The notes under the pieces: generated by a model
The model's database searches: none
Seen by the model: the letters and a program-made list of their open reading frames with translations, nothing else
Told to the model about the DNA's origin: nothing
NCBI RefSeq assembly: GCF_008087665.1
Contig: NZ_CP042912.1
Location: 4,712,001 to 4,776,000 of the forward strand
Length of the DNA: 64,000 nt
DNA from: Mariniblastus fucicola
Lineage (GTDB): Bacteria; Planctomycetota; Planctomycetia; Pirellulales; Pirellulaceae
Direction of reading: 5' to 3'
In this document: positions 1-64,000 of the stretch, piece after piece
Layout: each line of letters opens with the position of its first letter
Numbering within the stretch: the first letter of the stretch is position 1
Made by a program: the position numbers and the translations under genes

Positions 1-989
1 TTGCCGCGTGAGTCTTTCGAGACGCCAATCACTCGACCCGGGACAGAACGTTTGAAATCATCGCGAGTCGCAAAGAAAGCCGCATGCGGACCGCCGAACC
101 CCATCGGGACGCCGAATCGCTGGGCGCTTCCAACCACAACGTCAGCTCCCATTTCGCCGGGAGCTTTAAGAACGACCAGAGCCATCAAATCCGTTGCGAC
201 CGAGACCAGAGCGTTGTTCGCGTGAGCGGCTTCGATCAGCGGTTCGAGATCGATGACTTTTCCGGACGCACCCGGATACTGAAGCAGGGCTCCGAAGATT
301 TCATGATCGCCAACGGTTTCGGCATCGCCAAAGATCAGCTCAATGCCCATGAACTGAGCCCGCGTTTTCAGCACGTCGATGGTCTGGGCGAACACATCGT
401 TGGAAACGAAAAACTTGTTTGACTTGTTTTTTTTGTTAGCCCGTTTGCACAGAGCCATCGCTTCGGCCGCAGCGGTTGCTTCGTCGAGCAACGAGGCGTT
501 GGCGAACTCCATGCCAGTGAGGTCGATCGTCATCTGTTGAAACGCGAGCAACGATTCGAGCCGCCCCTGAGCGATCTCTGGTTGGTAGGGCGTGTAGGCT
601 GTGTACCAGCCAGGATTTTCCAGCACGTTTCGCAGGATCACGTTGGGCACGATCGTGCCGTAATAGCCTTGGCCGATGAAGGACCGCGATGGCATGTTCA
701 TTGACGCGGCGGAGTGTAATTCTTCGAGCGCATCGTGTTCACAGGTCGGGGTCGGCAGGATCGATTCGGACGGATCGAAAGCTGGATCGTTCTCCAACAG
801 CAGATCTTCTGGAATCGTGGAAGCCGTCAGATCGTCAAGCGATGATGCTCCGACAGTTTCAAGCATGATTGGCAAATCGGAATCGCGCGGGCCAATGTGG
901 CGGCGGATGAAATCACGCTTTTGCAGCAAGTCGTCCAGGGAAATTTCGTGCTCGTGGTCGTGAGTTTCAGGCTGATCTGCGATCGACAT
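1..989 (-). CDS. gcvP: Glycine dehydrogenase (decarboxylating), P protein, N-terminal 329 residues
   Basis: This is the P protein of the glycine cleavage system, the PLP enzyme that decarboxylates glycine and passes the aminomethyl group to the lipoyl arm of GcvH. The reading frame is open from the ATG at 989 to the left edge, so about one third of the usual ~950 residues is present. The N-terminus carries [10 protein letters not shown], typical of the one-chain P protein, then [20 protein letters not shown] and [12 protein letters not shown], which are strongly conserved. The PLP lysine lies in the missing C-terminal half. A Lys/Asn stretch ([10 protein letters not shown], near residue 185) is a small local insertion. 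It is the last visible gene of the gcvT-gcvH-gcvP operon, 166 bases after gcvH. The start agrees with the family, although the Shine-Dalgarno sequence is weak. Confidence 0.96.
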
Positions 990-1052
990 TTTTGTTCCAG
1001 AGTTTTCTTAACTGGTTGACTTGGAGAAGTTAGCTACAGCATTGCGTCGTTC

Positions 1053-1131
1053 GTTTAACGGAAAGCCGTAGGCGACTGTGCGACTGCATTTGGCAGTTCC
1101 AAACGCAGTCGCCTGTGGCTTGCCGTTAAAC
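1053..1131. repeat. REP-like palindrome, copy 1 (gcvH-gcvP gap)
   Basis: Two ~28-base arms, 1053-1080 and 1104-1131, are inverted complements with only a few mismatches. They are built on GTTTAACGGCAAGCCG followed by TAGGCGACTG. The transcript would fold into a long hairpin between gcvH and gcvP. A second copy lies at 1596-1665. Confidence 0.85.
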
Positions 1132-1155
1132 AAACAAGTGCCAACGGCCGCGCGG

Positions 1156-1545
1156 CTATTCGCTGCACTGCTTTTCGTAAGTTTCGAAGTCCATCAACTT
1201 CGACAATGAATCTTCGCTCGAAAGTTTTACTTTGATGATCCAACCCGCCGCGTATGGATCGTCGTTGAGCGTTTCAAGGTTGTCCGGCAGGTCGGTGTTG
1301 ACGGCAATGATCTCGCCATCGACAGGACTGAACATATCGCTGGTCGCTTTGACCGATTCGACTTCTCCGAACGATTCGCCAGCGGTGACGGTATCGCCGA
1401 CGTCAGGAAGATCCATGTAAACCAGGTCGGTGAGGGCTTCGACCGCGTGAGCCGAGATGCCGACAGTGGCAACTTTGTCGCCGCCTTCGTCCGCGACATT
1501 GGCCCACTCGTGAGATTCAGCAAACAGGTAGTTTTCAGGTTTCAT
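1156..1545 (-). CDS. gcvH: Glycine cleavage system H protein
   Basis: This is the lipoyl carrier of the glycine cleavage complex, shuttling the aminomethyl group between the P, T and L proteins. At 129 residues it has the normal length. The start MKPENYLFAESHEW matches the family and has a GGAG ribosome site eight bases upstream. A longer reading frame exists upstream, but it runs through the palindromic repeat and is not credible. The lipoylated lysine is K66 in the motif ESVKATSDM, followed by SPVDGEI. The gene lies between gcvT and gcvP and is flanked on both sides by the same palindrome. Confidence 0.97.
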   Translation of the reverse strand: MKPENYLFAESHEWANVADEGGDKVATVGISAHAVEALTDLVYMDLPDVGDTVTAGESFGEVESVKATSDMFSPVDGEIIAVNTDLPDNLETLNDDPYAAGWIIKVKLSSEDSLSKLMDFETYEKQCSE

Positions 1546-1595
1546 CGTGTTACTCCGTTGGTAAGTATGTTCTGTTTTTCGCTTGCGACCCGTTC

Positions 1596-1665
1596 GTTTA
1601 ACGGCAAGCCGTAGGCGACTTTGATTGGCTGATGACACGCAGTCGCCTGCGGCTTGCCGTTAAAC
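1596..1665. repeat. REP-like palindrome, copy 2 (gcvT-gcvH gap)
   Basis: This is a near-perfect inverted repeat. The left arm 1596-1620 (GTTTAACGGCAAGCCGTAGG...) pairs with the right arm 1641-1665, leaving a ~20-base loop. It ends two bases from the gcvT stop codon. Arms and spacing match copy 1 at 1053-1131, so the two are the same element family. Confidence 0.87.
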
Positions 1666-1667
1666 GA

Positions 1668-2786
1668 TCAGTCTCGTTTGTAAAACGGCAGCTGCACAAC
1701 TTCGCCGTCGTGAAACTTGCCGCGGATGTCAAACTGGACTTTCGTTCCGGGCTCAGCGAACGCGGGATCGACGTAGCCCATCGAAATGGAATTCTGAACC
1801 GTCGGAGCAAACGCTCCACTGGTGACTTCGCCGACTACGTTGCCATCGACCACGACCGGACAGTTCTCACGGGCAGCACGTTTGCCCTTAAGCACAAAGC
1901 CGACTCGCTTCCGCAAACTCTCGTCTTTGCGAGCCGCCAGAATCGCAGATCGACCGATGAACTCACGATCTTTCACGTTGATCGCAAACTTCAGGTCCGC
2001 CTGAGCCGCGTTGATGTCTTCGGTAAGCTCGTGACCGTAGAGCGGCATGGCTGCTTCGAGCCGCAATGAATCGCGAGACGCCAACCCGGAAGCACCGCCT
2101 CCGACAGCTTTGCCAAGCTCGATCAACTGGCTCCAGATCGAAACCGCTGCGTCGCCGGGAACGATCAGCTCGCAGCCATCTTCGCCCGTATAGCCGGTTC
2201 GCGAAATGATGACTTCTGCGTCGCCGATCTTTGCAACGACGCCGGTATAATAAGAAAGTGTGTCCGGGTTCAAACTGGCGATTTTTGTCACCGCTTCGTT
2301 CGCCTTCGGACCTTGCACCGCGATCATGGCGGTGGACTCAGTCCGATCGTCGATTTCGATATCGCAGCCTTGAGGCAAGTTCGATTTCAGCCACTCAACA
2401 ATTTTCGTTCGGTTGCTCGCATTGACGACCATCATGTAAAACGGCTGTTCGTCGGAATCGGCCAGGCGATAGACCAGCACGTCATCGAGAATGCAGCCGG
2501 CTTCGTTGGTCATCAGCGAATAGCGGATCTTGCCGGCGTCGATTCCGCTGACACGGCGAGTCGTCAGCGAATCAAGAAACGCTCCGACTTCCGAGCCGGA
2601 GAAATAAAGTCGGCCCATGTGCGAGACGTCGAACAGGCCGAAAGCGTTTCGCGTTTGATGGTGCTCTTCGACGATGCTGCCGTATTGAACCGGCATCGAC
2701 CAGCCGGCAAAGTCAACCATTCGTCCACCATTTTCGACATGCCAAGAAGTGAGCGGCGTGGAGAGCAAATTGCTGGTTGAACTCAC
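1668..2786 (-). CDS. gcvT: Glycine cleavage system T protein (aminomethyltransferase)
   Basis: The T protein transfers the methylene group from lipoyl-GcvH to tetrahydrofolate and releases ammonia. The reading frame reaches 2846, but a GTG at 2786 preceded by AAGGA gives a 372-residue protein starting VSSTSNLLSTPLTSWHVENG, which matches the family length and N-terminus. Visible signatures are GGRMVDFAGWSMPVQYGSI, LFDVSHMGRL, ARTGYTG-like SRTGYTGEDGCEL (folate site) and the C-terminal SGAFAPTVQNSISMGYV of the GCV_T C domain. It is the first gene of the gcvTHP operon, divergent from the methyltransferase at 3021. Confidence 0.95.
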   Translation of the reverse strand: MSSTSNLLSTPLTSWHVENGGRMVDFAGWSMPVQYGSIVEEHHQTRNAFGLFDVSHMGRLYFSGSEVGAFLDSLTTRRVSGIDAGKIRYSLMTNEAGCILDDVLVYRLADSDEQPFYMMVVNASNRTKIVEWLKSNLPQGCDIEIDDRTESTAMIAVQGPKANEAVTKIASLNPDTLSYYTGVVAKIGDAEVIISRTGYTGEDGCELIVPGDAAVSIWSQLIELGKAVGGGASGLASRDSLRLEAAMPLYGHELTEDINAAQADLKFAINVKDREFIGRSAILAARKDESLRKRVGFVLKGKRAARENCPVVVDGNVVGEVTSGAFAPTVQNSISMGYVDPAFAEPGTKVQFDIRGKFHDGEVVQLPFYKRD

Positions 2787-2877
2787 GGAAATTGTCCTTG
2801 CGTCTTCGTGGAGGCACGGATAACCGGCAGCTACATCGCCGGCCAAAAAATGACGGCGAAGTCTGTTGGTAATCCAC

Positions 2878-2898
2878 GGCCCGGATTGTGTCCGAGCC
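2878..2898 (-). promoter_or_regulatory. Leader hairpin upstream of gcvT
   Basis: On the minus strand GGCTCGGA and TCCGGGCC form an 8-bp stem (one G-U pair) around a 5-base loop, about 90 bases before the gcvT start. A second short stem (CCGGC/GCCGG) lies between it and the gene. A glycine riboswitch is common before gcvT, but I could not find its conserved core here, so a riboswitch is not claimed. Confidence 0.3.
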
Positions 2899-3020
2899 AG
2901 GGCTGACTAAAAATGTAAAAGAACCAGTCTCAATTTTATTGTTTGATCCCGGCATTGGCAACGGTCTAAACGGCTTTGCTTCGCATTCCTGTCACGGATC
3001 GATTTCGTGAATGATCCGAT

Positions 3021-3917
3021 ATGGAAGACGCTCACAAATTCAGGACCAAATCGACCGACATCGACAACGTGTTGCCGCCTGTTTCGACATGGCCGGCAGA
3101 GAAGCTTCGTCGGTTCCGCTACACGGATCTCGAGGGGAATCGAGTGCCGTTAGAGCCTGCCGAGTTTGCTCATTTTGATCCGTGGCCGCTGCCGAAACCC
3201 GTTGATCGGGAGGGGTACGCAACCGAAGAGAACTCGGATCGCTATTGGGTTTCTGGTTTGGCGGATTGGCAAAATGTTAGCAGTGCGATGGATCGTTATC
3301 TGCAAAATCCGGGAAAGCTTCGCCTGTTGGATTTCGGCTGTGCTTCAGGCCGATTTCTGCGACACGCGTTGGCCCACGCGGGAGAGCACGCGAATCTTTG
3401 GGGCAGCGATCTGGCTCCAGCCAACGCGAACTGGATCAAGCGACATTTGCCCGCCGCGATTCGGTGCGAAGTCAATTCGACGGAGCCAAAGCTCTCTTTT
3501 GAAGACGGCAGCTTCGATGTGGTGACGGCGTTTTCGGTGTTCACGCATATCGATGAGCATGAAATCGATTGGCTGTTGGAACTCGGACGAACCGTGCGGC
3601 CTGGCGGGATTTTGTATCTAACGATCCACAACGATGCGACGTGGAAAAAAGTTGCAGATCGAACTGCGACACTGAAACAGTTTGAAAACCAGAATCGGTT
3701 TGATGACAATCAGCAGATCGACGCAGAGGCTCTGGCAGGTCCGCTACCGGAAGAGCGGATGGTATTTCGCAAGAATGAAGGCGATGTTTACTACTGCAAT
3801 GTGTGGCACAGCGATGCATACATCCACCGCGAGTGGGGCCAGCATTTTGAGATCCTGCAAATCGCCGACAATGCTCACGGAAATTTCCAAACGCCGGTGA
3901 TCATGCGAAAACGGTAG
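3021..3917 (+). CDS. Class I SAM-dependent methyltransferase
   Basis: This is a 298-residue protein with a Rossmann methyltransferase domain at about residues 95-215. Motif I reads LLDFGCASGRFL (SAM-binding loop), followed by an acidic residue in GSDLAP. The post-motif region is FEDGSFDVVTAFSVFTHI, and RTVRPGGILYLTIHN is the usual strand after motif III. The N-terminal 90 residues and the C-terminal tail, which is rich in aromatic residues and His (VYYCNVWHSDAYIHREWG), are not diagnostic. The substrate cannot be read from the sequence. The fold resembles methyltransferases acting on lipids, sugars or small metabolites. It is divergent from gcvT and apparently monocistronic. Confidence 0.85.
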   Translation: MEDAHKFRTKSTDIDNVLPPVSTWPAEKLRRFRYTDLEGNRVPLEPAEFAHFDPWPLPKPVDREGYATEENSDRYWVSGLADWQNVSSAMDRYLQNPGKLRLLDFGCASGRFLRHALAHAGEHANLWGSDLAPANANWIKRHLPAAIRCEVNSTEPKLSFEDGSFDVVTAFSVFTHIDEHEIDWLLELGRTVRPGGILYLTIHNDATWKKVADRTATLKQFENQNRFDDNQQIDAEALAGPLPEERMVFRKNEGDVYYCNVWHSDAYIHREWGQHFEILQIADNAHGNFQTPVIMRKR

Positions 3918-3935
3918 AAGGCGACATAGGCCTGG

Positions 3936-3958
3936 GTGGCATAGGCTTCCAGCCTGTG
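3936..3958. repeat. Short dispersed repeat (GTGGCATAGGCTTCCAGCCT type), copy 1
   Basis: A 23-base sequence immediately after the methyltransferase gene is repeated exactly at 13132-13154, just after recA. Its core AGGCT-TCC-AGCCT is a small palindrome, and it resembles the arms of the larger palindrome at 6095-6172. Confidence 0.7.
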
Positions 3959-3973
3959 AACCGCTGAACCGCG

Positions 3974-4288
3974 TTAGCTCGTGGCGTCAAACACCCGCAC
4001 CGAAGCCCAAGATTCCTTGTTGCGTTCGATGAACGTGATGTGATCGGCCATCTCCTGATAGGCGTCGTGCGCTTCTCGGCTCTCCAGAATCACGATCAAG
4101 GCAACGTGAAACTGGTCGTCGTTGACGGGTCGATCCAAATCCGGAATCCGAGCCCCCGCATGGAGGCTGATCAAGCCTTCTCCACTTGAAAGGTACTGGT
4201 AACAGTCATCGACGAGCTTTTGAATGTTCTCGTCGCTGGGATCTTTGAGGGTGAAGAATACGGAATGAGTCAGGTGACCTTTGGACAT
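3974..4288 (-). CDS. Dabb-family (stress-responsive A/B barrel) protein
   Basis: A 104-residue protein with the dimeric alpha/beta barrel (Dabb) pattern. It begins with a histidine-containing strand HLTHSVFFTLKDPSD, continues with a helix (IQKLVDDCYQYL), then a central strand FHVALIVILESREAHDAY and the terminal HITFIERNKESWASVRVFD. These small ferredoxin-like proteins form dimers. Members range from stress proteins to polyketide cyclases, and the actual role here is unknown. It lies between the methyltransferase (convergent) and serA (same strand, 72 bases away). Confidence 0.85.
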   Translation of the reverse strand: MSKGHLTHSVFFTLKDPSDENIQKLVDDCYQYLSSGEGLISLHAGARIPDLDRPVNDDQFHVALIVILESREAHDAYQEMADHITFIERNKESWASVRVFDATS

Positions 4289-4360
4289 GGACGGAGCTTG
4301 CTATTGTTGATGTAGTAGAAAAAGTTGCGGCAGGGCACCGTAACTACGTATCGCGATCGG

Positions 4361-6025
4361 CTACGCAAGCCAGTCGGGCAAATCGCCGGCTTCCGGAAGC
4401 TGCAGCAAAATCGCGGACTCGATGCCATCCTTCTCCGTCACGCGAGCAAGTGCTTTTTCTGACGCACCCGAATCGAGATTCAACACACCAATCGCACTGC
4501 CACCGGCTTCTGTTCCCTGGCGACCGACTGCCATTTGAGCGATATTGACGTTCTCTTCGGACAGCACGCTGCCGACGTAGCCGATGATGCCCGGCACGTC
4601 CTGATGATGGAACACCAACAGGTTGCCGTCCATGAACGCTTCGGTGCGGTATTCGCCAAGTCGAATCAGACGCGGCATGTCTTTGCCGAAAACCGTGCCA
4701 CTCGCAGAACAGGTTTTGCCATCGCCAGAAACGGTGGCCGTGATCTGGCTGCTGAACGTGCCGTAAGCCGTGCTCTCTTTACGAGAAAGCTCGATGCCGC
4801 GTTCGCGACACAGCAGTTCCGCGTTGATGATATTGGCTTCATCGGTAAAATTCCGGATCAGACCCGCACAAAACGCCGACACCAAAATACGCGTGTCTTT
4901 TTCAGCGATCTCGCCCTGGAATTCAAGCTCGCAGTTCTTCAGTCCGCCGCCATGCCATTGGCCCAGCAAAATACCGAGACGATAGGCGACGTCCGCGTAG
5001 GGCCGAACGGTCTTGAGCGCGTTCGGATCCAGTGTCGTGTTCACGGCCGATTGAATTTCACCGGTGACCAAATAGTTCACCAGCAAATCGACGGCTTCCA
5101 CTGCGACACCGATTTGTGCTTCTTCGGTGCTGGCCCCAAGGTGCGGCGTGCAGAGCACGTTGTCCATTGCGAACAGCGGGCTGTCAGTGCAAGGTTCGTC
5201 GGGGTAAACGTCGAGAGCAACGCCACCGAGCTGCCCCGATTTCAGGCCTTCTTCCAAAGCGCCTTCGTCGTAGATCCCACCGCGAGCGCAGTTGATCAAG
5301 CGGGCTCCCTTTTTGATCCTGGCCACCTGTTCGGTGCTGATCAGGTTCGTCGTTTCGGGCGTCAGCGGAGTATGCACGGTCAGGTAATCGATCTCCGGCA
5401 GCATCTCGTCAACGGTGTCGACTTTCCTGATGCCCAACTCTTCGGCACGCTCACGAGACAGAAACGGATCGTAGCCGACGACTTCCATCCCAAACGCAGC
5501 GGCGCGAGCGGAGACTTCCTGTCCAATGCGACCAAGCCCAACGACTCCGAGCGTTTTGCCAAAGACTTGCGAGCCCTTGAATTTCTTGCGATCCCAGGCT
5601 CCGGCCTTCAGACTCGCATGGGCTGGAGCAAGTTTCCGCGAAAGCCCCAGCAGCAAGGCCATCGTGTGTTCGGCGGTGCTGACCGTGTTGCCGGCAGGCG
5701 TGTTCATAACGACGATGCCCAGCCGAGCCGCGGCGACTTTGTCGATGTTGTCCGTGCCGACGCCAGCGCGAACGATGGCTTTGAGTTGCGTGTTGCCTTC
5801 GAGTGACTCAGCCGTGATCTTGACGCCCGATCGGCAGACGGCTCCGTCGTATTCGGACAACGCCTGGCGAAGTTCTTCACCTGCGAGTTTGGTGCGGATG
5901 TCGTATTGAATGTTGGGAGCCGCGTCGAGTTTGGCGAGCCCTTCTTCGGCGAGGTCGTCCAGGACGATGACGCGATACGTTCCGTCGTTAGTTGCAGCGG
6001 GATTTTTTTCAGTTGCGACTGACAT
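4361..6025 (-). CDS. serA: D-3-phosphoglycerate dehydrogenase
   Basis: SerA catalyses the first step of serine synthesis, oxidising 3-phosphoglycerate to 3-phosphohydroxypyruvate with NAD. The 554-residue long form is present. It has an N-terminal substrate domain, an NAD-binding domain with GVVGLGRIGQEV, catalytic residues in VRAGVGTDNID, NCARGGIYDE (Arg) and CTPHLGASTEEAQ (His), an intervening ASB domain (about 325-470), and a C-terminal ACT domain (HHQDVPGIIGYVGSVLSEENV) that normally binds serine for feedback inhibition. The ATG at 6025 (MSVATEKNP) was chosen because the upstream extension runs through a palindromic repeat. It follows serC on the same strand with a 160-base gap, forming a serine-synthesis pair next to the gcv operon. 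Confidence 0.97.
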   Translation of the reverse strand: MSVATEKNPAATNDGTYRVIVLDDLAEEGLAKLDAAPNIQYDIRTKLAGEELRQALSEYDGAVCRSGVKITAESLEGNTQLKAIVRAGVGTDNIDKVAAARLGIVVMNTPAGNTVSTAEHTMALLLGLSRKLAPAHASLKAGAWDRKKFKGSQVFGKTLGVVGLGRIGQEVSARAAAFGMEVVGYDPFLSRERAEELGIRKVDTVDEMLPEIDYLTVHTPLTPETTNLISTEQVARIKKGARLINCARGGIYDEGALEEGLKSGQLGGVALDVYPDEPCTDSPLFAMDNVLCTPHLGASTEEAQIGVAVEAVDLLVNYLVTGEIQSAVNTTLDPNALKTVRPYADVAYRLGILLGQWHGGGLKNCELEFQGEIAEKDTRILVSAFCAGLIRNFTDEANIINAELLCRERGIELSRKESTAYGTFSSQITATVSGDGKTCSASGTVFGKDMPRLIRLGEYRTEAFMDGNLLVFHHQDVPGIIGYVGSVLSEENVNIAQMAVGRQGTEAGGSAIGVLNLDSGASEKALARVTEKDGIESAILLQLPEAGDLPDWLA

Positions 6026-6094
6026 TAAACGATTCCGGTTGGTGGTGGTGTATGTTTTGTGGTGGCGTTCAACGCCGGGACTGCATCTAACGTG

Positions 6095-6172
6095 GTGGCG
6101 GCTTCCAGCCGTCGCAGTTTGCATGAAACAATCTGCCCATCCTTCAGCCATGCGGCGGCTGGAAGCCGCCAC
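6095..6172. repeat. Palindromic repeat in the serC-serA gap
   Basis: The arms GTGGCGGCTTCCAGCCG (6095-6111) and its exact complement (6156-6172) are separated by 44 bases. A smaller hairpin, GGCGTT/AACGCC, lies just left at 6063-6075. The TTCCAGCC core is shared with the single-arm copies at 3936 and 13132. It lies wholly between serC and serA. Confidence 0.8.
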
Positions 6173-6185
6173 TACGACCATCGAC

Positions 6186-7286
6186 CTACGCTTTGGCCGC
6201 GTAATCTTTCATGAAACTCGCAAGAGCTTCCACGCCTTCGACAGGCATCGCATTGTACAACGAAGCACGAATCCCGCCGACGCTGCGATGTCCTTTAAGC
6301 GTCGTCATTCCCGCGTCAGCCGCTTTGGCGACAAAGTCCGCGTCTTGCTCTGGCGTCGGCAGCTTGAAGACAACATTCATGATCGAACGATCGGCAACGT
6401 CGGCCGCATGGCCTGTGTAGAATCCTTCGCTTGAGTCGATAATGTCGTAGATCATTTTCGACTTGGCAACATTCTGCTTCTCCATCGCCTCAAGTCCGCC
6501 AATCTCTTCCTCCAGCCACTTGCAAACCAGGCCGGTAACATAGATTCCGAATGACGGTGGTGTGTTGAATCGCGAACCGCCCGCAGAATGTTTTGCGTAG
6601 CTGAGATAGCTCGGCAAGTCGCCGCTGCGTTCGACCAGATCTTTGCGAACGACGACGACCGTGACTCCCGCCACGCCAGCGTTCTTTTGAGCACAAGCGT
6701 AGAACAACCCGTACTTTGAAACGTCGACAGGGCGACAAAGAATGTCAGATGACATGTCGGCGACGATCGGCACGTCGCCTGTTTCAGGCAACTGTGCAAA
6801 CTGAACTCCCTGAATCGTTTCGTTGGAAGTCAGATGCACATAGGCCGCGTCCGATGTCAGCGAAAGTTCAGACTGCTGCGGGATTCGGTTGTAGTTTGAG
6901 TCCGCGGCATCAAAGGCCACGTTCAGGTTCCCATAGTGCCGAACTTCTCCAGCACTTTTCTTGCCCCACGAACCGGTTTGAATGTAGTCCGCGGTTTGGC
7001 TGGAGTCAGTGATCAGGTTCGCGGGGATCATGACGTTTTGCAGTGCACCGCCGCCTTGCAGGAACAGCACTTCGTAGTCGTCCGGAATATTCATCACGCG
7101 TCGAATGCGAGCGTCCGCGTCTTCGATGACTTTGTCGAAGTCTTTGCTGCGATGGCTGATTTCGAGCACGCTACTGCCAACGCCGGGCAGCGAAAGCATC
7201 TCGTCGCGAATCTGTTCGAGGACGGGAACCGGCAGAACCGCGGGGCCTGCTGAAAAATTGTAAACGCGTGAAACGGTGGTGGTCAT
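6186..7286 (-). CDS. serC: Phosphoserine aminotransferase
   Basis: SerC converts 3-phosphohydroxypyruvate and glutamate to 3-phosphoserine and 2-oxoglutarate, the step after SerA. The protein is 366 residues, the normal size for this class V PLP aminotransferase. It starts MTTTVSRVYNFSAGPAVLP, with NFSAGPA conserved, then SVLEISHRSKDF, FLQGGGALQNVMIPANL, and the PLP lysine in YACAQKNAGVAG. GHRSVGGIRASLYNAMP near the C-terminus is the phosphate-binding segment. The ATG at 7286 fits the family; the upstream extension has no similarity. SerC and serA are transcribed together with serC first. Confidence 0.97.
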   Translation of the reverse strand: MTTTVSRVYNFSAGPAVLPVPVLEQIRDEMLSLPGVGSSVLEISHRSKDFDKVIEDADARIRRVMNIPDDYEVLFLQGGGALQNVMIPANLITDSSQTADYIQTGSWGKKSAGEVRHYGNLNVAFDAADSNYNRIPQQSELSLTSDAAYVHLTSNETIQGVQFAQLPETGDVPIVADMSSDILCRPVDVSKYGLFYACAQKNAGVAGVTVVVVRKDLVERSGDLPSYLSYAKHSAGGSRFNTPPSFGIYVTGLVCKWLEEEIGGLEAMEKQNVAKSKMIYDIIDSSEGFYTGHAADVADRSIMNVVFKLPTPEQDADFVAKAADAGMTTLKGHRSVGGIRASLYNAMPVEGVEALASFMKDYAAKA

Positions 7287-7376
7287 TGAGCGTCCAGTGT
7301 GTGGCCAAATTGTCGCGAAGCTGTTCTGACGCAGGCCAGAACGATTGGGCAATGGTTGGATCGCAGGAGGCATAAA

Positions 7377-7445
7377 ATGTTCGCCGCGAAACGATTGCTT
7401 TTGCCCGAAAGTTTACCGCTTGGGCGAATATTTAAAAGTACTTGA
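7377..7445 (+). CDS. Possible 22-residue small protein or leader peptide
   Basis: ATG at 7377 follows AGGAGG with ideal six-base spacing, better than most annotated genes nearby. The frame encodes MFAAKRLLLPESLPLGRIFK plus two residues and then TGA. It lies in the 294-base divergent gap between serC and thpR, on the thpR strand. The peptide is basic and has no recognised family. The strong ribosome site is the only support; it could be translated or be chance. Confidence 0.3.
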   Translation: MFAAKRLLLPESLPLGRIFKST

Positions 7446-7580
7446 CGCTAACGCCCATCACGCGACCTGTGTTTGCAGAATGAAGGCAACTAAGCCCCGA
7501 TTGCAAGTTGAGCTTTTGAATTACCGATGTGGCGGGCTTTTGCTACGATGTGAAGTTTTCTGCCCTCGCTTCGATCCACC

Positions 7581-8153
7581 ATGGCCAAAATCCGGACTTT
7601 TATTGCCGTCTACGCTTCACAAAAAATCAACAGCAACGTCGCCCGACTGATTGAGCGGTTCGGTGCGTTTTCTCGAGAGGTGAACTGGATCCCGGAAGAC
7701 AATCTGCACCTGACGTTGAATTTTGTCGGTGAGATTAACGATCGTGAGGTTCCAGAGTTCTGTTCGGACGCTGCGGAATTTATCTCGCAGTTCGAACCGT
7801 TTGATTTGGTGCTTGGCGGACTGGACGGTTTTCCTTCTTTGGAAAATCCAAAAACGATCTGGATTGGCGCTGAAGAAGGCGGTGATGAGATGGCTTTGAT
7901 TTCGCGTGAGATCACCAAGTTTCTTCGTGACTGGAGTCTGGGGAAGTCACGTTTTGAATTCGCGCCGCATATGACGATCGGACGTGTCAAAAAAGGCACG
8001 AACTTTCCGCCGGAGTTGGCGACGCTGTTGCATCGACATCGAAATCACGACGCAGGCTCGTGTCATATCGATCGCGTGAAAATCTGTTCAAGCACGTTCG
8101 AAGGCGGTAGACCGCAGTACGCTTCGATGGCCACGATTGAACTGGAAGGGTAA
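7581..8153 (+). CDS. thpR: RNA 2',3'-cyclic phosphodiesterase (LigT/ThpR family)
   Basis: A 190-residue 2H phosphoesterase. Its two catalytic HxT motifs are HLTLNFVGE (about residue 48) and HMTIGRVKK (about residue 130), the hallmark of the family that opens 2',3'-cyclic phosphates at RNA ends. Other conserved pieces are FIAVYAS at the N-terminus and IDRVKICSSTF near the C-terminus. The length is typical. No obvious Shine-Dalgarno precedes the ATG. The gene converges on the desulfurase fusion with only 14 bases between stop codons. Confidence 0.9.
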   Translation: MAKIRTFIAVYASQKINSNVARLIERFGAFSREVNWIPEDNLHLTLNFVGEINDREVPEFCSDAAEFISQFEPFDLVLGGLDGFPSLENPKTIWIGAEEGGDEMALISREITKFLRDWSLGKSRFEFAPHMTIGRVKKGTNFPPELATLLHRHRNHDAGSCHIDRVKICSSTFEGGRPQYASMATIELEG

Positions 8154-8167
8154 CGGACCTGTCGGAC

Positions 8168-10561
8168 CTAGATCATGTATTCCATGTCAGGTTTAGCCGA
8201 AGAGGAACAGTGCATCGTATTGAGCGCCAAACCGCCCACGATGCTCAACGCATTCGCCACGCCCAATCGCCTCGCGACTTCCGCGGCTTTGCCGCTACGC
8301 TTTCCGCTGCGACACAGAAACAGAACTTTCTGATCCGAATTGCCAACGGTTTTCATGAGCTCCGGCAGAAAGTCGCTCAACCTGGTGAGGGGAACATTGC
8401 GCGGCACTTCCCGAAAACCAAGCTCGCTCCAACTTTGCTCAAACGCAAACTCGTGCGGCTCGCGAACATCGATGATCAAAGCCTCTGAGTCAGATTCCAG
8501 GATCGTTCGCAAGCCAGCTTGATCCAACAGCAACGAATTCGAACTATCGTTGTCCCTGCGAATCAAACCGCAAACCAGTTCCGAATTGCTTTCATCCGCA
8601 ATCCCCGCGTCAATTCCAGGCTTGGCGTCCTTGAAGTCTGTCAGCGACATTGGCGAAACCGGATCAACGATCGAACGTAGAAAATCGTTCTCTGCAATTT
8701 CTGCGTCGAGCGTCGTCGCGAACTCATTGTGGTAGTCGTGAGTCGGACAGATCAGAGTCTGGTTTCCAATCAGCATTGGCAAACGCTGCAGCGATTCGTG
8801 CATCCTGTCCGCGGAACTACAAGGGAAATCAGTGCGTCCGATTCCGCCCATCAGAATCATGTCACCGGTGAAAGCAAACTTGATGTTTGCCGCCGGCAGT
8901 CGCTCACCATCGAGCGTCCCCACGAAATATGCGACTCCAATCATCGTGTGCCCCGGCAAATCGGTTTTGGCAATCACCAATTCATCCGAAAGTCGCATCC
9001 ACTGAGCCGTTGTTCCGTCGCCGAGCAAACATTCGCCGTCAGCGTTTTGTGGCCAACCAAGCAAATCATCGGTTGCGGCTGAATCGGCAGCGAACTGACT
9101 GAGCGCACCGAGTAATTCTTTCCGGCATGATTCGTGATCGACATGAGCATGAGTATCGAGCACTGCGACGACTTTACTTTTCTGACATCGCACCAATGCC
9201 TCAATTCGCTCCGCCATCTCTTCAAACGGATCAATCACGACACAACGACGTGATGCCGAATCCATCAACAACCACGAACAGTTCGAACCGCTTTTAAGCT
9301 GAATCAGTCCGTTCAGATTCTGACTGGCAAGGGCATCCGCATCGGTGGCGACAACCAAACAGGAATCACAGAGTGCTTGTCCGACTTGTGCGATCCGCTC
9401 ACAGGCCGCAGTGATTTGACTGTCGGTTGCCACGGCCCCGAACGACATCCGAATCGCACCGCGAGACTGCCAGGGCTCAACTCCCATCGCGTCGAGCACA
9501 TAGGAATTGACGGCCGCGGACCCGCAAGCCGATCCGGAACTGACGCGCACGCCGGCCGCATCAAACAGGTCCAACAATTCTTTGCTGGGAAAGCCTTTGA
9601 CGGCAAAGTTGATCGTGCAGGGCACGGAATGCTCAAACGGAGCATTGAAAACGATCGTCGGAAACGCACTTTTGAGCGCGTCCACCAATCGCTGGCGATA
9701 GCTTCGCAGTACGCTTTCATCAGCGAAGGATCGCGACGGCGAATCCGCCAGCAACTGCAACACGGCGCCAATCGCCGCGACCCCCGGCAAGTTTTCGGTA
9801 CCGCCACGGGCGCCCTGTTCCTGACCTCCGCCAGCCATCAACGGAACCAGAGCAGCGGACTCGCGTGCGTACAATAAACCGATGCCTTTGGGTGCAAAGA
9901 TCTTGTGTCCGCTGGCCGTGGCGTAGTCGATCGTCGTCTTTGAGAAATCCAGCTCCGTTTTCCCGATCGCCTGAACGCAATCCACCAGCCAGGCGACTTC
10001 CGAATTGGCACCGCGAATTCGCGATTCAACTTCCTCCAGATCGCAAACCACACCCGTTTCGTTGTTGACTGCCATCGTGCAAATCAAGTCAGCGCGCGAC
10101 GCGTTTTGCTCGATGAAGTCCAGGTCCAGCATCCCATTTTTGTCGACCGGAATTTCGACGACTTCCGCGTTTACGTTCAGCAACTGTTTCCAGTGTCGAA
10201 TCGCTTGCGGCACGGCTTTGTGTTCCGTCGCACCATACATCAGGATTCGATTCTCGGCCGGTCGTTTCCCCTGACTCTGCTGCTCCCGAGCGTTGCAGAG
10301 CGCCGACAGCACCGCCATCTGAATCGCCTCGGTGGCGCCACTGGTGAAAACAATCTGGCCCGTTTCGGCGCCAAGAATTTTGCGAGCGAGTTGCCGCGTC
10401 GATTCGAGAATGTTACGAGCCCGCAGTCCCGAGCTATGGGAACTGCTGGGGTTCCCGTAGAGTTCTTCCATCACGTCGCGCGCCGCTTTGGCTGCTTGCG
10501 GAAGGACTTGCGTCGTCGCGTTGGCGTCGAGATAAATTTCTGAACTGGTTCGAACGATCAT
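8168..10561 (-). CDS. Three-domain fusion: cysteine desulfurase, metallo-beta-lactamase (persulfide dioxygenase-like), rhodanese
   Basis: A 797-residue protein joining three sulfur enzymes. Residues ~1-390 are a NifS/IscS-type cysteine desulfurase: YLDANATT, the PLP lysine K220 in SGHKIFAPKGIG, and the persulfide cysteine C346 in SSGSACGSA. Residues ~400-640 are a metallo-beta-lactamase domain with DTHAHVDH (H471, H473, D475, H476), LPGHTMIG, FTGDMIL and PTHDYHNEF, the metal-ligand set of ETHE1-like persulfide dioxygenases and glyoxalase II. Residues ~690-797 are a rhodanese domain with IIDVREPHEF and the active cysteine C750 in LCRSGKRSG. All key catalytic residues are present. The start at 10561 has AAAGGGACAGG before it; 10579 is an alternative. 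The inferred role is making cysteine-derived persulfide and transferring or oxidising it within one chain. Which sulfur acceptor is used is unknown. Confidence 0.9.
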   Translation of the reverse strand: MIVRTSSEIYLDANATTQVLPQAAKAARDVMEELYGNPSSSHSSGLRARNILESTRQLARKILGAETGQIVFTSGATEAIQMAVLSALCNAREQQSQGKRPAENRILMYGATEHKAVPQAIRHWKQLLNVNAEVVEIPVDKNGMLDLDFIEQNASRADLICTMAVNNETGVVCDLEEVESRIRGANSEVAWLVDCVQAIGKTELDFSKTTIDYATASGHKIFAPKGIGLLYARESAALVPLMAGGGQEQGARGGTENLPGVAAIGAVLQLLADSPSRSFADESVLRSYRQRLVDALKSAFPTIVFNAPFEHSVPCTINFAVKGFPSKELLDLFDAAGVRVSSGSACGSAAVNSYVLDAMGVEPWQSRGAIRMSFGAVATDSQITAACERIAQVGQALCDSCLVVATDADALASQNLNGLIQLKSGSNCSWLLMDSASRRCVVIDPFEEMAERIEALVRCQKSKVVAVLDTHAHVDHESCRKELLGALSQFAADSAATDDLLGWPQNADGECLLGDGTTAQWMRLSDELVIAKTDLPGHTMIGVAYFVGTLDGERLPAANIKFAFTGDMILMGGIGRTDFPCSSADRMHESLQRLPMLIGNQTLICPTHDYHNEFATTLDAEIAENDFLRSIVDPVSPMSLTDFKDAKPGIDAGIADESNSELVCGLIRRDNDSSNSLLLDQAGLRTILESDSEALIIDVREPHEFAFEQSWSELGFREVPRNVPLTRLSDFLPELMKTVGNSDQKVLFLCRSGKRSGKAAEVARRLGVANALSIVGGLALNTMHCSSSAKPDMEYMI

Positions 10562-10732
10562 CCTGTCCCTTTGCCGCATCCGAAGAAGAAGTGCCGCTGC
10601 ACGACTTAAAGTCTATCTTCAAAACACATTTGTAGAAGTCAGGAATTGACAGCGCACAGCAAAGGCCCGCGCTTTTTAGAAACACGAGCCCTGTAATTCA
10701 GAATTGGACCAAAGTTTTGGGTATGCCGTCGT

Positions 10733-11524
10733 TCAGCATGCACGGCGTCTTGCAAGCCCCAACAACACGGCGCCTGCGAGGATGAACATCCCCGACCCCG
10801 GTTCTGGCACTGCGTTGAAACCGGTAACGGAGAATTCGTTTAAGGCAAACTGGTCGCGGGAGCCCGAACCTGCCAGATCTTCGCCAGTGATACGGATGAA
10901 TACCTGTTGGCCGTTAGCGATCGATACCGGAAGCTCGAAAAGTCCTCCGACTGACTGTAGCTGCCACTCTGGGGCAATGTCTGCTGTTTCTTCAGAATCG
11001 ATGCTGAAGAAAGGAACGTAGAACGCATCAAAATCCAACAGCGATGCTTCGAACGTCCACCGAGTGGAACGGTCGGCGTCGTTGAAAAAGAAAGCGTCCG
11101 CTTGAACGTCGAGATAGTTGAGATCAACCCCAGTGTCGTTTGACAACCGAATCGTCACGGCGCCAGAATTGAAGTCACTTCCTGTCGGCTGGACTCCGGC
11201 AGCAAAGTCTCCGGGCGCGACTTCGAAGGAGTAAATCCCTCCGGTCGAAACGGCTCCGGTAGCAGTTCCTCTGGCGAAGTCACCACTATCGTGTGTGCCG
11301 CCGAAACTTCCGTCGCCATCGCTCAAACCTGTCACACGATATGTGTTGGAATCCAGTTGGCCTGCGGAAGGCGTGGGCGAGAAACCAGTCCCTGTGAAAC
11401 TGTTAAAGTCTTCCGTCACAGCGACGCCGTCAACGGCCAGGCTGATGTCTGCGGTCGCAATTTCGGCAGCACCGACGAATAGAGAAACGGACATGAGCCC
11501 GATCAAAAAAGGACGCTTTTTCAC
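10733..11524 (-). CDS. PEP-CTERM sorting-domain protein
   Basis: A 263-residue exported protein of unknown function. The GTG start at 11524 gives VKKRPFLIGLMSVSLFVG, a normal signal peptide. The mature part is low in Cys and rich in Gly, Asp, Thr and Ser, as usual for surface proteins, and looks like a beta-sandwich. It ends with VPEPGSGMFILAGAVLLG followed by LARRR: a PEP motif, a membrane helix and a basic tail, the signal recognised by exosortase for anchoring and processing. No exosortase is in the window. A frame extending to 11653 exists but has no ribosome site. Confidence 0.88.
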   Translation of the reverse strand: MKKRPFLIGLMSVSLFVGAAEIATADISLAVDGVAVTEDFNSFTGTGFSPTPSAGQLDSNTYRVTGLSDGDGSFGGTHDSGDFARGTATGAVSTGGIYSFEVAPGDFAAGVQPTGSDFNSGAVTIRLSNDTGVDLNYLDVQADAFFFNDADRSTRWTFEASLLDFDAFYVPFFSIDSEETADIAPEWQLQSVGGLFELPVSIANGQQVFIRITGEDLAGSGSRDQFALNEFSVTGFNAVPEPGSGMFILAGAVLLGLARRRAC

Positions 11525-11876
11525 AGGAGACTCTCGGGAGAAATAAAGTGGCAGCCATGGAGAATGATCCAGCCTAGTTCCTCCGAATTCGTTTCTCAAC
11601 CGCCTCTTTGGCCAAAGTTTCGACACGAGTTGAGTAGCGGAACCGCACAGCAATACCGGTAGTCAATTGAATTTGCTGGCACGGACAACCTGAGATCTTT
11701 ATGCATTTTTGTTGTCCACCGGGACCTAACGTGTCCACGGGCTTGCCAATACTACTCTTGCAAGGCACTTGAAAACCCATCCTGCGAGCCATAAGGTAAC
11801 GGGTCGCAACCTCAGCTGGCGTTTTGTGTGTCGTGCGTTTCCTGAAACTCACGTGTTCCCTAAAAGGTCTATTTCC
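11525..11876. other. 352-base divergent intergenic region (PEP-CTERM / recA)
   Basis: This region carries the promoters of two divergent genes. AAAAGG at 11862-11868 is the recA ribosome site. I see no clear LexA-type palindrome, but the SOS box of this phylum is not something I can recognise with confidence. No coding potential is supported. Confidence 0.5.
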
Positions 11877-13127
11877 ATGGTTGCTACCAAATCTCCTGCC
11901 AAGAACGGTTCCGATAAAAAGAAAACGGCCGCCGCAAAAGCCGCTTCGACTGCTCAAACCGTTGTTCAAGACAAGGCAATTTCCTCATCCAAAATAACGG
12001 ACTCCACGATGGCAAAAACGAAAACCCCGGCGAAGACCCCGGCGAAGAAAGATAAGGCGACCAAGAAGAAAGCTGAAGTTGCTGCGGTCGATAAAATCTA
12101 CGAAGAAAACGAAACGCTCCGCACAGCCGTGCAACAGATCGAAGCCCAGTTCGGAACCGGCTCGATCATGACGCTCAACGGCGACAACGTCAAAAAGATC
12201 CGTGGCGTTTCAACAGGCTCGTTGTCACTCGACATGGCCCTCGGCGGAAGCGGACTGCCTTGCGGACGGATCATCGAAGTCTACGGTCCGGAATCAAGTG
12301 GTAAGACAACGCTGGCTCTGCACGCCGTTGCTCAGGCTCAAAAGAAAGGTGGTATCGCGGCGATCGTCGACGCGGAACACGCTTTCGATCCAACCTGGGC
12401 GAAGAAGCTTGGCGTGTCGCTCGATACGCTGCTCGTTTCACAACCCAGCAGCGGTGAAGAGGCGATGCAAATCGTGGAGATGCTGGTCAAGTCCAACGCT
12501 GTCGACGTGATCATCGTTGACTCCGTTGCGGCTCTGGTTCCCAAGAAAGAACTCGAAGGCGAAATCGGTGACTCGCACGTCGGGCTTCAGGCTCGTCTGA
12601 TGAGCCAGTCGATGCGAAAGCTGACCGGTGCGATTGCTCGCAGCAAAACTTGTACGATCTTCATCAACCAGATCCGTGAAAAGATCGGCGTTATGTTCGG
12701 CAGCCCGGAAACGACTCCCGGTGGTCGCGCGTTGAAGTTCTACTCTTCGGTTCGTATCGACGTCCGTCGCATTGGTGCATTGAAAGACGGCGACGTGCAG
12801 GTGGGCCAGCGAGTCAAAGCAAAAATTGTCAAGAACAAAGTTGCTCCTCCGTTTCGCATCGCCGAGTTCGACATGATGCACGACTGCGGAATCAGTTACG
12901 AAGGCGACGTGCTGGATTTGGGCAAGGCTCACAAGATCGTTCAACAAAGCGGTGCCTGGTTCAAATACGGCGGCACGCACATCGGTCAGGGCAAAGAGAA
13001 AGCTCGTAACTTCCTCAAAGAAAACCCGGATGTTTGCGAAGAGATCAGAGCGAAAATCATGGAAGCCGGCGGCTACACCGAAGACTTCGCATCGTTCTCT
13101 GAAGAGGAAGCAGAAACCAAAGCATAG
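11877..13127 (+). CDS. recA: Recombinase RecA with Lys/Ala-rich N-terminal extension
   Basis: RecA is the ATP-dependent DNA strand exchange protein that also triggers the SOS response. The core is textbook: [14 protein letters not shown], Walker [14 protein letters not shown] (from about residue 137), Walker [16 protein letters not shown], the L2-like region [20 protein letters not shown], and [13 protein letters not shown]. The start at 11877 ([16 protein letters not shown]) has an AAAAGG site. It adds about 75 residues, mostly Lys, Ala, Thr and Pro with repeats such as [10 protein letters not shown], before the normal RecA N-terminus. An internal ATG at 12009 ([14 protein letters not shown]) would shorten but not remove it. 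The total of 416 residues compares with ~350 for most RecA proteins. A terminator follows at 13264. Confidence 0.97.
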
Positions 13128-13131
13128 AACG

Positions 13132-13154
13132 GTGGCATAGGCTTCCAGCCTGTG
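13132..13154. repeat. Short dispersed repeat (GTGGCATAGGCTTCCAGCCT type), copy 2
   Basis: Identical over 23 bases to 3936-3958. Like that copy, it begins only a few bases after a stop codon (recA). Confidence 0.7.
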
Positions 13155-13248
13155 TTCATCGCGATGCATAAAAAGCCAACCGGCAGAAAATTGACCAACG
13201 AGCGGCATTGAGAGCAGACCTCTCTTCCACTGCAACAACGCAGATCCG

Positions 13249-15825
13249 CTATCCGTCGAAAACCCCGCGAGCATTCCTGTTCGCGGGATTTTTTTGTGAC
13301 TGTCGCAGTCTTAGCAACAAGTCCGCAGCCTGCAAAATTTTCCGTTTTAACCGCACGGAATAATCAGGCCGATCTGCCAGAAACTTTTGCACGATGGCTG
13401 CGGAGGACTTTGACTGATGACCGCCGAGCGTGCTGACCAGCCATCGCTTTGGAAAGAAAATATCGCCCGTGGTTTGGATCTCTTCCAACAATTCAAGGCT
13501 GGGCAAAATGTACTTTTCTGATTCGGCGGCACGCAGCGGATGATGCAAGTAATCGAGTGCCTCCAAAGCCCACCGTTCCGGACGTCGGTTGGCAACGTCT
13601 TTCAACGTTTCGAAAAATGCATCCCGTTTCGCCACGTCGGGGGAAAGAGCAGGCATCACGAACGCAAAACGCTTCTTGCGATCTTCGTTTTCCAACCGCT
13701 CCAACTGCGTCGCCAAAATTTCATCCGACTTTTGCGGCATTCGAATCGCCAACTCGTAAGCCAGCGTCATATAGTCGGATTCGGAAAGTGGGATGCCGGC
13801 GACATCGGATTCGTTCTTCCAAATATCGTACAGCCGATCCACCGTATGGCCCGTCGTTGCGACGCCAACCAGTGATTTGTACCACGCCGAACGAGCGTCC
13901 TTTTCGGCATCTTCGTTATCGATCAAGGTCCACAGCGCCGATTCCAGCGACGGCGCAAACTGAACCCGCTGTTCCGATGAGAGCAGCTTCCAGAAAACGG
14001 TTTGCGTTTGCGAGAGGATATTTTGGCGATTCAGCGGTTCCGATTCATTCTTGATTCCTGACAGCAAAGCGGTCATGTATTCGACAGGCGAAATCTCTTG
14101 CGTTTCGATCCCGCGAATCAGTGATTCGTAAAGCGTGATCCAGGCCGCGCCGCGAGTGACCTCATCGGAGATGGTGTGAATGTTCTGCAACAGCCAGGAT
14201 TTGCTTTTCGCGTCGAGTCGAAAGTAGCCGTAGCCCAACTCCGATCCATTGACCAGAAAAAAGTCATAGTCGCCGGCGGATTCTGGAAGTGAAATCTCTG
14301 TCGACTCACCCTCGATCATGGCTCGCGTTTCGAAAACCACTTCTCCATCTTTGAGGACCTTGACGTCGACTTGCTGAGCCCAAAATCCGTCTTGCGGTGT
14401 CTTCTTCGTTTGACGAATCGTAAGGAAGCGGCGGTTGGCATCTTCGCCGGCCTCGCTCGCCAGCTCGGGCGTGCCAGATTCCTTGACCCACGAATCGCTC
14501 CATTGCTTTAAATCGAGTTCGGAATCGCGATCCAGAATCTCAATCAGGTCATCCCAAACCGCGTTGTCGTAGCGGAATTTGTTGAGGTATTCCCGCAATC
14601 CGTTTCGCATTTCTTTCTGGCCGATCATGGCTTCAAGTTGTCGCATCACAATCGGGGCTTTCTCGTAAATGATGCGTCCGTAGAGCGTCCCGGCGTTGCG
14701 GAGGTTGCCAAGTTTTTGCTGAATCGGATACGTTCCGCCGGTGCGATCTTCGCTGTAGGCACTCGGGTGGTGCCGAATCATGAAACCAAGGTCGTGGTTG
14801 ATGTCGGTGAAACTGGGATGCACGATCTTGGCGGCCATGAAGTTGGCGAAGACTTCTTTCAGCCATACGTCGTCGAACCATTTCATCGTGACAAGGTTTC
14901 CGAACCACATGTGAGCCGTTTCGTGAGCGATCAAGCTGGCACGGCGAAGCTTCTGCTTCTTCGTCGCCGTTTCGTCCAGAAACATTTGGTCGGCGTTGTA
15001 AAAGATGCTGCCAATGTGCTCCATGCCGCCATATTGAAACGAGGGGATCACCACGAAGTCAAATTTCTCGAATGGATATTCGATCTGTGTGTAGTCTTCC
15101 ATCCAGTCGAGTGCGATTTCGTGCATCGTAAAAATCGCGTCAACGTTGCGTTCGAATTTTTCCTGATCCGATTCGCGATGGTACATCGTCACGGGCCGGC
15201 CGCTGATCGTGCGCGTGACAGACTGGAATTCGCCCGCAGCAAAAGCGAACAGGTAAGTGCTGATTGGTTTCGTTTGGCGGAACGAAATCGTGTTACCGGT
15301 TTGGCTTTCTATAGCGCCGTTGGCACAAGCCGTCCAGCCGTCAGGCAATTCCAGTTCGAGTTTAAATTTTGCTTTCAAGTCTGGCTGGTCGAAGCAGGGA
15401 AAGACCGTCGAAGCCCGATCGGGAACCAGTAGCGTATAGAGAAAGTCATCGTTGCGGTTGAGCGATTGGTCACCGGCGACAAACGGGATCGTGACTTCGT
15501 TTCGGCCGACCGCCAGCGTCTCAACTGGCATGATGACATGGCCATTGTCGATCGTAAGCTCTGAACGAATGTCTGTTGCGTTTGGGGAATTAAAATCCAG
15601 CACAACGCTCCGGCTTGCGTCCGACAGATCGAAGCGAACAGTGACCGAGGCCGGGATTGGTCCAGATCTACCAAGCGTAAACTTCAGGTCGTATTCAACG
15701 TTCGAAATCGTCTCGGCTCGATGAGTTGCGAGGGCGAGCGAAACGCCACGTTCGAGTTCTTGAGCGCTCATAACATGGGGACCAACGAGCATCAGGAAAA
15801 GGAGAAAAACGATGGAGCACTTCAT
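13249..15825 (-). CDS. Exported M1-family zinc aminopeptidase
   Basis: An 858-residue aminopeptidase of the M1 (PepN/ERAP-like) family that removes N-terminal residues from peptides. It starts MKCSIVFLLFLMLVGPHVMS, a signal peptide, so it probably acts in the periplasm. An upstream TTG at 15852 is less likely. The zinc site is HETAHMWFGNL (HExxH, near residue 300), with the downstream Glu in WLKEVFANF. The exopeptidase motif usually written GAMEN reads GGMEH here, a conservative family variant. After ~450 the sequence is the beta-sandwich and ERAP1-like helical C-terminal region. The last ~10 codons overlap the hairpin terminator at 13264-13295. It converges on recA. Confidence 0.93.
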   Translation of the reverse strand: MKCSIVFLLFLMLVGPHVMSAQELERGVSLALATHRAETISNVEYDLKFTLGRSGPIPASVTVRFDLSDASRSVVLDFNSPNATDIRSELTIDNGHVIMPVETLAVGRNEVTIPFVAGDQSLNRNDDFLYTLLVPDRASTVFPCFDQPDLKAKFKLELELPDGWTACANGAIESQTGNTISFRQTKPISTYLFAFAAGEFQSVTRTISGRPVTMYHRESDQEKFERNVDAIFTMHEIALDWMEDYTQIEYPFEKFDFVVIPSFQYGGMEHIGSIFYNADQMFLDETATKKQKLRRASLIAHETAHMWFGNLVTMKWFDDVWLKEVFANFMAAKIVHPSFTDINHDLGFMIRHHPSAYSEDRTGGTYPIQQKLGNLRNAGTLYGRIIYEKAPIVMRQLEAMIGQKEMRNGLREYLNKFRYDNAVWDDLIEILDRDSELDLKQWSDSWVKESGTPELASEAGEDANRRFLTIRQTKKTPQDGFWAQQVDVKVLKDGEVVFETRAMIEGESTEISLPESAGDYDFFLVNGSELGYGYFRLDAKSKSWLLQNIHTISDEVTRGAAWITLYESLIRGIETQEISPVEYMTALLSGIKNESEPLNRQNILSQTQTVFWKLLSSEQRVQFAPSLESALWTLIDNEDAEKDARSAWYKSLVGVATTGHTVDRLYDIWKNESDVAGIPLSESDYMTLAYELAIRMPQKSDEILATQLERLENEDRKKRFAFVMPALSPDVAKRDAFFETLKDVANRRPERWALEALDYLHHPLRAAESEKYILPSLELLEEIQTTGDIFFPKRWLVSTLGGHQSKSSAAIVQKFLADRPDYSVRLKRKILQAADLLLRLRQSQKNPANRNARGVFDG
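13264..13295. terminator. Rho-independent terminator of recA, inside the 3' end of the M1 aminopeptidase gene
   Basis: CCCGCGA (13264-13270) and TCGCGGG (13281-13287) form a perfect 7-bp stem with a 10-base loop. The sequence continues A plus seven T on the plus strand, a classic terminator for recA about 135 bases after its stop. On the minus strand the same stem is followed by GTTTTC. It lies upstream of the aminopeptidase stop codon, so it is also coding. Confidence 0.8.
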
Positions 15826-15870
15826 GATTTTGACTCGAGCAGAACGACTCAACGATAAAACATTAACGAT

Positions 15871-17256
15871 CTACAGAACGCTGTAGCAATAGACGGAAAC
15901 GATCGCCACGCCAATTAAATTTAGCATCAAACCTTCACGCACCATTTCATTGACCGAGATTCTTTCCGATCCGAACACGATCGCATTTGGCGGCGTGGCA
16001 ACGGGCAGCATAAACGCAAAACTCGCACTAATCGTCGCCGGGATCATCAAGACGCGCGGATCAATCTCATTCGACAACGCGACCGCCGCGAGGATCGGCA
16101 TCAGCAACGTTGCCGTCGCCGTGTTGCTCGTCAGCTCAGTCAAAAAGGTGACTGAGAAACAGATCAGCAGCACCAGTATCAAAACCGGAACGCTGCCAAG
16201 ACCTTCAAACGAGGATCCCAAAAGTGCACTCAATCCCGACGACCCGAAGGCTTTGGCGATGCAAATTCCGCCTGCGAAAAGGATCAAAATTCCCCATGGA
16301 ATCGTTCTCGCCGTTTCCCAATCCAGCAAACGCAACGCGCCACCGTCTTCAGCTTTTTTACCGGACGGAAAGACGAACATTACTCCCGCCCCCAGCAAAG
16401 CGATCGCCGCATCGTTGGCGCCAGTCAGCCCCGTCAGTTCGCTCCAGCCACCGAATGGTTGCTGCCGGGTTACCCAAAGCAACGCCGTAACCGCGAAAAT
16501 GCTCAGCACGCGAATCTCTTCACTGCGCCACTGGCCAACTTCGGGCAGCACGACCGAAACCTCGGACTTGATCGATCGAGTTAACCACAACCATGCGATC
16601 GGAAGCATCATTGCCGCGATCGGCAGGGCAAACAGCATCCAACCCAAAAAAGTAAACTGCTCTCCGGTCTGTAACTTGTAGACTTCCATGAACACGAGGT
16701 TGGGCGGAGTCCCGATTGGCGTCGCGATGCCTCCGATGCTGGCCGCGTAGGCGACTCCGAACAACAACGCTTTCTGAAATCGGGAATTGGAGCTCTGGTC
16801 GACGACCGCCATCACGATCGGCAGCAGCATCAACGTCGTTGCCGCATTGGAGATCCACATGCTCAGCACCGCCGATGCAGCCATGAAGCCCAACACCAAC
16901 CGCCTGCCGCTGGAAGCTCCGCACAGGTTGACCATCATCAACGCAATTCTGCGATGGGCGCCACTGTGCTCCATGGCAGCCGACAACAGAAAGCCACCGA
17001 ACATCAGTTGCACCAACGGGCTGCCGTAAGCCAAGGCGGCGTCTTTGGCGTCAATAATTCCCAGCAGCGGAAATATTGACAGCGGAATCAGCGAAGTCGC
17101 CGGAATCGAAATCGGCTCGGTGACCCACCACCAGGCAACCAAACACGTCACCGCAGCGGTGATGGAAACTGGCCAACCCAATTGACACAGAAAGAGGATG
17201 CAAAATAGAGCCGTCGCGACTGCGGGGCCAATGAAAATGTGTAGGTCGCGTTTCAT
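15871..17256 (-). CDS. DASS/SLC13-family sodium:dicarboxylate-type transporter
   Basis: A 461-residue polytopic inner-membrane protein. Two SNT-type substrate/sodium motifs mark the divalent anion:sodium symporter family: MWISNAATTLMLLP (N half) and LTSNTATATLLMPIL (C half). Each is followed by a conserved Pro-rich re-entrant region (TPIGTPPNLVFMEV and LPVATPPNAIVFGSERI). The family moves succinate, citrate, sulfate or related anions; the exact substrate cannot be set. The start MKRDLHIFIGP at 17256 was preferred over an upstream frame to 17388, which adds no membrane segment. The gene follows the helicase on the same strand with a 139-base gap and precedes the aminopeptidase by 45 bases. Confidence 0.9.
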   Translation of the reverse strand: MKRDLHIFIGPAVATALFCILFLCQLGWPVSITAAVTCLVAWWWVTEPISIPATSLIPLSIFPLLGIIDAKDAALAYGSPLVQLMFGGFLLSAAMEHSGAHRRIALMMVNLCGASSGRRLVLGFMAASAVLSMWISNAATTLMLLPIVMAVVDQSSNSRFQKALLFGVAYAASIGGIATPIGTPPNLVFMEVYKLQTGEQFTFLGWMLFALPIAAMMLPIAWLWLTRSIKSEVSVVLPEVGQWRSEEIRVLSIFAVTALLWVTRQQPFGGWSELTGLTGANDAAIALLGAGVMFVFPSGKKAEDGGALRLLDWETARTIPWGILILFAGGICIAKAFGSSGLSALLGSSFEGLGSVPVLILVLLICFSVTFLTELTSNTATATLLMPILAAVALSNEIDPRVLMIPATISASFAFMLPVATPPNAIVFGSERISVNEMVREGLMLNLIGVAIVSVYCYSVL

Positions 17257-17395
17257 CCCATGATTGTACGTCGGAACGCGACCGGACACAGCATGCATGC
17301 AAAATAGTGGTTGGGTGGTCTCCATGAATCCGCAAAGCACACGGAGTAAAACAGCAGGTGGGACGGATGCAATCGCAGTCTGTGCCACCCCAGCG

Positions 17396-20152
17396 TCAAT
17401 GAAAGATTTCCTTTTCGTGCATCACCGTTTTGATTTTCTGTTCAGCTTTGGCATCCTCCAGCGTCTTCGCTCCTTCGCCACGCTGAGCAAAAATTGCGTC
17501 GCCGGGACTGACATGCTCGTTCCAGTGCTTTTGAAAAACAGAAACTGCGGATTTGTTTTTGCACAACGCGTCGGGAACGGCGTGCAGCCTGGCTAAAACG
17601 TTTTTCGATTTCACAAAGTACTTTCCAATGATGCCGGGCAGAATGCGGGACAGAAACGTTTGCTCTCGTTCGTCAACGCTTCGTGGAATCATGTAGCGAG
17701 GACGATCAAGCGGCCCCAAAATCTGCTTCATCGCGTTGGAGAAAATCTGGCTGTCTTCCAGCGTCGCGTTTTGCAAGAAAACTCGAACGTAGTTGCCCAC
17801 CAACTGCCCGGTCGCCAGGGAACCGCTGGGCTGTACAAGTTTAAGTTCCGTGAGGCTTGCCAAAACTGCGTTGCCGATGGCTTCCGTCAATGAGCCACTG
17901 GTCCACGCGTCTGTTGAATTGGAGAAGGGCGGAAACCCTCCGGGCGAACCTGGCATTTTCAGTTCGATTGCCGAAACAGCCTCGCCACGAAACGGTTCGC
18001 CAATCTTCCACGTTTCGCGCACGCCATCGCGATTGCGGCTCCGCTCAAGCATTTCCGCGTTGATCACAGAAACGGATTTTTCGATGCCTTCCGGTTTGAT
18101 TTCGGTGAAAGCCGGGTGGACGTGGCCAACTCCTTTTTCGATCGCACTGTCGTCGGTCACGCCGAACAGGTTTTTGTGTTTGTCGCAAAACCGGCGATAG
18201 TCGTCGAAGCCCTTGTTGAATTCCGAGGCGACGCAAACGACGTCCCAATTGTTCGCCAGTTTCTCTTTCCAGCCAGGATCCAGTCGAAACGAGCGGCCGC
18301 GAAGCTGATTGATGCTCATCGAAGTAGTGACCGTTGTCAGGTCGATCAACACGTTGATTCGATTCGCATCCCAGCCTTCGCCCAGCAAACCGCGCGTCCC
18401 GACAAGGCACTGGGTCAGCCCGCGTTGAAAGTGCTCGGTGATCATCTCAACATAGACTCGTGGCGACCAATCGCGACCGCTTCCGCTGATTTGACGAAAG
18501 TCGGCCACGACGCTGGACGTCAATTCGACTTGTAGCTCTCGTTCGGCCAGCCACGCCTGACTCTGCTGCAAAAACTCGGCTTCGATTTCGTCATCGATCA
18601 AAATCGTGGAACCAGTCAGCAGAATCGGCTCGAGCGAGTCCGTTTTTTCATCGGAAAGCAGAACTTTGAAAGCTGCAATCGCTCCACCGGTTTCCTCGTC
18701 CATCAAATCGCGCAGCTCGGTGCTGACGGCAGATGTTTTCTCAAAGTCCGCGATCACGACGGCGCGAATCGAGTCGCCAAGGTTGTCGATTTCCTGTCGC
18801 AAGATTGGCACGATTGCGTTGGCTTTATTTTTCGACCACGCCATCACACGCCCGACCGGCGAAACGCAAGCGCGGCTTCCCGTTTCGGTAATTTGCGTGC
18901 CAAGCAACCGTAGACTTTCGGTCAACTGCGTGGCTCGATCATGACAAACAGACAACGGCGAGCGTCTGAGATAGTGACGCACGTAACGATCGAGCACCGG
19001 CACGATGTACTCCATGCCCGGAACCGATTCGTGGCTGTCGAGGGCCGGCAACTCGGGCACGTTTTCCGGCAGCGGTTGATTTCGGCTGGCAAGAAATTGG
19101 CGTGACGCGAGAGAGAATTGCGGATCACGTTTTGAGAAACTTTTCCAGTCCGACATCTCTCCGGTCGGCAAACGCAGGCTTTCGAGAGTCACGCCAAGCC
19201 ATTGAATCAACCCCAGCGGTTGTTCCGCATCGCTTTCAATCTCGGCTTTGTGTCCGACGTTTTCAGCTTCATCGACATCGACGTCAGTGGAGCTACTTTT
19301 CGGTGCAACGCAGACTTCTTCGATCAGCCCTTCCAACTGTCGATCGACCGAAGCAACAAATTTTAATTCTTCGTCCGTCGGTCGCACGAACCAAGCCAAA
19401 TCCTGATACGGAGCCAGGAACCCGTCTTTCACGACCGCCGGAACCGGAACCTGAAAATCGACTTCGCCAAAGAATTTCTCGTAGCGTTGCACATCGCGAG
19501 CGTCTTTGCCGCTCGTATCTGGAGGCGTCGCTGTCAAACCGATGACGACCGGATGGCTAAGAATTTCCAGCGCATCGGACAGGACTCGGCCCCAGTGCCC
19601 CAACAAATGATGGCACTCGTCAAGAATCAGAACGCCAACGCCTTGATCGGCCAACCGTTGCAATGTGGCTTGCGAGGATGGGTGCAGTAGCGAAACGGAT
19701 TCGCCAGACATCGATGCTTCGTCACGGATCTTTTTGCGATAGCTGCCGAAGCGTTTTCGAAAGTAATCCTCATTGTGCGTTCGCAGATCATCAATCCAGA
19801 CGTTCGCCTCACCGACGTCCATGGCTTGACCTTCTTCGATCAGCGTTTGAGCCCACAGTTCGATGGCCTGTTCGTCGATCAGGTCATTTTTCCGGGCAGG
19901 CATCGTGACAGACTGATACGTCAACGACGTTAGCAGCGAAGGCGACTGCGGATCGGTCGACACCATTTCGTCGGAACTCAAGTCGCACTTAAACAGATCC
20001 GTTCGCGCCGCCCACTGGGATTGAATTGCGGAATTCGGCGAGAGCACCAGGCAACGTTGCTGAATCAGCTCCGCCCACAACCACAGCCCCAAAACGGTCT
20101 TTCCCGAACCTGGCGGCGCGACGATGTGCAGTTGCTTTTGCCCTGTCGCCAA
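17396..20152 (-). CDS. Superfamily 2 DEAD/DEAH-type helicase, large; N-terminus in doubt
   Basis: Helicase motifs appear in order: Walker A APPGSGKT (about residue 20), the DECH box LILDECHHLLGHWG, motif III GLTATPPD, then in the C half CLVGTRGLLGEGWDA and the arginine-finger motif NQLRGRSFRLD. It belongs to the family of ATP-dependent translocases related to type III restriction and XPB-like enzymes; DNA versus RNA as substrate is unknown. The listed TTG start sits only ~20 residues before Walker A and cuts off the Q-motif. Upstream in the same frame the codons still read ISFKGNLRPSQAEVVEIARR, clearly homologous, but without a standard start before a TGA. See the candidate frameshift at 20215-20221, which would give a ~955-residue product. 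The ~330 C-terminal residues resemble nothing I know. Confidence 0.85.
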   Translation of the reverse strand: MATGQKQLHIVAPPGSGKTVLGLWLWAELIQQRCLVLSPNSAIQSQWAARTDLFKCDLSSDEMVSTDPQSPSLLTSLTYQSVTMPARKNDLIDEQAIELWAQTLIEEGQAMDVGEANVWIDDLRTHNEDYFRKRFGSYRKKIRDEASMSGESVSLLHPSSQATLQRLADQGVGVLILDECHHLLGHWGRVLSDALEILSHPVVIGLTATPPDTSGKDARDVQRYEKFFGEVDFQVPVPAVVKDGFLAPYQDLAWFVRPTDEELKFVASVDRQLEGLIEEVCVAPKSSSTDVDVDEAENVGHKAEIESDAEQPLGLIQWLGVTLESLRLPTGEMSDWKSFSKRDPQFSLASRQFLASRNQPLPENVPELPALDSHESVPGMEYIVPVLDRYVRHYLRRSPLSVCHDRATQLTESLRLLGTQITETGSRACVSPVGRVMAWSKNKANAIVPILRQEIDNLGDSIRAVVIADFEKTSAVSTELRDLMDEETGGAIAAFKVLLSDEKTDSLEPILLTGSTILIDDEIEAEFLQQSQAWLAERELQVELTSSVVADFRQISGSGRDWSPRVYVEMITEHFQRGLTQCLVGTRGLLGEGWDANRINVLIDLTTVTTSMSINQLRGRSFRLDPGWKEKLANNWDVVCVASEFNKGFDDYRRFCDKHKNLFGVTDDSAIEKGVGHVHPAFTEIKPEGIEKSVSVINAEMLERSRNRDGVRETWKIGEPFRGEAVSAIELKMPGSPGGFPPFSNSTDAWTSGSLTEAIGNAVLASLTELKLVQPSGSLATGQLVGNYVRVFLQNATLEDSQIFSNAMKQILGPLDRPRYMIPRSVDEREQTFLSRILPGIIGKYFVKSKNVLARLHAVPDALCKNKSAVSVFQKHWNEHVSPGDAIFAQRGEGAKTLEDAKAEQKIKTVMHEKEIFH

Positions 20153-20214
20153 TTGGCGTCGAGCGATCTCAACGACTTCGGCCTGGGACGGGCGAAGGTT
20201 GCCCTTGAAAGAAA

Positions 20215-20262
20215 TTTTGGGAAACGTTGCGATGGAAGCGACTCACTATCGAGGGTACACAC
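20215..20262 (-). other. Candidate N-terminal segment of the helicase with CCCAAAA slippery heptamer
   Basis: A GTG at 20262 opens a frame MCTLDSESLPSQRFPK. At 20221-20215 the sequence C-CCA-AAA fits the X-XXY-YYZ pattern for -1 ribosomal slippage. A -1 shift there leads exactly into the helicase frame (ISFKGNLRPSQAE...). Alternatives are a real frameshift mutation or a base error in the A run. The GTG lies 16 bases after the anti-sigma stop codon and has no strong Shine-Dalgarno. Confidence 0.4.
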
Positions 20263-20277
20263 TTCAATCGAGCGAGC

Positions 20278-20520
20278 TTACTTGTCTTCGTCGACTTCTG
20301 AAATCGCAGCCAACAGTGCTTCGAATTCGTCTTTGCAACAGGGACAATTTTCCAGGTGCGACTGAACGAGCTTCATGGATTCACAAAGTCCCATGCCGGC
20401 CAACTTCGTTTCCACGAACTGAGCGACGTACCCGAAGCAGCGATCACAATCGAGCGAATCATCGCTGGAATTTGCGACCACCTTGAGCAGCGTCTGAATT
20501 TGTTCTTTGGAAAGTGTCAT
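20278..20520 (-). CDS. Small zinc-finger anti-sigma-like protein
   Basis: An 80-residue soluble protein directly after the ECF sigma gene with a seven-base gap. It contains DCDRCF and the HLENCPCC motif (HxxxCxxC, residues ~58-65), the core of zf-HC2/ZAS anti-sigma domains that clamp ECF sigma factors. There is no membrane helix, so it would act in the cytoplasm. The pairing with the sigma gene supports a regulatory role. The zinc site is inferred from the Cys/His pattern. Its stop is 16 bases from the likely start of the helicase reading frame, so all three may be co-transcribed. Confidence 0.75.
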   Translation of the reverse strand: MTLSKEQIQTLLKVVANSSDDSLDCDRCFGYVAQFVETKLAGMGLCESMKLVQSHLENCPCCKDEFEALLAAISEVDEDK

Positions 20521-20527
20521 GATTGAT

Positions 20528-21139
20528 TCAGCTGGAAATGGCGTGCATCAGGTCGGATTCGGAAAAGTTCGCTGACAAAAAGCCTTTTTTCAGGCGTTGT
20601 CGGGCGTCGTGGAATAGCTTGTACACCGCGTTGCGGTTACTGTCCGTTCGACTGGCGATTTCTTCTACCGGCATTCCGCCAAGCAACGCACGGACGACCG
20701 TTCGCTGCTTTTCCGTTAACTCGTTTTCAATTAGCTCCTGAAGTTTTTGAAGTATCGCTTCTCGATCCAGCCCATCCTCAGGACTTCCCTGAGTCAAATC
20801 GGCTGGATCAAACTTTAACCCATCCTCGGTGACCGCGTCGAGCGAAACGTCTTTGAAGTGACGTCGCCGGAAAGCACTGATCCCGGTGCGAATCGCAATC
20901 GACATCGCCCACGTTGTGAATTTGCTTCGGCCCTCAAATGTGTCTTTCTTGTCCAGAATCTTGATGATCGAATCCTGGGCAATGTCTTCGCAAAACTCGG
21001 CGGTGGCTCCTTTTGATGCCAGCGCAGCCTTTAACCCACGGACGAGGTAGGCGCGCAACTCTTCCACAGCCTGCTCGCGCTCAGGATGGTCGGCATCGAG
21101 CCAGTCCACCCAGCTAGTTCCTTCGGGTTTGGTTTGCAT
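20528..21139 (-). CDS. ECF-type RNA polymerase sigma factor
   Basis: A 203-residue sigma-70-family regulator. Region 2 is seen in EDIAQDSIIKILDKKDTF and SKFTTWAMSIAIRTGISAFRRRH (-10 recognition). Region 4 is LTEKQRTVVRALLGGMPVEEIA followed by SNRNAVYKLFHDARQRLKK (helix-turn-helix for -35 contact). Regions 1.1 and 3 are absent, as expected for ECF types. The protein ends about 20 residues after region 4. Its neighbour is a zinc anti-sigma-like gene, suggesting stress-controlled activity. The cognate promoter cannot be defined from this window. Confidence 0.92.
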   Translation of the reverse strand: MQTKPEGTSWVDWLDADHPEREQAVEELRAYLVRGLKAALASKGATAEFCEDIAQDSIIKILDKKDTFEGRSKFTTWAMSIAIRTGISAFRRRHFKDVSLDAVTEDGLKFDPADLTQGSPEDGLDREAILQKLQELIENELTEKQRTVVRALLGGMPVEEIASRTDSNRNAVYKLFHDARQRLKKGFLSANFSESDLMHAISS

Positions 21140-21201
21140 TATGATTTTGCGTCATTGATTCCGTAACGCCCTCACGGTATCGATAGGACGCCAAGATTAA
21201 A

Positions 21202-22017
21202 ATGGGTCTTACTTCCTCCAGCCACTTTTTTCCGGGTTCCTCGCGAATGGCAGATCTGAATTTGCAAGAACTTGAACAAATCGACGGCGTTGGCAGCGTA
21301 TTCCACAGGCCTTCGATGACTTCGACCAGCGATATTGCCAGGGAAAGGCTCCTGTCGAATCCTCAGATCGCGCTACCGATGTTGACGATTTGCGATCAAC
21401 AAACAGCCGGTCGGGGCCAGCCAGGCAAGTCGTGGCTGTCGGACGGGCAAAGTTTGACCTTTACGTTGAGCATCGCCGCCAGTGAGATTCCTGAGCCCAA
21501 TCGTTCATGGCTGAGCTTGATCGCGGGAGTCAGTGTTTGCGAATCGCTAGACGCGTTGGACGTGACAGGTTCGAAACTCAAGTGGCCAAACGACGTTTTG
21601 ATTGACCGCAAGAAAGTCTGCGGAATCCTGGTCGAAAAAATTTCGGCATCGAATGGACAGTGCTTCCTTATCGGCATCGGTATCAACGTGAATCAGACGC
21701 CGGAAGAGATCGAAGCGTTAAAAAACTCAGACGCAAAGTTTCCGCCTGGAAGTTTACGAGGGCAGGGCAGTGAGCCAATCGATGTTCATGCGTTGTTGAA
21801 GACAGTTGTCGAGCGTCTGCACCGGAACGTGATGTCAGAATCAAATTGGCCAGAGAGTTATCAGGCGCGGATGGATTTCATCGGCGAGCAGATTGAGTTC
21901 GTTCCGCCGGGCGGCGAAACGATCACCGGAGTTCTGGCTGGCGTCGATCCCTGTGGCCGAATTTGCTTTGAGGTCGAAGGGAAACGCTTGGCTTTCGCAT
22001 CAGGGCGGTGGCTGTAG
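21202..22017 (+). CDS. birA: Biotin--[acetyl-CoA-carboxylase] ligase
   Basis: BirA makes biotinyl-AMP and joins biotin to the lysine of the carboxyl carrier protein. At 271 residues it has only the catalytic and C-terminal domains, without the N-terminal helix-turn-helix of the E. coli repressor form. Conserved features are TSTSDIAR, the biotin/ATP loop TAGRGQPGKSWLS, LKWPNDVLIDRKKVCGILVE and IGIGINVNQ. The C-terminal SH3-like part is VPPGGETITGVLAGVDPCG. Either the ATG at 21202 or the one at 21247 (MADLNLQELEQ) may be used; neither has a clear ribosome site. It is divergent from the sigma factor. Confidence 0.92.
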   Translation: MGLTSSSHFFPGSSRMADLNLQELEQIDGVGSVFHRPSMTSTSDIARERLLSNPQIALPMLTICDQQTAGRGQPGKSWLSDGQSLTFTLSIAASEIPEPNRSWLSLIAGVSVCESLDALDVTGSKLKWPNDVLIDRKKVCGILVEKISASNGQCFLIGIGINVNQTPEEIEALKNSDAKFPPGSLRGQGSEPIDVHALLKTVVERLHRNVMSESNWPESYQARMDFIGEQIEFVPPGGETITGVLAGVDPCGRICFEVEGKRLAFASGRWL

Positions 22018-22083
22018 CGTTTCAGTGCCGCAAACGTTTCCAGCATCAATTCCGGGACCACCAGTTGGCGATCCAGGATCCAC

Positions 22084-23046
22084 TTATTTGCTGTTCAAGT
22101 TCAGCTGCCAACTGACTCCAAACTTGTCGCTTGTCCAACCGAACTGTTCGCTGAATCCATAATTGTTCACCGGCATCATGACTTTGCCGTCCCTGGAAAG
22201 CAGTTCAAACTTCTTCTTCAATCCTTCCAGGCTTTCGCATTCGACGAAAAAGGAAAACGAGGGAGTAAAATCGAAATCGTGCACGGGTGGACTGTCGATG
22301 CACATCACTTTCTGGCCCGCGATCTCAATCGTCGCCAATTGCACGGTGCCTTCCTTTCCAGATTCTCCGGCCTTGTACTTGTTCATGCTCACGACCTTCA
22401 AATCCGGGAACACGGTTTTGTAGAACTCGATCGCCGCGTCGGCTTTGCCCACAAACATCAGAAACGGAGTCACCGTTCCTTTGGTGGGAAACGTCAACGG
22501 CGTTTCCTGTTTGACAAACTTGCTGGTCATGAAAGTTTCCCACTGACCATCGTCGCCCATCATTTGCGAAACCGACGCAATCTCGGTTTCCGATTTGAAT
22601 TCGTAGATGTCGCGATACTTTCGTTTCTTTGTCGCATCGTTCCAGTCCGGGCCTTTCGAACCAAGCGTCAGCTTCGTTCCCGTTTCGTCAACCGAACCGG
22701 ACAGCTTCCACGTGTAATTGCTCGACGAGTCCACCCAGGAACCGAAGTACAGTTCCTTTTCCGCGTCGTAGCCAACTGTTTGCAGAGCTTCGAAGTTCAT
22801 CGGACCAATTTTGCCGACTTGCTTGCTGACCACCCATTGGCTGCCGATGGCTCGCGAAGTCATCACGACGTTGTGCGAAACCTTTTCTGAATCGCTTTCT
22901 TTGGCTTCAACATTCCATGTGCCTTCGAACTGCTTGAGGAACTCAAAACCGGACTTCGCTGCCTCCGCTGCTCCTTTGGTCTCCTGCGCAACGCAGGACA
23001 CTGTCAGCAACATTACGAAAAATGGTATCGCGACAAAAATCTTCAT
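22084..23046 (-). CDS. Exported DUF1579-like plus PhnB/VOC-like two-domain protein
   Basis: A 320-residue protein with two parts. Residues ~30-180 (FEFLKQFEGTWNVEAKES..., YFGSWVDSSSNYTWKLSGSV) resemble DUF1579, a lipocalin-like fold. Residues ~190-320 (TVTPFLMFVGKADAAIEFYK, FSFFVECESLEGLKKKFELL, YGFSEQFGWTSDKFGVSWQL) match the PhnB / 3-demethylubiquinone-methyltransferase-like VOC family. The start at 23046 has GGAG and gives MKIFVAIPFFVMLLTVSCVA, a signal peptide with a weak lipobox. VOC proteins of this kind are usually cytoplasmic, so an exported form is unusual. The substrate is unknown. Confidence 0.75.
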   Translation of the reverse strand: MKIFVAIPFFVMLLTVSCVAQETKGAAEAAKSGFEFLKQFEGTWNVEAKESDSEKVSHNVVMTSRAIGSQWVVSKQVGKIGPMNFEALQTVGYDAEKELYFGSWVDSSSNYTWKLSGSVDETGTKLTLGSKGPDWNDATKKRKYRDIYEFKSETEIASVSQMMGDDGQWETFMTSKFVKQETPLTFPTKGTVTPFLMFVGKADAAIEFYKTVFPDLKVVSMNKYKAGESGKEGTVQLATIEIAGQKVMCIDSPPVHDFDFTPSFSFFVECESLEGLKKKFELLSRDGKVMMPVNNYGFSEQFGWTSDKFGVSWQLNLNSK

Positions 23047-23235
23047 GATCGACTCCGAAATCTTTGGTTTCAATCATCGTATCAAATCAGCGACCGGTCA
23101 TTTCAAACAAATAGGGAACTGTTCAAAACTTTGACCCTCGCATCACCGGCTCAACGGCGCAACAATGAAATCGGATGCCGGACAGGGTTTTGCTGCACAG
23201 TATCTGGTTGACTGGAATTGAAGCTGGAGATCATC

Positions 23236-23559
23236 ATGCCTCTTTTTGAAATCGAGACTGACGCGCACATCATCATCACCTGGGCGGACGATGAGAACGA
23301 TGCACGCGATGTCGCCAAAGATTCCTACCCTGGGGAGAGCATTTTGCGACTGTCGAAACGTCCACGGAATAGCTGGGTGATCTCCAAAGGAGTGCTCGGC
23401 ATCAAGATCAAAACGGATCCCTGCGGCGTCGCGAGAGACTGTTTGTCAAAAGCTTCAGGCGATAAAGTCCATGCAATCCGACTTTATATGCAACAAACAG
23501 GCGACGACCTGGAACAATCACGGAAAGTGATCGAAACCAACATGGTCATGGGTTGGTAA
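23236..23559 (+). CDS. Unknown 107-residue protein
   Basis: No family is recognised. The ATG at 23236 has GGAG seven bases upstream, so the start is reasonably firm. The sequence is soluble, with an N-terminal strand-rich part (MPLFEIETDAHIIITWADDE), a central segment WVISKGVLGIKIKTDPCG and a helical C-terminus. The N-terminal half looks like a small alpha/beta domain. It lies 95 bases before the ABC operon on the same strand, separated from it by the inverted repeat at 23611-23650, so co-transcription is possible but not required. Confidence 0.6.
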   Translation: MPLFEIETDAHIIITWADDENDARDVAKDSYPGESILRLSKRPRNSWVISKGVLGIKIKTDPCGVARDCLSKASGDKVHAIRLYMQQTGDDLEQSRKVIETNMVMGW

Positions 23560-23610
23560 GCTTGGAGAGTCCAGTCGTTGACTGAATTCCATCACGACAA
23601 ACCGATCGAG

Positions 23611-23650
23611 CTGCAAGCTGCAGCAATTGAGGCCCGGGAGTTTGCAGCTT
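23611..23650. promoter_or_regulatory. Perfect 10-bp inverted repeat over the ABC operon ribosome site
   Basis: GCAAGCTGCA (23611-23620) and TGCAGCTTGC (23641-23650) flank a 20-base loop that contains CCCGGGAG. The right arm ends four bases before the ATG at 23655. It may be an RNA hairpin controlling translation start or a DNA operator. Confidence 0.45.
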
Positions 23651-23654
23651 GCCA

Positions 23655-24590
23655 ATGAGCTCACTGATTCAACTTGAAAACATCGTCAAGAGCTACCGTT
23701 CGACAACGGCGCTCAACGGAGTCGACTTGTCAGTCGAGCCTGGTATCACGGGCTTGTTGGGCCCCAACGGTGCCGGCAAATCAACGCTGATCAAAATCAT
23801 TTTGGGGCTGATCCGGGTCACGTCCGGATCGGGTGAAGTGCTGGGCTGTCGACTGTACCGCGACGGTCGGCGAATTCGCAACAAGATCGGCTACATGCCC
23901 GAAGACGATTGCTATATTCCCGGCATGAGCGGCATCGAAGTCGTCCAGTTCGCTGGCTCGCTATCCGGAATTCCTCCAACAGAAGCCTTGCGGCGCGGCC
24001 ATGAGATTCTGGATTTTTGTGGCGTCAAACAGGAACGCTACCGCAACATCGAAACTTATTCGACAGGCATGCGGCAGAAGGTCAAGTTCGCGGCTGCGAT
24101 CGTCCACGACCCGGAGTTCCTGATTCTCGACGAACCGACTTCCGGGTTGGATCCGGAAGAACGGGAGGCACTGTTGAATCGGATCAAAATTCTCAGCACG
24201 CAAAATGGCAAGTCCGTTCTACTTTCAACGCACATCCTTCCCGACGTTCAGCAAATCTGCGATCGGGTGATTATTTTGGCCAAGGGTCAGATCAAGCTCA
24301 ACGATCGCCTGGAAGTTCTTAACCAAACGGTTTCGCCGACGGTGACGGTTCGCTTTGAGGGCGATCATGACTCGTTTGTTTCCAGCCTGGAGCGCGCGAG
24401 ACTTCGGGCGACTGATCTCAACCGTTCCAACACACTGAAAATTGAAGGCGACATCGAAGACCTGACGGATCAGGTTTGGAAAGCCGCCAGTGCAGCCAAC
24501 GTGGCGATTCACTCGCTGGTCCCAGCTCGCAATTCGCTTGAGGAAATCTTTATGCAAACTGTGCAGGAGGCTTCCGTTGCCAATTCATGA
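23655..24590 (+). CDS. ABC transporter ATP-binding protein (first of two)
   Basis: A 311-residue ABC ATPase. Walker A is GLLGPNGAGKSTLIKI, the Q-loop region is GYMPEDDCY, the signature is YSTGMRQKVKFAAA, Walker B is FLILDEPTSGLDP, and the switch His is in LLSTHILPDVQ. About 90 extra C-terminal residues (SPTVTVRFEGDHDSFVSS...) are typical of ABC-2 exporters of the CcmA/NatA/gliding type. It energises the membrane subunit encoded by the next gene, whose start lies inside this gene (14-base overlap). The substrate is unknown. First gene of a four-gene operon. Confidence 0.93.
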   Translation: MSSLIQLENIVKSYRSTTALNGVDLSVEPGITGLLGPNGAGKSTLIKIILGLIRVTSGSGEVLGCRLYRDGRRIRNKIGYMPEDDCYIPGMSGIEVVQFAGSLSGIPPTEALRRGHEILDFCGVKQERYRNIETYSTGMRQKVKFAAAIVHDPEFLILDEPTSGLDPEEREALLNRIKILSTQNGKSVLLSTHILPDVQQICDRVIILAKGQIKLNDRLEVLNQTVSPTVTVRFEGDHDSFVSSLERARLRATDLNRSNTLKIEGDIEDLTDQVWKAASAANVAIHSLVPARNSLEEIFMQTVQEASVANS

Positions 24591-25665
24591 TTTGGGATAT
24601 CGCCCCTGGAAAGGCACGCTCGGCGGCGCGTTTTCGCGGACGCAAAGCATCGCTTATGCCGGGATCAAGCTGGTTGGAAAAAGCCGTTGGTTAAAACGGA
24701 TCCTGATCGTTGCGTGGCTACCGGTGCTGTATTGGGGCATCGCGTTTTTCTTCGTGGGTCAGTCTCTCGAACAGCCTGTTGCGAGGAATCTTCCGCAGCA
24801 GGCCAAGGAGCTTGAAGGAGCAATCGAATCGGCGACCGGAAAGCAGTTGCCGAGCGACCAATCAATGTTGCAGCTCGATCGTGAAAGGGCTGCCAATCAA
24901 ATTGAGCGGATGTTCAAGCGAGTTCCGAGAGTCCGGATGCTCGCGGACTCGATTCGCAATGCGGAAGACGACGTTCAAGCCCGGAACCGGATTTGGGCCT
25001 GGCTGTTGATGTGCTTCTTTCGTTACTCACAAGCCATTCTGATTTTGATGATCGTGGGCTTCGTCGCGCCGTCGCTGATCTCTCAGGACCTCAGGTCGCG
25101 GGCCTATCTGCTGTACTTTTCCCGGCCGATCGGCAAACTGGAATACATCTTTGGAAAACTCGCGGTGCCGGGCGCGTACATCATGTTCGTCTCCACGTTT
25201 CCCGCACTCATCCTGTACATCTTTGCGATTCTGATGTCTCCGTCGGCCGACGTGTTCTGGACGACCTGGGACATCCCGTTGCGGATCATCGTTTCAACAG
25301 TCGTCCTGATTGTTCCGACCGCTTCGCTGGCGCTGATGCTTTCATCGTTGACCGAGGAAAGCCGATATGCGAGTTTCGCCTGGTTTGCGACCTGGATTTT
25401 GGGTCATGGAGCCTGGATGGCGATCACGGTCGGCGAGGCGATTCGGCAGCATACTCGAGCCAGCGCCCAGAGCGTCGCGGAGAGTTCGATGGTGAAAACC
25501 TGGAGTCCGCTTTCGATCTACAACAACCTTGGCGATGTCCAAAGTTGGGTGTTTGGTTTTCGCAAGTTCTCCGAGATTTGGCCAGCGTTTACGGTTCTCA
25601 CTGCGATCACAATCGTTGCATTGTTGGTTTTGTATCGTCGCGTTGCCGCGCCGTTGAGAGCGTAG
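24577..25665 (+). CDS. ABC-2 type transporter membrane protein (first of two)
   Basis: A 362-residue permease. A TTG at 24577 with GGAGG seven bases upstream is the best start and overlaps the ATPase gene by 14 bases. It begins with a basic cytoplasmic part (LPIHDLGYRPWKGTLGGAF), then a first membrane helix (ILIVAWLPVLYWGIAFFFVG), a ~90-residue polar loop, and about five further helices (e.g. AILILMIVGFVAPSLIS, IIVSTVVLIVPTASLALMLS). The segment SQDLRSRAYLLYFSRP fits the ABC-2 pattern, in which a cytoplasmic helix contacts the ATPase. The substrate is not predictable. Confidence 0.85.
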   Translation: MPIHDLGYRPWKGTLGGAFSRTQSIAYAGIKLVGKSRWLKRILIVAWLPVLYWGIAFFFVGQSLEQPVARNLPQQAKELEGAIESATGKQLPSDQSMLQLDRERAANQIERMFKRVPRVRMLADSIRNAEDDVQARNRIWAWLLMCFFRYSQAILILMIVGFVAPSLISQDLRSRAYLLYFSRPIGKLEYIFGKLAVPGAYIMFVSTFPALILYIFAILMSPSADVFWTTWDIPLRIIVSTVVLIVPTASLALMLSSLTEESRYASFAWFATWILGHGAWMAITVGEAIRQHTRASAQSVAESSMVKTWSPLSIYNNLGDVQSWVFGFRKFSEIWPAFTVLTAITIVALLVLYRRVAAPLRA

Positions 25666-25673
25666 GAATTGTC

Positions 25674-26621
25674 ATGATCGAACTTCAACAGGTAACAAAA
25701 CTTTACGGGACCGTGATCGGCGTCAACGAGATCAGTCTCTCGCTGGAACCGGGAACGTATGGATTGCTGGGCCCGAATGGTTCTGGCAAAACAACGCTGA
25801 TCAACTTAATTCTTGGCCAACTAAAGCCCACGATGGGCAGCGTCCGTCTGTTTGGCGAAAACCCGTGGCGACGCAGTCGGCTGTTGCGAAACGTCGGGCA
25901 CTGTCCGGCGTTGGAAATTTCGTACCCGCGAGTCACCAGTCTGCAATGGGTGACGTACATGGTGCAGATGCATGGTTTCGGATTTTCGGAGGCGCAGTTG
26001 CGGGCCAAGACGGCGCTCGACAAAGTCAAACTTACTCACGTCATGAATCGGCCCATGGTTGAGTACTCATTGGGCATGCGTCAGCGAGCCAAACTGGCTC
26101 AAGCGATTGCTCACGATCCCCAATTGCTGATCCTCGACGAGCCATTCAATGGCCTGGATCCGGTGGGACGTTTTGAGATGACAGAGTTCCTCAGAGAATG
26201 GGGCCGTGAAGGTAAGAGCCTTGTTCTGGCCAGTCACATTTTGCACGAAGTCGAAGCTGTGAATCCTTCATTCTTGCTGATCTACGGAAGCCGCCTGATG
26301 GCTTCGGGTTCGCCGGAGGAAGTTCGACGCATTCTGGCAAACTCGCCGAATACTTTGGTGATTCGAAGTTCCGATTCGCGAAAGTTGGTGAGTCTATTGT
26401 CTGCTGAATGTCCATTGGCGTCAGTCCGGTTTCGGTCCGATGATGAGATCGAGGTTGAAACAGAGTCGGCGTCAGAAGTGTGCCAAACGCTGACTCGAAT
26501 CGTTAGTGATCAGAAGATTTCAATCCATGAGGTCACTTCGACCGACGAGTCACTCAAGGCGTTGTTCTCGACGTTGATGCGGATTCACCGCGGCGAGATG
26601 CAGAAGGGAGCCATCAATTGA
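25674..26621 (+). CDS. ABC transporter ATP-binding protein (second)
   Basis: A 315-residue ABC ATPase starting MIELQQVTKLYGTV, with AGGAA before the ATG and an eight-base gap after the permease gene. It has Walker A GLLGPNGSGKTTLINL, signature YSLGMRQRAKLAQ, Walker B LLILDEPFNGLDP and switch His VLASHILHEV. As in the first ATPase, a ~95-residue C-terminal extension follows. The two ATPases are paralogous in layout but clearly diverged. The frame stays open far upstream, but that part is out of frame with the real permease. It pairs with the next permease, overlapping it by four bases. Confidence 0.93.
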   Translation: MIELQQVTKLYGTVIGVNEISLSLEPGTYGLLGPNGSGKTTLINLILGQLKPTMGSVRLFGENPWRRSRLLRNVGHCPALEISYPRVTSLQWVTYMVQMHGFGFSEAQLRAKTALDKVKLTHVMNRPMVEYSLGMRQRAKLAQAIAHDPQLLILDEPFNGLDPVGRFEMTEFLREWGREGKSLVLASHILHEVEAVNPSFLLIYGSRLMASGSPEEVRRILANSPNTLVIRSSDSRKLVSLLSAECPLASVRFRSDDEIEVETESASEVCQTLTRIVSDQKISIHEVTSTDESLKALFSTLMRIHRGEMQKGAIN

Positions 26622-27430
26622 AGAACTGGATCATTGGGGCTCTGGCAACCTGTCGTTTCGAAATGCAGCGGTCGTTTAGCATGCAGCGTCTGGCGTCATC
26701 GTTGGGCATGGTGCTGTTTCCACCGTTGATGCTCTGGATGATTATCCTTGGCGCGACACGAACGCAGGGAGCCGGCGAAGTCCTGGCTTACGTATTGTTC
26801 ACGATTATTTTTCTCGTGGCACTGGTTTCGCTGCTCTCGCTATTGCTGTGGGCGACCCCGAACGTACATGGGGAAATCGAAGGCAAGACCTGGTCTTTTA
26901 TTGCGATGCGGCCCGGTGGACGAATCTCGAATTTTCTTGGCAAGTACCTGACTGCGGTCATGGTTTCTTTTGCGACCGCGTTTCTGGCACTTACGCTGTG
27001 CGTCGTCGTCGCCAACCGATACGGGACTCTGGGCGGTGGTTCGGAGCCGTGGGAAAAGCTGGGAATCCTGACGGGAATTTTTGCAATCGCCTGTGTGGTT
27101 TACGGTGCGATCCTTTCAATGCTCGGCGCGTGGTTTACGAAGCGTGCGATGGTTGTGGGAGCCGGCTATCTGATCGGCGTCGAAACGATTCTTTCAGCTG
27201 TCCCGGCGGTGGTCAGCAGTTTCACGATGAGCTATCACCTGCGAAGGCTTGGAGAGCTTTGGCTGGGGTGGTTCTTGCCTGACAGCCAGCCTGAGTATGA
27301 GATGATTTTCGGTCCCGCCGGACCGGTTTGGTTTCACCTGCTCTGTCTGGGAATCGCTGCGGTTGCGGCGTTGTTGGTCGGCGGATTGATCGTCGTGAAT
27401 CGTCAGTACGCGATGGGCGAAGAAGTTTAG
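26618..27430 (+). CDS. ABC-2 type transporter membrane protein (second)
   Basis: A 270-residue membrane protein starting at TTG 26618, whose last bases overlap the stop of the upstream ATPase (TTGA). GGGAG lies upstream. About six membrane helices can be drawn (LGMVLFPPLMLWMIILGA, YVLFTIIFLVALVSLLSLLL, YLTAVMVSFATAFLALTLCV, LTGIFAIACVVYGAILSML, a helix near VVGAGYLIGVETIL, and LLCLGIAAVAALLVGGLIVV). GKTWSFIAMRPGGRISNFLGK is the cytoplasmic region typical of ABC-2 permeases. With the upstream genes it would form a heteromeric exporter or two related exporters. Confidence 0.83.
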   Translation: MKNWIIGALATCRFEMQRSFSMQRLASSLGMVLFPPLMLWMIILGATRTQGAGEVLAYVLFTIIFLVALVSLLSLLLWATPNVHGEIEGKTWSFIAMRPGGRISNFLGKYLTAVMVSFATAFLALTLCVVVANRYGTLGGGSEPWEKLGILTGIFAIACVVYGAILSMLGAWFTKRAMVVGAGYLIGVETILSAVPAVVSSFTMSYHLRRLGELWLGWFLPDSQPEYEMIFGPAGPVWFHLLCLGIAAVAALLVGGLIVVNRQYAMGEEV

Positions 27431-27485
27431 CCGCCTCAAGGTTCGGCGAAATCGGATTTGAGCCCGAAAAATTCGGCCCAAATCA

Positions 27486-27502
27486 TTGGCCCGCGATTTG
27501 CA
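27486..27502 (+). promoter_or_regulatory. Candidate sigma-54 (-24/-12) promoter
   Basis: TTGGCCCG-CGAT-TTGCA fits the sigma-54 consensus TGGCACG-N4-TTGCW with a single change (A to C). GG and GC are exactly 12 bases apart. It lies about 120 bases before the repeat-protein gene in the correct orientation. RpoN and its activator are outside the window. Confidence 0.5.
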
Positions 27503-27619
27503 CTTCTGTCTTAATAGTGAACGCAGCGTTCTGTCGTTCTTGCGATATCGATTCGATAAGCTGAGGATGTAGACCGCGGGACGTTGCGTCGAGTCAAACT
27601 TTTGTGAACCAGAATTGAG

Positions 27620-28075
27620 ATGAGAACAACCATGAATATGCGAAAAGGAATTTTGGCGATCGTTGCCCTGACGGCTTTCAGCTTTTACGCCGCTAACGCC
27701 GGCGCCCAAATCGTATCGGCAGGATACGGCCAAGGACTCAATATCGGAGGCCCGTACGGCGTCCAGTACGGTGGTGGCCATGGCTATCGAATCGGTCCTC
27801 CAAATGTCGGCGTGCAATACGGAGGAGGCCAGATCTTGCGATACGGCGTACCTCGTGCCGGTGTACGCATCGGCGGTGGCGAAGGCGTTCGCTTTGGCAC
27901 GCCCAACATCGGCGTTCAGTACGGCGGTGGACAACTGCTCAGGTACGGGACGCCCAACGCAGGCGTTCGCATCGGCGGCGGAGAAGGTGTTCGAATTGGA
28001 ACGCGAGGTTACGGAGTTCAATTCGGAACCGGGATGGGTCTGCAGATCGGCAGAATCTACCGGCGCGGTTGGTAA
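27620..28075 (+). CDS. Secreted Gly-rich protein of 17-residue tandem repeats
   Basis: A 151-residue exported protein with no recognised family. A signal peptide (MNMRKGILAIVALTAFSFYA, cleavage near NAGAQ) leads into a repeat tract starting at residue 47. Five complete 17-residue units of pattern GVQYGGGQxLRYGxPxx or GVRIGGGEGVRxGTxxx are followed by a partial unit (GVQFGTGMGLQIG) and the tail RIYRRGW. Odd and even units alternate, so a 34-residue higher repeat is also visible. There is no Cys and almost no acid besides Glu in the GGGEG units. Alternation of hydrophobic and Gly positions suggests a stacked beta-solenoid or amyloid-like fibre; that is inference. The ATG at 27632 or 27638 may be the true start. 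Confidence 0.7.
   Translation: MRTTMNMRKGILAIVALTAFSFYAANAGAQIVSAGYGQGLNIGGPYGVQYGGGHGYRIGPPNVGVQYGGGQILRYGVPRAGVRIGGGEGVRFGTPNIGVQYGGGQLLRYGTPNAGVRIGGGEGVRIGTRGYGVQFGTGMGLQIGRIYRRGW
27758..28012 (+). repeat. Five 51-bp coding tandem repeats
   Basis: Period of 51 bases (17 codons) within the secreted repeat protein, each unit opening with GGCGT(C/T). Units 2 and 4, and 3 and 5, are most alike, pointing to duplication of a 102-base block. Confidence 0.8.
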
Positions 28076-28530
28076 CCAATGACGTTGATCATCGATGCCA
28101 AACCAAACTGGTATCGGTAGTGCTCGCTTCAGCGCCGGAGTCCGCAGAGCTCCGGCCGAAGTGTGGTACGACGGTCTTGCGCGACAGGCTCGATTGCGAT
28201 CCTTCAAGTCGCTACCAAGTGCCAGCACATTTCGCTGCACATGCTCAAAGTTGAGAGTGCTGGCAGAATCGTTTTCACGCTGCAGCGATTCGCGATTCGC
28301 AAAATCTTCAGGACAAGCGTCCATCGCTTCGCCGGCTTCAGCGCTGGTATGGCGACATGAACTGGCGAAAACAAAACAGTTCCGAAAAAACTGAACTGAA
28401 GAAAACCTGACTGCTGCGGAATGAAAGATAGGCAACATTGAGGTTTTGGCAGCTTTGATATTGCCGCTTCGGTCGAGACTCAGCTACTCTTCGCGCCCTG
28501 CGTTTTGTACTGACCCGATGCTCCAGTTCC
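28076..28530. other. 455-base intergenic region, no gene seen
   Basis: It holds CCGGAG/CTCCGG arms near 28127-28150, a possible weak end hairpin for the repeat-protein gene without a T run. No convincing reading frame was found. A long minus-strand frame covers it but is rejected. It presumably contains the promoter for the mechanosensitive channel pair. Confidence 0.4.
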
Positions 28531-30459
28531 ATGAACACAACGACAAGATCGCAATCCGCCAAGACTCTGCTGATGTTTGCGCTGACAATGTGCGCGATGG
28601 CATTCGGCCTGAGTCCTGTTGCGGCTCAAGAATCCAGCGTCGACATCACTGAGCCGAGTAGAATCACGGACAGCTTGATCAGTCGTAGCGAACTAAATCG
28701 ATTGCTGAATCAGCCGGTTCGCGACGCGAATCCTTTGCGGCAAACAGAACCGATGGCGAAACCTCTGCCGCAGCCAGTTCCCAGCCAGCCGCCTATACTG
28801 AATCCGATTGTCGACTCTCAGGTTCAGCCCACGACTTGGCAAAGTCAGGAACCACAAGTTGAACCGCCACAGTCAGATCAAGCGAGCGACGCTGTTGCTG
28901 AAGCGGTCGCTGCCGACGACCCGATTGCTGAATTCGGACCGATGCCCAGCCCGGCGATGCAGAGCTTCCACCATAAGCTGGACATGCTGCTCGAGATTCC
29001 GATCGAGCAACTCAAAGATGAAATCGCAGCCCGCCGCGCGACAATCAAGACGTCTCTCGGCTTCGACGAGGATGCCAAAAAAGATCGACTTCGACATATC
29101 GAAATCGCTGAAACAGCTGCGGCGCAAGCAACACAAAACGTGGCGAAGAAGGACGAGCTGCAGAATCGCGTCATCAACTTGAACAAGGAACTGGAGTCGC
29201 TGAGACTGGAGTCGAAGAAACCAGCCGAACCTGATCCGGTCGACCGGAGCCTGGAAGTTGCTGCGATGCAGTCGATTCTGGGACAACTTCAGGCGGAACT
29301 TGCACAGTCGACGACTAACGTTCGCAAGATTCAGGAACGGATTCAGCAGCGAGACGATCGAATGGCTCGCATTCCAAATGAACGTCTGCAGAGCCGCAAC
29401 GAAGTCACCAAGTTGCATGAAGAGTTCTTGCAAAAACAGGCCACGGGAACTGAAGAAATCGAAGTTTTGCTCGCGATCAAGGCTCGTGAACTGGCCGAAA
29501 ACACCAACGCGCAACTGCTCGATCAGGAAGCCAGCTGGCACGATCTATCGCAAGAACTGCTGCCGCTGAGCAAGACGATTCATCAGCGCGAGGTCCAGCG
29601 ACTGGAACACGAAATCAACGCCTGGAATAAAGCGATTGCTGGGCGAAAACAGGCCGAGCTTGAGAAACAGATTCAGGTCGCGAGACAGGCTGCCGTTGAA
29701 ACTCACGCCGCGTTGAAGGACTTTTCCCGGCAAACGACTGAACTGGCTCAGGCTCGCGCCGATCTGGCTGAAAAGATTGGGAAGCTACAAAACGACAAGC
29801 TGAAAGTCAGCAAGCAACAGAGCGAAGTTCACGATCAGAAAGATAGTCTGGAAAACTCTATCCGTGAGGTTGGAAAGGACGGCAGTCGCGACCTGCTGAT
29901 TCAGGTGCATCGAAATCTGATCCGACCGTACGAAGGCATGGCCAAGATTCGACGAATGGAAGCGAGACTTCGCCAAACACGCGGCACGATTCTGAAACTA
30001 AGAGCCGAGCAGGAGCTCGTTGCCGACGCGCAAGCATTCATTCGTGACCATCTAAAAATTGAACACGATGTTCCCGTTGCCGACACAACGCTGATTGCGA
30101 TGGCAGAGGAAGCCGTCGAAACGCATCGACAGCAGTTGACGGAACTGGAACGCGACAATACGCAGTTTCAAAAGCTGCTATTGGAAGTTCTGCCTGAACG
30201 AAAACTTTTGCTGGAAGAAATTTCCGCGACTCGCGAATTGGTCGACACTCACGCCTTGTGGGTGCAGAGTGCTGATCCGATGAGCCTGGAGCTGCTATCG
30301 AAGTCTTCCGATGGAGCGAAAGAGTTCTTTGAGTACACGCAGTGGCGTGAGCTTGGACAATCGATCGTTGGCCGAGTCACCAACCGTCCGTACGAATGCG
30401 CCGTCGGGCTGTTGGGCCTGATGGTCGCATTTGTGGTCGGAAGAAAGTTCAAAGGATAA
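28531..30459 (+). CDS. Exported coiled-coil protein, MscK-like periplasmic half
   Basis: A 642-residue protein. The N-terminus is a signal peptide (LLMFALTMCAMAFGLSPVAA), followed by a Pro/Gln-rich linker and then about 450 residues of almost continuous coiled coil (e.g. ELQNRVINLNKELESLRLE, QRLEHEINAWNKAIAGRKQ). It ends with one membrane helix (CAVGLLGLMVAFVVG) and RKFKG. This is the layout of the long periplasmic domain that precedes the channel in MscK/KefA proteins. The channel gene starts three bases after the stop. I infer that the two chains together equal one MscK-type protein (642 + 613 residues, against about 1120 in E. coli). Confidence 0.75.
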   Translation: MNTTTRSQSAKTLLMFALTMCAMAFGLSPVAAQESSVDITEPSRITDSLISRSELNRLLNQPVRDANPLRQTEPMAKPLPQPVPSQPPILNPIVDSQVQPTTWQSQEPQVEPPQSDQASDAVAEAVAADDPIAEFGPMPSPAMQSFHHKLDMLLEIPIEQLKDEIAARRATIKTSLGFDEDAKKDRLRHIEIAETAAAQATQNVAKKDELQNRVINLNKELESLRLESKKPAEPDPVDRSLEVAAMQSILGQLQAELAQSTTNVRKIQERIQQRDDRMARIPNERLQSRNEVTKLHEEFLQKQATGTEEIEVLLAIKARELAENTNAQLLDQEASWHDLSQELLPLSKTIHQREVQRLEHEINAWNKAIAGRKQAELEKQIQVARQAAVETHAALKDFSRQTTELAQARADLAEKIGKLQNDKLKVSKQQSEVHDQKDSLENSIREVGKDGSRDLLIQVHRNLIRPYEGMAKIRRMEARLRQTRGTILKLRAEQELVADAQAFIRDHLKIEHDVPVADTTLIAMAEEAVETHRQQLTELERDNTQFQKLLLEVLPERKLLLEEISATRELVDTHALWVQSADPMSLELLSKSSDGAKEFFEYTQWRELGQSIVGRVTNRPYECAVGLLGLMVAFVVGRKFKG

Positions 30460-30462
30460 GCC

Positions 30463-32304
30463 ATGGCATCTGGAAACATCAATCATCCTTTGGCCGATGA
30501 CATCCGTGCATTTTCACGTTTTGGTCCGGCAATTGCCAGCGCGATTCACACATTCTGCAATGCGCTCCTGCTGCCGCTACTATTGGCGATTCTCGCGTGG
30601 CAGATGGCTCCAGCCTATGAATTGATGACGCTCAAAGGCAGCGTGCACCACGCGATTATTGTGATCGTGCCGATGTTGTTCATGTCGATGCTGTTGCTGA
30701 AAACGTTCAAGCCTGACGGGCTTGCGGAGAAACATTTCGGATGGTCAAAATCGCTCTGCCGCGGAATTCATGCGGGCATGAGATGCTTTGTCTGGCTGGT
30801 GTTGCCGCTGAAGTTCTTCTGCGAGTCGCTGGGGACATTTCAAAACGGAGCCTGGTACGATTCGCTGGGGCGACTGTTCTTTCTGGCGACGCTTACCGCG
30901 ATTTCGATGGCGCTCTACCTGATCTGTCGCGGCGTCAATCAGTGGCGAGATACAGTCCTGGAAACACAGGGGCTGGCAAGGACACGTGCTCAACGACGCC
31001 AGTATCGTGAAAGCCTGCTCAACGGCGGTCCAATCGATGTTGAAATGCTCAGCGCTGACACCTGGAAAGCAACACTCAGAAGGCTTCTGTTGCTCGGCGT
31101 TTCCCTGGTGCCAATGATCTTGGTCGGGCTGTCGATTTCGGGCTATCACTTTACGTCGATGCAAATGACAAAGCGGGGAATCTGGTCGACCCTGTTAGCA
31201 GGCTTGATCGCGATCATCGCGGGACTTATCAGTCGCATGCTGTTGGTGACTCAGTTTCGAGTCAAGCTTCGTCAGCTGAAGCGAAACGACACAGGGCACA
31301 TCGGCGAAGACGAATCGATCAACATCTCGGAGATCTCGACTCAGGTCAATCAGCTTTTGAGAGCGACCGCGATTGTGGCGATGGTCGTGATCGGTTGGCA
31401 CATTTGGTCAGAAGTTTCTCCCACCATTCGGTTCCTGGACAGCGTCGAACTTTGGGATGCAGAGAACCATAAAGGCGAGCTTAAAACTTACACTGGAAGC
31501 CACATGCTGATGGCGATTGGGACGCTATGCATTACCTGGGTGCTTAGCCGAAATCTGCCTGGATTATTGGAACTGACGCTGATCGATCGGCTGCCATTCG
31601 ACAAAGGCGGACGATATGCGATCTCGTTCGTTGTCCGCTATCTGGTTGGATTGCTGGGGATTTTACTGGCTTGCAAGATCGTCGGATTTTCGTGGAACAG
31701 CGTCCAGTGGCTTGCCGGAGCACTGGCCTTGGGCTTGGGCTTTGGGCTGCAGGAGGTCTTCGCAAATCTCGTTTCCGGAATCATTATTCTGATCGAGCGA
31801 CCGATTCGAGTCGGCGATTTTGTAACCATCAACGGGACCACTGGTCACGTCGCACAAATGCAACTGCGGGCGACAACCATTCGTGACCTGGACATGCGTG
31901 AGCTAATCATTCCGAACAAGAAGTTCATCACAGAGGACGTGATGAACTGGACTTTGAGCGATCAGTTGTCTCGTCTGATCGTGAAAGTCGGCGTCGCGTA
32001 CGAGTCGGATACTCAACTGGTTCAGGACACACTGCTGTCGATCGCGAAAAAGCATCCGCTGGTGCTGCATCGTCCACAACCGGTGGTCGTTTTTGGTCAG
32101 TTTGGTGATTCGACGCTAAATTTTGAATTACGAGTGATCGTTCCGAAACGTGACCTGTTCCCCCAGGTTCAGCATGAATTGAACATGGCAATCAACGCCG
32201 AATTTCGCGCCAAAGGAATCGAGGTTGCGTTTCCACAACGAGAGATTCGCGTCAGAACAGAAGCGATGGCAAGCAATCCAGTTCTGGAACGTAAAGCGAG
32301 CTAG
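30463..32304 (+). CDS. Mechanosensitive ion channel, MscS/MscK type
   Basis: A 613-residue channel that should open on membrane stretch during osmotic downshock. About ten membrane helices precede the MscS core at ~400-600: the pore helix LGLGFGLQEVFANLVSGIII, followed by ERPIRVGDFVTINGTTGHV (beta domain), IPNKKFITEDVMNWT and the C-terminal alpha/beta domain. The extra N-terminal helices make it MscK-like rather than a minimal three-helix MscS. An AAGGA site precedes the ATG, and only three bases separate it from the coiled-coil gene. Translational coupling of the pair is likely. Confidence 0.92.
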   Translation: MASGNINHPLADDIRAFSRFGPAIASAIHTFCNALLLPLLLAILAWQMAPAYELMTLKGSVHHAIIVIVPMLFMSMLLLKTFKPDGLAEKHFGWSKSLCRGIHAGMRCFVWLVLPLKFFCESLGTFQNGAWYDSLGRLFFLATLTAISMALYLICRGVNQWRDTVLETQGLARTRAQRRQYRESLLNGGPIDVEMLSADTWKATLRRLLLLGVSLVPMILVGLSISGYHFTSMQMTKRGIWSTLLAGLIAIIAGLISRMLLVTQFRVKLRQLKRNDTGHIGEDESINISEISTQVNQLLRATAIVAMVVIGWHIWSEVSPTIRFLDSVELWDAENHKGELKTYTGSHMLMAIGTLCITWVLSRNLPGLLELTLIDRLPFDKGGRYAISFVVRYLVGLLGILLACKIVGFSWNSVQWLAGALALGLGFGLQEVFANLVSGIIILIERPIRVGDFVTINGTTGHVAQMQLRATTIRDLDMRELIIPNKKFITEDVMNWTLSDQLSRLIVKVGVAYESDTQLVQDTLLSIAKKHPLVLHRPQPVVVFGQFGDSTLNFELRVIVPKRDLFPQVQHELNMAINAEFRAKGIEVAFPQREIRVRTEAMASNPVLERKAS

Positions 32305-32312
32305 GCATCGCA

Positions 32313-34007
32313 ATGGATGGCGAAAAATCAACTTCGCTGAAATGGTTGTGGTGCATTGTCCTTGCGCTTCCGTCGTTGCTTCCGCTGGCGATGCACTTTC
32401 ACTTCGCCAACAGCGCCGACGAATTCGGAACCGGGTTCATCCAGAACGACCAGCCCTACTACATGGCGAATGCCCGCGAGCATTTTGACGCCGGTAAAAT
32501 TTCGCTTACCTACAAAAACCCGAACGACTGGCGGCGCGACAGCCCGAGAATCTACTTCCAGCCGCAGACGCTGTTTCTAGGATTCGTGCAGAAGTTCACA
32601 GGCGCCGATCCGGCATTGATCTTTGCGATCTTCGGATTCGTTTTTGCCGTACTGACAGTCCGCGTCGCGTGGTCGCTGCTGCTTGAGTTCGTTCCCAGAG
32701 CCGATGATTCGTGGTTTGCGAATCTGGCAATGTTTATCTGGGGAGGTGGCCTCTTCGCCGTGGCTGGATTGGCAACGATGTTGATTGCTCCACAGTCGGA
32801 CCTGGCTCTCTACGATTACCTGACGATGTACGATCCGTTTCAGGGCTGGTGGTTTCTCAACCTGGGACGCAATTTGGTGTTTCCGATGGAAGCCTGGTAT
32901 CACTTTCTGTTCCTTGGCGGTGCATTGATGTTGGCGCGAGGCAAACACTTTGCGGCGATCGCAATCGGGCTGCTGATCTCCATTTCGCATCCGTTCACTG
33001 GTGTCGAATTTTTGGCCATCATGACGGCTTGGCTTTTTTTGGAACGCATCTTCTGGCAGCAAAAGTCAACTTCATGGATCAGCATTGCCGCCTCGTTGGT
33101 ACTGCTTGTTTTGCACGTCGGCTACTACCAGGTTTGGCTGGGAACTTTTCCAACTCACCGCGAGTTACACGAAGTCTGGGAACTGGCTTGGGAGCTGAAA
33201 GCCGTCGACATGATCCTGGGCTATGGACTGGTTGCCGCGTTTGCATTTTGGACCTGTCGAAGTTCGACACAGTCGGCAAGCTTTCTGTCGCAGTCGAAAC
33301 ATCGCTTGCTGGTCGTCTGGTTCGCCGTGGCGTTTCTTTTGGCCAACCATGAGTTCTTCATGAAGTCCGTTCAGCCGTTACATTTCACTCGCGGCTACGT
33401 CTGGATGCCGCTATTCCTGATCGGAGCATCCTCGCTGCAACGATTGACGCAATACTTTAATGATCGTGGTCCGTTCAAGTACGCGACCTGGGTTCTGGTC
33501 CTGCTGATGTTGCTGGACAACGCCACGTGGCTGTCGGTATGCTCAATTGACGGGCGACACAATTCGGCTCATTCCAAAACTGACTTTCGCGCCGTCATGG
33601 CGGTTCTCAATGAGGCTCCCCGTGAAACTACAAATGAGAAGCTGGTTGTCGTCAGTAATTCAAGGCTGCTCAGTTACCTGGCCACGACCTACACGCCGCA
33701 CGACGCATTCTGTGGCCACGGCTACCTGACACCGGATGTGCAACAGAGCGAACGGAAAGTCTCAGCACTCATTTCGGGTGGGGCGTTCATTGAATCGCTT
33801 GATGGATATCCGCAGCTGGTCGTGCTGGATTTCAATGGTCCGTCGGTCGACACGAAAACCGCCGCAGAGACCAAAAATCGCCTCCGAACGTGCTACGAGG
33901 AAAACGGCTACGAAGTCGCGGAGCTTGAAAGCTCGGATTCGTTCGCTGTTTTTCAATGCACGCCAGCAGTCTCCCGCCAGCAACTTGGCAACTCAGACGA
34001 AAACTGA
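32313..34007 (+). CDS. Polytopic membrane protein, possible GT-C-like
   Basis: A 564-residue inner-membrane protein with 10 or so membrane helices up to residue ~415 and a C-terminal soluble domain of ~150 residues. The first loop after helix 1 is polar (NSADEFGTGFIQNDQPYYM) and contains acidic residues, as in GT-C glycosyltransferases and O-antigen-like membrane enzymes, but no decisive motif is seen. The soluble tail (VLNEAPRETTNEKLVVVSNS, AFCGHGYLTPDVQQSERK) could be a substrate domain like those in such enzymes. It starts eight bases after the channel gene and so probably belongs to the same transcript. Function unassigned. Confidence 0.7.
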   Translation: MDGEKSTSLKWLWCIVLALPSLLPLAMHFHFANSADEFGTGFIQNDQPYYMANAREHFDAGKISLTYKNPNDWRRDSPRIYFQPQTLFLGFVQKFTGADPALIFAIFGFVFAVLTVRVAWSLLLEFVPRADDSWFANLAMFIWGGGLFAVAGLATMLIAPQSDLALYDYLTMYDPFQGWWFLNLGRNLVFPMEAWYHFLFLGGALMLARGKHFAAIAIGLLISISHPFTGVEFLAIMTAWLFLERIFWQQKSTSWISIAASLVLLVLHVGYYQVWLGTFPTHRELHEVWELAWELKAVDMILGYGLVAAFAFWTCRSSTQSASFLSQSKHRLLVVWFAVAFLLANHEFFMKSVQPLHFTRGYVWMPLFLIGASSLQRLTQYFNDRGPFKYATWVLVLLMLLDNATWLSVCSIDGRHNSAHSKTDFRAVMAVLNEAPRETTNEKLVVVSNSRLLSYLATTYTPHDAFCGHGYLTPDVQQSERKVSALISGGAFIESLDGYPQLVVLDFNGPSVDTKTAAETKNRLRTCYEENGYEVAELESSDSFAVFQCTPAVSRQQLGNSDEN

Positions 34008-34048
34008 CAGAATTGGTGCAAAGGATGCTTTGCCCAAGGAGGGATTCG

Positions 34049-35236
34049 TTGCCCGCGCTGCTAAAAAAACGCAAGCTTGAGTTTGAAGGATTTGGACCTT
34101 CAATTTTGTCTGCCGTTGCGCGCGAAAGACTCGACGACTCGCCAGTTCCAAAAGACCGCATGCAAGCTCGGGCGATGCTGCATGATCAATGCCCGATCAC
34201 ACCTGGAGTCTACGGGTGGCTCGATAACAACAACCAGATTTGCTACGTCGGGAAATCCAAATGTCTGCGAAAACGATTGTTGTCATACTTTGCCAAAACC
34301 CCTGCTGACAAGAAGACCGTGCGCATCGTCCAGCACAGCCACCGTCTGGTTTGGGAGCCGGTTTCCCATGAGCTGTTGGCTCTGATTCGCGAGCAGGAGC
34401 TGATCTATCGTTGGCGTCCGGAATTCAACACGCAAGGTCAGCCCGTCAAACGTCAGCCTGCGTTTTTGTGCATCAGCGGCGGCGTGGCGCCCAACGTCTT
34501 CTTCACGCGACGGGTGACACCGAAAGCCCAGTTTTCAATCGGGCCGATTTCGGGGACGGGCAGATTGCGTGCAGCCGTCGAGAGCATGAACCAGATTTTT
34601 CGCTTGCGAGACTGCCCTGACAAAACACCGTTCTCATATAACGAACAGATGCAACTGTTCGATAACCCGTCATCTGCCAAGTGTATTCGCTACGAATTGA
34701 ACTCTTGCCCGGGCCCCTGTGCAGGGCTTTGCGATCGCAAAGACTATTTGGGAAACATGCAACAGGCGATGGACTTTTTGCTTGGCGGCGTGACCTCGAA
34801 GCTGACTCTGGACCGGTTGCAGGACGAAATGAAAGCGGCGTCTTTATCGCACAGTTTTGAACGGGCGGCCGTGCTGCGAGATCACTTTCTTAACTTACGC
34901 TGGCTGGCGCGGCGATTAAAACAGCTGGAATCGGCGCAGCAGAAACTCAACGGCGTCCTGCCAATCACCGGCAAGAACTATCAGAAACTGTGGCTGATCC
35001 TGCGCGGCGGCAGACTGGTTGGATCCGCCGCGGCTCCACGTGATCGAAAACGAAAAGAGCAGGCGGTCGAAAAACTGGAAGCAATCGAGGAAAAGGACTT
35101 TGGCCTGCCAACAAACCTGATGGAAATGAACATGCAGATGATCATGATGTCTTGGTTCCGCAAATATCCAAAGTACAAGCAGCAGTTGAAGTCATTCGAC
35201 GAGGCCATCGAGACCTGCAAACGGCCATCTGCGTAG
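34049..35236 (+). CDS. UvrC-like GIY-YIG endonuclease, short form
   Basis: 395 residues from a TTG start with AAGGAGGG five bases upstream, the strongest ribosome site in the window; it therefore decides the start, although the frame is open to 33956. A GIY-YIG domain (PGVYGWLDNNNQICYVGK, then CLRKRLLSYF with the catalytic Arg, and the Glu in IREQELIYRWRPEFN) is followed by SCPGPCAGLCDRKDY, as in UvrC, and a UVR-like helix pair (LQDEMKAASLSHSFERAAVL). The RNase H endonuclease and helix-hairpin-helix parts of UvrC are missing. In this it resembles the E. coli UvrC homologue Cho, which makes only the 3' incision in nucleotide excision repair. Assignment to repair is inference. Confidence 0.85.
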   Translation: MPALLKKRKLEFEGFGPSILSAVARERLDDSPVPKDRMQARAMLHDQCPITPGVYGWLDNNNQICYVGKSKCLRKRLLSYFAKTPADKKTVRIVQHSHRLVWEPVSHELLALIREQELIYRWRPEFNTQGQPVKRQPAFLCISGGVAPNVFFTRRVTPKAQFSIGPISGTGRLRAAVESMNQIFRLRDCPDKTPFSYNEQMQLFDNPSSAKCIRYELNSCPGPCAGLCDRKDYLGNMQQAMDFLLGGVTSKLTLDRLQDEMKAASLSHSFERAAVLRDHFLNLRWLARRLKQLESAQQKLNGVLPITGKNYQKLWLILRGGRLVGSAAAPRDRKRKEQAVEKLEAIEEKDFGLPTNLMEMNMQMIMMSWFRKYPKYKQQLKSFDEAIETCKRPSA

Positions 35237-35424
35237 TCGGCAGTTCGCTCAAGAGTCAGCCGACGGGCTCAGTCGTGCAGCCCGACACAGCTGCATCTGG
35301 ATCAGCATCGAATCAATGATCGCCATTCCGGATCCGATTTTTCTGCGTGCTTTCCCGAGCCAGCGTCTACGTCGGAGAAATTACTACCGCTTCGGTCGCT
35401 CACCCGCGGAATTTTCAAAAATAT

Positions 35425-35452
35425 CGGTGTCCATCTGTGTACATCTGTGGCC
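35425..35452. repeat. Short direct repeat (CATCTGTG x2)
   Basis: CATCTGTG occurs at 35432-35439 and 35442-35449 inside GTGTCCATCTGTGTACATCT, in the 269-base gap before gltX. It looks like a fragment of a dispersed intergenic repeat; it is the only copy noticed in this window. Confidence 0.3.
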
Positions 35453-35505
35453 AAGTCATATCATGGGTCGTTTGATTCAACTTCGGCCAAGTAACTAAAT
35501 CCCCC

Positions 35506-37077
35506 ATGACCGTTCGCACCCGATTCGCTCCTTCTCCAACTGGCTACCTCCACATCGGCGGAGTCCGCACCGCACTGTTTAATTGGTTGCTCGCACGACA
35601 GGCCGGCGGGCAGTTTATTTTGCGGATCGATGACACCGATCAGAAACGCAATCAGGAAGAAGCTCTCCAACCGATCCTTGACGGTTTCCGCTGGCTGGGA
35701 CTGGATTGGGACGAAGGCCCGGAAGTCGGCGGCCCGCACGGACCGTATTTTCAGTCCGAGCGATTGGACAAGTATCAGGCCGCGGTAGAGAAACTGCTGG
35801 CGTCAGGGCATGCGTATCGCGATTTTTCCAAGCCGGAAGAGTTTCAGGCCGAGCGTGAAGCTGCTGACAAAGCGAAACAGCAGTTTCAGTACAGCCGCAA
35901 ATGGATGGCGGAGACCGACGAAGAAGCGGCAGCTTTGGAAGCCGAAGGCCGCAAGTGCGTTGTCCGCCTGAAGATGCCGCGCGAGGGAGTCTGTGAGTTC
36001 CAGGATCATGTTCGCGGCGAAATGTCGATCGAGTGGGCCACTGAATCCGATCATGTGATCCAACGAGCCAACGGGACGGCAACGTATCACTTGGCGACCG
36101 TGGTCGACGATCACGATTTCGAAATCACGCACGTCATTCGCGCGGTCGAGCACCTTTCCAATACGCCGCGGCAGATTTTCATCGCGCAATCGCTGGGCTA
36201 TGACTTGCCAGAGTACGCCCACATTCCGTTTGTCGCCGAACCGGGAAGCAAGAAGAAACTGAGTAAGCGTGACATCGAGAAATATCTCAACAACAAGGAC
36301 TTCAAACGATTGTACAACTCTGGAGCCACAATCGCTCAACGGATCGGTCTGGAAATCAGCCCGGCGACTTTCAACCCGGTGCTGGTGGATTTCTACGAAC
36401 AATCGGGCTTTCTTCCTGACGCGATCAACAACTACTTGCTGCTACTCGGTTGGTCACTGGACGATTCTACGGAGGAGTTTACGCGCGAAGAGATGATCGA
36501 GAAATTCTCTCTCGACCGGATTGTGAAAGCGCCTGCCAGTTTTGACCCGCAGAAGCTTACTGCGTTTCAGGGCCGACACTTCAACGATCTGCCCATCAAG
36601 CGCAAGATCAAAATGTGCATTCCGTATTTGCAAAAAGCTGGCTTGCTGCCCGATCCGGTTGACTGCGACGTTTCGGTAATTACCCAAGTCATCGAAGCCG
36701 CCGGCGACCGACTGGTGATGGCCGGTGATATCCTGAATTTTGACGATTTCTTCCGACCCGATGGGTGGGAACTGGAATACAACGAAAAAGCATTTCAAAA
36801 GCGTTTGGTAAAACCAGAGAATGCGCCGGCGCTACTGGGCAAATGCCGTGACATGCTAATTGAGACGCCCGCCTACGATGCAGAATCGTTGGAAGCTGCC
36901 CTCAAACAGTGGTGCGAGGACGAAGGCATCGGAATCGGCGACATTATTCACGCGTTGCGAGTTGGCGTAACGGGCAAGGCCGCCGGCTTTGGCATGTTCG
37001 ACATTCTTGCAATACTCGGCAAGGAGAAAGTCACCGAGCGGATCGATCAGACATTGGCAAAGCTGAAATCTGCCTAG
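35506..37077 (+). CDS. gltX: Glutamyl-tRNA synthetase
   Basis: A class I synthetase that charges tRNA-Glu. The protein is 523 residues, slightly longer than the usual ~470-490. The N-terminus [20 protein letters not shown] holds the HIGH-type motif, and [12 protein letters not shown] near residue 250 the KMSKS-type motif. [17 protein letters not shown] is conserved GluRS sequence. The C-terminal anticodon-binding part ends [21 protein letters not shown] separate glnS lies at 54456, so tRNA-Gln probably does not need misacylation by this enzyme. A 269-base gap before it separates it from the UvrC-like gene. Confidence 0.97.
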
Positions 37078-37175
37078 ATTTATCCACAGTCGATCAACGC
37101 CGTTCGATTCAGGTACGATCGCAAGCGATTGAGTCACGTACATCCAAAGACTCAATCGCTGAACTTCGGTCTGTT

Positions 37176-39527
37176 TCACGCCTGACGGTCGCGATAGACG
37201 ATTTTTATGATTGCGGGCAGGAGCACCAGGTCGCCTAGCAACGCGGCCATCATGGTCACGATTGTCAATTCAGCGAATCGCTTCGTCGGCACAAAGCTGG
37301 AGTTCAACAGGATCAGCAACATACCGCAGACAATCAAAACGGTTGTCAGCACGATTGCCCGACCGCTACCGCGAGCCGTCCTTTTAATCGCGGTCATCAA
37401 CTGACCATCGAGAGAATACTCTCCGTGGAATCGCGCCAAAAAGTGAATGGTGTCATCGACTGCAATCCCCAAACCGATCGCAAACACCGTCACATTGGCC
37501 GCGTTCAAATCGTAGCCACGCAATCCCATATAGCCCAAAGTAAACAAGAGCGGAGTGACGTTTGGAAGAATCGAAATCAATCCAAACTTCACCGATCGGA
37601 AAAAACAGGCCAATACAACGAAAATTGCCAAGGACGCAATGACCAGGGAAACAAATAGCTCCGACACAAACCCGTCGAGCGCGTGCAAGTCATGGTAGCC
37701 TTCGCCAGTCAACCTGGTTCGCACTCCCACATCGGGCGGAAACTCTCTCGCCAACGCCGCTTCCAGTTCCGCCATCAGCTCACGGCCACGGCGCGACCCA
37801 AGATCGGTGAGGCTCAGCAGAATCCTTCCCGCGGACTCATCCCGCGTCAGATACAACTTCAAGTCCGAACTTCCACGCTTCTTCTGCAACCCGTAACGTA
37901 TCCGATCGAGTCGTTGAAGCGTGTTGGTATCATCCGCGACATCCGCTTCGGTAAAAAACGCTTTCTCTCCCGGCACAAATGCATCGGCTAACTCAAAGAT
38001 TGTTGCCCAGGAGGTTACATGCGAAATTTCTTCATGGCCTTCGAACTGTTCTGTAATTCTTCGAACCCGGTTGAACAAATCGGGAGTCGTCAGCAGCTCT
38101 GGGTTGTCGGTCTCAAGGATCACTTCGGCTTGAATGAAGCCTCCCAATTTTTCTTCAATCAACGACATTGATCGTACGGCGGGACTGTCTTTGTCGATCG
38201 TTTCCACCAAAAACGAATTCAGTTCGACACCACTAAAACCGGGAAATCCAACCGCTGCAGCGATGGCGACGCTGGCAGCCAGTAGCGAGACCACGACTGC
38301 GATCCATGGACGTTGTGCAGAAAAAACGCAGACTCTTTCCGCAAATCGATTTTCAATCGCGGCCCCTTCGTTCTGGTACATGGCAGGCGCCCGGAACCAG
38401 ATTCCCAAGGCTCCAAAGACAGCGATCAAGGCAACGTAAATCAACGCCAGCCCCATCGCCGATTGCCAACCAAACCCACGCAGGACATACGAACTGGTGA
38501 ACAGCAGGCTAAGGAAACCAAGCGCGGTTGTCAGCGTCGTCAACAAGCACGACGGAATCATATGCGCCATGGTGCGTTTGAGTGCGACGCCACGATCGTC
38601 GGACCGGGCATGTTCCTCGGCATAGCGGCTCAGGATGTGCACGCAATTTGAAACTCCAATCACCAACAGAATGATCGGCATCACATTCGTGATCACGTTG
38701 ATTGGTTCCTCGGCCCAGGCAAGGGCGCCGATTGTCCAGGCCAATCCGATTCCCAGAGCAACGCCGGGCAACGCAATCGCGGCTGAACATCGAAACAGAA
38801 AAATTAAAACGATGCCAAAGAAAACAGCCGCGATTGGAATCAGATACGTCAAATCGGTTTTCAACAAATCGATAATGCTGACTCGAACAAACGGCAGGCC
38901 GCTCAAGTGAGTCTCGAATCCGCTGGGGCAAGGATGTTCGCGCAAGATTGCTTCAATAATCTCGACAACTTCAGCAATTTCGTCGATCTTCTCGTCATCC
39001 TCATGCAAGAAAGCCGCGATGGCCGTAAGACGCATGTCCTCACTGATGACGCGCCCCTTGAACTGCTCGACTTCCGCGACGGTCTTCCTCAGCTTCGCCG
39101 CCGATTCGTCTGTGTGATTTCGAGTTTCGAACAGCCACTTGTATTGTTTGCCATCGAAAAAGGAAATCTTGTTCGGCAAACGAATGGTCGCCAGCCCTTT
39201 GGCTTTCAAGATCCGCGGTTCTTTCAGCAACGCCCTGGTAACGTCGTACTGCCAACTGAGCGCTTCGGGCAGAAAAACGTCGTCTTCGCCCGTGGCCGCC
39301 AGGGCGATCACGATAAATCGCGTTTCACCGCCAAAGGTATCGTCGGATCGAGCAGCAACCGAAGCTTCATCGCCCGCCAGCAGCATTTCCGGTGAGAAAT
39401 CGAAAGTGATCTTCGAGGCCCAGGGGATGGCGAACAGAAGCGTCAAAAAGAGTACGACAAGGACGAGGACTCGCCGCTGTACGATCACCCCCGCGATCCA
39501 TCGGGATAGTCCACCGTTCTCTTCCAT
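37176..39527 (-). CDS. RND/MMPL-family exporter
   Basis: A 783-residue transporter of the MMPL/HAE3 branch of the RND superfamily. It has a first helix (VLVLVVLFLTLLFAIPWA), a large periplasmic loop, then a cluster of helices with the sterol-sensing-like block (TYLIPIAAVFFGIVLIFLF, VMPIILLVIGVSNCVHIL). A second half repeats this: helix, loop, and LLFTLGYMGLRGYDLNAANV to FAIGLGIAVDDTIHFLARF. The GxxxDDxIH segment is the usual proton-relay-like region of the second half. These proteins export lipids, hopanoids or other hydrophobic molecules; no periplasmic adaptor or outer-membrane partner lies next to it. It converges on gltX with a 98-base gap. Confidence 0.9.
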   Translation of the reverse strand: MEENGGLSRWIAGVIVQRRVLVLVVLFLTLLFAIPWASKITFDFSPEMLLAGDEASVAARSDDTFGGETRFIVIALAATGEDDVFLPEALSWQYDVTRALLKEPRILKAKGLATIRLPNKISFFDGKQYKWLFETRNHTDESAAKLRKTVAEVEQFKGRVISEDMRLTAIAAFLHEDDEKIDEIAEVVEIIEAILREHPCPSGFETHLSGLPFVRVSIIDLLKTDLTYLIPIAAVFFGIVLIFLFRCSAAIALPGVALGIGLAWTIGALAWAEEPINVITNVMPIILLVIGVSNCVHILSRYAEEHARSDDRGVALKRTMAHMIPSCLLTTLTTALGFLSLLFTSSYVLRGFGWQSAMGLALIYVALIAVFGALGIWFRAPAMYQNEGAAIENRFAERVCVFSAQRPWIAVVVSLLAASVAIAAAVGFPGFSGVELNSFLVETIDKDSPAVRSMSLIEEKLGGFIQAEVILETDNPELLTTPDLFNRVRRITEQFEGHEEISHVTSWATIFELADAFVPGEKAFFTEADVADDTNTLQRLDRIRYGLQKKRGSSDLKLYLTRDESAGRILLSLTDLGSRRGRELMAELEAALAREFPPDVGVRTRLTGEGYHDLHALDGFVSELFVSLVIASLAIFVVLACFFRSVKFGLISILPNVTPLLFTLGYMGLRGYDLNAANVTVFAIGLGIAVDDTIHFLARFHGEYSLDGQLMTAIKRTARGSGRAIVLTTVLIVCGMLLILLNSSFVPTKRFAELTIVTMMAALLGDLVLLPAIIKIVYRDRQA

Positions 39528-39952
39528 CTCAAGCTGACCTTTTCTCGATTCTCGAAGAAATGACTATCCGACTCTGCCACTTTCCGTGTGGCCGTTCTGG
39601 CTGCGATACACGACTGGCCCAATGAGCTCTGCTCGCTTGTCGGAATGGGCAGGATATCGTTTTTACCCTGACTCTTCAATCGAAGGCGCTCGCCTTCTGC
39701 GTGCGGCTCCGTTGGCCGGTCAGCCCGGTTTGACGACGGCACAGATTTTCATCCCGGCTTTCCTGGATGTTGAAATTTCGACGTCTGATTCAGCTACAAT
39801 TTGGGTTCTTAAGTTCTGATACCTGTTGCCAACGGACCAAATCGGCTCAACGCCAAGGGTCGTGGCAACGACATTTTCGCTCAGCGTTCAGTAAACCTAT
39901 CCGGTTGCCTGATCAACAACCCTGACACTATTTTGAACTGAAGGAACGACGA
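39528..39952. other. 425-base divergent intergenic region before the flavoprotein/PKS-NRPS genes
   Basis: No gene is supported. A weak sigma-70-like pair (TTGCCT, 18 bases, TATTTT) lies about 25-50 bases before the GTG of the flavoprotein and might drive the flavoprotein/synthetase genes. AAGGA at about 39940 is the flavoprotein ribosome site. Nothing else stands out. Confidence 0.35.
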
Positions 39953-41758
39953 GTGAAACAAGCTGCGCAAGCGAGGGAAGTAGATGTGCTTGTTGTCGGC
40001 GCGGGCGTGGCAGGATTGAGCGCAGCAACAGCTGCGGCCTGGTCGGGAAAATCGGTAGTTCTCATTGAGAAATCCGACACGATCGGAGGCACAGCCGCCA
40101 TCGCCAATGGAAGTATCTGGATTCCCAACAACGACCCTGCGATCGCCAACGGGTTCACATGCGATCTGGAAAGCCAGGTCCGTTTCATACTCAGCGAGTG
40201 CTGGGATGGCTTTGACGAAAGCCAAAAATGGTGTGGCGTCAGCAAGGAAACTTTCCTGCGAGTCGATCGCTACGTCAAGTCTGGCCTTCGTGTCGCCCGT
40301 GACCTGACGAATACTCGCGTGCAAACTTTCACGCAGTTGGACAAGATTTTCAAGCGGTACTTTTTTTCGACAAAAGACTCGGTCGATTCCGTTCGGCAGG
40401 CGCTCGGCCCAAATCATTCACGATCGGATGACGAACTGGCGAAAGCGGCTTGCTCTTCGTGGGACTACCATTGGGAAAACAAATTCAACAAGGTCCCTTA
40501 TGGCAAACATATTTGGGCAGCGTTCGATCTGCGACTGGCAGGCAAGTTTTTCTTTTCCGGTTTTAGAAAACACCTTTGGCACATCGTTCAAAACATGGTG
40601 TCGATTCGCAGCCTTTCCTCCCTGGCGGATCAAATCCCCAACCTTTTTACAAAGTTCTGGGGTTTCGGCAGTGGCCTGATTCTTGTCGAGCGATTTCGCA
40701 AACATCTGGATCGCCAAAAGGTTCCGATACTGAAACGTCACGAACTGGTGGCTGTTGCGACGAATGGAGATCGAGTCACATCTGTCGATGTGCAAACTGC
40801 GGATCGGCAAACATTGACTTGGAAAATTCGCGACGCGCTGATCATTGCCAGCGGCTGCTTCTCCCATCAGCTCACCGGCGACGGCGTTCAAGATTCCTAT
40901 TCGGTCAAATCATCTTGCGTTGCCCCGGGGAACGATGGAGACGCGATTCGGATTCTGAAAAACGCTGATGTTCAAGTCAATCAAAACCCGCGTCCGGTGC
41001 TGGCTCAGACAGTAATACAGCTGGCCAAGGAGAAGAACGCGATTTCTCATGAGCCCGTTTTCTACTTTTACGGCGATAGTTTCTTCCTGGTCGATCGCCA
41101 TGGACGCCGCGTGATGAACGAAAAGCTGACATACCACGATCGGGCACAGCACCATGTTGGCAATGCGGAACAGGAGTTTCTGTTTCTTGTTTGCGACCGC
41201 CGATTCAAAGAGCGATACTGGGGGCTCGGCATCGCAGTGCCGTTCGATCAAAAACACATGATTGTTGGCAACAACGAATCAACACTGCACGAAGAAATTG
41301 ATCGAGAGCTGAGAGACAACGATTGCGACTTTCGACTGGCAGACAATTTTTCAGCCAACTTGCGTGAAACAAAAATAGCGTTCAACGAATTTGCACGCAC
41401 CGGAGACGACCGCGAATTTGGCCGCGGGAAAAATGCTTTTGACGTTCTCGGATACATGAAACCGGATCGCGACCACGACGCTCCTTCCCGCAGCATGCAG
41501 CCGCTGGCAGGCGAAGAACTCTACGCCTGCATTTACGGACTCTCGACATTCGGGACTCATGGCGGGCTGGTTTGCGACGAAGACTCGCGCGTTCTGAATT
41601 CAGCTGGCGATCCATGGAACAACCTGTACGCGGTCGGGACTTGCGCCGCAAGTTTCCTCAACGGTCACTATCCGTCGCATGGCATGTCGATTGGCACAGG
41701 AATGGTTTTTGGTTACCTGGCCGGTTTGCATGCGACTTCGAACACGAAACGGCTGTAA
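39953..41758 (+). CDS. FAD-dependent dehydrogenase, 3-ketosteroid-delta1-dehydrogenase/fumarate-reductase-like
   Basis: A 601-residue flavoprotein starting at GTG with AAGGA upstream. The N-terminal dinucleotide motif is VLVVGAGVAGLSAATAA followed by VLIEKSDTIGGTAAIANG, as in FAD_binding_2 enzymes. The C-terminal YAVGTCAASFLNGHYPSHG and SIGTGMVFGYLAG are the second FAD-contact region seen in KstD-like proteins. Members insert or remove a double bond next to a carbonyl. The length fits KstD-type enzymes (500-600). It lies 132 bases before the giant PKS-NRPS on the same strand, so a tailoring role (oxidation or desaturation of the product) is a reasonable inference, though steroid-type substrates are not excluded. 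Confidence 0.85.
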   Translation: MKQAAQAREVDVLVVGAGVAGLSAATAAAWSGKSVVLIEKSDTIGGTAAIANGSIWIPNNDPAIANGFTCDLESQVRFILSECWDGFDESQKWCGVSKETFLRVDRYVKSGLRVARDLTNTRVQTFTQLDKIFKRYFFSTKDSVDSVRQALGPNHSRSDDELAKAACSSWDYHWENKFNKVPYGKHIWAAFDLRLAGKFFFSGFRKHLWHIVQNMVSIRSLSSLADQIPNLFTKFWGFGSGLILVERFRKHLDRQKVPILKRHELVAVATNGDRVTSVDVQTADRQTLTWKIRDALIIASGCFSHQLTGDGVQDSYSVKSSCVAPGNDGDAIRILKNADVQVNQNPRPVLAQTVIQLAKEKNAISHEPVFYFYGDSFFLVDRHGRRVMNEKLTYHDRAQHHVGNAEQEFLFLVCDRRFKERYWGLGIAVPFDQKHMIVGNNESTLHEEIDRELRDNDCDFRLADNFSANLRETKIAFNEFARTGDDREFGRGKNAFDVLGYMKPDRDHDAPSRSMQPLAGEELYACIYGLSTFGTHGGLVCDEDSRVLNSAGDPWNNLYAVGTCAASFLNGHYPSHGMSIGTGMVFGYLAGLHATSNTKRL

Positions 41759-41836
41759 CACTTTTCCAGAACTTTCGCTGTTCATTTAGACAGATTCATT
41801 TCGAACTCAACTGCGGGAATCAATTCCGCTTTACTT

Positions 41837-41868
41837 CACCGATCAAACGCCTCGTTTCTTGATCGGTG
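41837..41868 (+). promoter_or_regulatory. Perfect 10-bp hairpin between flavoprotein and PKS-NRPS genes
   Basis: CACCGATCAA (41837-41846) and TTGATCGGTG (41859-41868) are exact complements around a 12-base loop, ending 22 bases before the synthetase GTG. Only TTTA follows, so it is at best a weak terminator. An operator or attenuator is equally possible. Confidence 0.5.
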
Positions 41869-41890
41869 TTTACCGCAATTCAACTTCGTC

Positions 41891-44800
41891 GTGCGAAACA
41901 ACAACATGATACGCCAATCCCAAAACAGCAACTCTCTCAAACATCCTCCACTTGCCGTCGTTGGAATCGGCTGTCGATTCTCTGGCGGTGTGACCGACGC
42001 TGCGTCACTGTGGAAGCTTCTCGTCGAAGGGCGATCTGGAATCGTCGAGGTGCCAACCGATCGTTGGAATCGTGATCGTTTCTATCATCCAAATCGTGCG
42101 ATTCCGGGTCGCATGATCTCAAAATGGGGTGGCTTTCTGGATGGACTGGATCAATTTGATCCGCAATTTTGGGGCATTTCGCCGCGTGAAGCCGCTCGCA
42201 TGGATCCGCAGCATCGTTGGCTGTTGGAAGTTGCTTGGGAAGCGATCGAAGACGGTGGGATCGCTCCGCAAAAACTGCGTGGCGAATCGGTAGGTGTCTT
42301 CGTTGGCATCGCGGGCAACGACTACGCCGGAATCCAAATGCCTCACCACGCCGGCATCGACGTGCATACCAATAGTGGCAGCACGCAAAGCATTGCGTCA
42401 AACCGAATCTCATATTTGTTGGATTTGAAAGGACCAAGCGTTTCGGTCGATACGGCATGCTCCTCCGCACTCGTCGCGATGTCTCAGGCTTGTCATAGCA
42501 TTTGGAGCGGCCAATGCCGCGCTGCGCTTTCTGGTGGAGTCAACGCCATCATTACGCCGCACGCAACGATCGGATTCAGCAAAGCCCAAATGTTGTCACC
42601 GACGGGTCAGTGTTACGCGTTTGACGCGCGAGCCAACGGATACGTCCGCGGTGAAGGTGCAGCCATGGTTTTGATAAAGCCGCTCAGTGACGCGATTGCA
42701 AATGGCGATCCGGTCTACGGGGTCATTCGTTCTGCAGTCGTCAATCAAGACGGCCACACGAGTTCGATGACGGTTCCAGGAGTCGAAGGCCAGTCGGCGA
42801 TGCTGCGTCAAGCTTACCGCGATGCGGACATCGAACCGTCGCATGTGGCCTACATGGAAGCCCACGGTACGGGCACGCCAGTTGGCGATCCGATCGAAGC
42901 AACCGCTCTCGGAAATGTACTTTGCGAAGGGCGTTCAGAAGACAACAAGTGCCTGGTTGGCTCTGTAAAGACAAACATTGGGCACCTTGAGTCGGGGTCT
43001 GGAATCGCAGGTTTCCTCAAGTCGCTTTTGGTTCTTCATCACGACACGGTTCCTCCGAATCGAAATTTTGAGACGCCGAACCCCAACATTCCTTTCGAGC
43101 GTCTTGGGCTTGAGATCGCCAATGAACTCCAACCGTTGCCGCATTTCGAGGGCGTCTCGCCGATAACAGCCGTAAACTCATTCGGTTTCGGTGGCACCAA
43201 CGCCCATGTGGTCCTCGAAGCCGCGCCTGCTGCGGCACGCGACGTGAAATACAGTCCGACGCTTGTGCCCGGGCGGACCAATGGCATTGCCAAATCTTCC
43301 AACGGCAATGGCAACGGGGCAACGAATGGCTTTCATCGATCTGAAAAAGCCAATCGACCGTTGCTGCTTCCAATCTCTGCTCGCGACGACGCGTCGCTGA
43401 ACAGCTATATGCAGCTGATCAAAGAATCAATTTCTACAGACGACAACGACCAAAACCTCGCCGACTTTTGCTATTCTGCAGGCGCCCGCAAGGAACATCA
43501 CCAAAATCGCCTTGTTGTGCTCGGCCGTAGCGGTGACGAACTGCGATCGCGACTAACGCGACGGTTGACTGACGAAAACGCAACGGCAGGAATCGTCCAG
43601 GGTAAATCGACGACCAATGTTGGCGACATCACGTTCGTGTTCACAGGGCAGGGTGCCCAGTGGTGGCAGATGGGGCGCGAACTTTATGCGAACGAACCGG
43701 TTTTCAAAAACCTCATCGACCGCATTGATGCGCTGTTGGCTCCGCTGGCTTCCTGGTCGCTTGTCAACGAAATGATGAATGCGGAGTCCGAATCCAGTTC
43801 CCGTATTCACCTGACCAGCATTGCGCAACCCGCTATCTTTGCTCTTCAAGTCGCATTGGCTGAGCTGTGGAAATCGTGGGGCATTGAACCCGCCAAAGTC
43901 ATCGGTCACAGCGTCGGGGAAGTCGCAGCAGCCTACGTGGCCGGAGTCTATACGCTCGATGATGCTGTAAAAATCATTTTCCATCGCAGCCGATTGCAAG
44001 ATTCCGCTGGAGGCGACGGTCGAATGGCAGCGGTTGGAATTTCGGCTTCCGAAGCCAGCGAAATGATTGGCCAAAACACGGACAAATTACAAGTCGCCGT
44101 GATCAACAGCCCGAGCATGGTGACGATCGCTGGCGATCGAGAGCCACTTGAAGAGCTTGTCGACCAACTCAAAAAAGACGACAAATTCGTCCGCCTGCTG
44201 CGAATCAACTATGCGTTTCACACGCACCACATGGATCCGATTCGAGAAGAACTGCTGGACGCTTTGTCGGACATCAATCCGCTTCCGAGCCGCATTCCTT
44301 TTGTTTCCACCGTGACCAGTTGCGTCCTTCCGGGAGAAAAACTGGATGCCATGTATTGGTGGCGCAACGTTCGTCAGCCAGTGCTTTTTGCGTCGGCGAT
44401 GTCGAACCTGGTACGTGCCGGAGGTCGACTTTTCCTCGAACTTGGTCCGCATCCGGCTCTGGAAAGTTCAATCATGGATGTGATGAGCGAACAGGGAAAG
44501 CAGGGTTCCGCTTTTCACTCATTGAAACGAAAGACCAGTGAGTCCGAACAGATTTTGACCAATCTTGCGGGTCTGCACGTGCTGGGCATGCCGATCGATT
44601 GGGCAGCAGTCAACCAATCATCTGAACAGTTTGTTCGCCTGCCAAAGTATCCCTGGAATCACGCTTCTCACTGGTTCGAATCGGAGCAATCCGCGAGCGC
44701 GAGACTCGACGCGATCCCGCATCCACTTTTGGAAGAACGCGTCGTTGCGGAAAAACCGACGTGGCAATTCCAGTTGGATCCTCGACTGTTTGACTATCTG

Positions 44801-47800
44801 CACGACCATCAGATCTGGGACAGCATCGTTTTCCCCGGTGCCGGATACGGTGAGATTGGATTGGCAATCGCGGCTCAACTGTTTCCAGAACAACCGTATG
44901 TTGTCGAAGAACTGGAGATCAAAAAGGCTCTGTTCGTTTCCGAAGACAATGTTCCGACAGTCCGGGTCACCTTCAACACGGAAACGAAGACTTTCACCGT
45001 CCACAGCACGGTCGGCAAAGACGTTTGGGATTTGAATGGCCGTGGTCGGTTGATCGAAATGCCCGCTGAACAACCGAGTCCGATCGAAATCACAGCGATT
45101 CAGAACACGCTGACTGATCACATTGACCACGATTCCTACTATGCGGATTTCGCAGCCGCGGGATACCAGTTCGGTCCGAGGTTTCGACACGTCAATAATC
45201 TTTGGCGCGTTCCTGGCGAAGTCCTGGCTGAGATTGTCGTCCCGGAGCAGATCGAAGAAACAGTTGACCAGTATCGATTCCATCCTGCGGTTCTCGATGC
45301 GTGCTTCCACGTGTTCAAAGGCATGGCACCGGTAAGCGATTCCGGCGACGATTTCTTTTTGCCGGCTCACGTGCGCCGCATTCGCCTCTACAGCGAGCAG
45401 CCGAGTGGGCGACTTTGGGCGCACGCAAGAGTCGTCACTGTCGAAGAGCACACGATCTCTTCCGACATCTTGGTCTACGATGAGAATGGAAACCGCGTCG
45501 CGGACATACTTGGCTTCCGCGTCGACCGCATGAAGCAGGGTGGAAACGAAAGCGAGTTAGATGATTTGTACTTCCAGAACGCGTGGGAGAAAGCCAAACT
45601 GCGAGGCAGTCGCGTCGCTGGTTCCTGCGAGTTCGCCACGACGTCAGACATCGTTCAACGCACTGCCCAGCGTACCGGAGAAATTTACAGGAAACACGAT
45701 CTTGCAAATCACTACCACGGATTTGCGCCGCGAATCGAAGCCGTCGTTCACCAGCTTATTGAGAACGCTTACGTGCAGTTGGGCTGGAACCCAAACGCCG
45801 GCGACCAATTCACGCTGGAGCAACTCACCCGAGAGCTGAAGATTGTTCCGCAACATTATCGTCTGGTTGCTGCACAGCTTGGTTGGCTGGCTGAAGCCGG
45901 TTTGGTCCGAACTGTCGAAGATGGACGCTGGGAAGTTCTGCGCGTTCCAAGGTCCGCTGACGTCTCTGGCGAACTTGATGCGTTGGAAACGGAGTATCCG
46001 AAAGCTGCGACGGAAGTCGAATTGCAACGCACGACTGGCGACGGACTTGCTGGCGTGCTCTGCGGCGACGTCGACCCGGTCCACCTTCTGTTCCCCGGCG
46101 GATCGTCTGATTTGCTGGAATCGTTTTACGTACAAGCCTTCGACTTTCCTGCTTACACGGAGCTGATTCCGATGGCGGTGGAGCGAACAATTGAGACTTT
46201 GCCGAAACGTCGATCGCTGAGAGTTTTGGAAGTCGGAGCAGGAACGGGTTCGCTGACGAAAGCTGTGCTGCCCATTCTGCCTGCCGACCAAACAGAATAC
46301 TTGTTCACTGACATTGGACCGGCGTTTCTGTCCAAAGCGAAACAGCGTTTCTCGGCGTCGCCGTTTATCGAATACAGGACACTGGACATTGAACGTGATC
46401 CGTCCGAGCAGGAAATTGCCAACGGCAGCATCGATTTCATCCTTGCCACAAACGTTTTGCACGCGACCGCTGACCTCAAGAACACGTTGGCGAACCTGAA
46501 ATCGTGCCTTGCGCCTGGCGGGATTCTGATGTTCCAGGAAGTCGTCCGTCGACGAGCCGCCTGGGACAACATCTTTGGCTTGCTTGAGGGTTGGTGGCGA
46601 TATACGGACACCGATTTGCGTCCCCATTCGGCGTTGCTTCGACGAGAACAATGGACGTCGCTACTGAGCGAGTGTGGATTCGCCGACGCGGGGTGTTTTC
46701 ATTGCTCGCAGCAGGACGACGAAGCCGAGCAAGCTGTCTTTGTGGCGTTCGCTCCGCAGCCAGTTGAATCGGCGGACGCACCGCCGGAGGTAACCAAAGA
46801 AACGCGTTCGGATCAGGGTAGCTATCTGCTGTTCGCTGACGATTCCGGTTTGGCCAATGAGGTTGCCAGTCGATTGCGTCAACGTGGCTATCGACCGATT
46901 TTAGTAAACCAGGGTCAAGGCCTGTCAAATCCGGCTGATGACACGTTCACGATTTCAGCCACGTCGAAATCTGACATGGAGAGTTTGCTGGCCGAAACTA
47001 CTGCATTGTATCAGCCGATTCGCGGCATCGTTCACTGCTGGAGTCTCGATCATCCTTCGACCTTTGGCCTTTCGACAGAACTTCTGGAGAAAAGCCAAAA
47101 GACTGGAGTTCTCAGCATTCTGAAACTGGCTCAAGCCCTCGGAGAAGAATCCTTCGACGTTCCGCCTCGAGTCCTTGTCGTCACTCGTGGAGCACAGCAT
47201 GTCGTAGAAGGAGACTTCGTCGATGGCATCGCTTCGTCTCCATTGGTCGGAATCACCCGCGTCGCCAACAACGAGCATCCGCAATTCCGTTGGACATCGA
47301 TTGACCTCTCGAACGTTGCGTCGTCGCACGATGCGGAAGACGTCGTCGATGAGCTGTTCGGTAGCGACGGTGAACTTGAGTTGGCCTATCGTGATCAGCT
47401 TCGATACGGCAACCGACTGAAGGCGAGAAAAACCGAAGACATCGCCAAACGCTCGGTCAATGCAGTTCGGCGGGATGGCTCAACCATTCCCTATCGAGTC
47501 GAAACCGACAGACCCGGAATACTGACTAACCTTTCGCTCAACGAAACCATTCGACGCGCACCGGAAACAGGCGAAGTCGAAGTCCAGATCCGAGCCGGCG
47601 GCATCAACTTTCGTGACGTGATGAAGGCTTTGGCGATGTATCCTGGCAATCCAGTCGACCTTCTCTGGTTTGGCGACGATTTCTCAGGCACTGTTCTGCG
47701 AGTCGGTGAAGGAGTCACGGATTTACAGCCGGGCGATGAAGTCGCCGGTATGGCGCCGTATTCGTTTCGCGCTTACAACACGGTCGACCGAAGGATGGTA

Positions 47801-50800
47801 TTCAAAAAGCCAGCTCACCTGACGTTCGAACAGGCAGCAACGCTTTCAACTGTTTTCCTGACGACCAACTACGCGATCAACCATCTTGCACGCATGCAGC
47901 CTGGCGAAAAGATTTTGATTCACGCCGGAACGGGCGGAGTAGGGCAGGCCGCGATTCAGATTTCCCAGCATCTCGGATTGGAGATTTTTTCAACCGCGGG
48001 AACGCCGGAGAAGCGCCAGATGCTTGTCGATGCGGGCGTTCAACACGTGATGGATTCGCGAAGCCTGGACTTTGCTGACAAAATCATGGAAATCACGCAA
48101 GGCAAAGGCGTCGATGCGGTGCTGAACTCGCTCGCAGGTGAGTTCATCCCCAAGAACTTTTCTGTGCTCGCGCCATTCGGTCGTTTCCTGGAGATTGGAA
48201 AGATCGACATTTACAACAACACACGGATTGGACTGGAACCGCTGCGGAACAACATTTCCTACTTCGTGATTGATCTCGCTCAGCATTTGGAACACAAACC
48301 AGACTACGTCGCCACGATGTTCAGCGAACTGTCGGAACGATTCGACAGCGGCGACTATCAACCGCTTACCTTCAAGACGTTTCCGATCACTGAAATCGTC
48401 GAAGCATTTCGATTCATGGCTCAGGGGAAACACGTTGGCAAAAACGTCCTCACCTTCGATATCGATGAAATTCCAATCGGCCCGTGCAGCGAAGACAAAC
48501 TTTTACTTCGTGCCGACGCGACGTATCTGATTGTCGGTGGAGCCAGTGGTTTTGGACTGGAGCTTGCGAAATGGATGACCGAACACGGCGCACGAAATAT
48601 CGTTCTGCTCAGCCGAAGCGGTCCGCGTGACGATTCGGCAGCGGAAACGATACGCTCACTGCAACAAGCCGACTTCAACATCGTCGACGCAAGAGGTGAC
48701 GTCACGCAGCAGGCCGACGTCGATCGAGTCATCGCCCAGATCGAGGCTGACATGCCGCCGCTCAAGGGCGTCGTTCATGGCGCCATGGTGTTGGACGATG
48801 AGTTTATGGCTGGACTGAATGATGAGCGGTTCAGCAAAGTTCTGCATCCGAAGATTCTGGGAGCCTGGAACTTGCACACGGCAACCAAGGATCTGTCGCT
48901 GGAACACTTCATATGCTTTTCTTCGTTTTCGTCGCTCGTCGGCGGTGCGAAACAGTCAAACTACAACTCCGGGAATCACTTCCTTGACGCCCTCGCACAT
49001 CATCGGCGGTCGCTGGGCCAGCCGGCACTGACGATCAACTGGACCGCGTTGAGTGGAGCTGGCTTCGTCGAGCGAAATGAAAAAACGGCTCAGTATCTCG
49101 ACAAACTGGGGATGAAATCGCTGACGATGGACGAAGCGTTTGCAGTCTTTGTGCGCATGATTGCTCGTGATCCAGTTCAGATCGCGGCGTGCCGAGCGGA
49201 TTGGCAAGCGTTGTCCCGGCGGAGTCCTTTGGTCGCAAATTCCAGGACGTTCACGTCGCTGGTTGAATCCCAAAGCGGCGTTGATACGGGCGGGGCGATC
49301 AAACCGAAGCTGCTCGCTGCAGCACCGGCTCAGCGTTTTGAAATGCTGCAAGACCTTGTTGCAGAACAGGTTGGCGGCGTGTTCGGCGTCGATCCAAATC
49401 AAGTCGATCGAGAAACTTCGCTGACCAATCTTGGGCTCGACTCACTGATGGCGATTGATTTGATCAACCGCGTCGAAAGCGAATTGGGCGTCAGTGTACC
49501 GATGGGTAACGTCTTACGCGGGCCAAGTCTCAGCGAGTTAGCCGAAGTACTGATGGGGCTTATTGGCGATTCGACATCTGATGACTCGACTGTGTCTTCC
49601 GACAAACAATCGGCATCGACTTCGCTGGCGCCGCTTGCGAAGACGAGCAAGTTTGGCGATGCGTTCCCGTTGACAGAAGGCCAACAGGCGCTTTGGTTCC
49701 TGTATCGACTCGCGCCGCAAAGCTCCGCTTACAATTTGACTTTTAGTGCCAAACTAACGCCACACATTGACATCGCGTCAATGGAAAGAGCATTCGAGTT
49801 ATTGTTCAGGCGACACCCGATGCTGGACGTCACATTCTGCGATTCCGACGGACAACCACTCCAGCGGTACCGTCGCGACGGCAGCGTGGATTTTCGTGAG
49901 CACGACACGATGTCACTCAACGGTGAGGAATTGGACAACCTGTTGGTCGAGCACGCCAACCAGCCGTTCGATTTGGAAAACGGCCCTGTGATTCGGCTCG
50001 AGCTATTCCGCACCAACGACGGGCACATCGCTTTGATGACGATGCATCATATTATTTCCGATGCCTGGTCAGTCACCGTTTTGTTCAGAGATCTGATTGA
50101 ATCCTATTTTTCAATTCGTGCCGGAAGAGATCCACAGTTCGCTCCGATCGAAATCGGATATGAAGACTTTGTTGCGTGGGAGCAGGAACATTTGGCCAGC
50201 GATGCTGGTGAGCAGATGAAAAACTGGTGGAAGCAGCACATCGACGGCGCACCACTGAGCATCGATTTGCCAACCGACCATCCTCGTCCGGCAGTCCAGT
50301 CATTCCGCGGCGCGACTCTTGGATTCAAACTCGACGAAGAACTAACTCATCAGGTTTTGCAAACAGCAGCCCAGCAAAACGTCACGCTATTTACATTGAT
50401 GCTGTCCAGCTATGACATCCTATTGCACCGATACACCGGACAGGATGATTTCCTGGTCGGAAGCCCAATGGCGGGGCGGCAGCATCCTGAACTTCGGCAA
50501 TCCGTCGGCTATTTCGTGAACCCGGTGCCACTTCGCAGCCGCGTCGATGACGACCCGACTTTCACAAGCTATCTTCGCCGAACCAAAGAAACGGTCACCA
50601 GCGGACTCGAACACCAGCAGTATCCTTTCAAGCGAATGGTGCAGGAATCTGGAGGATCTCGCGACACCTCGCGGTCGCCACTTTTTCAGGTCGCATTTTC
50701 CATGGAACGCATCCCTGGTTTCGACGAACAGGGAATCGCAGTTTTCCTGATTGGGGAAGGCGGATACAAGTTCCATCTTGGCGACATGGAGATGGAGTCG

Positions 50801-53758
50801 ATCGATTTGCTGACTCGCCAGGCCCAATTCGAAATCATGTTGGTTGTTGAAGAAGCCGGAGGAAACATTTACGGCTGCTGGCAATATAACCGGGACCTGT
50901 TCGACGCAGAAACGATTGAGCGATTGAATGAAATGTATCACGATCTGCTGATGCAGCTGACGCGAAATCCAAACAAGCGAATCTCTCAGTACTCGATCGC
51001 AACCGAATCGGAGTTCCATCAAACGACCGAAGAATCGACAGACGATTTGCCGATCGAAGTTCGCGTTGAACAGTGGAACAAGACCGAGACCGCATTGGAT
51101 AATGATCGTCCGGTACACGAGCAGATCGAACAGCAGGCTTTGAAAACGCCAGACGCAATTGCCGTTGTTTGTGGTAGCGAATCGCTCACCTATCGGGAAC
51201 TCAACGAGAAAGCCAATCAACTTGCGTGGCACCTTAAGGAACTCGGAGTCGGGCCAGACGTTCGAGTCGGAATTTCGATCCAACGTGAAGTGCAACTGAT
51301 TGTCACAATCCAAGCGGTGTTGAAAGCCGGCGGTGCATATGTTCCGCTCGATCAAAGCTATCCTCAAAAACGCCTGCAACAGATCACCACCACGGCAGAA
51401 CTGTCCGTCGTTGTCACTGACCAGGCTCATCGTGAAAAATTCGCAGATACCTGTGAACATGTCGCCTGCTTTGATGCGGATGATTTGACTATCGCCAGAC
51501 AACGCAATGACAACCCACCGGTGACGGCGTCCGCAGAAAACTTGATGTACGTGATCTACACATCAGGTTCGACAGGCGATCCAAAAGGAGCAGGCGTTTA
51601 CCATCGCGGATTCACGAACCTGGTAGACTGGTTCCGTCGCGAGTTCGAAATCGACGCCAACGATCGTTCACTGGTTGTCACTTCCCATGGCTTCGATTTG
51701 ACGCAAAAGAATCTGTTCGCGACGCTCACAGTCGGCGGCCAGGTCCATCTGACGGATTGCCAGATCTTTGATCCTGGCATCATCCTGAACGAAGTCTCGC
51801 AAGCTGACATTTCACTGCTCAACTGCACACCCAGCAACCTCTATCTGTTGCTGAGCGATTCAGAAAAGACTCCTCAGTTGAATTCGTTGCGGATGGTTTT
51901 CCTTGGTGGAGAGCCAATTGACATGGCGAAACTTGCACCGTGGCGAAACCAATCTGGCTTTGCCACCACCATCGTTAACACATACGGGCCAACCGAATGT
52001 ACTGACATATGCTCTTTCTATCGCATTGCACCGGACAGCATCGAGAAATCGATCCCGGTCGGTTTTCCGATCTCGAATGTGCAAACCTGGGTTCTCGATG
52101 AGCAACTGCGGAAAGTTCCTGTCGGCGTGACCGGCGAACTTTGCATCGGTGGAGTGAGCGTCGGGGCAGGATATCTGCATGACTCGCAACTGACGTCGGA
52201 AAAGTTCGTTGCCAATCCGTTTGCATCGGATGATTGCGATCGAATCTACCGGACGGGCGACTTGTGTCGCTACCGCGAAAATGGAGCCATTGATTTCATC
52301 GGTCGCGTAGACGATCAAATCAAAATTCGAGGCAACCGAGTCGAACTTGGCGAAATCGAATCTGTTTTGCTAACGCATTCGCAGATCACTGACTGTGCCG
52401 TGATCGCCGTCGACGATGCTCGTGGCAACAAACGACTGGTCGCTTTTTTCGTTGCAAACTCCGTTCAACCAGGCAGCAACGGGCATCCGGTCGAAGCGTC
52501 AACTCCTCCATCGTCTGATGAACTGAAGCAGTTCCTTTTCGATCAACTGCCCTCGTACATGGTGCCGTCGCTGTTCAATTCTTTAGCACAAATGCCACTG
52601 ACTCCGCACGGCAAAGTCGACCGAAGAGCACTCGCATCGATCGGCAATCGGTTCCGGCGAGTTGACTATCTCGCGCCGCGAAATGAAACGGAAATCATGC
52701 TGTCCGGGCTTTGGGAAGCAGTTTTGGGAGAAGAACGAATCGGCGTCAAAGATGGCTTCTTTGATCTGGGCGGTGACTCGATGATGAGCATTGAGTTGGT
52801 GATCAAAATCCGTAAAGCGACCGGCATTGAAGTCCCGCTGGCGGTGCTGCTGCAGAACGACACGGTCGCCGGAATGGCCAACTACCTGAGCCAGAATCCA
52901 AACTCGGCCTGGTCTCCGATCGTTCCAATTCAAACTCACGGAGATCGGCCACCGCTGTTTTGCATTCACCCAGTCGGTGGCAACGTGCTGTGCTACGCTC
53001 CGCTGGCCGATGCGCTGGGTGACAACCAACCGGTCTACGGTCTGCAAGCCCGAGGCGTTGCAGGAACCGATGAGCCACTGGCTTCGATGGAGTTGATGGT
53101 TGAAGACTACCTGAGCGCGATTCGCGAAATCCAGCCGTCAGGCCCGTACCATTTTGCGGCCTGGTCATCAGGAGGAATTGTGGCTTACGAAATCGCCAGA
53201 CGGCTGATCGACAATGGCGAACAAGTCGCGACGGTTGCGTTGTTTGACTCTTTCGCACCGGCGTTGATGCGGATTGATGTTGACGATGATGCAATGATCC
53301 TGGCCGAATTGGTGAAGTTCCTCAATCGCTTTTACAACCTCAACATCGACGTGAGCTATGACTCCCTGGCTTCAGCCGGACCGGACGAACGGATCGCGAT
53401 GACACTGGCCAGCGCCAAGCAAACCGGTTTTGTTCCCGAAGACTTTGACGAAGCCTACATGCGTCGATTCCTGTCTGTTTGCAAAGCCAACCTTCGCGCG
53501 ATCAGCCAATATATCGAAGTCCAGCAGCCTGAAGTTCCAGCCGTTCTGTATCGAGCTTTGGATCCGAACGGGCGTAGCTATACGATTGATTCCGATTCAG
53601 CATCAGATCTTGGCTGGGGAAAATTGATTGGCCGCTCCATTGAGGTGATCGACATGAATGCGGATCACGTTTCCATAATTTCTGGCGAAGAAGTCGCGAA
53701 AGTTGCCAACGATCTTCGTGAAAGGATCGGTGTCCTTACCAAAACCAATCCAGCCTAG
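41891..53758 (+). CDS. Hybrid type I polyketide synthase / non-ribosomal peptide synthetase, 3955 residues
   Basis: One gene encodes a full assembly line. In order: ketosynthase (~19-450; C190 in DTACSSAL, H325 in EAHGTGTPVGDP, H365 in NIGHLESG); acyltransferase (~580-870; S674 in GHSVGEV, specificity motif YAFH); dehydratase (~940-1215; H973 in HDHQIWDSIVFPG, D1136 in HPAVLDACFH); C-methyltransferase (~1380-1600; VLEVGAGTGSLTKA); structural pseudo-KR (~1640-1850); enoylreductase (~1880-2185; IHAGTGGVGQAA); ketoreductase (~2210-2400; VGGASGFGLELA, S2345, Y2358); acyl carrier (S2518 in LGLDSLM); condensation domain (~2590-3030; HHIISDA, H2720); adenylation domain (~3080-3600; YTSGSTGDPKG, K3575); peptidyl carrier (S3630 in LGGDSMM); thioesterase (~3660-3955; S3759 in AAWSSGG, H3926). 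All reductive residues look intact. The inferred product is a C-methylated reduced acyl chain condensed with one amino acid and released by the thioesterase. ATG at 41906 is an alternative start. No phosphopantetheinyl transferase is nearby. Confidence 0.95.
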   Translation: MRNNNMIRQSQNSNSLKHPPLAVVGIGCRFSGGVTDAASLWKLLVEGRSGIVEVPTDRWNRDRFYHPNRAIPGRMISKWGGFLDGLDQFDPQFWGISPREAARMDPQHRWLLEVAWEAIEDGGIAPQKLRGESVGVFVGIAGNDYAGIQMPHHAGIDVHTNSGSTQSIASNRISYLLDLKGPSVSVDTACSSALVAMSQACHSIWSGQCRAALSGGVNAIITPHATIGFSKAQMLSPTGQCYAFDARANGYVRGEGAAMVLIKPLSDAIANGDPVYGVIRSAVVNQDGHTSSMTVPGVEGQSAMLRQAYRDADIEPSHVAYMEAHGTGTPVGDPIEATALGNVLCEGRSEDNKCLVGSVKTNIGHLESGSGIAGFLKSLLVLHHDTVPPNRNFETPNPNIPFERLGLEIANELQPLPHFEGVSPITAVNSFGFGGTNAHVVLEAAPAAARDVKYSPTLVPGRTNGIAKSSNGNGNGATNGFHRSEKANRPLLLPISARDDASLNSYMQLIKESISTDDNDQNLADFCYSAGARKEHHQNRLVVLGRSGDELRSRLTRRLTDENATAGIVQGKSTTNVGDITFVFTGQGAQWWQMGRELYANEPVFKNLIDRIDALLAPLASWSLVNEMMNAESESSSRIHLTSIAQPAIFALQVALAELWKSWGIEPAKVIGHSVGEVAAAYVAGVYTLDDAVKIIFHRSRLQDSAGGDGRMAAVGISASEASEMIGQNTDKLQVAVINSPSMVTIAGDREPLEELVDQLKKDDKFVRLLRINYAFHTHHMDPIREELLDALSDINPLPSRIPFVSTVTSCVLPGEKLDAMYWWRNVRQPVLFASAMSNLVRAGGRLFLELGPHPALESSIMDVMSEQGKQGSAFHSLKRKTSESEQILTNLAGLHVLGMPIDWAAVNQSSEQFVRLPKYPWNHASHWFESEQSASARLDAIPHPLLEERVVAEKPTWQFQLDPRLFDYLHDHQIWDSIVFPGAGYGEIGLAIAAQLFPEQPYVVEELEIKKALFVSEDNVPTVRVTFNTETKTFTVHSTVGKDVWDLNGRGRLIEMPAEQPSPIEITAIQNTLTDHIDHDSYYADFAAAGYQFGPRFRHVNNLWRVPGEVLAEIVVPEQIEETVDQYRFHPAVLDACFHVFKGMAPVSDSGDDFFLPAHVRRIRLYSEQPSGRLWAHARVVTVEEHTISSDILVYDENGNRVADILGFRVDRMKQGGNESELDDLYFQNAWEKAKLRGSRVAGSCEFATTSDIVQRTAQRTGEIYRKHDLANHYHGFAPRIEAVVHQLIENAYVQLGWNPNAGDQFTLEQLTRELKIVPQHYRLVAAQLGWLAEAGLVRTVEDGRWEVLRVPRSADVSGELDALETEYPKAATEVELQRTTGDGLAGVLCGDVDPVHLLFPGGSSDLLESFYVQAFDFPAYTELIPMAVERTIETLPKRRSLRVLEVGAGTGSLTKAVLPILPADQTEYLFTDIGPAFLSKAKQRFSASPFIEYRTLDIERDPSEQEIANGSIDFILATNVLHATADLKNTLANLKSCLAPGGILMFQEVVRRRAAWDNIFGLLEGWWRYTDTDLRPHSALLRREQWTSLLSECGFADAGCFHCSQQDDEAEQAVFVAFAPQPVESADAPPEVTKETRSDQGSYLLFADDSGLANEVASRLRQRGYRPILVNQGQGLSNPADDTFTISATSKSDMESLLAETTALYQPIRGIVHCWSLDHPSTFGLSTELLEKSQKTGVLSILKLAQALGEESFDVPPRVLVVTRGAQHVVEGDFVDGIASSPLVGITRVANNEHPQFRWTSIDLSNVASSHDAEDVVDELFGSDGELELAYRDQLRYGNRLKARKTEDIAKRSVNAVRRDGSTIPYRVETDRPGILTNLSLNETIRRAPETGEVEVQIRAGGINFRDVMKALAMYPGNPVDLLWFGDDFSGTVLRVGEGVTDLQPGDEVAGMAPYSFRAYNTVDRRMVFKKPAHLTFEQAATLSTVFLTTNYAINHLARMQPGEKILIHAGTGGVGQAAIQISQHLGLEIFSTAGTPEKRQMLVDAGVQHVMDSRSLDFADKIMEITQGKGVDAVLNSLAGEFIPKNFSVLAPFGRFLEIGKIDIYNNTRIGLEPLRNNISYFVIDLAQHLEHKPDYVATMFSELSERFDSGDYQPLTFKTFPITEIVEAFRFMAQGKHVGKNVLTFDIDEIPIGPCSEDKLLLRADATYLIVGGASGFGLELAKWMTEHGARNIVLLSRSGPRDDSAAETIRSLQQADFNIVDARGDVTQQADVDRVIAQIEADMPPLKGVVHGAMVLDDEFMAGLNDERFSKVLHPKILGAWNLHTATKDLSLEHFICFSSFSSLVGGAKQSNYNSGNHFLDALAHHRRSLGQPALTINWTALSGAGFVERNEKTAQYLDKLGMKSLTMDEAFAVFVRMIARDPVQIAACRADWQALSRRSPLVANSRTFTSLVESQSGVDTGGAIKPKLLAAAPAQRFEMLQDLVAEQVGGVFGVDPNQVDRETSLTNLGLDSLMAIDLINRVESELGVSVPMGNVLRGPSLSELAEVLMGLIGDSTSDDSTVSSDKQSASTSLAPLAKTSKFGDAFPLTEGQQALWFLYRLAPQSSAYNLTFSAKLTPHIDIASMERAFELLFRRHPMLDVTFCDSDGQPLQRYRRDGSVDFREHDTMSLNGEELDNLLVEHANQPFDLENGPVIRLELFRTNDGHIALMTMHHIISDAWSVTVLFRDLIESYFSIRAGRDPQFAPIEIGYEDFVAWEQEHLASDAGEQMKNWWKQHIDGAPLSIDLPTDHPRPAVQSFRGATLGFKLDEELTHQVLQTAAQQNVTLFTLMLSSYDILLHRYTGQDDFLVGSPMAGRQHPELRQSVGYFVNPVPLRSRVDDDPTFTSYLRRTKETVTSGLEHQQYPFKRMVQESGGSRDTSRSPLFQVAFSMERIPGFDEQGIAVFLIGEGGYKFHLGDMEMESIDLLTRQAQFEIMLVVEEAGGNIYGCWQYNRDLFDAETIERLNEMYHDLLMQLTRNPNKRISQYSIATESEFHQTTEESTDDLPIEVRVEQWNKTETALDNDRPVHEQIEQQALKTPDAIAVVCGSESLTYRELNEKANQLAWHLKELGVGPDVRVGISIQREVQLIVTIQAVLKAGGAYVPLDQSYPQKRLQQITTTAELSVVVTDQAHREKFADTCEHVACFDADDLTIARQRNDNPPVTASAENLMYVIYTSGSTGDPKGAGVYHRGFTNLVDWFRREFEIDANDRSLVVTSHGFDLTQKNLFATLTVGGQVHLTDCQIFDPGIILNEVSQADISLLNCTPSNLYLLLSDSEKTPQLNSLRMVFLGGEPIDMAKLAPWRNQSGFATTIVNTYGPTECTDICSFYRIAPDSIEKSIPVGFPISNVQTWVLDEQLRKVPVGVTGELCIGGVSVGAGYLHDSQLTSEKFVANPFASDDCDRIYRTGDLCRYRENGAIDFIGRVDDQIKIRGNRVELGEIESVLLTHSQITDCAVIAVDDARGNKRLVAFFVANSVQPGSNGHPVEASTPPSSDELKQFLFDQLPSYMVPSLFNSLAQMPLTPHGKVDRRALASIGNRFRRVDYLAPRNETEIMLSGLWEAVLGEERIGVKDGFFDLGGDSMMSIELVIKIRKATGIEVPLAVLLQNDTVAGMANYLSQNPNSAWSPIVPIQTHGDRPPLFCIHPVGGNVLCYAPLADALGDNQPVYGLQARGVAGTDEPLASMELMVEDYLSAIREIQPSGPYHFAAWSSGGIVAYEIARRLIDNGEQVATVALFDSFAPALMRIDVDDDAMILAELVKFLNRFYNLNIDVSYDSLASAGPDERIAMTLASAKQTGFVPEDFDEAYMRRFLSVCKANLRAISQYIEVQQPEVPAVLYRALDPNGRSYTIDSDSASDLGWGKLIGRSIEVIDMNADHVSIISGEEVAKVANDLRERIGVLTKTNPA

Positions 53759-53898
53759 CGAACCAAATGCCGCAGGCAAATTCCTGCAAACGACTGGCTC
53801 CCTTGACATGCGCCCCGCGTATCGCAAACTAGACGCGAACCGGGAAGGCCTGTTTGAGTATTTTGGGAAATCAATTTGAACAAGTGCTGATTCGCTGA

Positions 53899-53919
53899 TT
53901 GACGGACCTCATCCGTCAA
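53899..53919 (+). promoter_or_regulatory. 8-bp hairpin before the VOC gene
   Basis: TTGACGGA (53899-53906) pairs perfectly with TCCGTCAA (53912-53919) across a 5-base loop, 17 bases before the TTG start of the VOC gene and ~140 bases after the PKS-NRPS stop. It lacks a T run. It could end the synthetase message weakly or control the next gene. Confidence 0.4.
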
Positions 53920-53936
53920 GATCACAGGAGCAAACA

Positions 53937-54332
53937 TTGAAAATCTATATCACATCGGTCATGGTTGACGACCAGGATAAAGCCTTCCAGTTCTACACGA
54001 ACGTGCTGGGCTTCCAAACGAAGCATGATATTCCGATGGGAAAATATCGCTGGCTGACGCTCACGTCTTCAGATGATGAAAACGGCGTCCAGCTCGCGCT
54101 CGAACCCGCGGCTCATCCTGCCGTAGCGCCGTTTCGCGACGCGATGCTGAAGGATGGAATTCCGTGGACCTCGTTTTCTGTCGACAACCTCGACGAGGAA
54201 CATGCTCGCCTTGAAAAACTTGGCGTTCAGTTCACGCAGCCCCCAACCACGCAGGGTGGCTACACGACTGCCGTTTTTGATGACACGTGCGGGAATCTGA
54301 TTCAGATTATCCAACTGCTGCCGGAAGCTTAG
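53937..54332 (+). CDS. VOC-family (glyoxalase/bleomycin-resistance-like) protein
   Basis: A 131-residue protein with the paired beta-alpha-beta-beta-beta layout of the vicinal oxygen chelate superfamily. It starts at TTG with AGGAG seven bases upstream: MKIYITSVMVDDQDKAFQFY is the usual first strand and helix, followed by TNVLGFQTKHDIPMG and, in the second half, SVDNLDEEHARLEKLGVQF and GNLIQIIQLL. Typical metal ligands are not all obvious. It is 178 bases downstream of the synthetase on the same strand, so it could be a self-protection or tailoring protein for the product, but many such genes are unrelated housekeeping functions. Confidence 0.85.
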   Translation: MKIYITSVMVDDQDKAFQFYTNVLGFQTKHDIPMGKYRWLTLTSSDDENGVQLALEPAAHPAVAPFRDAMLKDGIPWTSFSVDNLDEEHARLEKLGVQFTQPPTTQGGYTTAVFDDTCGNLIQIIQLLPEA

Positions 54333-54455
54333 GTTCAAGAAGAATGTCGTTGGCGAGGCTGGTAACTTACTTTGAGCCACGAACCAATCTCGCCGAAAAA
54401 GACTCCTTTCGGTATAACACCAGCTTCCATCAAGTCTCAAAACGACCCGAAATCA

Positions 54456-56135
54456 ATGTCTGAAACCCCCAAAGAAGAAAAGCTCGACTTCGTACGCCAA
54501 ATCGTTGCTGACGATATCGCCAACGGAAAAAACGAAGGACAAGTCCAGACGCGGTTTCCTCCTGAGCCCAATGGCTATTTGCATATCGGACATGCGAAGT
54601 CGATCTGTTTGAATTTCGGCATCGCGAAACAGTTTGGCGGCAAATGCAATCTTCGCTTTGACGACACCAACCCGGAAAAGGAAGACACGGAGTTCGTTGA
54701 AGCCATCGAAGAAGATGTCCGCTGGCTGGGTTTCGAATGGGACAAAAAACTGTTCGCCTCCGACTATTTCGACCAACTCTACGATTGGGCGGTGCAGTTG
54801 ATCAAGGAAGGCAAAGCCTATGTCTGCGATTTGACTTTCGAAGAAGTCCGCGAATACCGCGCGGGCTGGAACAAGGAAGGTAAGGACAGTCCGTATCGCG
54901 ATCGCACGCCGGAAGAGAACCTCGATCTGTTCGAGCGAATGAAGAACGGCGAGTTCAAGGACGGAGAAAAATCGCTCCGCGCGAAAATCGACAACAGCTC
55001 GCCCAACATGAACCTCCGCGATCCAGCCATGTATCGCATCCGACACGCTCACCATCATCGCACGGGCGACAAATGGTGCATCTACCCGACTTACGACTAC
55101 ACGCACGGCCAAAGTGATTCGCTCGAAGGCATCACGCATTCGTTGTGCACACTCGAGTTTGAAAACCATCGTCCGCTTTACGACTGGTACATCGAAGCGT
55201 TAGGCATCCATCATCCTCAGCAGATCGAATTCGCGCGGCTGAACCTTTCCCACACCGTGATGAGCAAACGAAAACTGCTGGAACTGGTTCAGAGCGGCCT
55301 CGTTTCCGGTTGGGACGATCCGCGAATGCCTACCATCGTCGGAATGCGTCGCCGCGGATTTACGCCGGAAGCACTGCGTAACTTTTGCGACCGAATCGGT
55401 ATCACGAAGTTCAACGGGCTGACCGAGTTGCCGATGTTGGAATTGTGTATCCGCGATCATTTGAACCGAACGGCGAATCGGGCAATGGTGGTGCTGGATC
55501 CGCTTAAAGTCGTGATCACGAACTACCCCGAAGGTAAATCGGAGATGCGTCAGGCGATCAACAATCCGGAAGACGAATCAGCCGGGACTCGCGAAATGCC
55601 GTTTGGCCGTGAGCTGTTTATCGAACGCAAGGACTTCATGGAGGAAGCTTCGAAGAAGTACTTTGGCTTGACGGTCGGCAAAGAGGTCCGGTTCAAGAAC
55701 GCGTTCTTTGTAAAGTGCAACGACGCGATCAAGGACGACGACGGCAACATCGTGGAACTTCACTGCACCTACGATCCTGAAACTTCTGGCGGCAAGGCTC
55801 CGGACGGCCGGAAGGTCAAAGGCACGCTGCATTGGGTGAGTGCGGAGCATGCAATCGATGCCGAAGTGAGGCTTTACGATGTGCTGTTCACGCAGGAGAA
55901 ACCGGAGAACGTCGAAGAGGGTGAGGACTGGAAAGACAACCTGAACCCTGAGTCACTGAAGGTGCTGACCGGTTGCAAATTGGAGCCGTCCCTCGCGGAA
56001 GCCAAAGTCGGCGATCGGTTCCAGTTCGAGCGAATGGGTTACTTTTGCATGGACAAAGATTCCCAGCCAGGCAAACCGGTATTCAATCGCACGGTGACGC
56101 TAAAAGACGGTTTTGCGAAAAAGAAGAAAAAGTAG
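54456..56135 (+). CDS. glnS: Glutaminyl-tRNA synthetase
   Basis: A class I synthetase charging tRNA-Gln directly. The start [20 protein letters not shown] fits the family and gives 559 residues; a TTG at 54372 would add 28 unrelated residues. Conserved parts are [18 protein letters not shown] (HIGH motif), [27 protein letters not shown] (tRNA-acceptor region), [15 protein letters not shown] (KMSKS motif), [10 protein letters not shown], and the C-terminal beta-barrel anticodon domain ending [11 protein letters not shown]. Having both GlnRS and GluRS implies direct glutaminylation in this organism. Confidence 0.97.
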
Positions 56136-56253
56136 ACTTTGGGACGAGCTTCCGTTGGCACGCGTCGATGGATCGGGGCATCCGCCAATGGACGTTGCGG
56201 CATCTTGAGGTTCGATTGGCGGGTATAGAATAGCGGGGTCGAACACGTTCCGA

Positions 56254-57669
56254 ATGAGCCTCCGAATGCATCCGCAAAATCAGATCTACGCTGGCCTTAT
56301 TCTGATGTCGCACAGTCTGTTTATCGGTATCGGAATGGCGATTGCGTTCCTGATTCCCGTCAACATCAATGAGGGAACGGAGGTGGGACTTGACACGTCC
56401 AGCCTCGAATACGAGCGACAGTCCAAGGCTCAACTGTTGTCCTGGCTGGCGATTTTGGAATTGCCGCACAAGGAAATGCTGGCCAGCAAGGAAACGGTTG
56501 ACGTGATGCTGAAAACGAAATCTCAGTGGGCGGATTTTGAGTTTTTCCAGGGCGTGGATTTAAAAGAGCTGGGCGGCCATCTTTCGCGTCGACTTTCCGT
56601 GACTGAAAATCCGAACAGTAAGCTGCGATGGAAGATTCATCTAAGCGGAGCGACGGCAGATGATCAATCGGCGCTATCTGCGTCTCTTCTCCAGGCCTAT
56701 GAAGAGCGATTGCAGACAATCGTTGAGGAGCGTGACACACCCGTTGAGGTTGGGATGGTGAACCACGGGGCTGCTGTTGAAAACGGCCAAGACGAGGCGC
56801 TTGCGGAAGTTTTTGGAAAGACCGTTGACCCGCTAATGGGTGCTCTTCTGGCGGTAGTCGCAGTGGTCTTGATCTGGTCGTTTTTCTTGCCGTCAACAAT
56901 GCGAAAGCTTCCGATCTCGTTGTCGGCTATTGTGCTGTTGGGAGCAGCGCTGGCGTGTGCGTTCGTTGGCGCTGCGGCACAATACGTGTGGCACGCGAAC
57001 CAAAATCCACAGCGACAGAGCCTAGCCGTTGTTCAAATCGCCAGCCAAACGTCTCTTATGCTGGAGACGAATCCGGACATGCGTTCCCTCATCGCCAGAA
57101 TCCGCGAAAAGCTAAACGACCCGCCAGGCATCGACCCCGCGTTTAAAAGAGGGGTGATTGAAGCGATCGTCTCCAGGAAAAAGATGGAACGCTGGAAGTC
57201 GTTTGCCCCAATTGCCGCGGCGGCAAAAGAATCGGGCACTCACCAGGAATCAAAAACTGGCTTTCAGACGATCCCCCGTTTCGGCCAAAACAGGGAGCCT
57301 CCTTCGGTGGCTGACTATATCTTCGATCGCATGGTGATCGAACCTGAACCGGACGCTGCGGACATCTTCACCATCCGATTTAGCTGTAGCGATGGTACCG
57401 ACGCCTGTTCCGTGCTGACCAACTTCATCAGTTTTTCACAGGAATACCTCGATACTGCAAACGAACGGTGGCTGAAATACGCTCAAGCTGGTGCTCAACT
57501 GGCACCGCCACGTTTGAAACTGAACCTGTTTTCGTCGACGGACGAAGCAGAAAAAATTTGGCCATCCATCGGGCCTGATACCGTTTCCAGCGGAGCCTAC
57601 CTTGGAGCGATTCTGGCTTTGGTGCTGGTGTCGTCTGGAAAAGTTTTGATCGGTGTGACGCCAGTTTGA
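56254..57669 (+). CDS. Unknown membrane protein with two ectodomains
   Basis: 471 residues, no recognised family. A first helix (LFIGIGMAIAFLIPV) is followed by an ectodomain of about 150 residues, a helix pair (MGALLAVVAVVLIWSFFLP and LSAIVLLGAALACAFVGAA), a second ectodomain of ~200 residues and a last helix (GAYLGAILALVLVSSGKVL). Each ectodomain has a helix-rich segment followed by a strand-rich piece (WKIHLSGATADDQSALS and FTIRFSCSDGTDACSVLTN) ending in a 'tail' helix, so the protein looks like an internal duplication. The layout resembles polysaccharide co-polymerase (Wzz-like) proteins, but no typical motif is seen and this is only a suggestion. It lies between glnS and the propeller gene on the same strand. 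Confidence 0.55.
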   Translation: MSLRMHPQNQIYAGLILMSHSLFIGIGMAIAFLIPVNINEGTEVGLDTSSLEYERQSKAQLLSWLAILELPHKEMLASKETVDVMLKTKSQWADFEFFQGVDLKELGGHLSRRLSVTENPNSKLRWKIHLSGATADDQSALSASLLQAYEERLQTIVEERDTPVEVGMVNHGAAVENGQDEALAEVFGKTVDPLMGALLAVVAVVLIWSFFLPSTMRKLPISLSAIVLLGAALACAFVGAAAQYVWHANQNPQRQSLAVVQIASQTSLMLETNPDMRSLIARIREKLNDPPGIDPAFKRGVIEAIVSRKKMERWKSFAPIAAAAKESGTHQESKTGFQTIPRFGQNREPPSVADYIFDRMVIEPEPDAADIFTIRFSCSDGTDACSVLTNFISFSQEYLDTANERWLKYAQAGAQLAPPRLKLNLFSSTDEAEKIWPSIGPDTVSSGAYLGAILALVLVSSGKVLIGVTPV

Positions 57670-57795
57670 AACCGGTCTGGCCGCGTTTGGGCTGATTCGA
57701 TCAAGGAATTGTTGGCGACGCAGTGGTCTGGTTGGACGATATCGGTGTTCAATATTGTTATCATGCGTGCAAGACCACACACATGCGAGTTAACC

Positions 57796-59058
57796 ATGAA
57801 ACGAATTGCCACGAGTTTATTGCTTCCGATTCTTGCGATCGGGTTTTGCTTTTTCAATCCTTTGCCTGAGGCTGCCAACGCCCAGCAAAACTGGCCCGAG
57901 TTCCGTGGTCCCACGGGAGATGGCCATGCGACCGACGCCAAACTTCCGACAGAGCTTGATTCGTCGAAGGTATCCTGGGAGTTGCCGATTCATGGCAAAG
58001 GTTGGTCGTCGCCAGTGATCTGGGACGATCAGGTTTGGCTGACCACGGCGACGGATGACGGCAAGCAGCAATCTGTGATTGGCGTCGACCTCGAATCGGG
58101 TGAAAAACTGCACGACTTTGTGGTGTTCGAAAACGAAGACCCGGATTTTTGCCACGACACAAACAGCTATGCCAGCCCAACGCCAGCGATCGAAACCGGG
58201 CGACTGTACGTCCATTTCGGCAGCTATGGGACGGCATGTCTGGATACTGAAACGGCGAAAATCATCTGGCAGCGGCGAGACCTCCCTTGCGATCACTTTC
58301 GTGGCCCGGCATCGTCGCCGATTTTGTACAAGAACCTGTTGATCGTTGCCTTTGACGGATTCGATCACCAGTACGTGGTCGCGTTAAACAAGGAGACTGG
58401 CGAAACGGTTTGGAAAAAGGACCGTGACATCAAGTACGGCACCGACAATGGCGACTACAAGAAAGCCTACGGAACCGGAGCGATTTTTGACGTCGGTGGC
58501 AGGCCTTTGTTGGTCTACCCAAGTGCCGTTGCGACAATCGCCTACGATCCAATGACAGGCAAGCAAGCCTGGACGGTCTATCACGATGGGATGAACGCGT
58601 CGGCTCGTCCTTTGATCACCGAAGATGGCCTGGTGATCGTGTCCAACGGGCATGGCAAGTTGCTGGCGATCAAACCAGAAGGCAAAGGCAACATCTCGGA
58701 GACGCATGTCGCGTGGCAGTCCACCAAAGCCATTCCCAGAAAGTCGTCGCCAATCATTGTTGACGGAAAAATGTATATGAATGAGGACAAAGGCATCCTC
58801 TCTTGCGTTGATCCGTCGACAGGCGAGCCGTTTTGGAAACAGCGTGTTGGCGGAACTTATGCGGCGTCTCCGATTTTTGCAGACGGCAAGCTTTACTTTT
58901 TCTCCGGCGAGGGAAAAATCCACGTGCTCAAGCCCGGCGACAAGTTTGACTTGGTGAGCGAATCCAGCTTGGGTGACGGGTTCAACGCGTCGCCTGCGGT
59001 CAGCGGCAATCGTCTGGTTCTGCGGTCGATTTCGAAGCTCTATTGTCTTGAAGAATAG
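57796..59058 (+). CDS. Exported PQQ-like beta-propeller protein
   Basis: A 420-residue periplasmic protein. The ATG at 57796 opens a signal peptide (MKRIATSLLLPILAIGFCFF, cleavage near NAQQN). The mature part starts WPEFRGPTGDGHATDAKLP and continues with repeated blades of the form ...LDTETAKIIWQ, LNKETGETVWKK, YDPMTGKQAW, VDPSTGEPFWKQ, the Trp-containing PQQ-like repeat. True quinoprotein dehydrogenase residues are not evident, so it is most likely a binding or scaffold propeller, a very common type in planctomycetes. It is followed six bases later by the GIY-YIG gene. Confidence 0.88.
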   Translation: MKRIATSLLLPILAIGFCFFNPLPEAANAQQNWPEFRGPTGDGHATDAKLPTELDSSKVSWELPIHGKGWSSPVIWDDQVWLTTATDDGKQQSVIGVDLESGEKLHDFVVFENEDPDFCHDTNSYASPTPAIETGRLYVHFGSYGTACLDTETAKIIWQRRDLPCDHFRGPASSPILYKNLLIVAFDGFDHQYVVALNKETGETVWKKDRDIKYGTDNGDYKKAYGTGAIFDVGGRPLLVYPSAVATIAYDPMTGKQAWTVYHDGMNASARPLITEDGLVIVSNGHGKLLAIKPEGKGNISETHVAWQSTKAIPRKSSPIIVDGKMYMNEDKGILSCVDPSTGEPFWKQRVGGTYAASPIFADGKLYFFSGEGKIHVLKPGDKFDLVSESSLGDGFNASPAVSGNRLVLRSISKLYCLEE

Positions 59059-59064
59059 TCTCGC

Positions 59065-60063
59065 ATGATTAGTCTGAATTCTGGAATCCGCGACCGACAG
59101 CTCATAGCGCTTCGTTCGCAAAGATCTCAAGTCCTGATGCTTATTGTCGGCATGCTGATGATTGCCATGACGACGTCCGCTTCGTTTGGGCAGACGCAAA
59201 GCCAAACAAACGCGAAAGAACAAGCTTTAAAGGAGACTTCGTCCCGCCGGATTCAACAGCAAGTTAATGCCGTGGTCATTAATGCATTTCGAGCAACCCA
59301 CGATGGCTGGAGTTCCGATGAAGTCATTTTGCAAAGTGAACTCAATGATTTATTTTTGTCCAGTTGCGAGGACTTGATCAACGAATCCAATGCTGGCTTT
59401 GACGAAAAAACGATGCCGACGACGGAAGATCTGAATTGGGCTCTGATGAATCTTCGTAAGGCCGGGAAACTCAAATCCAAAACTACAAAACGAAAACGAA
59501 TCGACACGACGTCCGTCTCACACATCGCAGAGATCGTCACACGAAGCATGTCGGACAAACATCAATGCTCAATCGATCGCATGATGTGCAACAGCGAATT
59601 AAGGGCCGAGTTCGATCAGGCGGCCAAAGAAATCGACGACTCGATCAACAGCTACGCAGTTCGCAAAGCCGCATTTCAACTACGCAAAGCTCGGCGTCTG
59701 CGTCCGGAACTGATAACCCGAATCGCTGACTGGGGACGCAATGTCAGCTCACATTCGATTCAGGACATCCTGGACAACCCAAAGTTACTCAACGAACACC
59801 CGGGCATCTACATCTTCAGCGACGCCACAGGATATCTCTACATCGGGCAAACCGACAACTTGCGTGAACGGCTTCTTCAGCACCTCGACGAATCGCACAA
59901 TCTGTCACTGGCGAAGTATTTGGACACCGAAGCCAACGATTCAATTTCGATCGAAGTCCATGACTTCGACCCGGAATCACAAGCCTCCAAGACGATGGTT
60001 CGCAGAGCTTATGAGTCCGCGTTGATCGCGAGCCGCAAGCCTCGATTCAACATTCAGCCCTGA
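59065..60063 (+). CDS. Exported GIY-YIG nuclease-domain protein
   Basis: A 332-residue protein. After a ~25-residue basic start, a hydrophobic stretch (VLMLIVGMLMIAMTTSASFG) looks like a signal peptide with a cleavage site before QTQSQ. A helix-rich middle (40-240) has no known family. The C-terminal ~85 residues are a GIY-YIG domain: HPGIYIFSDATGYLYIGQTD, then NLRERLLQHLDES (catalytic Arg) and RAYESALIASRKPRF (catalytic Glu). All key residues are present. A nuclease exported to the periplasm is unusual; the helix could instead be a membrane anchor. It is co-directional with the propeller gene and probably in its operon. Confidence 0.75.
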   Translation: MISLNSGIRDRQLIALRSQRSQVLMLIVGMLMIAMTTSASFGQTQSQTNAKEQALKETSSRRIQQQVNAVVINAFRATHDGWSSDEVILQSELNDLFLSSCEDLINESNAGFDEKTMPTTEDLNWALMNLRKAGKLKSKTTKRKRIDTTSVSHIAEIVTRSMSDKHQCSIDRMMCNSELRAEFDQAAKEIDDSINSYAVRKAAFQLRKARRLRPELITRIADWGRNVSSHSIQDILDNPKLLNEHPGIYIFSDATGYLYIGQTDNLRERLLQHLDESHNLSLAKYLDTEANDSISIEVHDFDPESQASKTMVRRAYESALIASRKPRFNIQP

Positions 60064-60127
60064 ACTCTGGCTGAGAGATTGAAGTCACGCCGAATCGATC
60101 TAAAGTTGAGTTTGGCTATCCGCAGAC

Positions 60128-60562
60128 TTACAGGACGACATCGGAATCACTGCCCAACGGCAATTCAACGGAATTGATGAAGATCTCCAACACGTCAAAA
60201 AGCAGATCGATTTTGGCTTTGATAAAGTATCCCGAAACATTGGAGTCGTACGCATCCGCAATATCGCGTCGATGTCGGGACGTCGTCAGAACGAAAACGA
60301 TATTCTTGCGCAGCAGGCTATCTTTCCTCAACTCTCTGAGAAACTGGTGCCCATTCATGCCTGGCATATTGATATCCAGCAATGTAATAACACGTTCAGC
60401 CGTCGCCGGAGGAAGATCCCGTAAGTAGGCAAGTGCGTTGGAAGCGTCATTGAAATCGCGAACATCACAGTCAAGCTTGCGACGCTCGATGCCCCGACAG
60501 ACGACTTCCGTATCAACTTCGTCGTCCTCAACGATCAGAACGATGGGTTTCTCATCTCTCAT
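60128..60562 (-). CDS. Response regulator receiver protein, single domain
   Basis: A 144-residue receiver domain without an output domain. The acidic pocket is in IVLIVEDDEVDTEV, the phospho-acceptor Asp in LLDINMPGMNGHQF, the Thr/Ser in VFVLTTSRHRRD, and the conserved Lys in GYFIKAKIDL. The sequence resembles the Rcp1 type of small regulators, which pair with kinases having phytochrome-like or HWE/HisKA cores. Its start overlaps the end of the histidine kinase by 11 bases, so translation is coupled. The output, by protein contact, is unknown. Confidence 0.92.
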   Translation of the reverse strand: MRDEKPIVLIVEDDEVDTEVVCRGIERRKLDCDVRDFNDASNALAYLRDLPPATAERVITLLDINMPGMNGHQFLRELRKDSLLRKNIVFVLTTSRHRRDIADAYDSNVSGYFIKAKIDLLFDVLEIFINSVELPLGSDSDVVL

Positions 60563-62426
60563 GGCACAACTCCCGCTCGCGATTCTCGACGCATTCGATT
60601 TCTACAGGCCAGGACAGTTCGAAAACAGCTCCCATTCCGATATCCGACTCAACATGAATATCGCCGCCCGATTTTCGAACCTGTTTTCTAACGATAGCGA
60701 GCCCCATGCCGCTGCCTTCCACCTGAGCATCTCCAACTCGTTGATACATTTGAAAAACGCGATCATGGTTGCCAGGATGAATTCCGGGACCATTGTCTGC
60801 AACGGATAGCATCAACTCATTTTCTTCAGTGACGCGACCATGAATTCGAATACAGCCCTCAGCTTCCTTGTCATTGTGCTTGATCGCGTTTCCGACCAAA
60901 TTTAGAACAACCTGCTCGAACTGCACTTTGGTAATTTTCAATTGTGGAACGTCAATGTCGTACTGAATATTGATCTCATGCGGGTTGTCCAACATCTCCA
61001 CAGCATCCTCGATCAGCTCTCCCAGATCGACCATTTCTGCCATGGAATCTCCCGTGGCGACTCGTGAGAAATCGAGCAAGTCATCCAACAGCGATTCCAG
61101 CTTGCCGACGCGGCCCAGCAATTGATCGATATGTTTCTGCGACGCCGATTCGAGGCGATCTCTGGCGTCTTCGTTGATCCATTGAGCCAATTGACGAATT
61201 CCACGCAGCGGCGATTTTAGATCGTGTGACGCAACATAGGCAAAGTCGTCAAGCTCGTCGTTTTTCTCTTTCAGTTCGACCGACTTCCGCTCCAACTCCG
61301 AATTAAGCAAACGTGTTTCTTCCAAAAGCTCTCTTGTTCGGTTGTTGGAGTCTCGAAATACCGTTGCCGCACGTGCCATTTTTCCGATCTCGTCGGGACG
61401 GTCTTCCCCGGGGATAGAATCCACACTCTCTCCGTCCGACAGGCGTTCGAAACAACTCGTCAACCTCGTAATCGGCGGTAGAATCTTGTACGCGAGGGAC
61501 ACCGCAACCAGGACCGACGCAAGCCCGGCTGCAAGGTTGATGGTTCGAACCATTATCCGGGTCGATGCCATCTTCCTTTCGTTTTCGATATTAATCTGCT
61601 TTAGCTTTCCCGCTGCCAGCTCGCGCAGACCGCGTGCATAAAAGCTGATCTCTGACTGCTCACCCGCCATCACCACGTTTCGCAAGTACAAATAGCTGCG
61701 GGTTGCGTGCACCATTCTCATCCCGGTGACCGTGTACTCTTCGATCAGTTTCTCCAATCGTTCAGCGTGGTCTGGAGCAGCTTGCACCATTGAGAGACAG
61801 GTTTTCGCTTCCAAAATCGAGGAAATCGCTTTGTTGGCTGCAGTCGAATCCGGTGTATCGAAGTAGCTCAAAAACGCGAGGTTCGCGCTCCGGATGGCTG
61901 CCTCACAATCGGACAACCCTCGGTTGTCGAACGTCGTTTCGCTTGACTGACCAATCTCAGTTCGGGTCAGCTCAATCTGCTCAAAGAACTTGACCGTGAT
62001 CGACTGAAACTTTTTGTCGCGAAGAGACTTTCGAATCTCCCGCTCCGCCACAACCATCTCAAAGTTCTTTAAATAGGTTCTCAGGTGAGCGCCAATTTTC
62101 TCATACCGGTTTCGGATCTCCGCGTCTGCATTCTTTGCAGTATCACTTCCAACTTTCGCCAACACTTCGTTGCAACATCGCTCAACTTCAGTTGAGAACG
62201 ACTCGTGACCTGTTTCCACAAACTGATCCACACTTTGTCGAATTTGTTGCGTATCCAACTCCAATTGCAACACGTCCATGTTGATCAAACTCATTCGCCG
62301 AGCCGTACTTTGTCGCGCCTGGATATGACTGTCGCCAAACCAGTCCACAAACTTTCCGACCGAGAAAAACACGGCGATCAGCATCAGGCTTCCGAATATT
62401 CGGTGCTTTAAAGTGAAATTGCTCAT
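60552..62426 (-). CDS. Membrane sensor histidine kinase with HAMP domain
   Basis: A 624-residue kinase. The first helix is IFGSLMLIAVFFSVGKFV; a ~270-residue helical periplasmic sensor follows (ARQSTARRMSLINMDVLQLE...), then a second helix near LAAGLASVLVAVSLAYKI. A HAMP domain (PPITRLTSCFERLSDGESVD) and a helix (LLNSELERKSVELKEKNDEL) lead to the HisKA phosphorylation site FAYVASHDLKSPLRGIRQLA (His in SHDLKSP). The ATPase domain shows VVLNLVGNAIKHNDKEAEG (N box), SVADNGPGIHPG (G1) and GSGMGLAIVRK (G2). The signal sensed is unknown. The neighbouring binding protein suggests a ligand. Confidence 0.93.
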   Translation of the reverse strand: MSNFTLKHRIFGSLMLIAVFFSVGKFVDWFGDSHIQARQSTARRMSLINMDVLQLELDTQQIRQSVDQFVETGHESFSTEVERCCNEVLAKVGSDTAKNADAEIRNRYEKIGAHLRTYLKNFEMVVAEREIRKSLRDKKFQSITVKFFEQIELTRTEIGQSSETTFDNRGLSDCEAAIRSANLAFLSYFDTPDSTAANKAISSILEAKTCLSMVQAAPDHAERLEKLIEEYTVTGMRMVHATRSYLYLRNVVMAGEQSEISFYARGLRELAAGKLKQINIENERKMASTRIMVRTINLAAGLASVLVAVSLAYKILPPITRLTSCFERLSDGESVDSIPGEDRPDEIGKMARAATVFRDSNNRTRELLEETRLLNSELERKSVELKEKNDELDDFAYVASHDLKSPLRGIRQLAQWINEDARDRLESASQKHIDQLLGRVGKLESLLDDLLDFSRVATGDSMAEMVDLGELIEDAVEMLDNPHEINIQYDIDVPQLKITKVQFEQVVLNLVGNAIKHNDKEAEGCIRIHGRVTEENELMLSVADNGPGIHPGNHDRVFQMYQRVGDAQVEGSGMGLAIVRKQVRKSGGDIHVESDIGMGAVFELSWPVEIECVENRERELCHER

Positions 62427-62482
62427 AGGTTTGCGAAAGTTATCAAGGAGGGAATTCAGAGGTTGGGTTCAACTGGATTTGA

Positions 62483-63736
62483 TTACGTCGCGGCGAGAAA
62501 ACTCTGCCACGCGCGAAGCGAATACTCATAAGTCGGCATGACGGTATTCCAAACCGCGATGTTGTCGAATCGTCGTTGATAGGAACCGCCGTCGCGTGTA
62601 CGTCCCTTTTTGGCAACGACGGAATTATTGGTTCCAAGGAGATCTTCGGTCGCAGGTTTACCTTCGTACCAGTAGTCCCATTCTGACTGACTCAGATGCT
62701 GTCTGGCTCTCCGTGGATTGGAAATGTAGTATCCCTGACGCGCGATGTAGGCTCCAGGCCAACCAGATAACCACCAGTTCATGAACTCATAGGCTGCATC
62801 CTGTTTCGCGCCGTTGGTTCGCGATGAAAGGCACATGACACCGTGCCACGCGCGAAAGCCTTCCTTCGGCGAGGCGTAAACGCAATCCACACCTTCGCTT
62901 CGAAGCGAATAAACTGCCGGCGAAAACATGCTTTCCAAGTGAACTTCACGGTCTCGCATCATGTCCACGGACTGCGGCACACTGCTCCAGGCACCTCGAA
63001 AGTGACCTTTCCGACGAAAACCGATCAGGATTTCAAACAGTCGGTCAATTTCAGCGTGAGTCAAACTGCCAATGTCTTCGAACTTCATTAGCCCTGCCGC
63101 TTCGACTGCGAGCGCGGCGTCGAAAATCCCAATCGAGGGAGCATTGACCAGAGCAACTTTGCCGTGAAACTGCTCGTCCAAAAGCCATCCCCAGCTTTCC
63201 GTCTGATAAGGTTGCCCCTGTTTGACGAACTCGGTGTCGTAGCCAAAGGAGTCGACATTGTGCACGTAGGGAAGAAACGAAATGTTGTTGCCTGGTCGAG
63301 CGCCCAGCGACTGATCGGGTTGGACGTAGACCATTTTGTGCGGAGCATCGCCAGCGCCCAGTTTCGAATTCTTTGTCAGTCGACCGACTTTCGAGATCCC
63401 GTTGATTTCGTCCCAGTAACGGATCCTCCTCGCATCAATCTGCTGGATGGACCTTGCTTGCCAGAGGACCTTTATGCTGTTGGACCACTGCTCGTAGAGG
63501 TCAAATGATTCCGGACGGGTCGATGCCTGATGCAGGACTTCTGCACTTCCTCCGGGCTGAAACTGAATTTCGATTCCAAGGTCTTTCTCAGCCTGGACTC
63601 GAATCTCCTCCTGCAGCGTTACATGAGTTCCAAGGACTCTGAGCTTAAACTTCTTCGGAATGTAAACGTACGGCGCCATCGAAGCTGCAAACGCAACGCC
63701 GGATGATTTGAGAAACTTTCGTCGGGATAAATTCAT
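62483..63736 (-). CDS. Tat-exported extracellular solute-binding protein
   Basis: A 417-residue binding protein (SBP_bac type). The N-terminus MNLSRRKFLKSSGVAFAASM holds a twin-arginine (SRRKFLK) signal. The mature part starts LRVLGTHVTLQEEIRVQAEK, as in polyamine/iron-type substrate-binding proteins, with SWGWLLDEQFHGKVALVN and SIGIFDAALAVEAAG characteristic of the PotD/AfuA group. The trailing part (WWLSGWPGAYIARQGYY) is typical. No ABC ATPase or permease genes lie nearby; instead the gene is 56 bases before the kinase gene on the same strand. It may be a ligand receptor for that kinase rather than a transporter component. Start 63736 was chosen over 63760. Confidence 0.85.
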   Translation of the reverse strand: MNLSRRKFLKSSGVAFAASMAPYVYIPKKFKLRVLGTHVTLQEEIRVQAEKDLGIEIQFQPGGSAEVLHQASTRPESFDLYEQWSNSIKVLWQARSIQQIDARRIRYWDEINGISKVGRLTKNSKLGAGDAPHKMVYVQPDQSLGARPGNNISFLPYVHNVDSFGYDTEFVKQGQPYQTESWGWLLDEQFHGKVALVNAPSIGIFDAALAVEAAGLMKFEDIGSLTHAEIDRLFEILIGFRRKGHFRGAWSSVPQSVDMMRDREVHLESMFSPAVYSLRSEGVDCVYASPKEGFRAWHGVMCLSSRTNGAKQDAAYEFMNWWLSGWPGAYIARQGYYISNPRRARQHLSQSEWDYWYEGKPATEDLLGTNNSVVAKKGRTRDGGSYQRRFDNIAVWNTVMPTYEYSLRAWQSFLAAT

Positions 63737-64000
63737 GTCAATTTCTGGCCAAACTGCCAATCTGGGAAACGGGAGAGCTCGCGTGTATCGGTTGGTGCCC
63801 GCTCTCGCATGGAAATAGGTTTTGCCCTATTGCTCCAACTCAGAGTTTTCATTTCACGCACAACGCCGTGTGAACCGTTTGGCAATCGCTTTCATTGCAA
63901 GCCAAACGAATCGAAGCCCGTGTAACGTAGGTCATCAGTTCCCTATGAGTTCCGAAACGTTCGTGATGTGGGAAAACCTCCTTTTGCGAATTGTTTCCAG
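63737..64000. other. 264-base upstream region at the right edge, with an 8-bp inverted repeat
   Basis: CGTTTGGC (63876-63883) and GCCAAACG (63901-63908) are exact inverted repeats around a 17-base loop, about 150 bases upstream of the binding-protein start, a possible operator. A plus-strand ATG at 63954 (MSSETFVMWENLL...) stays open to the edge, but no ribosome site supports it as a gene start. Confidence 0.35.

Follow-up and report, generated by a model that had tools for sequence, protein, structure and literature searches.

Gene and domain anatomy

The window, i.e. the whole stretch of 64,000 nucleotides analysed here, encodes a PKS-NRPS of 3955 amino acids (aa) in one uninterrupted ORF with a GTG start at 41891-53758 (+). 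Its domains follow each other in a single chain in the order KS-AT-DH-cMT-psiKR-ER-KR-ACP-C-A-PCP-TE, as the preliminary description had it and as the ORF, Pfam and homology confirm; Pfam likewise confirmed the single KS. The psiKR has no Pfam match of its own and was identified by its homology to the corresponding region of relatives and of mycocerosic acid synthase (MAS). The features of the locus are listed below, L049 being the closest relative.

37176-39527, strand opposite to the PKS-NRPS: MMPL transporter, upstream (Pfam)
39953..41758, +: FAD_binding_2 oxidoreductase, 601 aa, 133 bp upstream of the PKS-NRPS (Pfam; 74% identical counterpart in L049)
41891..53758, +: single-chain PKS-NRPS, 3955 aa (ORF; Pfam; homology to relatives)
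41942..43225, +: KS domain, aa 18-445 (Pfam; trees)
43613..44605, +: AT domain, aa ~575-905, GHSVGE and YAFH (Pfam; motifs)
44702..45580, +: DH domain, aa ~938-1230 (Pfam; motifs)
45659..46750, +: C-methyltransferase including its N-terminal helical part, aa ~1257-1620 (Pfam; CurJ alignment)
46808..47485, +: structural (pseudo) KR half, aa ~1640-1865 (homology)
47486..48466, +: ER domain, aa ~1866-2192 (Pfam; homology)
48488..49090, +: KR domain, aa ~2200-2400 (Pfam; motifs)
49298..49570, +: ACP, aa ~2470-2560 (Pfam; motifs)
49643..51025, +: condensation domain, aa ~2585-3045, HHIISD, co-inherited with the PKS part (Pfam; identity per domain; C tree)
50948..51023, +: C-A junction, aa 3020-3045 (identity drop against five Verrucomicrobial relatives)
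51104..52645, +: adenylation domain, aa ~3072-3585, code DLKNFGTDIK (Pfam; code; AU test)
52673..52906, +: PCP, aa ~3595-3672 (Pfam; motifs)
52928..53734, +: type I thioesterase, aa ~3680-3948 (Pfam; motifs; genome PF00975 search)
54372-56135: glutaminyl-tRNA synthetase, downstream of the PKS-NRPS

Pfam places the ketoacyl synthase at aa 20-394, the acyl transferase at 581-899, the dehydratase at 944-1217, the helical lead and methyltransferase at 1257-1600, the ER at 1893-2187, the KR at 2210-2388 and the ACP at 2484-2555; in the NRPS half, Condensation spans 2591-3041, AMP-binding with its C-terminal part 3080-3575, the PCP 3606-3666 and Thioesterase 3687-3942. Two stretches match PP-binding (ACP and PCP). 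E-values among the families listed (25 of 30) range from 1.7e-8 to 6.9e-107, far beyond chance. Only 17 residues precede the KS and 7 follow the TE, which leaves little space for docking domains.

The expected motifs are intact in the catalytic domains, in line with the preliminary description, which had found the active-site residues it checked to be present. The KS carries DTACSS, EAHGTGT and NIGH, and the AT carries GHSVGE. In the DH, the H-x8-P motif reads HQIWDSIVFP, with Asp at the usual Gly position, and is accompanied by HPAVLD. The cMT has EVGAGTG, NVLHAT and a Glu that aligns with a CurJ Glu; CurJ is also its nearest solved chain (249 bits, against 97 bits for the LovB cMT). GTGGVG is present in the ER, GGASG and YNSGN in the KR, GLDSL in the ACP, HHIISD (HHIISDA) in the C domain, TSGSTG in the A domain and GGDSM in the PCP, and the TE has AWSSGG followed downstream by an Asp (LFDSF) and a His (ADHVS).

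The genome, a single contig of 6.57 Mb, contains 8 matches to the KS model. Two of these lie in PKS-size ORFs, and the same two loci account for the 2 matches to the C model. The second PKS-NRPS locus, about 2.2 Mb from the window gene, is the only other one found; it encodes A-PCP-KS-AT and C-A proteins (L038, G000:C1:2554940-2565482), and a phosphopantetheinyl transferase is encoded alongside in an ORF of 237 aa. Searches of the genome with the KS and C models thus found no further PKS or NRPS module near the window gene. The TE is the sole PF00975 match in the genome. The LuxR-type autoinducer domain PF03472 was not found there (an E. coli control was positive); the LuxI fold PF00765 gave 0 matches in a genome search run without a positive control, and is absent from the listed Pfam matches of the chain.

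The FAD_binding_2 oxidoreductase is probably a partner gene of the PKS-NRPS. Its 74% identical counterpart in L049 lies 778 bp upstream of the PKS-NRPS there, and no counterpart was found at E 1e-10 in the ORFs of the other loci L031-L128. MMPL-type transporter genes lie close to the megasynthase in the planctomycete loci L032, L080 and L088 as well as in the window. The MMPL transporter was considered as a fixed partner, which was not upheld, as none lies within about 10 kb in L049.

A bacterial family of monomodular enzymes

The enzyme belongs to a family of monomodular highly reducing PKSs in Verrucomicrobiota and Planctomycetes, as judged by its KS clade and by similarity along the entire PKS part; the planctomycete host proposed in the preliminary description was borne out. 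L049 comes from Pirellulaceae bacterium SJ586, and its enzyme shares 78% of 3938 aligned residues with that of the window; relatives across the whole PKS part are 45-78% identical in their best segments. With the PKS part as query, 27 genomes of the same genus yielded nothing close among the matches listed, where long matches were 31-35% identical and shorter KS-AT or KS pieces at most 44%.

To survey the family, GTDB species genomes were scanned with an alignment of four members, which confirmed 106 stretches, 80 of them kept as loci; with L031-L033 the total is 83, L031 and L083 being on the same contig. Locus classes were assigned from domain hits with a KS cut-off of 540 bits. The layout KS-AT-DH-cMT-psiKR-ER-KR-ACP-C-A-PCP followed by a domain of ~415 aa, all within a single ORF of roughly 4000 aa, was found in 30 loci (28 plain, 2 with a split A hit), and L105 and L060 have the same domains spread over two or three ORFs. 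Among the incomplete loci, 15 are cut by a contig end and 20 have no KS above 540 bits. The remaining 16 comprise ACP-C-R (L031, L083, L032, L080, L085, L088) and ACP-R endings (L033, L059, L067, L097), five single cases (ACP-TE in L062, nothing past the ACP in L095, C only in L099, an interrupted ORF in L098, KS only in L112) and L049, which ends in C-A-PCP-TE. The R ends tested (L032, L033, L067) match NAD_binding_4. Two of the reductase-ending versions, L097 and L059, come from the cultured Rhodopirellula rubra CECT 8075 and Aporhodopirellula aestuarii. In L031, L032, L080 and L088 the C domain lies between ACP and reductase, with no A or PCP, and HHxxxD is not intact at its place, which recalls the orphan C-like domain of LovB.

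Apart from the window enzyme and L049, all complete C-A-PCP members found end in the ~415-aa domain. It had no Pfam match above cut-offs in four members tested. Three members were compared with PigE and matched it weakly (E 3e-7 to 3e-13), and the one compared with solved chains strongly matched 9e4s (256 bits), named 'amino acid adenylation domain protein'. We infer that it is a reductase of the PigE kind; the literature searched held nothing on the solved terminal domain 9e4s/9e4x. The same Pfam-less end occurs at L050:20819-22093 and in 31 further family loci, in L039 and L103, and in H12 on a Streptomyces fungicidicus plasmid; it resembles part of PigE and PDB 9e4s/9e4x. As a terminal release domain of PKS-NRPSs it may be overlooked by annotation pipelines.

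Several genes recur beside the megasynthase. Malate dehydrogenase is encoded about 250 bp upstream of it at 22 loci, and 21 loci have a 4-alpha-glucanotransferase gene on the same side at about 1.3 kb (one example of each was Pfam-typed; the 16 loci heading each list are all Verrucomicrobial, e.g. L056, L058, L065, L092), which suggests a settled chromosomal place and vertical inheritance. One gene family lies just downstream in L050, L061, L066, L077, L105 and L115, and also in L126, where Pfam identifies the gene product as a sulfotransferase; sulfation of some products is thus possible.

The phylogeny was built from 155 extracted KS rows, 95 of which entered a first tree and 80 a second; excluded were many Verrucomicrobial rows, fragments, several actinomycete modular KSs, L038, the trans-AT chain 7zma, L128, L110, L113 and FabF. 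The first tree, with long rows kept and a faulty FabF outgroup that had one row filling 17% of the columns, gave the fork between the family and the PTM/fungal group at 86/0 only. In the second, rooted on actinomycete modular KSs (a 10-row clade, 100/100), the window KS pairs with L049 (100/100) within a planctomycete set of 13 rows (96/96), itself part of a family clade of 26 rows (100/99) that is mostly Verrucomicrobiota and Planctomycetes with one Rhizobiaceae row (L067). LovB, PsoA, L093, L143 and the PTM-layout L139 and L140 form a six-row group (99/97). This group and the family, together with L034, L126, L142 and two rows from Gemmataceae, make up a 37-row group (96/83), and the KSQ loading domains branch off one fork further out. 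The family is separate from the actinomycete modular KSs, and an AU test rejected a single clade of the family, the fungal/PTM group and the actinomycete modular KSs (p 0.000465). When the window KS was searched against 10 actinomycete genomes (two of them partly scored), PTM-layout enzymes ranked 1st and 5th of 471 matches; the ranks between were L141 and L142, of other layouts, and L146, a contig-end fragment.

The preliminary description called the architecture fungal-type, and the domain order is indeed alike. The fungal PsoA, TenS and LovB have the order KS-AT-DH-cMT-psiKR-(ER)-KR-ACP-C-A-PCP in one chain, and the window enzyme shares with these fungal synthases its cMT, psiKR and C-A-PCP in one chain as well as the 37-row KS group. 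The term is nevertheless too strong, for the DH-cMT-ER-KR run also occurs in the bacterial PKSs L142 and L048. The enzyme moreover differs from the fungal ones in belonging to a bacterial gene family, in ending in a PF00975 thioesterase rather than an R or Dieckmann domain, and in its separate KS clade. Could it nonetheless be a fungal PKS-NRPS gained by horizontal transfer, with a TE replacing the reductase? The domain order, shared with fungal hybrid synthases, and the presence of the solved fungal PsoA and LovB among the matched chains would fit. Against this stand the bacterial relatives over the whole PKS part, the cMT closest to CurJ, the score of the window KS against LovB and PsoA (319 bits, lower than many bacterial KSs) and the AU test, in which the family and the only two fungal KSs compared (LovB, PsoA) were rejected as a sole clade (p 0.00215). 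Given relatives, scores and AU test, we reject a fungal origin as extremely improbable: by these comparisons the layout is fungal-like, but the gene is that of a bacterial family member. Among solved chains, MAS matches the enzyme as a whole best, and its KS lies apart in the tree; MAS and its kin are bacterial single-module reducing PKSs with neither a cMT nor an NRPS part.

A break at the C-A junction

The identity of the window protein to six relatives (five Verrucomicrobial and L049) was profiled in 60-residue windows along the chain. Against the five Verrucomicrobial relatives it stays at 42-78% across the C domain (centres 2590-3010), drops at the junction, aa 3020-3045, from 50-58% (centre 3010) to 18-27% (centre 3040), and fluctuates at 7-50% beyond it. 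Against L049 there is a dip to 58-65% at the C-A linker, followed by recovery. Per domain, identity to six Verrucomicrobial relatives is 66-75% for KS, 59-77% for ER, 42-61% for C, 34-39% for A and 25-37% for PCP, compared with 35-41% for five A domains and 36-42% for four PCPs of unrelated planctomycete enzymes.

The trees agree with the profile. The window C domain has its place inside a Verrucomicrobial group (9 rows, 96/97); the C domain of the family member L061 groups with other NRPS C domains and not with its family kin. For the A domains, an AU test that was chosen in view of the identity profile rejected the family as one clade (13 vs 17 of 30 rows, p 0.0064); three long rows had been dropped before the test, and L054, L089 and fragments were left out. 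By sequence comparison, then, the C domain stays in the family while A-PCP-TE breaks away: the window enzyme and L049 follow the family up to residue ~3020, and what lies beyond looks foreign. No donor of A-PCP-TE emerged from a search of 80 related genomes, where matches reached only 30-42%. Judging from the common state of the family, the exchange would have started from a member ending in A-PCP-reductase and put a foreign A-PCP-TE in place of that end at the C-A linker, with a new amino acid and a new release chemistry as the outcome.

The A-domain codes point the same way on the amino acid. With pocket columns placed by the GrsA positions, the window enzyme and L049 read DLKNFGTDIK, and the other family A domains DI[LM]Q[FL]G[LM][VI]WK in all 33 read, which we take to be a glycine code. 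By the same method, the PTM-layout L139 reads DVGEIGSIDK, presumably ornithine. The code DLKNFGSDVK, equal to that of the window at 8 of 10 positions, was assigned to homoserine by antiSMASH 4.1.0 and given no prediction in version 5.1, according to an excerpt of PMC7524897. The exact code DLKNFGTDIK turned up nothing in the literature searched; its closeness to the homoserine code suggests that substrate.

Proposed product, alternatives and significance

Taken together, the enzyme is best explained, with reasonable though not high confidence, as a stand-alone monomodular highly reducing PKS-NRPS of the Verrucomicrobiota/Planctomycetes family that works iteratively and has had its A-PCP-TE exchanged. 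The AT would load units, probably malonyl, and the single KS would extend the chain several times, while KR, DH and ER would reduce it and the cMT would add alpha-methyl branches, giving a branched, largely saturated acyl group. The C domain would join this acyl chain to one amino acid, activated by the A domain and held on the PCP, and the TE would release an N-acyl amino acid, possibly as a five-membered lactone if the residue is homoserine; it could also simply hydrolyse. The product is thus likely a methylated, reduced N-acyl amino acid, perhaps an acyl-homoserine (lactone). Iterative use of the KS, raised in the preliminary description, is likely, since the KS branches apart from the modular KSs of actinomycetes and close to those of fungal and PTM-layout enzymes, and no other module was found nearby.

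The enzyme could also act in one step, taking a fatty acyl starter through one or few extensions before adding the amino acid to make a lipoamino acid or surfactant. Its single KS is consistent with this, as are the MMPL-type genes near the window gene and the three planctomycete loci; the lipid-making PKSs of mycobacteria have MMPL transporter genes close by. We consider it unlikely, as neither the chain nor the ten neighbours tested contain an acyl-AMP ligase or loading domain, and L049 lacks a nearby MMPL gene. Less likely still is a PTM-like tetramate maker, in which the TE would close a tetramic acid in a Dieckmann-like manner and the flavin enzyme would form carbocycles. PTM synthases of the HSAF and ikarugamycin type are, like the window enzyme, single-chain iterative PKS-NRPSs with one KS and a terminal TE, and their KS group adjoins that of the family; a flavin gene lies upstream of the window gene too. 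The reference enzymes here are the Streptomyces L139 and L140 (KS-AT-DH-KR-ACP-C-A-PCP-TE in one ORF), whose PTM identity is read from this layout and, for L139, from two adjacent flavin Amino_oxidase genes. The window enzyme differs from them by its additional cMT and ER, which would give a saturated branched chain and not the polyene that PTMs need. Its KS lies in the separate 26-row clade and not with the two PTM-layout KSs, its C and A domains group apart from those of L139 and L140, its A code differs from theirs, including the putative ornithine code of L139, and its flavin enzyme is FAD_binding_2, not of the Amino_oxidase type.

The terminal TE had been singled out as unusual. It is odd within its own family, where the PigE-like end prevails outside L049, but bacterial PTM synthases also end in a TE, according to part of a 2023 mSystems paper (PMC10308959). 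The same excerpts describe a 'monomodular clade' of 379 KSs, with no characterised members, from Verrucomicrobia, Planctomycetes, Proteobacteria and Bacteroidetes, and read it as PTM-like (KS-AT-DH-KR-ACP-C-A-PCP-TE) and iterative, which lends the tetramate reading some support. Both sets are single-module PKS(-NRPS) genes from the same phyla, and the window family is likely the same clade, although it differs from the clade as described in those excerpts by its cMT, its ER and a mostly PigE-like end. A monomodular KS clade in these phyla was thus already known; what is new are the 30 of 83 loci that share the one-ORF layout but have the PigE-like end and glycine-like A codes. The cMT/ER-containing layout, the PigE-like end and the A-PCP-TE exchange in these enzymes were not found in the titles and abstracts of the literature searched (mostly non-subscription).

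Returning to the exchange reading, its boldest form is that a natural exchange of domains at the C-A linker turned an acyl-glycine-aldehyde PKS-NRPS into a maker of methyl-branched polyketide acyl-homoserine lactones, AHL-like compounds made without LuxI in a host in which no LuxR-type receptor was found. We consider this unlikely as a whole, and the likeness to LuxI-type N-acyl-homoserine lactone synthases would lie only in the possible product, as the window protein does not have their PF00765 fold. If the homoserine reading is true, however, the enzyme would represent a LuxI-independent route to acyl-homoserine (lactone) compounds. Single-module, fully reducing and methylating PKS-NRPSs are iterative enzymes known from fungi; the family adds some thirty complete bacterial members of one layout on which programming rules may be tested. 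The window enzyme and L049 point to the C-A linker as a place where evolution may cut such chains, and they indicate that replacement of A, PCP and release domain may be tolerated, which could guide their engineering.
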